Shown: positions 1-64,000 of the stretch, piece by piece | How positions within the stretch are numbered: the stretch's first letter is position 1 | Layout: each line of letters starts with the position of its first letter | From: Nymphaea colorata | Taxonomy: Eukaryota > Streptophyta > Magnoliopsida > Nymphaeales > Nymphaeaceae | NCBI RefSeq assembly: GCF_008831285.2 | Contig: NC_045138.2 | Coordinates: forward strand, 16,525,934-16,589,933 | Direction of reading: 5' to 3' | DNA: 64,000 nucleotides | The notes under the pieces: generated by a model | What the model saw: only the letters and a program-made list of their open reading frames with translations | What the model was told of the DNA's origin: nothing | The model's database searches: none | Position numbers and translations under genes: made by a program

Positions 1-253
1 GGATTAGCTTGTTGCAGATGCGAGTCGTTGGAATAAATATCTTTTGGTGATTTAGACTGATTTTTCATGCCCTGTTGTCTAGGGCTGGCACAAGCGCGTG
101 CTTCTGCATACCCTTGGGACTTCGGAGGCTGTTTCACGGGTCGTGGAGCTGATCAGATTTGATGGTCGGTCAGAATTTTTATGATTGGTCACTGGAGCTT
201 GGACCGAAGCTAAAAACTGGGAACTGTTAGCTGTTTCTAGAGGCCGATCAGGG
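1..253 (+). other. 5' flank / leader of the PP2A B' gene
   Basis: This stretch precedes the B' start codon and probably holds its 5' UTR. The frame is open upstream to 185, but the family-typical N-terminus ([10 protein letters not shown]) begins at 254, so the upstream part is read as leader. I saw no clear TATA box. Confidence 0.5.
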
Positions 254-3200
254 ATGTTGAACAAGATCATTGGGAAGAGGGGGAGCCGTAAGCCTTCCAA
301 ATCTGATGCAAATGAGCCGTCAGTATTCGCGAATTCTTCATCCGGCCTTCGCAATTCCGCGTCGGTCTCCAATCCAACCAGTATTTCCACGTCTAACGCA
401 ACTGTAAATAGCAATGCGAATAGAAGCAACGCCACTGGCCAAACTGGTGCAGATAGAGTTCTGGCTACCACGCCTTCGACTGCGGGAGCCATTGAGTTGC
501 TACCACTTTTCAGGGAAGTTCCCGTCTCTGAGCGGCAGAATCTGTTCATCAGGAAGCTTCAAATTTGTTCTGTCATTTTCGACTTCTCGGACAGTCTGAA
601 GTTTGTCAGAGAGAAAGAGACCAAAAGACAGACTTTGCTTGAGCTTGTTGATTTCATTCAATCGGGTTCGGGGAAGATCACTGAACATGTTCAGGAAGAA
701 CTGGTCAAGATGATTTCGGTTAATATCTTCCGCTGCTTGCCCCCTGCTTCTCATGAGAACACCGGGTCAGAAAATGCTGATCCAGAGGAAGAGGACCCTT
801 TTCTTGAACCATCATGGCCGCACTTACAAATTGTTTATGAGCTTCTTTTGCGATATGTTGTTTCTTCAGATACAGACACTAAGATTGCTAAGAGGTACAT
901 TGACCATTCCTTTGTTCTGAAGCTGCTTGAATTGTTTGATTCAGAGGATCCACGGGAAAGAGACTTTTTGAAAACCATTCTCCACCGGATATATGGGAAA
1001 TTCATGGTTCATCGCCCCTTCATAAGGAAGGCAATCAATAACATATTTTATAGATTTATATTCGAGACAGAGAGGTATAGTGGTATTGCCGAGCTTTTGG
1101 AGATCCTGGGAAGCATTATAAACGGGTTTGCTTTGCCATTGAAGGAGGAGCATAAGTTGTTCCTTGTTCGGGCACTTATCCCACTCCACAAGCCTAAATC
1201 AGTATCAATGTATCATCAACAATTGTCTTATTGCATAACCCAATTTGTCGAGAAGGATTACAAACTTGCGGATACAGTGATAAGAGGACTGTTGAAGTAC
1301 TGGCCTGTCATTAACTGTCAGAAGGAGGTCCTCTTTCTTGGCGAGTTGGAGGAAGTTCTTGAAGCAACACAATCAGCAGAGTTCCAGCGCTGCATGGTTC
1401 CGCTCTTTAGGCAAATAGGCCGCTGTCTCAATAGTTCACATTTCCAGGTATCCATTACTAATATTTCTTTCATAGCTAGTACTTTCGTCCTTCTCTTATG
1501 TATCGTGCAGTATATTCTTATCTATGAAAAGGAAAAATATAAACAATGTCGCATAGTACCTCCGGATGCCCCGCACGCCCACCTAGATGGTGGTGCTTAT
1601 TGGTGCAGGTTTAGTTGGTCGCTCTGCCTCATGCAAGAACGTACTTAGTTAAGATGTACAACTTTATATTTACCTTTTTTTTCTTTAGAGTTAGAATTTT
1701 AGAGAGATTCAATTCTTATTTACATTTTTTCTGCTTGGTGAAATCCATCCTTCTTTGCTCACTTAGCAATTTTACTTCTTGCTTCAGTCTGTTCCAGTTC
1801 TGTTTCAAATTATTGGTCTTCTATATTTGTCATAGAGGGACATGCATTGCATACTTTTTTGGAAGAAAATCTCTTGTTGAAACTGAATGTTAATTGTCAA
1901 GCAATGAAGTGCATCCTGGGGCCATTTGTTTGTGAATTTGTTTTTTCTTATCTGTCAAGGAGACATGCTAAATCTTGGGATTAATGTGTACTTGTTGGTG
2001 GTACTCTGTTTCTGCTACGGGTGCTAATCAAACATGAAACGGTTTCTGATTTCATTGGTATCTCTTTGTCTAGGTTATCGTCTTGGTCAGTGTTGAAGTT
2101 GAGTTAAGCAGATCATTTATCAAAAACCCTCTTTTGATTGTAAATTTGCAAGCCTTGAAATATTCTGTGTTGTTGGTTGACTTAGCTGGTTCCTAACCAG
2201 GTGCCCTAATTCCTGAATTGGTTAGGGGCTGGTAGAGACAACTCGGCTGAGTCACCAGTTGACTTGCCAAGTTTGCCAACATTGGTATTCTGGCATGTCT
2301 TCAAATTACTGGTATCTTACCGTTACTGAACCATTAGGTGGAGTTGCATATTTGCATAGAGAAAAGTTTCATCGCGTGGTCGATAGCTCCTTACTAAATT
2401 GAGAAACAAATTAACTCTCACTAGCCTTTTCAAAATTTTTTTAATAATCAATCATGAATTAAATTTGAAAAGCTGGATCTCCTATGCTTTGGGTCCAAGC
2501 TTTGCTATCTTTTTGCCCTTGTATTTGAAGTTTTTTGTTTCCTTTGTTGTACTTGATCTTTCATCAAGCTTCCTAGTTCCTAAGTTGCCACATAATTAGC
2601 ATAATCTTTTGGGGATTTTGATGTTTTTCTTGCTGCAACTCTATGGTTTGAATGGGTTCCCCATGAATTATTGACATGTATAGACGATGCATTTCCTATT
2701 CATGGCCATTTGATTTTTGTTATTGTTGAAAGCTGTCTATTTACCATTTTTATTGCTGAGATTTATTTTACCCTTGGTACATGATTCTGTTTTTAGTTGG
2801 AAGCTGTCTATTTTCTATTTCCAGTACTGATATGTGTTTCTTGATGTTTGCTGATGGTCTCCTTTCCAAGCTTTGAAAACTAAAAATTCTCCCAGGATAG
2901 TCCTGATATTTTTCTGAGAGTTTCAAAAAAGTCCTCTTCTCATTTATTTCACGTTTCCAAAAGTATATCTACTTATTTATAGTTTTTGCAAGAAAAGTAA
3001 TAGAAAACCTATTCTCTTGACTTTTAGTGTTCTTTCTAAAAACTTCCACTGTGTTCCCAATTTTTTTCCTGAGAAAAAGTATATTTTTAGAGAAATTCGC
3101 AAGGAAATCTCACTGAGAAATTACTGAGAACCATATTGGTGACTATGATTTCATTATTGCTAAAAGTTAGTCATAGCAACAAATGGTATGTTGCTTAACT

Positions 3201-6200
3201 TCTTCGATCATTTAATTTCTATATCCACCTTATGTCATCTTAACTTTCCACTGTTTTGACTTAAGGATGCATGACGTCATCAATTTCCTCTTCTAGTTGA
3301 GGTGGTCCTAGCAATTTTGGTGATCTGTTTTCCTCCTTATGTTTAAGGGTAATTGGAAAGTGATCTTCAAGGGTGGTCTTGTAAGATTTATAGCCTTTAT
3401 TATAGCAGAGCAGCTGCAATTTTCTTGGGAGTAATGTCAGTGGTTACCATGGTCATCTTGTTTCCTGATTCCTTTCAATCTGAACCAATTTGACATTTGC
3501 ATGACTAATTAACTAAATGGTAAGTGTTTATGTGTGTCATCCAAATGGCTTATGCATATCATGTGGGAACTGAATTGAATTTTCTTTGCAGAAAAAAGCT
3601 GCTTTCTTACTCATGGTTGTTCTGTTTGGTTTTAAATTGGAAAAGAAAAAGGTTCAATGGAAGTTGGAACTTTATTTTGGCACATAAAATTGATTCCAGT
3701 ATATGTTTGCTAGTCAATTCTAGTATCATAATCCTGTTAATGTGTACCAGTTAGCACATGAAAAGTAATTGCTCTTCATTTGTTGGTACGAATAATTTCA
3801 CTTTTCATACTGGTACTGCTCAGCCCCTGTCTAAACGTTCTTTTGCCATTGCCCTTTGGATTATGTGTCCACTGTGTTACTCAAGATGATGGTGAACCCA
3901 GTGTTAGTTGCATGGCCAGAGAAATCTCTCTGGCACAAAAAAAGTTACCACATGGAGTTTTAGTGATGCCCTTGTAGTTCAATAACTTGCACAACTTGGA
4001 ATTCTAAAGCTTCTCAATGTTGTTCTCGCTATTAATAATGCATGGCTAACCAAGGTTTCAAACTGGCCAAGTGTATGGCTGGGACAGATGAAAGAACAAA
4101 AAAAAGTTTTGGTACAAATGGATATACTATGAATTCGTGTTATTTGTATCGCACGATACAGGCCCCTATCGTGTGATACGTATTGTACATGTTTGAAAAA
4201 CCTATACAACACACCTACGATACACAACACGCTTGTGTATCGTAGGCGTATCGGCTGTATCATGCGATATGGGGGGCCGTATCGTATGATACACCTGATA
4301 CACCCATGTATCGTACGATACAGGATAAAATGATTTTTTGTGGTTTTTTACAAAAAAACCTCTCTTTCCCTCTTTCTAAACATGTCTAAAACTTGTGAGA
4401 GGGGAAGTTTTACTAGTTTTTCTATAAAAATCGCCCATTTATGTGATAAATTGTCGATTTAGAGGAAAACTCGCTTGTGGATGAGAAGTTTTACTCATGG
4501 CCCGTGGGGATGATGGGGACCTTGATTGATGATAATCATAATATATTATTTGTTGTAAACTTGTAATGTATTATAAGACACTTCATTAAACTTTAAAGTT
4601 TTGATGGATGTTTATTTTGTTATTATGAATTTTTTATTTGTCATTTATAAACGTGTTGTTAATATATTCTGGCTCATGAATGATGTGATGAGTTTTTTTT
4701 ATATATATGGAACACGTTTTTTTTTCAATTTCTTTTTTGTTTTTCCTGATTTTACCGATTTTTTCTCTATTTTTTTCTAATTTTTTAAAATTTTTATGAA
4801 TCAAAAATTAATTTACGCTACGTTGCGATATAGCGTATAGGTAGGCCCGATCGATACACGTTAGGATAAGCCTTTTACAACATTGTTATGAATGTTAGGT
4901 GGTTGTGAGAGGTGAAACAACAAGTAAAAGCTTTGGTGAGAATGCATAAGTCATACACTATGAATGTTCGATTTATCTATAAGTGGATTATGTTCTCCAG
5001 GTACCTGCTGACATGACCTGATTGTTACCGGGTTTTGGCCACTGCAGTTCATGGTTTGGGCCAGAGAGAGTCTATTGAAATTTTGAAACTTGTGAAACCT
5101 ATGTAAAGGTTTCGTTGCTGAGTTGGGCTTGGTCTGGCCCAATTTTGCCCATGCACACTTGTAAAGTTTTCACCCAAGCGGGGGCAGACCCAGATGGGTT
5201 ACCAACTCGATATCTAAACCTGGACTGGTTTCAACTTTATCCCAAATTTCACAGAAATAACATGAGTTTTCTATAAAACACAGCCTATTAGCTGTTGAAG
5301 ACTGTGTTGGAAAAACTGGTGCTGAACAGCTTTTAAATGAATTGGTCGAAAATTGATTCATTTCACCGTGCACTAGATGGGTGCCATATTCCATGCACTG
5401 TTCAATATTTTATTTTTTAAAATATTTTAAATGATTTACTTATTTTTCTATTATGTATATAAGTATTTCTACTTATATGTCTTTTGAAAAAAATTATATA
5501 ATAATAATTTTTTGCCAATGCACAACCGGTTCAGCTGAACTACTGAATCAGCTGTTGCAATTTGCATTGAATCGGCAACCCAGCTGATTTAACTCAGTTC
5601 TGATTTTTCGGAACACTGGTTGGTGGAACATTTTGGTGATTAGGCACTTAGTGATTAGACTATGCGTTGAGCTGGTGACAGCTATGCAAGTTACCGGATA
5701 AAAAGTTATGAAGCATCTTAATTGTATAGGCCTATAGGGTGTGGAGAACTCTTCTTCATGTCCTTTTAGGGTGTGACCTTTTGTTTCTCCCCCCTGTAAA
5801 TTGCATGTACTGGGACCACTTATTTGAATTACTGGCATTACTAAATGTGCATTTAAGCATAAATTGTTTTATAGCTTTTAATACTTTAATTGGAAAATGT
5901 TTGCAGCAGTTTTTTTCTCTTTGAAATTGAATATCCCAAGACATTATCGTGCCCAGAAAATCTCAAGAATATGATCTGTTGCTGTTTTGGTAAATTTGAG
6001 GCTTTCGTCAGTTAGAAATTGCTGCGTGTGTGAGCATTTCCTACTTTCCGTGCTCTTATGTGCTCCCTGAATTGATGTGTTTAAAGCTGCTGTCATTTCC
6101 TTCCTATGTCGGCCATCCAGCGTTAATCCTTCTTGGGCAATTGGTGAAATATCTAAGTGGTCTAGGTATGTTTGGTTGACAACTGCAGGAAATCACTTTG

Positions 6201-6851
6201 TAAGTGAACTGCTATCAGCTGTTCATCCTTCTATTTAGGCCAATTTGCTAAACCTTACATTTTTTCATTGAATGTTATAACACATCAGCTTATATGAAAA
6301 TTAAGTGCCAGCATGCAGCTGCTGTCTATTGTTGTCAGTTCGTATGGCAGGTTATCCAACTGTTATGTCCTTGAAATTCATATGATGAATGTAACATTTT
6401 GCCACAAGGCAGATGTACATGACGTACTAGTAAATCCCCTTATATGCATGAGCTGCGTGGTGTTTGTTAATCCTAGCTTTGTAGTTTGGTGTAAAGAGAC
6501 GACGTGATACTGTGCATGCAGGTAGCTGAACGTGCCCTTTTCCTATGGAACAATGATCACATTGTCAGCTTGATAGCTCAAAACCGTAATGTGATTTTCC
6601 CAATTATCTTCGAAGCCCTGGAGAAGAACATACAATCTCATTGGAATCAGGCTGTTCATGGGTTGACTCTGAACGTCCGGAAGATGTTTGCAGAGATGGA
6701 CAATGACCTATTACTTGAATGCCAACGCCAGTATCTAGAGAAAGAGGCCAAGGCAAAGGCATTACAAGAGAAGCGTGAATTGATATGGGAAAGACTTGAA
6801 GCAGAGGTGGCAGCCAAAGCAGGAAGTGGGGAAATGGTGCTGGTAAGTTAA
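254..6851 (+). CDS. PP2A regulatory subunit B' (B56 family)
   Basis: Two coding exons, 254-1447 and 6522-6851, give 507 residues, a usual length for plant B' subunits. The junction is phase 0 (CAG|GTATCC ... CATGCAG|GTAGCT) and joins HFQ to [11 protein letters not shown], a hallmark stretch of the family. A low-complexity Ser/Asn/Thr N-terminus (about residues 1-75) is followed by the B56 HEAT-like core, with the recognisable stretches [62 protein letters not shown] and [16 protein letters not shown]. The C-terminus is Lys/Glu/Ala-rich and probably helical. In the family, B' subunits bind the PP2A A/C core and set substrate choice and location. The isoform class was not decided. The 5,074-bp intron carries repeat DNA. 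Confidence 0.95.
4128..4880. repeat. Repeat in the PP2A B' intron with TATCG palindromes
   Basis: Between 4140 and 4325 short palindromes of the form GTATCG(T/C)(A/G)CGATAC recur at least five times, and a related degenerate block in the opposite sense lies at about 4815-4860. The interior is AT-rich with no coding capacity. The arrangement suggests a degraded non-autonomous DNA element with sub-repetitive inverted ends. I could not fix the ends or a target duplication, so the family is left open. Confidence 0.45.
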
Positions 6852-8239
6852 GGGGCACAATATTTTTGACAACAATGTTGCTCCGGGCCTGTTTGAAGGA
6901 CATAAGTTACTAAATGGAGTGATGACTGGTGAGTCTGGTTGTAATTGTATCGAGGGTCATGATGGTCTGTTGTCTGTGAATTTCCATCCTTTTCCGTTGT
7001 CTTCTGTTTGGAGGCTCTTACACAAGTGGGATGCAATGTCGATGATGGACAAGAAGGAACTTGGTTATTGATTAGGAGGGCTCAGTGGGTGCATCGATTC
7101 TGTTCCTTACGGAAGCTGTAGAATGATTTTTTTTTTTCTTGGTGTAACATCATGTCTAGAAATGTTCCTTTTATTTCTTGAACAAAATGAAATAGTACAT
7201 GTTAGTTATCTTGGTGCTCTGGCTCTGTTAATCTTCCTTGGGAATATATTTCTGTACTTCCTTTTTCAGTCCTTGTAGTTATCATTTGACGCCATTAGCT
7301 TTTTTTCCTACTGTCATTAACTTAGCAGCTATCGCTATTGAGTTGAATTTGGAAGCTGCAGTGGGCTTGAAAAGTGAACCTTGAATACAATTTGACAGAA
7401 TCCGTACCTTATTAGAAGCATCGGAACGTCAAAATAATCACATAAATTGCAAAAAAAGTGGCGGAAGGAGAATGCTGGTGTCACCAGTCCATAGAGTAAA
7501 GATCTTGATATCTTTTCTTGGTGCTTCTGCGTGTGGTCTGATATTTTGCAACAATACTACCCAAGAGTGGATGTCCTATGTGCGTTTTTCTCAAAAGGAA
7601 AGAAGCTTACGTTATTGGTAGCTGCATCCACCTGAACAGCCCATGGTATAACAATAGGCGCTGTCTGCTTATGACTTTACTGCTTTTCTTTTTATTAAGT
7701 TTCACTTAGTTTGTCCACGCACAGCTTCATCTTTCACTGTGGTACTTTAGTGGGAAGCTTTGTCAGTCTTTCCCTAAAGCTGATTGTAGTACAATCATTT
7801 TGCCTTGAACCTTAATAAAGGGACACAGATGAGTCGAAAAATTTCAGAAAAGTTTTGGCGACCCACATGGTCCTTGAATCTTGGCAGATTTCGTACAGCT
7901 CGTGTATCACGATTTATAAAATGAAGTGACGAGAACATTTGCTTTCGAAGGGGTCCAGGTTCCAAATTTGCATCCAAAAAGAACAGGTGCGTTCCGAGAC
8001 CAAAATGCTTATACGCGTACAGCCAGAGGAAAATTTTTTTCCGCCAGTGATCATGCGTTCATGTGCTTAGTGTCAAAAGAACAACAGACCCATGCTTCAA
8101 TTTGACCATGAAATCAATTTTTGCAGAACATGTTATTATCAAGTCCATGTATATCCACCTCTTTTCGTTCAATGTGCTACTCTAAAAAAAAAAAAAAGAA
8201 AAATTCAGGGTAATTTCTATATGATGGATTGTAGAGTGT
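6852..8239. other. Intergenic, PP2A B' 3' flank
   Basis: Holds the 3' UTR of the B' gene and AT-rich spacer. No coding feature, RNA gene or recognisable element was seen. Confidence 0.5.
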
Positions 8240-8335
8240 AGAACCATAAACCGACTGTTTGAGCTACTGGACAATGGAAAGCAACTTCGTGGAGCCACAG
8301 GGCCACTTGAACTCCTAGATGCATGTATATGCCTT
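8240..8335 (-). pseudogene. Relic of a polygalacturonase last exon
   Basis: About 95 bp on the minus strand match the 3' part of exon 4 of PG-A (8688-8785): the counterparts of [16 protein letters not shown] and the Ser-rich tail RRLM are recognisable but diverged. No other exon of this copy is present nearby. The strand matches PG-A, so it looks like the leftover of a former tandem sixth copy or of an unequal exchange. It lies about 350 bp beyond the PG-A stop codon. Confidence 0.75.
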
Positions 8336-8685
8336 ACCATGTATAAATTAACGGCTTTCTTATATTTAGGCTACTTTTATATTTTTTACTTTTGTTGTTT
8401 TGAAATTTATATAATAATATATTTATATTTGGTGAATCACTAAATCAGCATCCCAAATGATTTGATTCAATCTCCAGTTTACAGTTTGCAACTTTGGACA
8501 CACATACAGGCAACCAATTGCATGAAATTTCTCAGCTATTGATGTGTCTATTAATTGGCTTAATGTAAAAAGAATAACGAATCCAAGCTTTATTAACACA
8601 ATTTTAAAGGTACAAGAGTATCAGTTTCTTTTATTCCAATCTTCTACTAAACAAATGAAGTGAAATAGCTATGCATATTGTAGGT
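8336..8685. other. PG-A 3' flank
   Basis: AT-rich spacer between PG-A and the exon relic, probably containing the PG-A 3' UTR. Nothing else was recognised. Confidence 0.5.
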
Positions 8686-10420
8686 CTACAGGCGATCAAA
8701 GCTCATAAGCCTACGGTTTGAGCTACTGGATGATTGAAGGCAACTTGGTGGAGACACAGAGCCACTTGAACTCCCAAATGCATGATCACACGAGGCCTTA
8801 GCAGGATTGCCCTTGTATGTCAGCTGCACGTTAGACATCTTGATCCCTTGGCATGGCGCGCTAGCACTGCATGAGAAATCGACCGCCACTTGGGTCGCTG
8901 ATGTTCCCTTGATGTTGTTGTATGTCACTTGCGAGATCTTAACCCCAGAGTTCTGTATGACAACCAAGATGTTAAGCAGTTAATACCCGTTGAATTGCAA
9001 TATCTATGAACTGTTCTAGGATAATGATCTCTTTAAGTAATTGTCTAAGTGTAAAGAGGCAGTATAAATTCTTCAAACAGTTGTTCATATCGGAAAAAAG
9101 CCTCTGTAAGTGGTTTTTGAACAATTTTAAGTTGGAAAAGCCCCTGAGAGTTCTAACTAGAAGTTGTGAATTGGTGTAAGCAGCATCACCTGATTGGAGC
9201 ATCCTTGATTGTCAGGGCAATAGTGCTGGTCTATGATGATGGGGTTGTCGACATTGTTCATCGTGGCGCCGTCGAAGACGATTCCTTTAGCAAAGCCAGT
9301 GCTGCTTTTAGCCCATGATTTTATTCTTAGGCCATTGGTTGATCCTGTGAATACCACGTTCTTCACCGTAACATTTTGCACTCCAGCCTCTTGGGCATCT
9401 TTTCCTAAGCTACCAACACTATCATCAAAATAAAACCATCTAGTTAGCAAAATTATACTGTAAAGATGCAAGAGAATGCACACAGGCACATACACACAAA
9501 GCATATTTTGTGTAGGCACATGATTTGTTGAATTATATGTAGTTTACCTGATTCCATGTCCAGGTCCACAAGCTATTTTCTCAATCCACAAGTTTTGGGT
9601 CCCTGAACCAATAGATATGCAGTCATCTCCCGTCCCGATATTGGAATTCGTGATCGTGACACCTGTTGATTGCTCGACATGTATGCCATCTGTATTGGGA
9701 CTTGTGCTCGAGGCCGTGATCTTCAGTCCATCAACTTTCACATTGGTGCATGTGTCAATGACAATGTGAAAGAGCTCACTATTGACAGAGGTGAGGCCTG
9801 TCAATGTAATGTCCCTTGAATTGCTGAACACTAACGACTGCAAATAAGGAACACAATGTTAATTCACATGTACGAGAACTGTCATATGGATATGACTTAC
9901 ATAGAAGTCTTTTCTAAGAAATTAATCACAGCAACTAACTTATGTAGTCTGTCTATTGAAAACACAAGGCCTACATCTCACTTACTCTTGCTCCATAAGG
10001 ACAGCTTCCTTTGCCAGCCTTACAAGCCCAGAGTGCTGAACCCTTGCCATCTATGTACCCTCCTTGGAAAGACAATCCTTGAACATTGTTGAACTTCATG
10101 ATATAGCCTGCAGCACCATACAAATTATAGTCGGGCGATGCGACCAGGTTGCCGTCGACCTGCACGATGATCTTGCTGTTTTTGCATGGGCCGGAGAATA
10201 GGGTAGGATGCAACAAGAACTGGCCGGAGGGCACATAGAAGGTTCCGGCCTGTGATGCCGAACAGACAGCAAGCCATGCTTTTTGAAAAGCAGCACTATT
10301 GTCGGCCACTCCATCTGCTTTGGCACCATAGCTCATTACGCTAAAGGTTGCTCCATTCACCAAATGGATCAAAAGGGCCAGACTAAGAAAAAAAGAAAGC
10401 AAGAAACTGTTGTGAGCCAT
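8686..10420 (-). CDS. Exopolygalacturonase (GH28), copy PG-A
   Basis: Four exons on the minus strand: 10420-9986, 9837-9548, 9418-9190, 8952-8686. They encode 406 residues with intron phases 0, 2, 0. The start was chosen at MAHNSF because a typical secretion signal follows (residues 1-23, ending HLVNG); the open frame upstream is leader. GH28 signatures are complete: SPNTDG (Asp195), GDDC (Asp216/Asp217), GPGHGISVGSLG (His239) and RIK (273-275). The family hydrolyses galacturonic acid from pectin in the cell wall, and this N-terminal and Cys-rich C-terminal layout fits the exo-acting, pollen-type clade. It is the most diverged of the five copies here (for example Gly at residue 213 where the others have Lys) and lies outside the palindrome. 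Confidence 0.93.
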
Positions 10421-10522
10421 GGGATCAGATCGATGAAGCAACAGTTTGTTTGAGAAAACTGTGTTTCTTTCACTAGTTTGTGACGATGTTGGTGGTGATG
10501 CAATTGAGAGAGCTTGTGTGTC

Positions 10523-10672
10523 TATATATAGAGTTGTATCCTGCAACAGACGAACACTTGAGAGCTTGTTCTTATCTTATTGTTCAGATAATTAGCATTA
10601 GAAAATAGAATCATGTTTCACAATAACTTGTTCTTTGTGTTTAGTGGTAGAATCTTGTTTCACAATAACTTG
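10523..10672 (-). promoter_or_regulatory. PG-A promoter: TATA box and paired 24-bp elements
   Basis: A TATATATA box lies at 10523-10530, about 100 bp before the start codon. Upstream are two direct copies of an element whose core is ATGTTTCACAATAACTTG, at 10607-10630 and 10649-10672 (the second has one change). The same pair occurs in front of all five polygalacturonase genes of the window, which suggests a shared regulatory site. The binding factor is unknown. Confidence 0.7.
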
Positions 10673-12581
10673 TTTGGCATCTTCTGATCAAGTTAGAATT
10701 TCTCTCAAACTTGTAGTCATGGTGTTTTACATCTATCTGACGTCAAAGTTTTCCGGAGCAATGACGTCTCCAAGTTTGACCATTCTAAGACATGGCCCAG
10801 CCGAAACACGGAGCCATTGATGCATGTGAGCTGCTCTCATCATCATGATTTAACGTGCATGTGCTTATAAATTTCATTAAAAACCATTCAAAGTGTAATT
10901 TGCTCTGAATGGTATAGTATAGTTGGTTAGATTATGGTATAGTATAGTTGGTTAGATTGATGAGTTAATAAAATTCCAGTTATCAGATCGATTTTTTCAG
11001 GTGTTATTCTTCTGAAATGCAAATAATGAACGTGTGATTATGTGTGATTTTTTAGTTGGTGGATGTATTGTTTTTTATCTAGGTCTTAAAGCAACTCTGA
11101 AACCCAAAAATAAAGGAAAAGAGAAAAAGTTTCAACGTCTTCAACATATTTCCTCATTTTTAAGTGCAATTTTGTTCACCAGGGGGACCATATTGTCTTG
11201 CTAAAATTGCTCACGGAAAGGCATATCGGCTGCGGCCAATATTGTGGATGATGTTTTTCATATGATGTCTTCCACTTGACCGTTTCTCTTGGTGTCACAT
11301 CGTCATTGACTACGAAATTATAATGCCTTCCGACTTCAATTACTCCTCTTGGGGATGTTGCTTAGAGCCCTTAATTTCTTGGGCAAAATGAGTGATCAAA
11401 TTATAATTTTTCATCAACTGAAATTTTTGTTTTCAGATGATAATTGGAAGATAGAATTTATAGATCGTCTGGTTATTTAATAGTATGTAGACAAATTTTT
11501 TTCTTAAAAAAGTAATAATTAAAAAGCTGTTTATGACGGTCATCTTAAAAAAGTGAATATTATGCACGTTGGGGCCACATGAAAATGAGAACGCTTGAAT
11601 GAGTTCATATTCAATTTAGAGAGAGAGAGATTGATATGTGGGGGATGATGACGTTTAGTATCCAAAAGGCTGTATTAAAAAAATACTAATAGTCATGTTC
11701 TGAAAAGAATCTATAAAAATAGCTTTAAAAAAATTATAAAATATAAATATTCCAAAAAATAAATAAATTTGACACATGGTACTCTTAAATCAGCCATGAA
11801 CCCAAGTTGGTTCGCCACTGACTTGGTTCGGTTGGTAAGACTGCTAGAAAAATCCTTAAATCAAAACCAAACAGCTTTGCCAATCACACGGGATGCTTTT
11901 GGATCGATTTGAACCGCGGTTTGATTCAAGAGAGACATGTAACGTATTTTTCTCTCTCTTTTTTTGTTGGAATTCTGTATTTTTTTTGCTTTGACTTTTA
12001 TTTAGAATATAACGATTCTGGTTTAATCTGATTGATAAATGATACGAATAAAAAATTAATTACAACAACATTGAGTGCGGGGGCAGAATTAAGGAAGGAG
12101 AAAAAGTCACTCTAGAGAAGAGAAAAGGTCACCACAACTCGATCCAACCAAACAGTCCCAACACTTTTCCATCCAATCACGATATAGTAATTCGTTTGCC
12201 AGTCGAATAAGTAACTGCTCAATGAAGACGTTTTGATAAGAAAGAAAGAAAGAAACTCAAATATTCCTTTTCATACTATATTCCAATCTCGTACGAGGCG
12301 TTTGATGGTCTGCAAAAGGAAAAACAAGTTATCCTGGTAATTCAAGAGTTTCCCTGACAATACAGAACCAAAGGTTTTTTGCATGGACAATAAAACTAGA
12401 AAAACCACACAAATTTTATGTTATTAAACAAAATTCCTCTACAATAGACATAAAGTTGCCCAACCAAGTATACCAGAAATTTTCGAGTTTGGTGCACTGG
12501 ATTATGCCAAGCGGCCGATTACTAGTTCGAGCAGCATCTGCGTCAGCTTTAGACCCTGGGAGCAGGGGAGGGGATGTTTTG
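10673..12581. other. Intergenic between PG-A and the LINE segment
   Basis: Up to about 10,800 the sequence still resembles the other PG promoters. Beyond that it is AT-rich with no supported gene. A GAAA microsatellite lies near 12,240. Confidence 0.5.
10909..10958. repeat. 25-bp tandem duplication
   Basis: Two perfect adjacent copies of a 25-bp unit (10909-10933, 10934-10958) containing the core GGTATAGTATAGTTGGTTAG. They lie about 500 bp upstream of PG-A. Confidence 0.85.
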
Positions 12582-13190
12582 GCTCTCACTGAGGCCATGA
12601 AATACTATACATAAGATACATTTTACGAGGGACATTAAGGTAGCTTTATCAGTTAGGACACTAGAATAGGTTAGAATTAATCTCCTTAGGCATTACTTTT
12701 ATTTATATTCAAGATTTTTTTTTTTGTTGAGAAATATCATATATAAAGTTGATGACATTCATTTGTGTTCGCATGGTTGGGTTGAATGTGGATTGAGTAA
12801 TTCCATTGTTATTTCTATTTCTCCACTCTGTTTTAGATAGAAATAATTCACAGAAACAAGTTTTTTCATGCAGATGTGCGCATACACAATCCTACTACAT
12901 GAATTTTCCGCTTGGAGAGAATAAAAAGGGTTAAGATGAATTTGGCTCGTGGTGGGTCTGGAGGACGGATTCGATTCCTCGTGCCTGATCGTTTGTATAA
13001 ATCAGCAGTTTTAATCGCCTGGTTGCTGATGGAAGGCTGCAAGGATTGGGTATTTCAATGGCTTCTATGTGCAAGTTGTGCAAGAGAGGATGTGAAGAAC
13101 AGACCCACAAAGTGTTTACTTGCCCTGTTCCCAAATCCATGCATAATTTGATATGAATGGTAAGATTTCTCTCCCTCCTATGTTTTTACT
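12582..13190 (+). mobile_element. LINE-derived segment, copy 1 (zf-RVT-like relic)
   Basis: About 600 bp downstream of PG-B, convergent with it. A frame at about 13,058-13,148 reads MASMCKLCKRGCEEQTH followed by VFTCPVP, a C-x2-C...H-x4-C pattern like the zinc-binding domain at the end of plant LINE reverse transcriptases; stops interrupt it upstream. Two more copies lie at the palindrome centre. It looks like an old LINE 3' fragment duplicated together with the PG genes rather than inserted three times. Confidence 0.6.
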
Positions 13191-13456
13191 TTGTTTTTCT
13201 TTTATGCCTTTCTTTTTTCAATGATTAAGCATGGACGTCAAATGATAAACAAAATATTTATTAACATTGAGTACAAATGAATTCCATTAGCCAAAACTCT
13301 TAATATAAAACAAAAACAATAAATTACTGCATGTCTTTATTATTCCTTTAAGAAAGAATGTGTGTAGTAGCATTCATTATTACAAGACCACCAACTTTCT
13401 TTATTTTTCACCTACTACAAGAAACCAATATATAAAAGAATACATATGCTTGGTGA

Positions 13457-15220
13457 TCAATTTCTAGAAAGACCAAGGCCCAAAAGCCTGCGATTGGAGG
13501 CACTTGACTTAAGGCAGCTTGGAGGAGACACAGAACCACTCGAACTCCCAAATGCATGATCACACGAGGCCTTAGCAGGATTGCCCTTGTATGTCAGCTG
13601 CACATTAGACATCTTGATCCCTTGGCACGGCGCACTAGCACTGCATGAGAAATCCACCGCCACTTGCGTCGCTGACGTTCCCTTGATGTTGTTGTATGTC
13701 ACTTGCGAGATCTTAACCCCAGAGTTCTGTATGACAACAAAGATCGAACATCTTAAACAACTAGAGGTTGCTCATGAATTACTAACACTAAGTGCAAGAG
13801 GCAGTGTGTGTATGTATGTATATATACATGTATATATATAATGATGTTCAGAGTAGCTTTTAAATAATTTAAAGTTGGATAAGACCCCAAAAGATCTAAA
13901 AGTTATGAATTGGTGAATGCATCAGCACCTGATTAGAGCATCCTTGGTTGTTAGGGCAGTAGTGCTGGTCTATGATGATGGGGTTGGCGACATTGTTCAT
14001 CGTCGCACCATCGAACACGATTCCTTTGGCGAAACCTGTGCTGCTTCTAGCCCATGATTTTATTCTTAGGCCATTGGTAGACCCAGTGAACACCACATCT
14101 TTTACTGTTACATTCTGCACCCCAGCTTCATTGGCAGTCTTCCCTAAGCTCCCAACACTGCCAACAATATCAAATTAACCGTCCATCATATTCAAACTTA
14201 CACGTGAAGCTGCATGTGAATGCACACACACATGCAAACACCCACAAACAAAGCATATTTTGTTTAGGCACATGATTTGTTGAATTATATGTGCAACTCA
14301 TGCGTTCAGTCTTTCAATTACCTGATTCCATGTCCAGGTCCACAAGCTATTTTCTCAATCCACAAGTTTTGGGTTCCTGAACCAATAGATATGCAGTCAT
14401 CTCCTGTCTTGATGTTCGAATTTGTAATTGTAACGCCCGTCGATTGCTCCACGTGGATACCATCTGTATTGGGGCTTGTGCTTGATGCCGTGATCTTCAG
14501 TCCATCAACTTTCACATTGGTGCATGTGTCAATGACAATGTGAAAGAGCTCACTATTGACAGAGGTGAGGCCTGTCAATGTAATGTCCCTTGAATTGCTG
14601 AACACTAACGACTGCAAATAAGAAACACAATGTTAATTCATATGTACAAGAACTGTCATATAGATATGACTTACATATATAGTTGATAACTAAGTTTATC
14701 ATATAAGTCATTTCTAAGAAATTGATAATAGCGACTAACTTGTGTAGTCTGTCTATTGAAGACACAAGGCCTACATCTCACTTACTCTTGCTCCATAGGG
14801 ACAGTTTCCTTTGCCAGCCTTACAAGCCCAGAGTGCTGAACCCTTTCCATCTATGTACCCTCCTTGGAAAGACAATCCTTTCACATTGTTGAACTTCATG
14901 ATGTAGCCTGCGGCACCATACAATTTATAGTCGGTCGATGCGATCAGGTTGCCGTCGACCTGCACGATGATCTTGCTATTTTTGCATGGACCAGAAAAGA
15001 GGGCAGGGTGCAACAAGAATTGGCCCGAGGGCACGTATAACGTTGCGGCCTGTGATGCGGAACAAGCCGCAGACCATGCTTTTAGAAAAGCGGCACTATT
15101 GTCGGTCACTCCATCTGCTTTGGCACCATAGCTCATTATGCTAAAGGTTGATCCATTCACCAAATGGAGAAAGGGCAAAGTGATGACAAGGGAAAGCAAG
15201 AAACTTTTGTGAGCCATCAT
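13457..15220 (-). CDS. Exopolygalacturonase (GH28), copy PG-B
   Basis: Exons on the minus strand: 15220-14786, 14611-14322, 14157-13929, 13726-13457; 407 residues, phases 0, 2, 0. The start is a double Met (MMAHKSF) before a signal peptide ending HLVNG. Catalytic motifs SPNTDG, GDDC, GPGHGISVGSLG and RIK are all present, so it is predicted to be active on pectin in the wall. It is head-to-head with PG-C. Its closest relative is PG-E in the opposite arm: the two proteins differ at only five positions (three in the signal peptide, two in the last five residues). TATA lies about 105 bp upstream. Confidence 0.94.
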
Positions 15221-15324
15221 AGGAGGCGGAGCGGAACTAAGGCTTGTTAGAGAAAGCTCTGTGTTTCTGTAGTTTCTGAGAAGGGTGATGTTGTTGATGC
15301 AACTGAGATGTGCTTTCGATGCCA

Positions 15325-15466
15325 ATTTATAGAGCAGTAAGCACTTTATCCTCTTAATCCTTATGGCTTATGCTATTATTCAGGTCGTTTAGTTAAAGAC
15401 AGAATCATGTTTCACAATAACTTGAGTTTTGTGATTACAGATAGAATCATGTTTCACAATAACTTG
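15325..15466 (-). promoter_or_regulatory. PG-B promoter: TATA box and paired elements
   Basis: TATAAAT lies at 15325-15331. Two copies of the ATGTTTCACAATAACTTG-containing element lie at 15401-15424 and 15443-15466, directly repeated, 70-140 bp upstream of the TATA box, the same spacing as in PG-E. Confidence 0.7.
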
Positions 15467-16504
15467 TCATTTATGTTCTTATCTAGTTAGAATTTCTGTC
15501 GAAGTGGTTATTGTGTGTTTTACATCTATTTGGCAGGAATATTCTCCAGAGTCATGTCTCAAAATTTGACCATACCAGACACGGCATCACCTAGCTAAAG
15601 GAAGCCTAAGTGACCGATATAATTAAGTTCGGTAAACCCAATTCACATGCGATTTTGTTTGATTTGTGAGGTTATAGTTTCTCGTTAAATTTGCTCGATC
15701 TCGAGAAACAAATATCTTGCCGGCCGTCTATTTAACGATGACGTGACAAAAAAGAAGCGGCTAAATTGAAGTTATGAAATTGCATAAAGAATTCTTTTAC
15801 GAGATTTGACCACACGGAATATTAGTCCAAATCGGATCGACAACCAGATATGTCTCTGATTCATTTACATGCTTACATGTATTCAAGTGAATCTGGTTAC
15901 GTGCATACTTTGTATACAAAAAATTATGCACCGACATATGTAATGATCAAAATACCCTTGACCAGTAAGAAAAGGAGCCCCTACAAAGACAAAAAAGATG
16001 TTGGAAAAGTTTAAAATTCAAAATAAATTCTTTTTAAAAATTCTCAAAATACCTCAACTCTCCATTTTTATGGTGCATATCTGGTGCATGCAACTCGATT
16101 GATCGACACTCAACGTACGCAGAGCACAGCCCTCACCGAAAAGCGGTTCATAGTTGGCTAGTGTCAATAGAAGTCCACGAGGGTGTGAAAAAAAAAGTGG
16201 TCAAGTTGAAGACAGTCGTAAATAGACGGCCAGCTAGCGATTTGTTTCTCGAGATCGAGCAATTTTAACGAGAAACTATAACCTCACAAATCAACACGCT
16301 ACCTATATTGGTCATTTAGACCTTATTTAGCAAGGTGATGTGAAATCTTCACGTGCATCTATCACCCTGAATTTCCACTGAGCCGTGTCTGGTATGAACA
16401 AATTTGGGGACATGAAGACTCTGGAGAATATTCATGTCAAATAGATTGAGAACACCATAATAACCACTTAGAGCGAAATACTAACAAGATAAGAACGTAA
16501 ATGA
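15467..16504. other. Head-to-head spacer between PG-B and PG-C
   Basis: The two sides of this spacer are inverted copies of each other (for example the block with TTTCTCGAGATCGAGC at about 16240 and its complement at about 15695), as expected if B and C arose by an inverted duplication. About 420 bp at 15769-16186 have no counterpart in the D-E spacer. They show no terminal repeats or coding capacity, so insertion here and deletion there are both possible. Confidence 0.75.
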
Positions 16505-17028
16505 CAAGTTATTGTGAAACATGATTCCATATATCTCTAAGCAGAAAAACTCAAGTTATTGTGAAACATAATTCTATCTTTAACCAAACGAACTGAATAG
16601 TAGCATAATCCATAAGGAAGAAGAGTACAGGGTGCTTACAAGTCTGCTATCCTTTGACTTATGCCATTAAAGCCGCACCACATATATGATCCCTCTCGAG
16701 ATCATAGAAAACATAAACGCGTCCTCGTCCAAGACCGTCCATCAAAGAAAATAAACTGCAAGCTTAATCTCAAAGGGTAGCTATCGGGGAAGATCCCATC
16801 CTTGACCACAAAAGAAGTACCACTTACATATGATTTATAGTGCAGTAATTCTTTTTGAGACAAATATTCATGTGTTTGTCAACACATATATTAATGGACA
16901 AGTGATTGTCAAACGTGATTCTCTATCTCGTTCGTAATCAAATGAACAAGGTTTGCATTTGTTCCCACAACATCTGAAGATGAAGACGACAAACTATGCA
17001 TCATCACCACTAAGAACCTCTATATATA
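16505..17028 (+). promoter_or_regulatory. PG-C promoter: distal paired elements and TATA box
   Basis: The paired elements lie at 16505-16528 and 16552-16575 (in complement), but TATATATA is at 17021-17028. The pair therefore sits roughly 450-515 bp upstream of TATA, against 70-140 bp in PG-B/E. Similarity to the B/E promoters stops near 16,640, so about 380 bp of proximal promoter is different in PG-C and PG-D. Confidence 0.65.
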
Positions 17029-17149
17029 GCAACCACAAGGAGGCTTCATAGTGCAACACAACCACACAGTTATCGCCACCATCAGAAACTACAGTACTGA
17101 AACACAAAGGGGCGTTTCTAAACCTGCTTCAGTTGGATCATTTCTTATC

Positions 17150-18876
17150 ATGGCTCACAAGTGCAGTTTCTTGCTTTCTCTTCTTGTTACTTTAGTCTTT
17201 CTCCAATTGGTGAATGGAGCAACCTTTAGCATTATGAGCTATGGTGCTAAAGCAGATGGAGTGACCGATAACAGTGGTGCTCTTAGAAAAGCATGGTCTG
17301 CTGTATGCTCGGCATCACAGCCCGCAACCCTGTACGTGCCTTCTGGCCAATTCTTGCTGCATCCAACTCTCTTCTCTGGCCCGTGTGCAAATAGCAAGAT
17401 CGTCGTGCAGGTCGACGGCAACCTGATCGCATCGACCGACTATAACTTGTATGGTGCCGCAGGCTACATCATGAAGTTCAACAATGTGAAAGGATTGTCT
17501 TTCCAAGGAGGGTACATAGATGGAAAGGGTTCAGCACTGTGGACTTGTAAGGCTGGCAAAGGAAAGTGTCCTTATGGAGCAAGCGTAAGTGAGATCTAGG
17601 ATTATGTTTTAAATGGACAATCTAAATAAATAAGTTCATTGCCTTTAGTTTCTTAGAAATGGTTCCCATATCTCATTCATTTTCCTAATGAACTTAGTTA
17701 TCAATATCGTTATTTATTGTTTTTTTGACGATATACTTGTGTGAATTCTCATGCACATGCAACATCTTGTCTCTTAAATATTGCAGTCGTTAGTGTTCAT
17801 CAACTCAAGGGACATTACGTTGACAGGCCTCACATCGGTTAATAGTGAACTCTTTCACATCGTCATTGACACATGCATCAATGTGAAAGTTGATGGACTG
17901 AAGATCACGGCATCGAGCACAAGCCCCAACACAGATGGTATCCACGTGGAGCAATCGACGGGCGTTACAATCACAAATTCGAACATCAAGACAGGAGATG
18001 ACTGCATATCTATTGGTTCAGGAACCCAAAACTTGTGGATTGAGAAAATAGCTTGTGGACCTGGACATGGAATCAGGTAATTAAAAGACTGAACAAAAGA
18101 GCAGCACATATAATCAGGACAAAGTATGCTTTGTTTGTGTTTGTATGCAGTGTGTGTGCATTCACTTGTAACAGTGTTAATTTGATATTGTTGACAGTGT
18201 CGGGAGCTTAGGGAAGGCTGCCAATGAAGCTGGGGTGCAGAATGTAACAGTGAAGAATGTGATGTTCAGTGGGTCTACCAATGGCCTAAGAATAAAATCA
18301 TGGGCAAGAAGCAGCACTGGTTTCGCCAAAGGAATCGTGTTCGATGGCGCGACGATGAACAATGTCGCCAACCCCATCATCATAGACCAGCACTACTGCC
18401 CTAACAACCAAGGATGCACTAATCAGGTGCTGCTGCATTCACCAATTCATAACTTTTACATCTTTTGGGGTCTTATCGAACTTAAAATTATGTAAAAGCT
18501 ATTCTGAAGATCAGTATACACACACACACTGCCTCTTGCACTTAATGTTAGTAATTCATGAACAACCTCTAGTTGGCTAACATGATCGGTCTTTGTTGTC
18601 ATACAGAACTCTGGGGTTAAGATCTCGCAAGTGACATACAACAACATCAAGGGAACGTCAGCGACGCAAGTGGCGGTGGATTTCTCATGCAGTGCTAGCG
18701 TACCGTGCCAAGGGATCAAAATGTCTAATGTGCAGCTGACGTACAAGGGCCAGCCTGCTAAGGCCTCATGTGATCATGCATTTGGGAGTTCGAGTGGTTC
18801 TGTGTCTCCACCAAGCTGCCTTAAGTCAAGTGCATCCAATCGCAGGCTTTTGGGCCTTGGTCTCTCTAGAAATTGA
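17150..18876 (+). CDS. Exopolygalacturonase (GH28), copy PG-C
   Basis: Exons 17150-17584, 17787-18076, 18198-18426, 18607-18876; 407 residues, phases 0, 2, 0. It starts at MAHKCSF with a signal peptide ending QLVNG. GH28 motifs SPNTDG, GDDC, GPGHGISVGSLG and RIK are intact. It is head-to-head with PG-B and tail-to-tail with PG-D. Its protein differs from PG-D at seven positions in my comparison (V/A and K/Q near the N-terminus, A/T and S/G in exon 1, T/S at the end of exon 3, V/A and N/S in exon 4), and it is less similar to PG-B. The open frame upstream of 17150 has no ATG of its own. Confidence 0.94.
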
Positions 18877-19159
18877 TCACCAAGCATATGTATTATTTTA
18901 TATATTGGTTTTTAGTAGTAGGTGAACATAAAGAAAGTTGGTGGTCTTGTAATAATGAATACTACTACACACATTCTTTCTCAAAAGAATAATAAAGACA
19001 TGCAGTGATTTGTTGTTTGTTTCATATTAAGAGTCTTGGCTTATAAGCTAATGGAATTCTTTTGTACTCAATTTTAATAAATCTTTGGTTTATCATTTTA
19101 CTTCTATGCCTAATCATTGAAAAAAGATAGGCATGAAAGAAAAAAAAAAAAAGCCATAG

Positions 19160-19687
19160 GAGGGATCGAAATCTTACCATTCATATCAAATTACGCTTGG
19201 ATTTGGGAACAGGGCAAGTAAACACTATGTGGGTCTGTTCTTCACATCCCCTCTTGTACAACTTGCACATGGAAGCCATTGAAATACCCAATCCTTGCAG
19301 CCTTCCATCCGCAACCGGCCGATTAAAACTGCTGATACACGAGGAATCGAATCCGTCCTCCAGACCCACCATGAGCGAATTCAACTTAACCCCTTTTATT
19401 CTCTCCACGCGGCAAATTCATGTAGTAGGAATGTGTATGCGCACATATGCATGAAAATAATTGTTTCTGTGAATTATTTCTATCTAAAACAGAGTGGAGA
19501 AATAGAAATAACAATAGAAGTACTCAATCCACATTCAATCCAACCGTGCGAACACAAATGAATCCCATCAATTTATATATGATATTTCTCAAAAAAAAAT
19601 CTTGAATATAAATAAAAGTAATGCCTAAGGAAATTAATTCTAACCTATTCCAGTGTCCTAACTGATAAAGCTACCCTAATTTCCCTC
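19160..19687 (-). mobile_element. LINE-derived segment, copy 2
   Basis: Inverted copy of the 12.6-13.2 kb segment, downstream of PG-C. On the minus strand a frame reads ADGRLQGLGISMASMC, then KRGCEEQTH and VFTCPVP, a pattern typical of the zinc-binding region after the reverse transcriptase of plant LINEs (one Cys of the motif is Tyr here). It forms the left half of the palindrome centre. Confidence 0.6.
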
Positions 19688-19727
19688 TCACTCGGGCCAT
19701 GAAATACTCTACATAAGATCCATGTAG

Positions 19728-20290
19728 GAGGGAAATTAAGGTAGCTTTATCAGTTAGGACACTAGAATATGTTAGAACTAATCTCCTTAGGCATTACTTT
19801 TATTTCTATTCAAGATTATTTATTTGTTTTTTTGTTGAGAAATATCATATATAAAATTGATGACATTCATTTGTGTTCACATGGTTGGGTTGAATGTTGA
19901 TTGAGTAATTCTATTTTTATTTCTATTTCTCCACTCTGTTTTAGATATAAATAATTCACAGAAACAAGTATTTTCATGCAGATGTGCCCATACAGATTCC
20001 TACTACATGAATTTGCCGCGTGGAGAGAATACAAGAGGTTAAGATGAATTGGCTCGTGGTGGGTCTGGAGGACGGATTCGATTCCTCGTGCCTGCTGGTT
20101 TGTATATATCAGCAATTTTAATCGTCTGGTTACTGATGGAAGGCTACAAGGATTGGGAATTTCAATGGCTTCCGTGTGCAAGTTGTGCAAGAGAGGATGT
20201 GAAGAACAGACCCACAAAGTGTTTACTTGCCCTGTTCCCAAATCCATGGGTAATTTGATATGAATGGTAAGATTTCGATCCCTCCTATGG
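19728..20290 (+). mobile_element. LINE-derived segment, copy 3
   Basis: Same orientation as copy 1 and mirror image of copy 2, separated from copy 2 by about 40 bp that still match the left flank of copy 1. It lies downstream of PG-D and convergent with it. The zf-RVT-like pattern (CKLCKRGCEEQTHKVFTC) is present. Confidence 0.6.
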
Positions 20291-20567
20291 CTTTTTTTTT
20301 TTTTCTTTCATGCCTATCTTTTTTCAATGATTAGGCATAGAAGTAAAATGATAAACCAAAGATTTATTAAAATTGAGTACAAAAGAATTCCATTAGCTTA
20401 TAAGCCAAGACTCTTAATATGAAACAAACAACAAATCACTGCATGTCTTTATTATTCTTTTGAGAAAGAATGTGTGTAGTAGTATTCATTATTACAAGAC
20501 CACCAACTTTCTTTATGTTCACCTACTACTAAAAACCAATATATAAAATAATACATATGCTTGGTGA

Positions 20568-20954
20568 TCAATTTCTAGAGAGACCAAGGCCCAAAAGCCT
20601 GCGACTGGAGGCACTTGACTTTAGGCAGCTTGGTGGAGACACAGAGCCACTTGAACTCCCAAATGCATGATCACATGAGGCTTTAGCAGGCTGGCCCTTG
20701 TATGTCAGCTGCACGTTAGACATCTTGATCCCTTGGCACGGCGCGCTAGCGCTGCATGAGAAATCGACCGCCACTTGGGTCGCTGATGTTCCCTTGATGT
20801 TGTTATATGTCACTTGCGAGATCTTCACCCCCGAGTTCTGTGTGACAACAAAGATCGATCATGTTAAACAACTAGAGGTTGTTCATGAATTACTAACATC
20901 TATGAACAATTTCAGGATATTGAACTCTTAAGTTGTCTAAGTGCAAGAGGCAGT

Positions 20955-21016
<62 letters not shown>

Positions 21017-22384
21017 AACTGATCTTGAGAGTAGCTTTTACATAATTTTAAGTTGGATAAGACCCCAAAAGATCTGAAAGTTATGAATTCGTGAATGCAG
21101 CAGCACCTGATTAGAGCATCCTTGGTTGTTAGGGCAGTAGTGCTGGTCTATGATGATGGGGTTGGCGACATTGTTCATCGTCGCGCCATCGAACACGATT
21201 CCTTTGGCGAAACCAGTGCTGCTTCTTGCCCATGATTTTATTCTTAGGCCATTGGTAGACCCACTGAACATCACATTCTTCACTGTTACATTCTGCACCC
21301 CAGCTTCATTGGCAGCCTTCCCTAAGCTCCCGACACTGTCAACAATATCAAATTAACACTGTTACATGTGAATGCATACACACTGCATACAAACACAAAC
21401 AAAGCATACTTTGTCCTGATTATATGTGCTGCTCTTTTGTTCAGTCTTTTAATTACCTGATTCCATGTCCAGGTCCACAAGCTATTTTCTCAATCCACAA
21501 GTTTTGGGTTCCTGAACCAATAGATATGCAGTCATCTCCTGTCTTGATATTAGAATTTGTGATTGTAACGCCCGTCGATTGCTCCACGTGGATACCATCT
21601 GTGTTGGGGCTTGTGCTCGATGCCGTGATCTTCAGTCCATCAACTTTCACATTGATGCATGTATCAATGACGATGTGAAAGAGTTCACTATTAACCGAGG
21701 TGAGGCCTGTCAACGTAATGTCCCTTGAGTTGATGAACACTAACGACTGCAATATTTAAGAGACAAGATGTTGCATGTGTATGAGAATTCTCACATGTAT
21801 ATCGTCAAAAAAAACAATAAATAACGATATTGATAACTAAGTTTGTTAGGAAAATGAATGAGATATTGGAACCACTTCTAAGAAACCAAAGGCAATGAAC
21901 TTATTTATTTAGATTGTCCATTTAAAACATAATCCTAGATCTCACTTACGCTTGCTCCATAAGGACACTTTCCTTTGCCAGCCTTACAAGTCCACAGTGC
22001 TGAACCCTTTCCATCTATGTACCCTCCTTGGAAAGACAACCCTTTAACATTGTTGAACTTCATGATGTAGCCTGCGGCACCATACAAGTTATAGTCGGTC
22101 GATGCGATCAGGTTGCCGTCGACCTGCACGACAATCTTGCCATTTGTGCATGGGCCAGAGAAGAGAGTTGGATGCAGCAAGAATTGGCCAGAAGGCACGT
22201 ACAGGGTTGCGGGCTGTGATGCCGAGCATACAGCAGACCATGCTTTTCTAAGAGCACCACTGTTATCGGTCACTCCATCTGCTTGAGCACCATAGCTCAT
22301 AATGCTAAAGGTTGCTCCATTCACCAATTGGAGAAAGGCTAAAGTAACAAGAAGAGAAAGCAAGAAACTGCACTTGTGAGCCAT
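20568..22384 (-). CDS. Exopolygalacturonase (GH28), copy PG-D
   Basis: Exons on the minus strand: 22384-21950, 21746-21457, 21335-21107, 20837-20568; 407 residues, phases 0, 2, 0. Signal peptide MAHKCSF...QLVNG; GH28 motifs SPNTDG, GDDC, GPGHGISVGSLG and RIK are all kept. It is the mirror partner of PG-C: exon 2 gives an identical protein segment, with seven differences overall. It is head-to-head with PG-E. Intron 3 carries a TG/TA microsatellite that is much shorter in PG-C. Role as for the family: exo-cleavage of homogalacturonan in the wall. Confidence 0.94.
20958..21017. repeat. (TG)n(TA)n microsatellite in PG-D intron 3
   Basis: About 18 TG units followed by about 11 TA units. The mirror position in PG-C (about 18,512-18,530) has only a short CA run, so this is an arm-specific expansion. 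Confidence 0.9.
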
Positions 22385-22505
22385 GATAAGAAATGATCCA
22401 ACTGAAGCAGGTTTAGAAACGCCCCTTTGTGTTTCAGTACTGTAGTTTCTGATGGTGGCGATAACTGTGTGGTTGTGTTGCACTATGAAGCCTCCTTGTG
22501 GTTGC

Positions 22506-23029
22506 TATATATAGAGGTTCTTAGTGGTGATGATGCATAGTTTGTCGTCTTCATCTTCAGATGTTGTGGGAACAAATGCAAACCTTGTTCATTTGATTAC
22601 GAACGAGATAGAGAATCACGTTTGACAATCACTTGTCCATTAATATATGTGTTGACAAACACATGAATATTTGTCTCAAAAAGAATTACTGCACTATAAA
22701 TCATATGTAAGTGGTACTTCTTTTGTGGTCAAGGATGGGATCTTCCCCGATAGCTACCCTTTGAGATTAAGCTTGCAGTTTATTTTCTTTGATGGACGGT
22801 CTTGGACGAGGACGCGTTTATGTTTTCTATGATCTCGAGAGGGATCATATATGTGGTGCGGCTTTAATGGCATAAGTCAAAGGATAGCAGACTTGTAAGC
22901 ACCCTGTACTCTTCTTCCTTATGGATTATGCTACTATTCAGTTCGTTTGGTTAAAGATAGAATTATGTTTCACAATAACTTGAGTTTTTCTGCTTAGAGA
23001 TATATGGAATCATGTTTCACAATAACTTG
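22506..23029 (-). promoter_or_regulatory. PG-D promoter: TATA box and distal paired elements
   Basis: TATATATA lies at 22506-22513, 122 bp before the start codon exactly as in PG-C. The paired elements lie at 22959-22982 and 23006-23029, again about 450-515 bp upstream of TATA. Confidence 0.65.
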
Positions 23030-23647
23030 TCATTTACGTTCTTATCTTGTTAGTATTTCGCTCTAAGTGGTTATTATGGTGTTCTCAATCTATTTGACAT
23101 GAATATTCTCCAGAGTCTTCATGTCCCCAAATTTGTTCATACCAGACACGGCTCAGTGGAAATTCAGGGTGATAGATGCACGTGAAGATTTCACATCACC
23201 TTGCTAAATAAGGTCTAAATGACCAATATAGGTAGCGTGTTGATTTGTGAGGTTATAGTTTCTCGTTAAAATTGCTCGATCTCGAGAAACAAATCGCTAG
23301 CCGACCGTGTATTTACGACTATGTCTTCAACTTGACCACTTTTTTTTTCGTCAATTTAGCCGCTTCTTTTTTGTCACATCATCATTAAACAGACGGCTGG
23401 CTGGCTATTTGTTTCTCGAGATCAAGCAAATTTAACGAGAACCTCACAAATCAATCAAAATCGCATGTGAATTGGGTCTACCGAACTTAATCATATCGGT
23501 CATTTAGGCTCCATTTAGCTAGGTGATGCCGTGTCTGTTGCGGCCAAATTTTGAGACATGACTCTAGAGAATATTCCTGCCAAATAGATGCAAAACACCA
23601 TAATAACCACTTAGAGAGAAATTCTAACTAGATAAGAACATAAATGA
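23030..23647. other. Head-to-head spacer between PG-D and PG-E
   Basis: A compact version of the B-C spacer. Its halves are inverted copies around about 23,340, with GATCTCGAGAAACAAAT near 23,277 and its complement near 23,409. It lacks the 420 bp found in the B-C spacer. It marks the join of the older head-to-head duplication. Confidence 0.75.
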
Positions 23648-23788
23648 CAAGTTATTGTGAAACATGATTCTATCTGTAATCACAAAACTCAAGTTATTGT
23701 GAAACATGATTCTGTCTTTAACTAAACGACCTGAATAATAGCATAAGCCATAAGGATTAAAGGATAGAGTGCTTACTACTCTATAAAT
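23648..23788 (+). promoter_or_regulatory. PG-E promoter: paired elements and TATA box
   Basis: Paired elements (complement of ATGTTTCACAATAACTTG) lie at 23648-23671 and 23690-23713, and TATAAAT at 23782-23788, about 103 bp before the start codon. Layout is the same as PG-B. Confidence 0.7.
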
Positions 23789-23890
23789 TGGCATCGAAAG
23801 CATCTAGGTTGCATCAACAACATCACCCTTCTCAGAAACTACAGAAACACAGAGTTTTCTCTCACAAACCTTAGTTCCGCTCCGCCTGCT

Positions 23891-25661
23891 ATGATGGCTC
23901 ACAACAGTGTCTTGCTTTCCCTTCTCATTACTTTGCCCTTTCTCCATTTGGTGAATGGATCAACCTTTAGCATAATGAGCTATGGTGCCAAAGCAGATGG
24001 AGTGACCGACAATAGTGCCGCTTTTCTAAAAGCATGGTCTGCGGCTTGTTCCGCATCACAGGCCGCAACGTTATACGTGCCCTCCGGCCAATTCTTGTTG
24101 CACCCTGCCCTCTTTTCTGGTCCATGCAAAAACAGCAAGATCATCGTGCAGGTCGACGGCAACTTGATCGCATCAACCGACTATAAATTGTATGGTGCCG
24201 CAGGCTACATCATGAAGTTCAACAATGTGAAAGGATTGTCTTTCCAGGGAGGGTACATAGATGGAAAGGGATCAGCACTATGGGCTTGTAAGGCTGGCAA
24301 AGGAAACTGTCCCTATGGAGCAAGAGTAAGTGACATGTAGGCCTTGTGTCTTCAATAGACAGACTACACAAGTTAGTTGCTATTATCAATTTCTTAGAAA
24401 TGATTTCTATGATAAACTTAGTTATCAACTATATATGTAAGTCATATCCATAATCCATATGACAGTTCTTGTACATATGAATTAACATTGTGTTTCTTAT
24501 TTGCAGTCGTTAGTGTTCAGCAATTCAAGGGACATTACATTGACAGGCCTCACCTCTGTCAATAGTGAGCTCTTTCACATTGTCATTGACACATGCACCA
24601 ATGTGAAAGTTGATGGACTGAAGATCACGGCATCAAGCACAAGCCCCAATACAGATGGTATCCACGTGGAGCAATCGACGGGCGTTACAATTACAAATTC
24701 GAACATCAAGACAGGAGATGACTGCATATCTATTGGTTCAGGAACCCAAAACTTGTGGATTGAGAAAATAGCTTGTGGACCTGGACATGGAATCAGGTAA
24801 TTGAAAGACTGAACGCATGAGTTGCACATATAATTCAACAAATCATGTGCCTAAACAAAATATGCTTTGTTTGTGGGTGTTTGCATGTGTGTGTGCATTC
24901 ACATGCAGCTTCACGTGTAAGTTTGAATATGATGGACGGTTAATTTGATATTGTTGGCAGTGTTGGGAGCTTAGGGAAGACTGCCAATGAAGCTGGGGTG
25001 CAGAATGTAACAGTAAAAGATGTGGTGTTCACTGGGTCTACCAATGGCCTAAGAATAAAATCATGGGCTAGAAGCAGCACAGGTTTCGCCAAAGGAATCG
25101 TGTTCGATGGTGCGACGATGAACAATGTCGCCAACCCCATCATCATAGACCAGCACTACTGCCCTAACAACCAAGGATGCTCTAATCAGGTGCTGATGCA
25201 TTCACCAATTCATAACTTTTAGATCTTTTGGGGTCTTATCCAACTTTAAATTATTTAAAAGCTACTCTGAACATCATTATATATATACATGTATATATAC
25301 ATACATACACACACTGCCTCTTGCACTTAGTGTTAGTAATTCATGAGCAACCTCTAGTTGTTTAAGATGTTCGATCTTTGTTGTCATACAGAACTCTGGG
25401 GTTAAGATCTCGCAAGTGACATACAACAACATCAAGGGAACGTCAGCGACGCAAGTGGCGGTGGATTTCTCATGCAGTGCTAGCGCGCCATGCCAAGGGA
25501 TCAAGATGTCTAACGTGCAGCTGACATACAAGGGCAATCCTGCTAAGGCCTCGTGTGATCATGCATTTGGGAGTTCAAGTGGCTCTGTGTCTCCACCAAG
25601 TTGCCTTAAGTCAAGTGCCTCCAATCGCAGGCTTTTGGGCCTTACTCTTTCTGCAAATTGA
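23891..25661 (+). CDS. Exopolygalacturonase (GH28), copy PG-E
   Basis: Exons 23891-24325, 24507-24796, 24961-25189, 25392-25661; 407 residues, phases 0, 2, 0. It starts MMAHNSV with a signal peptide ending HLVNG. The catalytic motifs of GH28 are intact (SPNTDG, GDDC, GPGHGISVGSLG, RIK). It is the mirror partner of PG-B, identical in exons 2 and 3 at protein level. The last residues read TLSAN instead of the GLSRN shared by B, C and D, and the following 3' UTR is equally distinct, so the right edge of the near-identical arm falls inside this gene's last exon. Confidence 0.94.
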
Positions 25662-26917
25662 TTGCCCTGCGTGCCTACATATTCTTTGATTGGTTTTAAG
25701 TACAATGTAAGCATTTATAAAGAAAGTTGATGGTCATGAAATAATGTATTAATGTGTACACACATGTTCTTTCTTAGAAGTAAAAATAAAGCAGTGATTT
25801 GTTATTTGTTCTGTATTTAGCACTTGAAGAGAGAAACAGGGACAAAGAGAGCTGGAGATATTATGCCAATGATTTTACCCTGAACAACTTTCAAAGAGCA
25901 TTTTTGATACCTCTGGAGATAAATATTTGTTCTTGGTGGATTTTGGAAATCGATTCCATATATGTTGGAGACGGAGAGAGACCATGAATATTATCCGGTG
26001 ACCGAGCAATTTAGCCATTTTTAGTTGGTTCTTCAAAAATTCAACCACAAACTACAAAATAACCGAAATATTATATTCTAAATATACAAATGTTATCATG
26101 GATTACCATGCCAAGATCGTTATAATAATTAACGGCAGGGGCCTTAAATTACCTTTTTCATACAATTATGTTTTTCTTGAATAAAATTGTAGCAGAATAA
26201 GGAAAAGAACATTGATATGAACATTCATGTTTTTTGAACAATATCAAAACTTTAAATCCTTTTCTGGTTACCACCAATATCTTTAAGTTTTAAAATTTTT
26301 TTATTAAAAAGCTATAAATAATGACATTTTAATATTCATTTCTTTGTATATCCGTCGATGCAGGCGATTTCAGCCCCTTTCGGCGATTATTTGGAAAAGG
26401 CCGTTTCCAACTCCTAGTTTTCATTTCCTTGCTGTTGCGAATTTGAACTTGAATAGACAAGAATGAACAATTCGGAAACTTAGAATCATGTTTCCCGTTT
26501 TACTACACAAAGTTTTTTCCTCATGAAAGAAAGGAAAAATGGGAAAATATTCAAAATTTGAAAATAGAAAATAATTATGGTAAATAAAGTAATCCCAGAA
26601 GTCTCCAGAACCCAATTAAAATCAAATACGCTTAAAGTAAATTAACTACAAACGCAGGAAATGGAGAGATGAAAGTGACTTACAGCCTACAGGTGGCGAT
26701 TGATGCAAAAAAGTAGAATTGGCAAAAACAAGAAAACCAAGTCGAGAGGCGGTGCCGCACCTGGAGAAACGAAAGTCTTTGCAACTCTCTATCTCTTATC
26801 CGTTTTAGAGCTTTGCAATTTGCGTCTTAGCCTCAGATGACCGAAATGAAGATTTTGTGACGATGGCTCTTTTGTTTGAGTAGGGAAGGAGGGTGCGGGA
26901 GCGTGTCTTGCGGGCAT
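25662..26917. other. Intergenic, PG-E 3' flank to next gene
   Basis: To about 25,820 it holds a diverged PG 3' UTR (AATAAA-like signal near 25,787). The rest is AT-rich spacer and the promoter/leader of the next gene. No further gene was supported. Confidence 0.5.
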
Positions 26918-27058
26918 ATGGCGTCGAGGAAGAATCTGGCTGCAGACGCTCCATGGAGGGCAGCGCCGACAGGAAAACCCCTCCCCAAGATCCACCAATC
27001 TCCCATTCTCCGTGTATCGTCCGATCCCCAATGCTCCTATGGCCTCGCTGTCATGAAG

Positions 27059-27122
<64 letters not shown>

Positions 27123-30100
27123 GTTGGTATCTTCTGTACTCTCTGTCTCTCGCGGCTGTTTGATGTTGGTATCTTCTGTTTCTGAAGCATTCGAACCCCG
27201 TTGGCAACGGATTTGCGAGTGAAGCTCGATTGGAGTCGGCGGGGCCCGAGTGTATCGTTCCCGGACAAGTTAAACCCGTTAGACTGCTGGGCTTGAAGGT
27301 TTTATCCGGAATCCTCCAGTTCCCTGTTTTTAGATTCAGTTCTTTTGTATGGAAAAGCTCTCATGGGTCACTTTTAAATTTGGTTTTTCGCCCGTTCTTG
27401 AGAAAGAGTCTGGTTATGAATTTGGCAGGGCAGTGCTTTTACGGCTTTCTTGCTTACATAGGAGTCCTGGTGGTGCGTAGATTGTTTTTTTATGGATTTC
27501 ATGCTTATCGGCAAGTCATGGGTGGTGCTTGGATTGTGATAGTATGATGTTGGCTATAATTGCTTGACGAGCCTAGCTTAGATCCTGAAGATATTTTCTT
27601 TCTTTGGACTGTGAAACATTATTCCATACATTATGTTCCATGTACTTCTCAAATGCTTCTTGAACACCTCTTCCTTTCCTCTTCATCTGCTGTTTTCCAA
27701 TTGGTTCCTGTTCATATTAACTAAAGATTTTAGATGCCTTCTTTGGAGTTATTAGTAATAGCTTAAAGGTGCAGAATGCTTAGTCGGGTGACCAGCATGG
27801 AAGGAAGTCGTAGAGTGCCTGATTCCTAGTGTTCTACCAACGAATAATATGTTGTAAAATCTGACTTGCTTCGCTTCATTATATTGTTGTTCTCTATGCA
27901 TATTTTGGCTTCTCTTTGTTAATTCAAATGTGGATATTTGGTATAGGTCATCTAAATTTTTCCTTCTGAAGTTATCAGTAAGGAGCTTCTTTTATTTTTT
28001 TAAAATGAATGAAAAATGTGGATGTTAACACTCTCGTTTTAGTTATCACTAGTCTTGTATACAGCCATAGATAGGGTGTCTTCTATTGGTTGTGCAAACG
28101 AATCCTTTAAGTGGTCGAACTTAACATTTACGACAAGCATGTTTTTTTTTTTTTTGATGCCTTCCCTTGGTCGATGCCTTCCCTTGGTCTTTTGCAACAC
28201 AATTTCTAGAACTTAGTGTTTCCTTTTTCACATTCGGCAATGCATGAGGCAAGCACCTGAGGAAACATCACTATCTCAGGAAAGCATAGACTCAATCAAA
28301 GGTGAGATTAGATTTTTCTTCTATCGATGGCTTAATGGAGGTGCACATGTGTTTGCACTCTCTCACAGTTCACACATTGTCAAATAAACTCGACATAATT
28401 CGATTGACAGTTAAGCTTTTTTTGTGCTCTTTGTGCTTTGTTTGTTGTTTAAAATCATCAATGTTCCTTCCAAGTTCACTATATTTCCAATTTGAAGAGG
28501 ATTTTGTATCGTCCTTTTCTCCTTAGCATTTTGTACTGCCACTGGAACTTCTCTTTGTTGCATTTTATTTATTATTTTATTTCCTTTGACAACTGTGTGT
28601 TTTACCCTACTTTCTTTCCAGGTTTGGTTTTATTGTAAGTAATTTTCTTCCTTCTTTGCAGGTATGGCCTGTCAGTGTTAGCTTTAAATTCTTGGAGCCT
28701 ATTGGACGAGAAATGAAAGCTATGGGAAAGGTATAATTTATTATCTAGATTCTGAAGTTCTGAACAGTGCTACATGTCTATATTTTTCCTGCACTAGAAT
28801 GGACTCGTGTTCAAATTGCTGAATTCTGTTGTAAATGTTTTTTGCTTGTCAAGTCACGGTTTTCAAAGTATTTGGGAAATGTGCTTCACAAAAGATTTAG
28901 GTTCTTGTTAAATGACAACATGCTCCATCAGTTAATCAACAAATTCTATGTTGGAGATAGTTTATGATCTTTTAGTTCAGTACCTTAATTTTTTCAGCAG
29001 AATTTTGTTAGTAAGCTGTTGATATCTTATACCAACAGTTTGATGGACTTGTTAGGTTCAACAGAAGGGTGTTCCCTCAATTTCTGCCATAAAACTAATA
29101 ACATGCTTAACTGTTGAACAAATAACAAAAGCTCGCACTGTTTAGATATTTTACATTTGATCACTTGAATTAAAGTATGCATCACACAAAGTATGTGGTC
29201 TCAAAATCGTTGAAATTGGAGTATACTCTTGATGTTTTACCAGAAGTTGCTGCCTTTTTAAAAATTGTTTCCAATGCAAACCTGTGGGAGGGAGGTCTCC
29301 CAGCCTTTTATTAACAAAAATTAAAGAAATACATATAGCAGGATTTACAAAACAACAAAAACAGGGAATCATTCAAAAAGACCCCTTAAGGAAATTAACC
29401 TATATTAGGGGACAACGATTGCATTCAACAGAAGAATTTAGTGGGAGGTTGAACATTAAAATTTTAACAACCTCTGCACTAGGATTACACACTTAACCTA
29501 AATTTATCCATATACCCAGAAAGATATATACAGCCAAAACCTTGAGCTTAAGGTTCTTCAAGAACCAGTTCAGGCTCTTCTTCCATGTAGACGGTCCTGC
29601 TACTAACAAACTTCCACCTGAGGGTTTTTTTTACTTCTATCAATAAGGCCCTAGGTCCAGAAATAATATAACTGAACTCCATTCCCCCTTCCCTGGACCT
29701 CCAGTAAAACACCCTATAGCCATATTTAAAAAGGGCTTCTTCATTTCATTCAAATATGCTTCAGTGACCATCACACGAGGAATACCATCAACGATTCGTA
29801 CCTTATCAGTTTTATCGACCTCCATTGAATCCTGTTTCAGCAAGCTCGCCCATGATTTTAGAGGAGGAGGCTTAGCCTGCATCTCCCTCATGGCTTCTGA
29901 AATAAGGTTCTGCTGAATGACTATGTCACGATTCACTTGTTCATTGTCCCCTGGTTTCAGCTGCATGCCCTGCACGTATTCCTCTGTTAGCGTTGCCAGC
30001 CAGTTTCCGTTCACATTACCAGACCCAGTGACAGTGAGGGCGACGCCCTTGCTGGGTTCTTCAACACCATTCTCAAACAGTTTGGAGCATTACCTTTTTT

Positions 30101-32007
30101 AAAAGTATTACAAACATAAAGAACTTAACTTTTTGCACTAGACTAAGTTTTACTTTGTAGTCCTTCTTTTATTAATTTTTCTTTTCTTTCAGATTTTAAT
30201 TTGATGTTACGTTTTAGGAAGCTTACTACAATAAATCACAGTATTGAAGATGGTAAAGAACTTCTTGCAATAAATGCCAGCAAAGGCAAATGTCTGCTGT
30301 CACCTAACAAATTACTCAATTGTATAAAATGTTGAGCACCAAAGGACTAATAATTACAGGCTGCTAATGATTTTTTATAACGTTATGAGTAAGCATAATC
30401 ACATTGGAAACCAAAGTAGATTTTAAGAGTCAACGAGCCCAATAAACTTCAAAATCACTACCCTTGTAAGTTCTTAATCATCTGAAGAGAAATATGATGT
30501 TATGTTAGTGCCTAGTGGTATTAGCCTATTAGGATGACTTATACCAAAAAGTTTGTGGCGACTATGAACAGGACTCCATTAAAAATATATTAGGTCAACT
30601 ATCAAAATTTGCTAACTTCAACCTGGTTCATCTAAGATGTGTTGCATGACTCTTATGTCAGCATTGTCGAGACATGTTGCAAGATATGTCACTATGTACA
30701 CGATGTTTCCAAAAATGTGTTGCGTGCGATGGAACAAAGTGTTGTCTAACAAAGTGGCAGCTATAAGCGGAATAACAATCTGAATTTTTGTACCTGATCT
30801 TTAAGCTTTAACTCTTATATATATGGTTAAGATTTGACTGTTATCTAGACTTCCTACATAAGCCTTTAACTTGTTTGCTAAGTTCAATCCTTGCTTCTTA
30901 AAAGCTCAGAATCTCTTTCCAATGTCTCTTTCTTATGTCCAAAGATATGGTCTATGCTCACCAGACTCTTACTTTCCCAATATTTCTAATGATGGTGTTG
31001 CATCCGCACAATTTAGCAATCATGTGTGGGCACACATTGGCTGGATCATAGTCACATTGCTTTATTGGAGTACACTGTTGCAGAACATGACAAAGTTCTG
31101 TCAAGCCACCCACGAAATCTACAAGTCCATAATAATTGGGTATTGATTGTTCTTCTTTCAGCTGATGCTTGACATCAACGTGCTGACTACCGACTGTTTC
31201 TGAATGTGGATGACTTGCTCCTCCATTGATAGATTTATCTGGAAAGCTCTGGAAGTGAGATATGGGCATCTAAAGGATTGGAGAAATAAACCATCTATGC
31301 CTTCCCAACTGTTCTTGAAAGCAATGGGTTGTGCGCTCAATTTGGCAGATAAGTGTGGTAAAAAGTATATATATGGAATCTCGAGATAGATGGGGAAGAA
31401 AATTACACAATGCATATCATTGTCTCTAGAAATCCTTAAACTACAAACCGTAATTTGAGAACAATGGTCTGTATGGGCTCAGAAAATGAAATAAAACTAG
31501 AACAATACCAAGCTACTTGGCTGTTCAAGATACTTATGTCCAACATAGTACGACATATCCCTGGTGTTTTTTGTTTCTCCTCTGTTTGGTATTGTATCAA
31601 CACCATAACATGCCACCTGCAACTCTGCTTGGAAGTGACTGGTGAAAATCACAGTACTTTGCATGGGTATGTAATATAATATGTATATGTGTGTGTATGT
31701 AACTGGCAATTTTTATGGAACCTTGGCCTTCAAGTTAAAGCTGCTTTTCAGGGATTGATCTCTATCCTTATATTTTCTAAGAATTACCTGCTGGATATCT
31801 GTCCTTTATGTTCATATGGTTCAAGAGCTATAACATTGGTGCTCGGTTTCACTTCCTTCGAATTTATTTTATGCTCCATGTCAAAGTTCTGCACTTGTCT
31901 TTTGCCTTCTGTTGGCTAATGATGGTTTTTTTTTTTTTTCCTTTTCTTCCATGCAGTTCATGGATTCAGCGTTCAATCTTATGCAAGCTTCATTTTCTGA
32001 TCGTTGA
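26918..32007 (+). CDS. Conserved small plant protein of unknown function (123 aa)
   Basis: Four exons: 26918-27058, 27188-27298, 28662-28730, 31957-32007, all joined in phase 0, giving 47+37+23+16 residues. The protein runs MASRKNLAADAPWRAAP..., then GPECIVPGQVKPVRLLGLK, VWPVSVSFKFLEPIGREMK and FMDSAFNLMQASFSDR. I recognise it as a short plant protein conserved in sequence (from memory of homologues with ...GPDCIVPGQ...LLGLKVWPVEV...), but I know no function. No clear signal peptide or membrane segment. Intron 1 begins with a long CT run directly after GTA. The last coding exon is only 51 bp and follows a 3.2 kb intron, so automated prediction may miss it. The exon 2 donor (AAG|GTTTTA) is weak. 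Confidence 0.8.
27060..27119. repeat. (CT)n microsatellite in intron 1
   Basis: About 29 CT units start two bases into the intron, immediately behind the donor GT. Length change here could affect splicing of this 129-bp intron. Confidence 0.95.
29285..30110 (-). mobile_element. LINE remnant in intron 3 of the 123-aa protein gene
   Basis: On the minus strand an open frame (about 30090-29640) reads ...NGNWLATLTEEYVQGMQLKPG..., PPPLKSWASLLKQ and VRIVDGIPRVMVTE, resembling the ORF1 region of plant LINEs that precedes a DUF4283-like domain. About 350 bp further a tail with TTTTTGTTAATAAAAGG (29300 region) looks like a LINE 3' end. The reverse transcriptase is missing, so this would be an internally deleted copy. 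Family assignment is by resemblance only. Confidence 0.5.
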
Positions 32008-33663
32008 GTGCTTCCTTTAGCTGATCTTAAGAGTTGTATTTACGGAGACTTGCATGGGCTTTATAATAGAAACTTATGCTCCTTAGTGGGGTATTGAAGT
32101 TGTAAAGCAGATTTGTCCAACAAGTATAATATGCTTGGTGAAACCGAAGAGCAGGGTGGCTTCTGAGTTTTTCCCCTGATTAAGAGCAAGAATGGAAATT
32201 TCTTTTGGGTATGTGGGATCTTGATAGTGAACATATTTGGTTTCCAGTGAAGGCTTGGTGTCTCTCCTTTCATAAGACGTCTGTTTCTGCTAAAATTGAG
32301 TTATCCAGACTGAGCTTTTATTATAGAGGCTGGTTCTGAACCCGGGCCTGCACCATGCTCGAAATGGATTCCTATTTAAACATGCACCTTCTGTGGGCAG
32401 TCTGACGATACTAGACCAACCGAAAGGATCGTTTTCCTTCGATTTTTCTGGGCCCGACTTTTACCATCTTTACGATTCATTTTTCTTAGATGGCTTTATC
32501 GACATCATCCTTTACAACTGCGATGATGATGCGGTGCAATTTCTTTTCTCAGACTATGTATGTAGTAGTGGAGAAATCACTTGATACTGCAATTTTTGAA
32601 AACAAGGTGCCAAACCAAGGGTGCCTTGGTGAGTTTTTATGCACAATACCCTGCGGGGGTGTAGATGCTCATGGGCACCGAACTAACATTCAGCTGTTTA
32701 TCAGTTTACCATCCTACCAGCTATGCCAAAGCCTTTTGGCACTTTGTAAGGTGCAATGAGGTTGGAACGGCCGCACATCTTCTAGCCACTTCATGAGCTT
32801 CAGTGAGATTAGAACTGGTAGCTGCCTGTCCAAGGACCCCCGCAGCTGCCTACATATTTCTTTCTATGAGATGTTCTGTACTTAGCAAGCAATTAAATTT
32901 GCAAAGGGTCTGGGCATGTTTACCGAACTTGGTCGATCCAAACTGTTTCTCATTGACAAAAAATGATAAGCTTTACTCAAAATAACAGCCTAGCATGTAT
33001 AACCTTCATGAAAAAAGTTCTTCCTTGGGAACAAAATGAAAGAGAATCTTGCCAGCACCCAAACAGGCCAAGCAGACGGATCAGCACAGACACAACCAAA
33101 GGAAGGAGATCTATGATAGCTGAATTATGATGGCTGAGGGAAAGAAAATAGGTGCCGCAAATGTGAAATTGGACGAGGAATTCACATTAGCCAATAGTTG
33201 AGTGTGTGTTGTTTGTACCCAAGTTTCCCAGCAGCAGTCTGGCCCTGCTATGAATGGTCTACTGGCCGTGGCCCAGGTCCAGGTCCAGCCAACTTAAATG
33301 TCCATCCATCTTGTATGTGCATTGTTTGACTGGAGGGAGGTGGACCCATAGAACCACTATGTCCAAGAGGGCAAGACCTACTACGTCTGCTCCTGCTTGA
33401 CACGCCAGACAAAACGTTAGGTAGCAAAAGGCCGGGTTTGCTACGGCTGGAACTGTCTCCACCTTCATCTCCAGTAATACCACACACATGCATGCGCGCT
33501 CACACGTGTATGTGCATGCACGCACACATGCACATGCATATATGCATGCACCTGTGGCATGATAAAGATGGTGTTAAGACTGTTAGTTAGGTCATTGAGT
33601 TGCTGAATGTGGAGATCGCATTTCATTGATATCGCATTCATCACACCATCATTGATGTCGAAG

Positions 33664-34118
33664 TATGAGCCAATGGAGACTCTCTCTTTCCCAATGCATT
33701 TTCCATTTTATCAGCTCTCTCTCTCTTCTTGACTTGACTAAGTGTCTAAGTCTCTTTTTGCCGTGCACCAGTTTCCTTGATCACCTATGCCATGACACAG
33801 TGACTATGAATGAGACGACTTTTGTTTTCTTTTGCAAAGCTGAATAGGGATTTTCTTTCAAGTTTGTTCTTCATAAAAAAAAAAAGAAGAAGAATTTTAA
33901 TAAGATTGTATTAAGATAACTGTCTCCAGTTTGTGTCCATGGTGAGCTTTTCTCATCCGTGATGACCGATCCTGAATTTGTTCTTAGTTTGCATCAAATA
34001 ATGCAGAGTACTAGGTGAGCAAGAGGTGTATTTCATCCTACCACTAGATTGAGAATCTAAACCCCCACCCTTCTCCCCATTCTCCCAGGGACCAAAAGAT
34101 TTGGTGGGGAATAAGCCT
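33664..34118. repeat. Direct repeat, copy 1
   Basis: About 450 bp related to 34297-34728. Both begin with CCAATGGAGACTCTCTCT, include TTTTGTTTTCTTTTGCAAAG and an A-rich run, and end with a CTCCCA(G/A)GGACCAAA(A/G)GAT block. Copies are moderately diverged, so the duplication is not recent. Confidence 0.8.
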
Positions 34119-34296
34119 GGGAACTGGGTCGAGCCGCCGCCGAGTACCCAGTACCTGGCCCGGCTCAGGGTCGAGAAAACATGACCCGGGCCGGCCGGGC
34201 TTGTTATTGGGCCGGCCCGAGTGGGCCCCATAAGTCCGGATCAAGCCCGATAATGATTTTTTTTAATTTTTTTTATTAATTTATATATGTGGTGTT

Positions 34297-34728
34297 ATGA
34301 ACCAATGGAGACTCTCTCTCTCTCTCTCGTATGCTTTTTCCTTCAGCGGTAACTTGTCTACAATTTTCTCAATGGCACCAGTCTTCTTGATCACCGAACT
34401 CATGAATGAGACTATTTTTGTTTTCTTTTGCAAAGCAGGATTTTCCTTTAACTTTGTTCTTCATAAAAAAAAAAAAAAAAGAATTTCCTAATCCATAACT
34501 CAAAATTGTTGAGATTTAATAAGATTGTATGAAGATAACAGTCTCCATTTTGTGTCCATGGTGAGCTTTTCTCATCCGTGACAACCGACCCTGAATTTGT
34601 TCTTAGTTTGGATCAAAAGATCTAATGTAGAGTATTGAGATGTATTTCATCCTATCATTCAGCTGAAAATTGAAATCACCACCCTTCCCCCTATTCTCCC
34701 AAGGACCAAAGGATCTGGTGGGGAGTAG
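34297..34728. repeat. Direct repeat, copy 2
   Basis: Partner of 33664-34118, same orientation. The two are separated by about 180 bp that include a GC-rich patch with GGGCCGGCCCGAG-like words. Confidence 0.8.
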
Positions 34729-36347
34729 TTACCAAATATCCAAGATGGAAAGTTTACATCAGGATTGGATTTGTATTTGGATCTGAAGTAGATCTGATTT
34801 GAAAAGTTGATCCAACCTACGAAAAGAATTCAAACTAAATCATTTATTCTCTAATAAAAAGGGAATCGATTTTTCTAGTGATACCGCAAATATGTTGGAT
34901 AAACATTTTAAAAATGTTCAGGAGAATATTTTAATCGTTCATGAATTTTGTTTTTTCAAATTGGTTTTTTATTTGCTTTTCAAATATTTTACTTAAAAAT
35001 ATACGCAAAAAGAAAAATAGCAGATGATAATAACCACATTCATTCTAGTACAACCGATTCAAAAAGTATAGATGATGAAGAGTCGATAGGGAGAATGGAG
35101 GCTTTTCTTCCTCCTGTAAATCGCATTCATGCATTTATGATCATGTAGAAAAGCTACTCTCTTCGCTTGAAATATCTCAAGTTTTTTTTTTTTTTCCCGT
35201 CCATGGTTAAGTGCAATCCATCTACAAACGATTTACACGTTCAACTAGAGACGTACAGGACTTAGATTCGGGTCGGGCCAATTCTTTCCCAAGTTCAAAC
35301 TTAACCGGTTTTGGTCCCAAACTTCAATTCCTACACTATTTTCCAAAACTAGATTGAAATGTAAGTAGCATCAGATCTCGTCATTTATATGTAATTTCTT
35401 GGATCTTCATCCAATCCTAGTAGAATACGGGCCCAAATCCAGCTAATAGTTGGATCTATTTTTTTTTTTTAACCAAATCTGACTAAACAGAAGGGACGTG
35501 TAAGTAATCGAGTATTTTTCATCCATTTACTGCCGACAGCAAAGTCACCGAGAAGCGTGCGGTTTTAGTTTTATCAGCGATCACATCAGCGACGTTGAAA
35601 CGTCTCCGCGAAGGCACAAATTGAACGCTCTGTCTGGCTGAATGTTAATCCACACTTGCCCTCTTAAAAGCGAATCACGGTTCTGGTCTCCCTTGGATCT
35701 CGAGAAGATCGGTAAACGCGAGAGATGCTCTACAAGAGCATCGGAATTTGAAGCCCTGATGTTTCGGTGCTTAATCTTACGTTTTCACACTTTCCAAGTT
35801 GATTTCTTGATCGCTAATGTATATATTATAAAGAAATTGGACTGTGAATGCTATAAGCACTAAAAGTCATATGAACTGGTTGGCCGCAATGTCGATATCT
35901 ATCCAAGCTAGATTATTGTGAAGTGAAGTTGGTCGATTGATTTGGTTCCTTCCTTGGGAAAATATACGACAAAGACCCAGTTGGAAGTGAGGAGGAGGAA
36001 ACAAATGATGGATCCCAAGAAATCAAAGTCAATCATAGAGCTACATTTATTTATTGAAAATTTGAAATTGACAAATACGACTGACAACTCACCGTGGGAA
36101 TCTCCTCTCGTTTCTTCTTCTTCTTCGTCGACCGCCCATTGGATGATCCAGTCTTTCTTCTACCAATGACATCATTATCATCCTTCAGTGTCCTGTTGTG
36201 TTGGCGTCAACGCTTGAGCTTCTCTCTTCCCTCGATTCCTTTTCGATATATTCCTGCGGGATATTCCACTTGCTCATGGCATTTCGGCTACTGCACTGAT
36301 CGTTATTAGAGAGAGGGAGGGAGGGAAACAGAGAGAGGCAGTGAGAG

Positions 36348-39300
36348 ATGGGGACACCTATGATGTGGGTGTTGCTCATTGTGGTGGTTTTGAGCTCTCC
36401 CATGGCCTCCAATGGAGGAACCACAAGTAGGTTCGTTAGAAAGCTTGGGGCATCCAAAGATATGCCTCTTGATAGTGATGTGTTCAGGGTACCGCCTGGC
36501 TACAATGCTCCCCAACAGGTTATTTCTTTTCCTTTTCTCTTTCACTTTGTTAGTCTTTCTTTTAGATTTTCACCAATCTACCGACTTCAAATTCTGTTCG
36601 TGTCTCCAGAAACTAAGAGTCGGTAATTCGCATTTTTGACACAGTGAGACTTTTACTGCTGTGTTAAAATTTAAGTTCATGGTTGATCTTAACAGGTACA
36701 TATAACACAAGGAGATCATAATGGTACGGGAGTGATAGTTTCATGGGTAACAACGTCTGAGCCAGGATCAAGCACCGTGTTGTATGGTACTGCTGAGCAC
36801 AAGCGAAAATTCAGGGCAGAAGGTTCCGTTACTTCCTACAAGTTCTATAACTACACTTCAGGGTTCATTCACCACTGTCATCTCAATGGCTTGGATGTGA
36901 GTAGCTTCTTTTCATTTTCTTTGGGCTTTTCGTTCTGAATTGACTGGTGTCTCGCTTCTTTCATGTGATTCTAAGAATTTTGTAGTATGGTCATGTTGTT
37001 TGAGAGGAATCGATCGTCTTCTCTTATAATAAGGAGCCCTGGGATTTCCTATGCTTCACGTTTCTCTGATCAGTAGATATGTATGGATGGTTCCCTGCTT
37101 TGTTCACAGGTTTATATGTCGCTTGAGATTGAACTCATGGTTTTGAATCTCGAGAAAAGTGCTATGTAGCAAATACGTAGCAGAAAAAGTTATCGTTTTA
37201 GACACTTTTTTATCAGGCTCAATGGATAGTAAGTAACCAATGACTAGTTTCAGAATGGGAATCTAAATGAAAGTTATGCTATTGGTACAGTATGATACTG
37301 AGTATTTCTATGAGGTGGGAATAGGGCACACAAGACGTCGGTTCTCATTCAAGACTCCTCCAAAAGTTGGTCCCGATGTTCCATATACTTTTGGCCTCAT
37401 AGGTAAGATTCCTTTTTATATGCATTATATCGTTTTTTCATTTCTTATCATGATTCATGCTATACTGTTGTTCTTTCCCTTTTTGGTCTCAGAAAAAAAA
37501 AAACTTCCTGAACCATTCATGTCAGTTTCCGATCCTTTCTTTGGTATTTCCTCCTGAGCATGGATTTTGCGTCTGTGTCAAGTGGACCCATTAAGTATGA
37601 CATGTATGACCTTGGTTTTCTGATGGTCTGTTATCCTCTGATTGTTCCATATATGACTCGTCGTCCCACTTGCAAATATCTTTGAACTTCCACAAAGTTA
37701 GCATTTTTTGGGGTCATGACCAGTTAAGTTGTATGAACTTACTTGTTTCAGCTTCACAAGTCAAATAGTTGTGGATAACTTCTTTGGGATCATATGCACT
37801 TCAGAGAAAATGAAAGATCTACTTCTACTTGGTTTTTCTTCAAGAAGCATCTGATTTAATGATTTCTTCTGTTTTGTCCCCGTGACTTTTTTTGTCAAAT
37901 GCGTGCTGGGGTGTGGCTTGACCTTGCTTTTGCTAATTTATATGTAGGGGACCTGGGACAGAGTTTTGATTCCAATACCACACTTTCGCACTATGAATCA
38001 ATTAAGAAGGGGCAGACTGTGTTGTTTGTGGGAGATCTTTCTTATGCAGACAACTATCCTAACCATGATAATGTCAGATGGGATACATGGGGAAGGTTCA
38101 TTGAGAGAAATGCCGCTTATCAACCTTGGATATGGACTGCGGGGAACCATGAAATAGACTTTGCTCCCGAATTGGTAATTTTTATGCCAACATAATGGCA
38201 TTACTGCATTGATAATGGAATTATATTATTTTAAAGATTCAACTGACATTTTTTCTTGCACATAATATGTCTCTTAGTGGACATTATAATTTCTTTCTTC
38301 AGCCTTAGATAAAAGGCTGTGACTTCCTTTCCTGCAACAATATAACATGAGCTATTTGAAAGAAAAAAGCTGATTTTTTTTTTCTCTTAAGAGGCAGGAA
38401 CTGCTGTTGATGTGTTGGTTCGTATGCATATATGCCTGCAATAGCATGCATCAACTGATAATATTGTGTAAACATATGCTCAGTCATATGATATGCCTAT
38501 GTGCACATAGAGACATGGACATAGACAGGCTTGCACACAAATGCACATATACATATCCATGCTTGGGATATGATGAGCTTTATGCCTTCCCATGTTTATG
38601 CAACCAAGCAAACCTTTTTTCTTCGTTTTGTTATAAACTTCTCATATTATCATTTGGATTCTTAGCTTAAAATTATGTGAATCAAACAATATATATAGAT
38701 CTAGATATATTTTTCTCCACTTTTGTTTTTGTCTTTCTGCTAATCACACTTTAAGCTCTTTTTGTCTTCTGTATTTTCTCATCTTGAATTTTCTGTATGC
38801 TGAACAGTATCTCTGGCTCACCCAAAACACATGCTAAATTTGAACTATCATTTCGACAATCTTCTAAGGCCTTTTTTGTAACCTAGTATCAACTAGATGT
38901 TCCTTCAATGTACTATGCCATTTCTGAACTTGAACAATTATATCATGTTATTTTCCTTTCTTGAAAGGGCGAATATTATAGGAAAATAAAATATTTTAAA
39001 TATTCACTTTCAGTTCATCCCTCAATGCATTGCACCATTTGAGTTATATTGCAACAGATTTGGTCTTTGAAATGTCTAGATAAACTAGATCATTAACCGC
39101 TGCAATTCTCTTACCAGGGTGAAACAGAACCTTTCAAGCCATACCTTCATCGTTACCATGTACCCTACAAATCATCTGGTAGCACATCCCCACTTTGGTA
39201 TTCAATCAAGCGTGCATCAGCATACATCATTGTTCTTAGTTCATATTCAGCTTATGGCAAGTATCCTTTTTCTTGTCTCCAGACATTTTGTAATAATTTA

Positions 39301-40494
39301 TATGGTTGTAGATTTTTGTCCTATTACTTTCTTTTTGCCTGAATTTTGTTGGAAGAACTATGTGCAATAAAAAAGTACTCACTCTTGACTTCTATATTTT
39401 TCATTTGTAGGAAAGTACACACCCCAGTTCAAGTGGCTTGAACAAGAGTTTCAGAAGGTCAACAGAAATGAAACACCATGGTTGATTGTCCTTATGCATG
39501 CACCATGGTATAATAGTTACAACTATCATTTCATGGAAGGTGAAACCATGAGAGTAATGTATGAACCATGGTTCGTGAAAAATAAAGTAGATCTCGTGTT
39601 TGCTGGTCATGTTCATGCTTATGAACGCTCTGTAAGTCATCTTTTTCCCTTGGATGCATCTTCCCTGCAGGCTGCAACTTCATTAGTTATTGATTCATTG
39701 ACCATTCTCAAGAGCATTCATTTTATGGTCTTACGGACACACACCCACACAAGAAAGAGAGAGAGAGATTGCTCATGCCTAAGAAAAGGTTCACTTTGCT
39801 AGTTAGCTGGTATTTCTACTTCTAACCAGGAAAGGAATTCACATAAGTTCTGAGTTTTTTTCTTTTGGCATATTGGATGGCTAGTATTCTACTGCTAACT
39901 TAAGTAGGAATTCTTGTAGGCAATAAATTTCCTTCCTGTGTAACCATGCATAAATACTCTGTTTTTGGTCTAATCTTAATGACTGTCCGTGGGCTAGGAA
40001 CGAGTTTCAAACATTGCATACGATATTGTAAATGGCCGATGCACTCCAGTAATAGATCAGTCGGCTCCAGTCTACATCACTATTGGTGATGGAGGAAACC
40101 TAGAAGGATTGGCAAACAAGTAAGTGTGGAATATAAACATACAATTTAATAGAGATCTTATAGCATTCTTCTCTGCTCAGTATCATTACCTTCTTTATTG
40201 TTTCATTTAGATGTGCATGCCTACATGTTTTAATTCATAAGCCTCAACTGCTCAATATAATGAAGACTGAATCCAAATATGTTCACTTAACTTTGCAGCA
40301 TGACCTATCCACAGCCTAAGTATTCTGCCTTCCGAGAAGCAAGCTTCGGTCATGCTACACTTGAGATAAAGAACCGAACTCATGCTTATTACAGTTGGCA
40401 CCGAAATCAGGACGATGCAGCAGTGGTTGGCGATTCGATGTGGTTTTACAACAGACATTGGGATCCCATGGTGGAACCCACATCAGCAATGTGA
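36348..40494 (+). CDS. PAP: Purple acid phosphatase, PAP10/12-like, with a frame disruption in exon 5
   Basis: Eight exons: 36348-36518, 36696-36896, 37291-37402, 37948-38174, 39118-39257 (see below), 39411-39631, 39998-40119, 40299-40494; about 462 residues. A signal peptide (about 1-22) leads into a fibronectin-like N-terminal domain and the metallophosphatase domain. Metal ligands are all visible: Asp163 (GDLG), Asp191 and Tyr194 (GDLSY), Asn228 (GNHE), His313 (VLMH), His350 and His352 (GHVH). The family removes phosphate from organic esters at acid pH, secreted or vacuolar. In exon 5, after IIVLS, one extra T (39241 region) breaks the expected SSYSAYG reading. The conserved junction would also use a GC donor (TATG|GCAAGT). 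Splicing CAA|GTATCC to GAAAG|TACACA would keep the frame and length. Pseudogene, sequence error or altered splicing are all possible. Confidence 0.88.
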
Positions 40495-40858
40495 CAATAG
40501 CAGTTCTACTTTAGTTGTCGACAAGTATAATAAGATGTTGGTATTGAATTCCAAACCAGAATTCTCTGGTTTATGCTGTGACCCTCCTCCTACCTCGCTG
40601 TCAACAGTTTCTATCCTCTGTACTGTATGTCCAAGAAATATGAAATGTTCTTTTTAATCCGTTTCTTGCCAGTAACAGTGGAGTCTTCACCATCTAGTGT
40701 TTACAAATACAAGTATACAGCAAAAAATGTGTAAGGTGTTAACGAGACTATTTACTTGGCTGGGAATTTGAAACCTGATTCGAGCACAGATACCTGTTTA
40801 ATTTGAAACTTGGCTGGGAAGCTAGACGAATATCAGTTGGACACGAGGACCCTGTGTT

Positions 40859-41220
40859 TAGGGGTTGTACAATGACTCTAGCCAACTCGAGTTCTACTGG
40901 AACTTGCTTACAAAAGAGTCCAGTTGGAGCTGAACTGAAAACTCAAGTTTATAAATGAATCGAGCTTGAGTTATTTTGAACTAGACTCGATTAAACTAAG
41001 TAAGCTACGTTTAATCTACGTTATCATTTTTTCTGTAATTTCTAACCTTAAAACCAAGAAAAGAGATCAAGTGAAATGGGGAGTTGGTAAACAAGCTTAA
41101 ATAAATCGAGCTCGAACTGACCCTATATGATTCGACTCGAGCTCAAGCCAAGCAATATATAAGTCAAGTCGACTCGAGCTGACTGAGCTTGATCTCAACT
41201 CTGCTCATGTTACAGCCCTA
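40859..41220. mobile_element. hAT-like non-autonomous element
   Basis: 362 bp with ends TAGGGGTTGTACAATGA and, in complement, TAGGGCTGTAACATGAG. The interior has repeated CTCGAGCT-type words and no coding capacity. Flanking 8-mers CCTGTGTT and CCTACGTC match at five of eight places, a possible eroded 8-bp target duplication. The ends resemble common plant hAT-type miniature elements. It lies just past the phosphatase gene. Confidence 0.65.
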
Positions 41221-44192
41221 CCTACGTCCCTGCACATCTGATCAGTTCAGTCAGTGTTAGATCTTGAGATGAATTATGTCTACAACAAACAGCCCACTAA
41301 GCAGGGCAAGTATCTAGCTTGAAAGAAGTCTACAGATAGAAACCTAAGGTATGTCTGACTTTCCAGAACCGGTCTGTGGTGGGAGATGTCTTAAGTTTTA
41401 ACTAATAACACTTGTTCAAATACAGATCGGAAGACCAAAAAAAAAAAAAAATCCGCAACTTCTGCATCTCGCTTAGCTTTGGAAGGGTCCCACTGAAAAT
41501 CCAAACTTATGTACTTGGATTTATGCACCTAAGAAGTCACTGTACTATAAATTATTGGCTCCCTTTCATAGACGGTTTGCTGTCGGTGAATTTTTAACGG
41601 TCGAACATTTCATAAGAAAGAGAGAGAAAACTTAATTGTTGGGTTGCCCCCAACAATTGAACAATAATAATTTAATTTCGCTCTAAATTATATTCGAGTT
41701 ATTTATGCGCTCTCCTACGGGTCGTCCAAAGCACATCGTTCAACGAGAAATAAATTCCCAAATTTCAAGAAGGGAAAGAAGCGCATCAAACGCGCCATTG
41801 AAAATCTTCGATAAGAGATCAAGGAAAAAGAGTATCTCGGACGGTTTGTCTGCCCGTTAGGGCTTCGCAGGTCGCAGCTTCCTTTTCACGGTTTCACTCA
41901 CCGCTCCCGGGACCCCGCCCTCTCTCCATCTCTCCCTCGCTCTCCCTCTTCCCGCGCTCTTGCTTTCGTCTGCTTTTCAATCCGTCGCCGGCAGCGTCAA
42001 GCCAGACCGCCGCCCCTTTTTCCCTCGCTCAACCCATATCGTCGCCGGCGCTTCCATCTCGATAGAGTGCCATTCCTGTGACTTCCGATCCACCGCCGCC
42101 GGAGGGGTGCCGTTCTCCTCATCGGTACACCGTCTTCCTTTTTTTTCATCTACATATTCATCTCTCTCTCTCTCTCTCTGCCGGAGCGATCCGTCTTAGC
42201 TCACGCGGTTATGTGGTTGCTTGACCTGGCCCTCTGCCTTCACTTTTTATCTTTTCGCCTTGGCTACTTATTTGCCTATATGTGTTGTTTGGACTTCAAG
42301 TTGATTGGTTTGTTAAGTCTTGACTACTTGTTTGTCCGTCTGTCTGTTTTATTTAGACTTCAAGTTACTGATGTAGATTGCGTTGCTTTATGTTAGAAAA
42401 TCTGATTTTAGTGATTGAGAACTTCTTTTGTGCCAACTTTCTTGCTGTCCTCCACACCGTGCTGAAAATCACTGGATGTGGAGGTTCTCTTTCATTGGTT
42501 TATCGGTCATCTGAAATTTTTGACTGAAGAGTCTAAATGTGATCATTTTGAGGAAAACAAAGCTTGGAAGTGACTGACTGAAATTTGTTTTAATCTATGG
42601 CTGTTTTTTTGTCGTGTGAAATATGAAATAGGTAGTCGACAGTTTAGATGTTACATAGAGCTAAATTGCTAAATATACATGTCTTTCCTATGTTGATCAA
42701 TTAACATAAACCACGTTGATAGCATGTTGAGGCATAAACAACTGAATTCAAGTGAACAACACTAAATTGATTGTCGATTCAAATTAACATGTAGTAATTT
42801 TGTTAACAAAGAAACGGAACAACCCTAATTTTAATTGTCTTTATGTTGTTCACTGGTTTTCATCTCAATATCCAACGGACTTGCAACTCTCTCGCCTTTG
42901 TATGTTACTGGTATTGAAACATGAACATTTCTCCCGTTGACATGCATCAAATTGCAAGCTAGTTTCATCTCTTTATTGAATAAGTCCTTTCACAATATTC
43001 TCATAATGCCACAGATAGACATAACTTGAAGCTGATATATGGCTCATGGTTTGCTAAATATCATGCAGTGATGGTTCCCCAGCAATTAAAAAATATGTCA
43101 AAGAGCTTTCCGACTTGTTAATCTACAATCAACTTCATCCAGCAGCTTTCCAGACTTGGTTGATGTAGGTATGATTAGATCGTTCTTATTCTAGTGAACT
43201 TGATTTTGAGCAAATCTTTGTGGTCTAATGTATGATTGGAAACATACTCACTCTGATAGTAAGCTCTTTATCCTAGTTGCCATCTATCTCACATGGTTAC
43301 GGGTACGATACTGGTCCGAGTATGGAGATGCGGGTACGGGTACGACGATTTTTAGAAAATTTGGGTACAGGGGTATGGCATAGTGTATATGTAAATTTAT
43401 ATATTATATAATAGTCCACAAAAATTCTTAAAATTAAAGAAAAATGGGAGGAGAATATAGAATCTTAGTGGAAGGGAAATATAAAAGAAGGGAAAAATCA
43501 AAATTAGAGAAAAAATTAAGTTTGAAAATATAATTTTAAATGTTTTAAAATGCAGCCATACGCTCATGCCTGTGTCGCTGTACCCACGTACCGACACCGG
43601 TACCTGCGCAAATTACATGTACCCATGTCACATAGGTTGCCATTCTTCTTGTAGCAGCAAATATGTGAGAATGATTTCTGGAATTAATATTTTAGACTTT
43701 CAAGCACATGCCCAATCGGGAAGTTGGAATTTTTTTTCCTCTTCCAGCTATTCCAGAATTATAATTCTAGCACAAATGAATGAGGTTCTACCCTTTTGTT
43801 TGTTGTCCTTCCCTTCGGCTGTGTCTCAGCTAAAATGGAACAGAATAAATAGTTGATTGACTCTATGTTATTTGGTGGTTATATCTTCAATTTGCATTTG
43901 GCACCGAATAGGGAAAATTACTGGTTATATTTGTCCTAGTTTTGAGTTGACATAATCACTCTATATATGCTGTAGATAGAAAAAATTGTCATTATTGAGC
44001 TCCGATGTCTTACATATCTCTTGCAAATATGTAACGTTCTTCTAATTCTGTTTCGTGTTATAGGCAATTTCTTATGAAGAACTTGGTCTGATCAATGCAG
44101 AAATGATAGTTTTTTGCCCTAATGGGAGCACTCACAGCACCATGAGCTAAGTTTATAGCCTCTTTTTTTAAATGATGTCTCCTGCACAGGCA
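41221..44192. other. Upstream region of the 517-aa protein gene, with probable leader exon
   Basis: 41,820-42,200 is GC-richer, CT-rich and followed by a CT microsatellite (about 42,160-42,179), as expected for a plant promoter/5' leader. A splice acceptor (CTGCACAG|GCAATG) directly before the start at 44193 implies at least one upstream non-coding exon, perhaps ending near 42,124. The exact donor was not settled. A hAT-type miniature element (43284-43635) lies inside the implied leader intron. Confidence 0.5.
43284..43635. mobile_element. hAT-type MITE with perfect 8-bp target duplication
   Basis: 352 bp. Ends CTATCTCACATGGTTACGGG and, in complement, CTATGTGACATGGGTACATG; both ends contain several GGTAC/GTACGGG words. 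The flanks carry an exact 8-bp duplication GTTGCCAT (43276-43283 and 43636-43643), the target-site length of the hAT superfamily. The interior is AT-rich and non-coding. Confidence 0.82.
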
Positions 44193-47100
44193 ATGATTAA
44201 GGTCAAGAAAGAAAATTACCATGACTGTTTTACGACATCTGATGTAAAGACAACCAGAATACATGAAACAACAGCAACTGTTATTGGGAAAAATCAAGAG
44301 CTTTTCGATTTAGGTAAGGACATTGTGGATCCGGAGAAGGCACTGGATTCTGATTGTAATTTGGATGGGGTAGGTGATGAAGTGATTGATATTCTTGAAG
44401 ATGTTGATACTGGCATGCGACTCTCTCCAACTGGGGGGGGAACAGAATGTTCTAGTTCCTTCTCAAATACTGACTCAGATGGTGAAAGTTCTACTATGAA
44501 TTCTGTTGATTTCGAAGTAGAATCACAATACCATTGTGACAACGATATGTCAAGGTTGTTCATGAGGTATTTTTCCATGTCCTTTATTATGTACAAAAGT
44601 TTACCTTTTTATGTTAACTTTGTTGGGTATATAACATGCTCTGCAAATCTAATACTGCTTATTGTAAGACCTGAAAGCTAAACATGGTTAACTGCACGTA
44701 AATTCCAATAATTTTCTCGAGAAAATGTTGGGAAGCATTAGATGTTTTCAAATTAAAGAATATCTCTAAAACAGTGATACGGTGTAACATACTTGCGTGA
44801 TGTTTTCAAATTAAACAATATCTCTAAAACAGTGATATGGTGTAACATACTTACGTGGCACCTTACTTCACTATGGGAGAGAAACAATTAAAAATATTAT
44901 AAAGTGGAAAAATTGTGATTAAAATAGTAAAAATTTTCAAAACTCCAAAAGTGGTATATCATCAACTTTTTAACTGTGTATGCATGCACGCAAACATTGC
45001 AATGTTAAAGTATTTTGTTAATATCCTGAAAACTGAAGAAAATGAAAAAAGAGGAAAAGTTATGCAATATTTTTGAGTTTTTCACAATATTACCCTATGT
45101 TGTCAAAGGTTCACGTAGGCTTATGCCTAGGCTTGCGTTAGCCCCCAAGCTTGGCAGATTGCCTAGGCTAGCTGTTCCTATGTGACCTGATACTTAAAAA
45201 TGCCTATAACATTAAGCCTAGGCTTGCCTATGCACTCAATAGCCTCTATGTATGTAATGTTTTGGCAACATAAATGTTTGTTCCTTATTTCCTTATTTTT
45301 TTTTCTTTATTTACTTTTTGTTATTGTATGTGCTAAGTAATACAACAGTTGCCTTCATGTACTCATGTCAGCTATTGCTGTTGTCACAAATATAATTCTT
45401 GAGAAAATTTCGGCAAGGTTTTTCTGAGGTATTTTTAGGTAAAATTGCTCTTCTCGGGTAAATCTCGGAAAATCTGGACAGATTTTTTAAAAATAAAAAA
45501 AATCATAGAATATATACACACACATGTATATATATATATATACATATACATACATATATATATATATATATGCAAATAAATACAAACAAAATATATGGCT
45601 AGGCGTTCTACATATATTTATAGGCCTGGGATTAGTTCGCTGATGAACTAGTAGGCTGGTTAATTAACTAGTTTAAGTAACTAATTGCTAGTTTGAACAC
45701 AGGTTGATAACCTACTCAATTGACTAGTTGGGGTAGCCAGCCGACTAAATTGGGACTTTGACAACTAAGATGAGGGGATAGTTGATTTAACATGTGCTAC
45801 GTCCTTGATTAAGGGAATATGTTATAATGGAAATACTGTTTATGTCTCTTGTGCTTGTCCTGTGTTTGACATTTTAGCAGAAAAAAGACACTGACTGCTG
45901 ATTGGAAGAAGTACCGTCATCCTCTCATGTGGAGGTGCCATTGGTTAGAATTGCGGATAAAGGAGCTTCAGTCTCAAGCATCAAAATATGATAGATTGCT
46001 TTTGGAAATAGAACATGGAAAGCAATTGAAGTATAGCCAGGCAACTTTAGACAGTTCTGCTGCCAGGGTCATTCCCTTTTCCAGCCAGTGCTTTGAAACA
46101 AAGATTAAGAAGAGAAGGAAAAGAAAGAGAATAGAGGATATGGTTGATATACAGGCACACATGTCAGCACACCCATTATTCTCTTATTATGGTACTTATC
46201 TGAGATCTGTGCATGCAGCCTTCCAATCAATTGATTTTGTGTATAATTTTTTCTATAACCTTTACAGAAAGGAAGAAGAAGATTGATGTTGATGGCATCG
46301 ATGATGATTGCAGTAGTGTCCCAGGTACAGAAGTTTCCTCGTTTCTTTTTCCCTCTTGCTGGTGCAGTGATTGCAGTCACATGCACACGCATGGATGTGA
46401 ACTTTACATTCAAAGCATTATAAATCAATGATATTTTTAAATGTGCAGGTAAGATTTTATAAGATTTTAAAATCAATAGTTTGATTTTCTTTTGGCTTCT
46501 AAAACTCATCTTACCTTGTCCAAAAAATTTGTTTTTGTTGTTGGTTTTGGTGAAGGATCTTACTGCTCATAAGATTAGGGATTAATAGTGGTCATGGAAC
46601 TAAACCTCCAAAAATCTTTCTACTTGGAGATGATTTTGTATCAGGCCATATTCTTTTTGGAGTTTATTTCCATTCAAATTTTTTCAACAGGTAGATAAAT
46701 GGCTAAGCTATCTTCAGCAGTTTCCGTCTTTTTGGCACAGTGAAGTAACAGCCTAAACCCTGCTAGCATAGTTTTTGCCTTGATTGTGTTCCTTGTGTCT
46801 CATAGTTTCCATAGCCCACTTCTTGACCTTTTAGCTGCCAATGTCCCTAATTGCTCCACGTCAACAAAGCATTGCTTGTGGGGACTGGACTTGATAATGG
46901 GAAAAGTTGGCTGTCTTTGTTATATTTGTTGAACTAGTTACAAAGTTCATTTTGTCATTGTTGTCACTGCAGTTGTTATTGAAGAGCCTAATAACAGCAC
47001 AGAGGATTTTGGTGTTAACTCTGATTGGACATCCTTTGAGTGGAAGGACAGTGAGAGCTTCCTTGAGAAAGCTCTTTGGAAGATTGAAGGCTTGCAATCT

Positions 47101-49010
47101 CGCATCCTGAAGCTGAAAAACCAGCTGAATAAGTTGGTCTTGAAAAATGCAGCAAAGGCATCTTTGGTGGAGAATTCAAGCCATTGTGTAGCAGCAGAAC
47201 CTGTAGCAAGCTCCCTGCAAAGCCCACCCCTCTCACCTGCTCATGGTGAAGCAAAGTTGATGGAAGGACTTAATGCACCTTGTCAACAATTGTCTGACTA
47301 TGAAGCTGGGGACTTGTTCATTCCAGGTAGTGCTGTCTCAAGTTATGCGGACCAAACAATGCTTGATCTTGATGACACTGGGAAGTGTATTTTTTCTCTG
47401 GCCGACATGCCCTTTGATCAGGTTCCAATGGGTGATTCATGTGAAGATGTAAGAACTTTTAACTGAGCCTCTTTCTTTTTTCACACTTCTGTAAGACATG
47501 GAAGCACCTTGCATATTATACTAAAAGTTATTATTGTACTTCCATGTTACATGGGCACTTCTATAATCAGGAAGTGTCATTGTGACATTTCTGGACAATT
47601 GCACTGACACTCCCTGTGCATGTCTTAATGGTTGTGCCTTTTTTTTTCTTGTATTTGACGGAAAGGAGGCTCACCCTATTCTATCAAATTAGTGAAGAGG
47701 GGGATGGTATGGGCTGATGAAGCTCCCCTCCTTTCCTCCTTTTTCAGTTAGACTTGTGAACTGGAGGGAATTAGCAAATTTAACCCTTTTTTTTCAACAT
47801 ATAACTGAGTCTAAGAGATTAAACAAATGCAGATTTTGAGGATTAGTCTTGTAAGCAACAAGGTTGACTCTAGGCTTGCTATTTCCTGCAAAAAGTCGTT
47901 TTTGTTCCTTTAATGGGGTCCACAGGAAGGCTGCAGGTTTCTGTCGCATGTGTTTTGACAGTAATTATGTGTGAAAGCTGTAGCTTGCTTAGATAAAAGC
48001 ACATGCAATTGCAAAAGCTGGCTGCACCAAAATTCAAAAGGTGTTTAACTACTTACCCATTCTGGCATGAATCTTATGTTAGCACCTCCTGGTCCCCATT
48101 TGTTTGGTGCAAGGGGAAGGGAATGCCATTTTGCTTCCCTGAGATTTGCATCTTCCTGCTGGAGGTTTTAAGAGAATATACAATCACTCTCTTCTGAATG
48201 CGATCCACATTCTCCATGAAAAGAGCACATGTTAGAATATCTTGAGCCTTGCACTTGCTACTCGGTTTCGTTCTCACCTATAATGTTCTTCGTTTGTATC
48301 AGGAGCTGACAACAGAAATGAGAGGGACCTGTAACTATTGCAGCTTGTACTAGTTGCAATATCTTGCAGGAATCTGTTTATCTGCAGAAGTTTTATGTTC
48401 TTGTCATTACTTTCTAGGTTATTTTCTTTATTTCTTTTTCATTTGTGGTTTGGTGAGTGCTAGATAAAATTGGAGATCTTGAAGGTTTCAGCGGTAGTTG
48501 AGTTTCTTTCTGGTTTTATAGTTTTCCTGGAAGAATGTCATCTTCATACTTGATTCTTAGTCCACTTGGCAAATGCGCACATCTGCATTTTGCTGTTTTC
48601 TGTTGAATAGTAGGACAATATCATCTTTATTATCTTAGACCTGTGTTGATTTTCTACTCATTTCCTTTATGTAGATATTTGATGAAGTTCTCATTGACAA
48701 CCAAGCCGCCGAGGAAGGTCTGCAAAATTATGAGGTCTGTCAGCCTGTTGAGAAGACTTGTCAAGTTAAGGAGGAAAATGTGAGGGATGGTGTTTTTCCA
48801 GCTGTTCCAGTCCAACCTTACGGGAGAAAGGTAGAAGAAGAAAATCACAGTACTTTAGCTCCACCACCAGAATCATCTGTCTTGGAATTATGCTTGCTCT
48901 CTGATGTGCATGTGCCAAGGAACAGGAGGAATCGAGTGGGACGTAGAGTTCCTTCCGGTGTCTGGAATGCTGAGAACTCGGTATCTGGTCCTGATCAAGA
49001 ATCAAGATAA
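44193..49010 (+). CDS. Plant-specific, probably nuclear protein of unknown function (517 aa)
   Basis: Exons 44193-44566, 45881-46191, 46268-46324, 46973-47448, 48675-49010, joined with consistent phases (2, 1, 1, 0). The start is the first ATG after an acceptor. An acidic N-terminus (DILEDVDTG, Ser-rich SSSFSNTDSDGESS) is followed by a conserved basic-aromatic block KKTLTADWKKYRHPLMWRCHW with LELRIKELQSQASKYD, probably helical. A basic run KIKKRRKRKRIED is a likely nuclear import signal. A helical segment FLEKALWKIEGLQSRILKLK comes next, and a C-terminal basic patch (RNRRNRVGRR) ends it. I recall related uncharacterised plant proteins with this order of blocks, but no known function. Exon 2 has a TTTTAGCAG acceptor, so a one-residue splice variant is possible. 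Confidence 0.8.
44741..44856. repeat. 58-bp tandem duplication in intron
   Basis: Two adjacent copies (44741-44798, 44799-44856) sharing GATGTTTTCAAATTAAA at the start and GGTGTAACATACTT near the end, with only a few differences. Confidence 0.85.
45098..45270. repeat. Small inverted-repeat element with CCTAGG words
   Basis: Ends TGTTGTCAAA and, in complement, TGTTGCCAAA, flanked by TA on both sides. The interior has several GCCTAGGCTTG-type words in both senses. It looks like a miniature DNA transposon in the first coding intron of the 517-aa protein gene. Family uncertain. Confidence 0.5.
45510..45572. repeat. TA/CA-rich microsatellite
   Basis: Alternating TA with CA and TACA interruptions, inside the first coding intron of the 517-aa protein gene. 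Confidence 0.85.
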
Positions 49011-51154
49011 CTAGCAAGTTAGGTCTTCCCTTAAGGGATTTGCCTGTTAAAATCTGGTTTATTTAAGAACAAGAACATTGTCTGGAAATTTGGGTTTGTG
49101 AGAAAATGTCCTTTTATCCCGTCGTAGATGGTCTGCATTCTAAGTTGCTGTACAAATAGTTAATAAACAGAAATGATTACAGCTCCGGAGAAACAGTTGC
49201 TACTGCAGTGTGCAGAGTGTCATCGGAAAAATTCAGTAGATTAGGGAACCTGAGAAAATTTACCCTGAATCGAACTTTTAATCAGTGAATTTCAGCCCCC
49301 TCACGAATCTGAACTCTGCGAATTGCTAACTCTTAATTTGTTATTACCTCATATTTCCAAACAGATCTAAAGTCAGATATCAAATCTGAGCTATCAAATG
49401 CGACGTACAGGTTTTTTTTCTTTCTTTTTTTCGTTTGCCACCAAATGGATTCGAATCAGCCGATTCATGTAAAACTGAAGACTGTTGTAGATGAAACAGA
49501 CAAAACGTCTCGTAACTGACGAATGACTTCTCTATTCTACAAAAGGTAGACTTTATTTGACATTTATTCATGAAAAATAAGGTACATATAAGAAATACGA
49601 GGATTTTCGAGTTTATAATGAGGTGACCCTAAAGGAAAACTTCCCCGTTTTATGGTGAACTACAATTATTTTGATCCCAAGAATTAGCAAGTTGGACTTA
49701 ATCAGATTTTCATACAAGTGAACCTCAAAGTTAAACACAAAATGACCCCCTTTTTTTTGTCGAAATCCAACCTAAACCCTCCCAGCATCAGCCCAATTCC
49801 TACATGTAATTACATCTCAAATTTTAGATAGATTCACGCTTGAATTTGGACACAAAGCTGCAAACTGAATTTTGAAAAGAACATTTGAAATTAGTGTTGC
49901 ACATGAAAAGCAAAAAACTTAAACCATGAAAAGAAATGTGAAGCGTACTCATTCACACGAAAATTTTTAAAAATCAGACATGTTGAATTTATTTCTTATA
50001 AAAGAGAAATTGTCATGTACACTCGACTGCAATGCGCTATAAGATAAAGATGTCTCAATTTTAAAGGTATTCTTTTACAAACCGGTTAAATATGAAAACT
50101 AATCTTATTGTCTTAGGAAATTATGGCCCACTTAACCCTGGACATTCTGAAAGGTTGAAAAACCAAAGTTGGATTCTCACTCTTTCTCTGAAAAAGCCCA
50201 ATAATAGTATTAAAACTTCACGACTAGATTCCCTTGAAGGGCTCGTTTGCTTGACAACCTGACAAGAGACGCTCGTTTTTATAAAGAAAAGTGGGCTCGC
50301 TTCTAAATAATACTCATAATGTTATTTTCTATGCAGTCCCCATGTTTTCCATATTAAGAAAAAAGTGCTTTAGAATATAAAAAACTAAAATCAGCCACAC
50401 TTATAAACTTGTCACACTGTGTTATATTACAATGCAGTCAATTTATCAAATGTAAAAAGCTCTCTGCCAAGAATACAATGTGATGTTTGTTTTGAGTTTT
50501 AGTTCAAAAGTGAATGCTCATATACATCGAAAACAAGAACAAAGTCTTAACTGTAAAATGCAAGTAAGTCCTACATTGAGTCTCTAAAGCCACAATGCAG
50601 TTAGTTGGTATGCATTATATTGAAAGGGTCTTGAATAACCTTATAAATCTTAAGATCAAAATGTAACCTTAAACCTTAAGGTCAAAATTTAAGTTCAACC
50701 TCAACAACAGGACAAAGTCTTAAAAATAAAGGCGGAAGACTTTTAGATCCTGGCATGTTATAGCCATAATACTCAAAGTCCTCTAAACCTCAACAACATA
50801 CTATCTATTTTTTTTTTACCCCTCCCTTCTTATGCTCACGACACCCAAATTGTTCTCTCACAAAAGCGAGTACTAAATTCTAGAACAAAGCAAAAGCAGT
50901 CATCAGTATAAAATTTTAAAAAATTGAAGCTCTTTTCGAATATTACGATGAAAAGATTGGTCTTAAAACAGGAAACTTGACTTCCCGTTTTGGGCTGAGC
51001 AAACGTTGGAAGAGAGCACGATGCGGAAAGTGGAGGAGAGTGGCATCGGGTGGGGCAATGGCCGCCACAGGAAGGTGCATGGTCTAGAAAAACGTTGGCA
51101 CCAGACAACTGAATCTGCACCGAATTGGAGACTGCCCAAGTACTCCTCCGCTCA

Positions 51155-51192
<38 letters not shown>

Positions 51193-51283
51193 GTGTGCCT
51201 GTGGCATCAGTTTTGTAGAATCAGAAGTTTGCTAACGTCGCTACCAACTAAAGGAGAACAGAAGAGACCGCCAGGAAGCTCTC
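49011..51283. other. Intergenic, 2.3 kb
   Basis: 3' UTR of the 517-aa gene, then AT-rich spacer without a supported gene, then the leader of PDX2. No transposon ends were recognised. Confidence 0.5.
51157..51186. repeat. (CT)n run in the PDX2 leader
   Basis: About 15 CT units, 100 bp before the PDX2 start codon. Pyrimidine-rich tracts are common in plant 5' leaders. Confidence 0.9.
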
Positions 51284-54200
51284 ATGGCCATTGGTGTTCT
51301 CGCCCTGCAGGGTTCATTCAACGAGCACATCACGGGTCTCTCTCTTTTGTTCCGAATGAAGTTTCTTCTGCTTCTGTTTTTAGCTCTTGTGAGGAAAGAG
51401 GAGAAGAAAAAGAAGCGTTCTTATATTGGTTGCTCCTTTTTTCTTTTTTTTTGACACAGCACTGAATAAACTTGGGGTAAAGGGTGTGGAGATACGGAAG
51501 CCGGAGCAGCTGGAGCATGTGAGGGCTCTAATAATACCTGGTGGGGAGAGCACCACGATGGCCAAACTTGCTGAATACCACAACCTGGTCCTGCCCTCTT
51601 CTCCTTCTCCTATGCTTTTATGAGATTGTGAGACCGCCATGGCCGAAATTTCCTTTATTTTCTCTCGATAGTATATACCCCACTTCATTATTTCGCTGTC
51701 TTCCTTTCTTTTTCTTCTTTCCGTACTTACTGGTTTTGACAAGTGGTCCTTTCCCAATCTTTTTGTTCTTCATTACTTTCCCGTACTTTCATGGTTTTTG
51801 TCAACTCTTGCTTCATCTTGAATGGGCTCTCAATTAGGCCAAGCTTTTTTTCTCTCTCGTCTTCCTCAAGAAGTGGGGATGTTGGAGGTGCCACTTGTGA
51901 AGTCTTGTTTTTGCGTGGAAAGAAAGTTTCTACGATCTGAACTTATTGCCAACCGCTCATTTTTCGCTTGGGAAATCATGACTTTCGTTTGTTGTTGAAT
52001 CTGCAGTTTCCAGCATTACGAAGCTTTGTAAAATCAGGGAAGCCTGTTTGGGGAACCTGTGCAGGGCTTATATTCTTGGCAGACAGAGCAGTTGGTTAGT
52101 GACGTTGACGTTTTCTTTATCGATCGCGATTAGCTACATCGAATATGGAATGAGTTTCTGAGTGTATTAGCAATTTACAGGGCAGAAACAGGGGGGACAG
52201 GAACTTGTTGGTGGTCTTGATTGTCTTGTTCATCGTAATTTCTTCGGAAGCCAGGTTAAGGAAATAAGATTTTTATAGACATTCATCAAAGTTACATTTG
52301 ATTTTTAGAGTACGCTATCCATGCTTATGGAGAGAATGCTAGCTAACTCAGTTCTATTTTCCTATGTCTTGCAGATTCAAAGCTTTGAAACAGAGCTCTC
52401 CGTGCCTACTCTTGCAGACAAGGAAGGCGGTCCTCCAAATTTCCGAGGGATCTTCATTCGTGCTCCTGCTATTCTGGAAGCAGGGCCTTCAGTTGAAGTC
52501 CTTGCTGATTATCCTGTTCCATCAAAGCAAGTAATGGAAACAGCTTCAGAAAGCAAAACCGAGCAGGTTCTCCACTTTTCAACTTCTTTCCTTTCTTTGG
52601 GTTTACGTTCATTTTTCTAGGGTAAATCATGAAACTGTATGACGAATGCACCACGCTTCTTGTGTATTATGTTTAGCGAGGGAAGACTTGTTATTTTATG
52701 ACTCATGCTGCCTCATGTGCTGATTACTCTCTTTCCTTGGGACAGTCATGGCCTTCTATGGAGAATCTCTTACGTGGATTTTTGTTGCTTTCCGTTTAGT
52801 GTCCCTGTTGTATTTTGAGAATATAGCATCAGCGCTTCATTATCCATCATTCCTCAATCTTATTCTATTCCTTTAACATATCTGGAATATTGAACCAAAT
52901 AATACAGAGATCTAGCATATAGAATTTGCTATAATATTATGATTTTCTATCTTCTGCTAGTAGATACACTTTGAACTATCCATGTGTATGTCAAATCCGT
53001 CTTGAATCATGGGTTTGTAAACTCAGGGCTTGGTCTCAGATTGGCTAAGCATTCCCCAGCAGTATATTTTACGATCTTTACCTGTCAAAGTTATGCAAAT
53101 CTTTTACATGTGCATATAAGCACACATGTATATGTGTGGCAGAAAAATACGTAGGTTGGAAGAATAATGCTTTAAATCACTGAACGTCTGAGAAACGAAG
53201 GTTCAGACGGGCAAAAGGGAATCAAGAGAAGTTGTTGAGGACTCAGGACAAGTGGAAGCTTTCATTTCTTTACTAAATTTTCTGTTGAATTATTTCCTTT
53301 CCTTACAATAGCAAATCTCAAAGCGTCTTCTAATGGTGAAAGCAAAATATATGAGCTTTTGCTTGTGCAAGCAGTTTGTGGTGAATATGTTAAGATCAAC
53401 CTGAAGCTGTGTGCTGAGAATAGCTTACTTATAAGATGCACAACCAGTTTAGATGATTAGAGGTGCATGTGTGAATCTTCAAGTAAAAACTGAAATGCTG
53501 ATGTGTGACTGCATGCAAGGAAAAAATCGAGCGAACACGCGTTGGAAAAGTCTTTGGTATTCTTGTTATGAGTAAATGTTCACATTGATTGGTCTAAAAT
53601 TTTGTGAAAATCCTTTTGATGCTGCTATATAATGAGCACTCCACCATTGGTGATTGGGCTCTGTAGGGCCATTATTGGTTTCAGCATCATGTGCTGCATA
53701 TAGAACCTTTTGTATGTAAAAAATTCTTTTTTCGCTCATTTTACTTCTATATTTTTTTCAATATACAAAGTTTGAGAACTTTGTAGATGTGTGATTAGAT
53801 GACATATTTCATAGAGCAATCACTTAGGTGGTTATTGTGGTTTCATGGGCCATCTATAAGCTTTGCCCTAGTTTCATATGTGCAATTGATGGAAAGCCTG
53901 TGAATGGTTGAGATGGAAACTGGCGTATATATGCTACAGTTTGCACTGAGGCAATTAAAAGAAGAAACTTTTCCATTTGCTGAAGTGGCAATACAACATC
54001 TGCTCTGCAGACACCATCTGATTCTTTTCCCTTTCCTGCTGGATCTAGTCTTTGCCTATTCCATTTGTTTCCAAGAAATTAACAAAATTAATGTAATTCC
54101 CCACTTTTGGATCTGTTTTGCTTGAGAAAAGCCAAAAGTAGCTGGAGGAAAATGACCATTTTTGAATCTGTAGATGTAATTTTGGTCTTTATGCCTGATG

Positions 54201-54577
54201 TGATATTTCAGATGCCCTTGGTATCGAAGCCAGGTGTGGTCAGGCTGATGGTGTACCATGATGTTTTTCAATTCTGCAGGAACAGAACAATTCTGGAGAA
54301 AAGGTAATTGTTGCTGTGAAACAAGGAAATTTGCTAGCAACTGCATTTCACCCTGAATTGACGGCAGATACTAGATGGTACTAATTCTCATAAATATCTT
54401 TGACTTTCTAACACGATTTAGTAGGTCTAAATAATTTTGTTGTTAATGATTTCTGATGGCAGTATGGGGATGTGCAGGCATAGCTTTTTTATGAACATGG
54501 TAGATGGCCCTGTGGATGAGGGATCTGCAGACCAAACTATTGCATACATCGCCAAACAACTGCCAGTATTTCAGTAA
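51284..54577 (+). CDS. PDX2: Pyridoxal 5'-phosphate synthase glutaminase subunit
   Basis: Seven exons: 51284-51335, 51460-51587, 52007-52094, 52181-52254, 52375-52566, 54280-54377, 54478-54577; 243 residues, close to known plant PDX2. The start [15 protein letters not shown] is the conserved N-terminus of the PdxT/SNO family. The class I glutaminase features are present: oxyanion loop PGGESTT, nucleophile Cys78 in GTCAGL, and His202/Glu204 in FHPEL. The protein frees ammonia from glutamine and passes it to PDX1, which builds vitamin B6 (PLP) from pentose and triose phosphates. No targeting peptide, so cytosolic. Intron 5 is 1.7 kb and shows no clear element. No PDX1 gene lies in the window. 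Confidence 0.96.
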
Positions 54578-55566
54578 ATTGAACAACCTTCTGGGCTAGC
54601 AATTCTCTGCCAATAATTGCACAAGTGATTCGCATTTGTTGCTTTTCATTTATTAAATTTGGTGGAAGATCAACATGTACAGAAACTGAAAATTGATTGG
54701 ATCATTTGTTATGTTAACTTTTGTCCGTTCATAATAATAAGTTTTACAAGGGTATAACTTATATCACTCCCAGTCTCCGAGTAAGTACTAGCTGCATGCC
54801 TAAAGAGTTTTTGGTAGTCCAGACTGTTCCGGTGCACTGTTAATATGGATTAGCATGTTGCTTAACCATTGATAGTTGAGCTACTGTTTGCATCATTTAG
54901 TTAGTTTGCTAATTTATTCGATTAAGGTGCCCTGAACAAGGGACTTTCTTGTTTGGCCTGCCTTGTCTTTTGGACTGATGTACCAGTGATAGAGGAAGAG
55001 GGACATTGCTTATTTCAACTGGAAGGTGCTTCACTTTCCAGTGAAAGATCATCTCTCCAAGTTCTGGATGCCACTTGCAGAAGGCAGAAGATTGGGACCC
55101 TTCTTAGGTGCCCAAGCCAAATATCCGCAGCTGGATAAACCAAAATGTGAATATTCCCATCGACAGGTTTCCCCAGGACTTGTTTGGACCTGTAAACTGG
55201 GTGGAGTCTATTTGGTTTTTTAATAAGGTTTTCTCCTAATACTATAATTTCAGCAAATACAGAAGAGCCTTGGTTTGAGATTAAAATGGTAACCTTTGGT
55301 TATGGTAAGATATTCGAAATCTGTAAGGGAGCCTTCAACTTTGAGGAGGTCATTATAGCTTACACGAGCAAGGCTGAGTCACTCCCAAGAGTGATTTTTC
55401 TCTTACCAACAAGAATAATCTTATATCTTCATGCCATGGCTCTGTCCACCTTGGACGGATGATTTGTGATTGTTGCTGTTGAGTTGATGTCATGGCTTCC
55501 TGTCCCTTGTTCACCCCACAGATTGAATCCTGTTGAAGACAGGAATGGGGCAGACCATATTGTCAT

Positions 55567-55645
55567 GGGTTGAATTGGTCTCCCCTTATTGGATAACCTT
55601 CAGGATCGACTAGCAAGAAAGGGTTGAATTGGTCTCCCCTTATTG
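55567..55645. repeat. 25-bp direct repeat, two copies
   Basis: A perfect repeat with the core GGTTGAATTGGTCTCCCCTT at 55567-55591 and 55621-55645, 29 bp apart. Confidence 0.85.
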
Positions 55646-56252
55646 AACCCGTTTTTCAATGTGAAAATTTTGATCTTGCGTGCTACAAGATGGAACTCAC
55701 GTTTCCCTTTTAGGTATTTGTTCAGCCACTTTGGAAAAGTTTCACTTTCACATGAAAAATGAAAATGGGTCTCAATTTCTCACATTTTTGTGGAAAAACA
55801 AATTCTTACTTTGGATATTGAACTTTATATGTCCTTCAAAGTACCCAATCCTATACCATGAAACCATAACTAAAGGCTGTATTCTGGCAAACAAACCTTG
55901 TGTATGCATTCAACATCATGATTTATTTGGAAAGAATGATACCTTAGATCATATCATTTGGATCCAAAAATGAGAATTTCTAGTCTTAAAAATTGGACAT
56001 GTGGGCAGTGAATATTCTAAGATATTAAGATACATTAATGCTAAAATCATATGTTTTTCAATAGCAAATACATGTAGATCACATCCCTAATGTTTGTTGA
56101 ATAAAAAATTATCATTGAATTGGGTGGGTGGCTGGGTGCAGTATATTTATAGGTTAAATTTTTATATATTATATTATATATATGTATTTATTATAATCAG
56201 GCCAGACCATGTTCGAACTGCAGGCATGGGATGATGGGCCACGGCTTGGGCT

Positions 56253-56287
56253 GAGACCGAGACCGAGCCCGAGCCCGAGCCCGAGCT
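56253..56287. repeat. Tandem hexamer GAG(A/C)CC
   Basis: Two units of GAGACC and three of GAGCCC in a row, inside a GC-rich patch (56,190-56,315) flanked by GGCCAGACC and CTAGCCCTG words. This is probably the end of a degraded hAT-type miniature element. Confidence 0.7.
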
Positions 56288-56742
56288 AGGCTCCCTGGCC
56301 CGACGCCTAGCCCTGTTGAGAATTTGAAATATGATTTTTTATTTAAATGCTTTCTCGTGGCTAACCCAAGCGACTGAATGGGGATATGACCGAACTAAAT
56401 CTGGCCTCTGGATCCAAGACTGGTGCATCCGGATCCATTTCCCAGAGTGGGGAGCATACATAAGCCGATTCCACCCGCCGGCAACCGCTGCAGAAGGGAG
56501 ACCGGTTGAAGGGGCGTAGGGGAGAGGAAAGGACCGACGCAGAGTGGAGAGAGAGGAGAGGAGAGAGAGGCCGACGCCTTCTTCCTCTCTTCTCATTTCT
56601 CATCTCTCCATTCGGGCTGGTGAAGCAGCTTTCGGATATATGCGCGGCAATTGACGGTTGATTTTACCAGATCTACGCGGGAACTTCGACGGCGATGAAC
56701 TAACTTTCCCGATCTTACAAGTTAGGCGAAATTGAGGCGGCA

Positions 56743-63295
<6,553 letters not shown>

Positions 63296-64000
63296 CCCAA
63301 GCCCCGGCGGTAACAGTGATTGTACAAGTTTTGTTGTGATTTTCCATTTTTGTATATCCTCTGTGAAATTTACTAGATTCGTGTTCATGGCAACAGGAAA
63401 AAGAAAAGAAAAAAAAAAGGAAATGAAAGGAAATCATAAAAGAAGGAATTTTTTGTGTATCATATCCATTCTTTTATGAAAGGAAAAGGTCTGTTGATTT
63501 TTATTCGGATTTACCACCACCAACTTATAATGTTCCAAGAATAACCACCATCGGGTTAAGGGGGAGGGTGAGTGGATCCATTTCCAAATCTGAACAATGA
63601 ATACGAATTTCTTTTCTATCCCAAGATTTCCAATATGCAGCCATATGTGCTCTTAAGTTGCCAGATAAGTGCGGCTGTGCTTAGACTGAAATGGTTAAAG
63701 TATCTGATATCCAGACCTAGGATTGGGGATGTCAACGGATTGACCTCAGATTAAATATAGTTGTTACCATATTGTGACTGCTGCTTAATTGGAGAGGGGG
63801 ACAGATTTTGTTGAAATATTTATAAAAAAAGGTCTATGAATATATTCGAATTTTTTCTTGTAAACGGTTTAATATGCCGAAAATATGATATTTATTAGAG
63901 TTGGTAACGCAAATTTTATACCATGTCTACATTTGATTACCATGTCGAATCCAATTACTTGAATTCGGAATCAAAATTGAATGGCGCAATATATAAACCG
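63296..64000. other. 3' flank of the WD40 gene
   Basis: 3' UTR and AT-rich spacer to the window end. No gene recognised. Confidence 0.5.

Follow-up and report, generated by a model that had tools for sequence, protein, structure and literature searches.

Introduction

Inverted triplications have been described in human disease (PMC4352052) and in yeast under selection (PMC10766186, PMC4689423). For the DUP-TRP/INV-DUP rearrangements at human PLP1 and MECP2, two junctions are reported to account for four copy-number transitions, with Jct1 lying in inverted repeats, Jct2 arising by microhomology or end joining, and triplications as small as 254 bp (PMC4352052). In plants, the VIM4-VIM2 inverted repeat of Arabidopsis is described as producing silencing small RNAs in Cvi-0 (PMC13213937), and a study in Medicago suggested gene conversion for four misplaced gene copies within a set of genes that includes polygalacturonases (PMC3517903). 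Literature searches combining polygalacturonase with gene conversion or inverted duplication yielded, among the matches listed, no title or abstract describing the locus presented here; a search for "inverted triplication" together with "Arabidopsis" found nothing, although this query was narrow and its result is no proof of absence. Here we analyse a polygalacturonase-like gene cluster in a window of 64,000 nucleotides from Nymphaea colorata, which looks like an old plant example of a rearrangement type known from human disease.

Results

Self-BLAST of the window revealed an inverted repeat of approximately 12 kb (13456-25662) carrying PG-B(-), PG-C(+), PG-D(-) and PG-E(+) (Table 1). Inverted matches link 13456-15769 with 25662-23351 (96.8% identity) and 16187-18518 with 23349-21015 (98.4% identity), and 18545-20899 matches itself inverted (91.7% identity). 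Given the length and identity of the matching arms, chance can be excluded as the source of the palindrome. Complementarity ends on either side of a 40-bp loop (19688-19727), which places the palindrome centre at 19707.5. Older inverted similarity was detected by self-BLAST within both the B/C and the D/E pair (e.g. 15337-15589 / 16639-16379 in B/C, 84%). The initial annotation, made from the sequence alone, had proposed a nested palindrome centred at about 19,707 in which each half is a head-to-head pair, and both points are borne out. Mirror symmetry is lost near the stop codons of PG-B and PG-E. Counting gaps of 15 bp or more, sequence restricted to one arm amounts to 416 bp on the left (15770-16185) and to 51, 38 and 16 bp on the right. 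A transposon origin of the 416-bp block was rejected, as a repeated target site was not seen by eye. Scans for Rfam families and tRNAs gave 0 matches.

Table 1. Positions of the genes, repeat units and junctions within the window.
Feature	Position	Strand	Description
Palindrome left arm	13456..19687	none	self-BLAST and arm alignment
Palindrome right arm	19728..25662	none	self-BLAST and arm alignment
Central loop (junction 2)	19688..19727		40 bp; flanked by innermost complementary bases
Junction 1 interval	13474..13565		within PG-B exon 4; E-like sequence gives way to C/D-like
416-bp block	15770..16185		in B-C spacer; absent from D-E spacer (around 23350)
PG-A	8686..10420	-	fifth GH28 model, intact; outside palindrome
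PG-B	13457..15217	-	GH28 model; exons 14786-15217, 14322-14611, 13929-14157, 13457-13726; 406 aa
PG-C	17150..18876	+	GH28 model, D-type; exons 17150-17584, 17787-18076, 18198-18426, 18607-18876; 407 aa
PG-D	20568..22384	-	GH28 model; exons 21950-22384, 21457-21746, 21107-21335, 20568-20837; 407 aa
PG-E	23894..25661	+	GH28 model; exons 23894-24325, 24507-24796, 24961-25189, 25392-25661; 406 aa
Downstream module copy 1	12583..13456	+	behind PG-B; joined to unique left flank
Downstream module copy 2	18877..19687	-	behind PG-C; inverted, without last 40 bp
Downstream module copy 3	19688..20567	+	behind PG-D; orientation as copy 1
Downstream of PG-E	25662..25820		differs from B, C and D by K80 0.37-0.42 (141 sites)
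B/E identical tract	13635..14661		1027 bp; partner 24457-25483; probable gene conversion
C/D identical tract	16233..17195		963 bp; partner 23301-22339; probable gene conversion
C/D identical tract	18840..19194		355 bp; partner 20604-20250; possible conversion

All five gene models (PG-A to PG-E) are intact, with four exons, GT-AG introns, 406-407 codons for amino acids and the NTDG, DDCI, GPGHG and RIK motifs; the initial annotation had likewise described the four palindromic genes as open and as carrying all catalytic motifs. The coding sequence of PG-A is 87.5-89.8% identical to those of PG-B to PG-E. PG-B, the only one of the five submitted to this search, matched the Pfam family Glyco_hydro_28 (PF00295) with E = 9.6e-91, and the best matches among solved structures were 8ikx, 7b7a and 7b8b (ADPG2). 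Values of dN/dS ranged from 0.08 to 0.15 in 10 of 10 gene pairs. Judged by their family, PG-B to PG-E are likely polygalacturonases of two promoter types, with two copies of each.

Palindromes are hard to assemble, and long tracts of this one are identical between the arms, both of which would suit an artefact in which two haplotypes or mis-resolved copies were joined head-on. Such a join is highly improbable, because the outer flanks differ in sequence between the left and the right side, the window is free of N, divergence between the arms varies in alternating stretches from 0 to as much as 9%, and searches with the downstream module and with a 0.9-kb stretch of gene B revealed, among the matches found, close copies in this locus only; in addition, the 416-bp block is present in just one arm. 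These searches covered the 407.8-Mb assembly, and their counts are lower bounds. The module query gave at least five matches, of which three were full-length, all in this locus with the middle one inverted; the other two were a 104-bp piece behind PG-E and 40 bp on contig C9. With three full copies among at least five matches, the idea that the module is a dispersed repeat was rejected.

From promoter to intron 3, sites dividing the four genes two against two were distributed as 239 for BE|CD and 0 each for BC|DE and BD|CE, supporting the proposed pairing of B with E and of C with D. This bears on an origin in which the head-to-head pair was duplicated in tandem and one of the two pairs was perhaps later inverted through the paralogues, an idea suggested by the co-orientation of the B and D modules and by the start of their self-BLAST match at 12583/19685. 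Not one of the 239 sites joins B with D and C with E, and under the variant with inversion PG-C should have E-type downstream DNA but has the B/D type; we therefore consider this origin very unlikely.

PG-B is chimeric, being E-like from the promoter into exon 4 and C/D-like from approximately 110 bp before the stop codon onward, with positions 13628 and 13469 as single exceptions to this switch. PG-A and PG-E share an identical run of 144 bp in exon 4, and a later exchange between them has likely blurred junction 1. In intron 1, PG-A differs from PG-E at 11 of 148 sites and from PG-D at 53 of 147, though it lies on the strand of PG-D. On a speculative reading taken up in the Discussion, PG-A may be the trace of an earlier round. 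A search of the interval between A and B by tblastn with both genes as queries gave a single match (E = 6.1) and no convincing remnant of a lost head-to-head partner of PG-A.

Behind PG-B, PG-C and PG-D lies a module of 0.83 kb in three copies, the middle one inverted (+, -, +). Outside the C/D identical tract the three copies are nearly equidistant (K80 0.059-0.082), and the DNA behind PG-E stands apart; right of 25820, the window comparison found no match for it. A zf-RVT-like relic below the Pfam cut-off was seen in module copy 1 (about 13001-13153). The 40-bp loop continues the D module and matches directly the outer end of the B module (about 12586-12626). Read against this B-side copy, the switch at junction 2 falls at GAG (CTC/GAG), a microhomology of 3 bp.

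Divergence at the locus falls into two classes. The D-type and E-type members of the head-to-head pair differ by K80 0.259-0.262, and a younger class of 0.059-0.089 comprises the modules outside the tract, the upstream DNA of the B/E pair and the two C/D stretches with the highest divergence. Values below the younger class were obtained for C/D over 17196-18417 (0.019) and for B/E over 14662-15769 (0.044), so that coding constraint or partial conversion has to be invoked there. The two age classes, like the gene order and the B/E and C/D pairing, would fit two plain inverted duplications, in which a gene was doubled head to head and the pair then doubled symmetrically about 19.7 kb. That scheme predicts the same sequence downstream of E as downstream of B, but the two differ by 0.37-0.42 over 141 sites, beyond which no match was found. 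Furthermore, the B module matches those of C and D at K80 0.06-0.08. Since the upstream DNA and introns 1-2 of B and C differ by 0.26, modules at 0.06-0.08 are too similar to date from the first doubling unless conversion acted on them afterwards. Two plain doublings are thus quite unlikely. The two rounds of inverted duplication in the initial annotation are retained, one being older (K80 about 0.26) than the other (about 0.06-0.09). A symmetric second doubling has to be given up: the second round appears to have triplicated the 0.83-kb module, made PG-B chimeric and left the DNA downstream of E unlike that of B.

Inverted triplication by ODIRA was weighed as a further origin. A triplicated module with an inverted middle copy is its predicted product, and the 40-bp loop at junction 2 is within the 40-80 bp interruptions described for yeast ODIRA junctions (PMC10766186). 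However, the repeats described there measure 5-6 bp and are expected at both junctions, whereas the B-side copy of junction 2 offers only 3 bp and junction 1 has no loop and would demand a second rearrangement. ODIRA is accordingly an unlikely source of the locus.

We consider it probable that the locus arose from an old head-to-head pair through a rearrangement of the DUP-TRP/INV-DUP type, perhaps in a single event, followed by conversion from arm to arm. Along the ancestor reconstructed from the sequence, copy number runs 1-2-3-2-1, as in such events: the left flank is present once, a segment of about 40 bp twice (12586-12626, 19688-19727), the module with the D-type gene end three times, the D-type body, spacer and E-type body twice, and the E-downstream DNA with the right flank once. 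The middle triplicated copy is inverted, junction 1 (13474-13565) lies in oppositely oriented paralogues, and junction 2 shows little microhomology (3 bp). The least exchanged parts overlap in age (0.059-0.089), as a single event would lead one to expect; other stretches are lower (0.019, 0.044), and indels followed later.

The ancestor would have been an old arrangement of a D-type (-) and an E-type (+) gene head to head, bordered by the flanks seen today on the left and on the right. Copying would have entered the D-type gene from the left flank, passed through its tail and, within exon 4, switched at junction 1 to the corresponding exon of the inverted E-type paralogue. Copying back across the pair would have generated B, with an E-type body and a D-type end, and C, of D-type. 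It may then have continued through the tail module of C and rejoined the original sequence at the 3-bp microhomology of junction 2, leaving the 40-bp loop; with the original sequence rejoined, the original D-E pair would follow. The identical product would result if a fold-back at junction 2 had preceded homologous repair at junction 1. Two features demand additional steps under this model. PG-C is missing 38 bp of intron 3 that are retained in D and have a similar counterpart in A, which counts against the model, as C should be a copy of D, and requires a separate deletion or conversion. The 416 bp found in the B-C and not in the D-E spacer require another indel.

After the event, the arms would have exchanged sequence by gene conversion, giving rise to identical tracts among diverged stretches, and purifying selection would have kept the genes open. 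Identity between the arms is patchy, in that runs of 1027 and 963 identical bases lie next to segments diverged by 2-9%. The longest runs in 5000 shuffles each were 400 (B/E) and 415 (C/D), and the longest identical run in gene bodies of another cluster, used for comparison, was 324. Based on the length of the two runs, these tracts probably arose by later gene conversion between the arms, although assembly polishing could also have produced them; the 355-bp C/D tract taken alone is within the shuffle range (maximum 415). The resemblance to ampliconic palindromes noted by the initial annotation holds in this one respect, the long identical runs suggesting arm-to-arm homogenisation.

Discussion

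If the proposed history is true, an inverted triplication has persisted until its least exchanged parts had diverged by about 0.06-0.09, and both junctions can still be read while all gene models remain open. The locus would then provide a natural case for studying how head-to-head pairs seed further duplication, and how fast the arms of a plant palindrome convert one another. As a speculative extension, to which we give a low probability, head-to-head paralogue pairs in plant gene families might stand ready as substrates for DUP-TRP/INV-DUP; every such event would turn one pair into a nested palindrome whose arms exchange sequence and preserve two copies of each of two promoter types of the enzyme, without a sex chromosome being required.

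Among described systems, the locus resembles the PLP1 and MECP2 rearrangements in having junction 1 in inverted repeats, little microhomology at junction 2 and an inverted middle copy (PMC4352052). It differs from them in that the genome is that of a plant, the inverted repeats are two gene paralogues and the triplication spans only about 0.9 kb; moreover, those events are recent ones in patients, whereas the present one is old (K80 about 0.06-0.09 where exchange has been least). With ODIRA as described at yeast SUL1 it shares the inverted triplication and, at one junction, a loop about 40 bp long (PMC10766186, PMC4689423), but here the loop is confined to that junction, the repeat is 3 bp rather than 5-6, and the other junction lies within paralogous coding DNA. 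Like Arabidopsis VIM4-VIM2, it consists of paralogues in an inverted repeat for which an intrachromosomal inverted-duplication origin is proposed and which recombination has reshaped; VIM4-VIM2 is described as one pair, in contrast to the nested four-gene palindrome found here (PMC13213937). Compared with VIM4-VIM2, PG-C and PG-D each have an AATAAA approximately 115 bp past the stop codon, ahead of their shared centre. Finally, the palindromes of the willow W chromosome are likewise gene-bearing plant palindromes with signs of conversion between arms, but are described as two consecutive palindromes extending over 200 kb of a sex chromosome, as opposed to 12 kb here (PMC7023750).

Palindrome layout and gene content

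Comparison of the window, which contains no N, with itself yielded three inverted matches that jointly form a palindrome, bearing out the arrangement proposed in the initial annotation. The centre placed there at about 19,707 is correct, because base pairing between the arms runs inward as far as a 40-bp loop at this position. The five GH28 (polygalacturonase) gene models, A(-), B(-), C(+), D(-) and E(+), of which A lies outside the palindrome, each comprise four exons with GT-AG introns, encode 406-407 residues and contain the motifs NTDG, DDCI, GPGHG and RIK; the claim of four intact genes with catalytic motifs thus holds for the complete models B to E. Protein B, the single one of the five searched, matched Pfam Glyco_hydro_28 (9.6e-91), its closest solved structures being 8ikx, 7b7a and 7b8b. 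dN/dS was 0.08-0.15 across all ten gene pairs, which suggests purifying selection on the five genes. Intron 3 of D carries a (TG)18.5 array that is far shorter in B, C and E. Clustering of polygalacturonase genes is ordinary (PMC1794546), and some members of clade C are reported to be expressed in flowers and pollen (PMC6102391).

Coordinates of features in the window
Feature	Position	Remark
Palindrome	13456-25662	B, C, D, E
Central loop	19688-19727	40 bp, between innermost paired bases
23-bp element pair	10608-10672	upstream of A
23-bp element pair	15402-15466	upstream of B
23-bp element pair	16505-16574	upstream of C
23-bp element pair	22960-23029	upstream of D
23-bp element pair	23648-23712	upstream of E
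~390-bp blocks	16651-17040; 22494-22883	between element pair and start of C; D
(TG)18.5 array	20959-20995	intron 3 of D
GH28 last-exon relic, short	8245-8325	85% identity to end of A
Open frames	185-1645; 6495-6848	match PP2A B56 regulatory subunit
Open frames	37863-38192; 39389-39799	match calcineurin-like phosphoesterase
Direct repeat, ~216 bp	33896-34110; 34515-34724	83% identity

That the palindrome represents haplotypes joined head-on during assembly is unlikely, on indirect evidence: such a join predicts the same flank at both ends and fairly even divergence, whereas the observed flanks differ and divergence alternates between 0 and 9%. Moreover, 0.9 kb of gene B has at least 21 matches in the assembly; five, at 84-100%, all lie at the palindrome locus, while none outside it exceeds 76% among the matches listed.

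Upstream of each of the five genes, a 23-bp element (GAATCATGTTTCACAATAACTTG) occurs twice with at most one mismatch, 19-24 bp apart, and a third copy (3 mismatches) precedes C and D, giving 12 matches versus 0 in 100 shuffles. Allowing up to 5 mismatches, the element was absent from 12 other GH28 loci (L001-L005, L009-L015), several of which are short and may miss the promoter. The ~390-bp blocks are identical in C and D, and for most of their length B and E have nothing equivalent.

Copy relationships and junctions

Two-against-two sites among B, C, D and E were tallied per segment in a five-way alignment. Over the interval that starts at the far promoter and ends with intron 3, 239 sites group BE|CD and 0 favour either alternative, in agreement with the proposed B/E and C/D pairing. 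Exon 4 has 4 BE|CD sites, 3 BC|DE and 0 of the third grouping; beyond the stop codons B, C and D are mutually alike and E is unlike all three. Within exon 4, between 13565 and 13474 (junction 1), the informative sites of B cease to resemble E and begin to resemble C/D. Exceptions are a single C-like site ahead of the switch (13628), a single E-like one past it (13469) and a scatter of E-like sites farther downstream. This change of type is shown by the protein tails, GLGLSRN in B, C and D versus GLTLSAN in E.

B, C and D are each followed by a downstream module (0.81-0.88 kb) holding a relic that resembles a reverse-transcriptase zinc-binding domain (25.4 bits, under the family cut-off of 27.5). 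The 407.8-Mb assembly holds at least five module matches: three full-length, all at the palindrome locus and the middle one inverted, the remainder being a 104-bp fragment that follows E and a 40-bp match on contig C9 (genome search, lower bounds). The central loop (junction 2) forms the outermost part of the module of D, and it has a directly oriented match behind B at about 12586-12626; at the switch, the B-side copy has GAG in common with the inverted strand.

Ages and sequence exchange

For the old pair (head-to-head D-type and E-type genes of the first round), K80 was 0.259-0.262 (B-C, E-D, B-D, E-C; upstream DNA and introns 1 and 2); E's first 141 downstream sites gave 0.37-0.42 against B, C and D. 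For the second round, the later copying that would have given B and C, K80 was 0.059, 0.064 and 0.082 among the modules (C/D identical tract left out), 0.060 in upstream DNA of B/E, and 0.082 and 0.089 in two C/D stretches, with overlapping bootstrap ranges. By these distances the first round is the older of the two, and those segments of the second round that were least affected by exchange fit a single age. Two longer, partly coding stretches lie below this class, C/D over 17196-18417 (0.019) and B/E over 14662-15769 (0.044).

The longest identical runs, 1027 bases in B/E and 963 in C/D, compare with shuffle maxima of 400 and 415 (5000 shuffles each); a third, of 355 bases in C/D, is inside the shuffle range. 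The two longest runs suggest later gene conversion; identical tracts could also stem from assembly polishing. Patchiness exceeded chance in all eight gene pairs examined (p <= 0.0026), and exchange is therefore not limited to the palindrome arms; A and E have 144 identical bases in common in exon 4. In a partial control with five contig C3 genes (gene bodies only), the longest run over ten pairs was 324, and three pairs reached p < 0.02 (1000 shuffles). Protein identity of these genes to B is 57-63% over most exons and 70-79% in the last. Their cluster (L009-L012, 19.636-19.666 Mb) has four genes on one strand and one opposite, mutually 92-97% identical over gene-sized matches. Gene palindromes with recombining arms are already known in plants, namely VIM4-VIM2 in Arabidopsis (PMC13213937) and the willow W palindromes (PMC7023750).

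Origin of the second round

The second round was probably a DUP-TRP/INV-DUP rearrangement, in which either junction could have formed first. Copy number along the inferred ancestor runs 1-2-3-2-1; one junction lies within inverted paralogous DNA and the other has 3 bp of microhomology, second-junction microhomology being mostly 0-4 bp in the cases tabulated in PMC10766186. Against this reading count 38 bp of intron 3 missing in C, present in D and resembled in A, 416 bp of the B-C spacer without counterpart in the D-E spacer, and the low-divergence stretches, which need partial conversion or constraint. At the 38-bp gap C has the B/E version except for one base at the joint, so both a shared deletion spread by conversion and an independent deletion are possible. 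A serious rival is ODIRA as origin of the inverted triplication (PMC10766186; PMC4689423), which the 40-bp loop length fits but the repeat length at the junction does not (PMC10766186). DUP-TRP/INV-DUP events described at PLP1, with triplications down to 254 bp, combine a 1-2-3-2-1-type profile with an inverted-repeat junction and a microhomology junction; the present locus resembles them in copy-number profile and in both junction types (PMC4352052).
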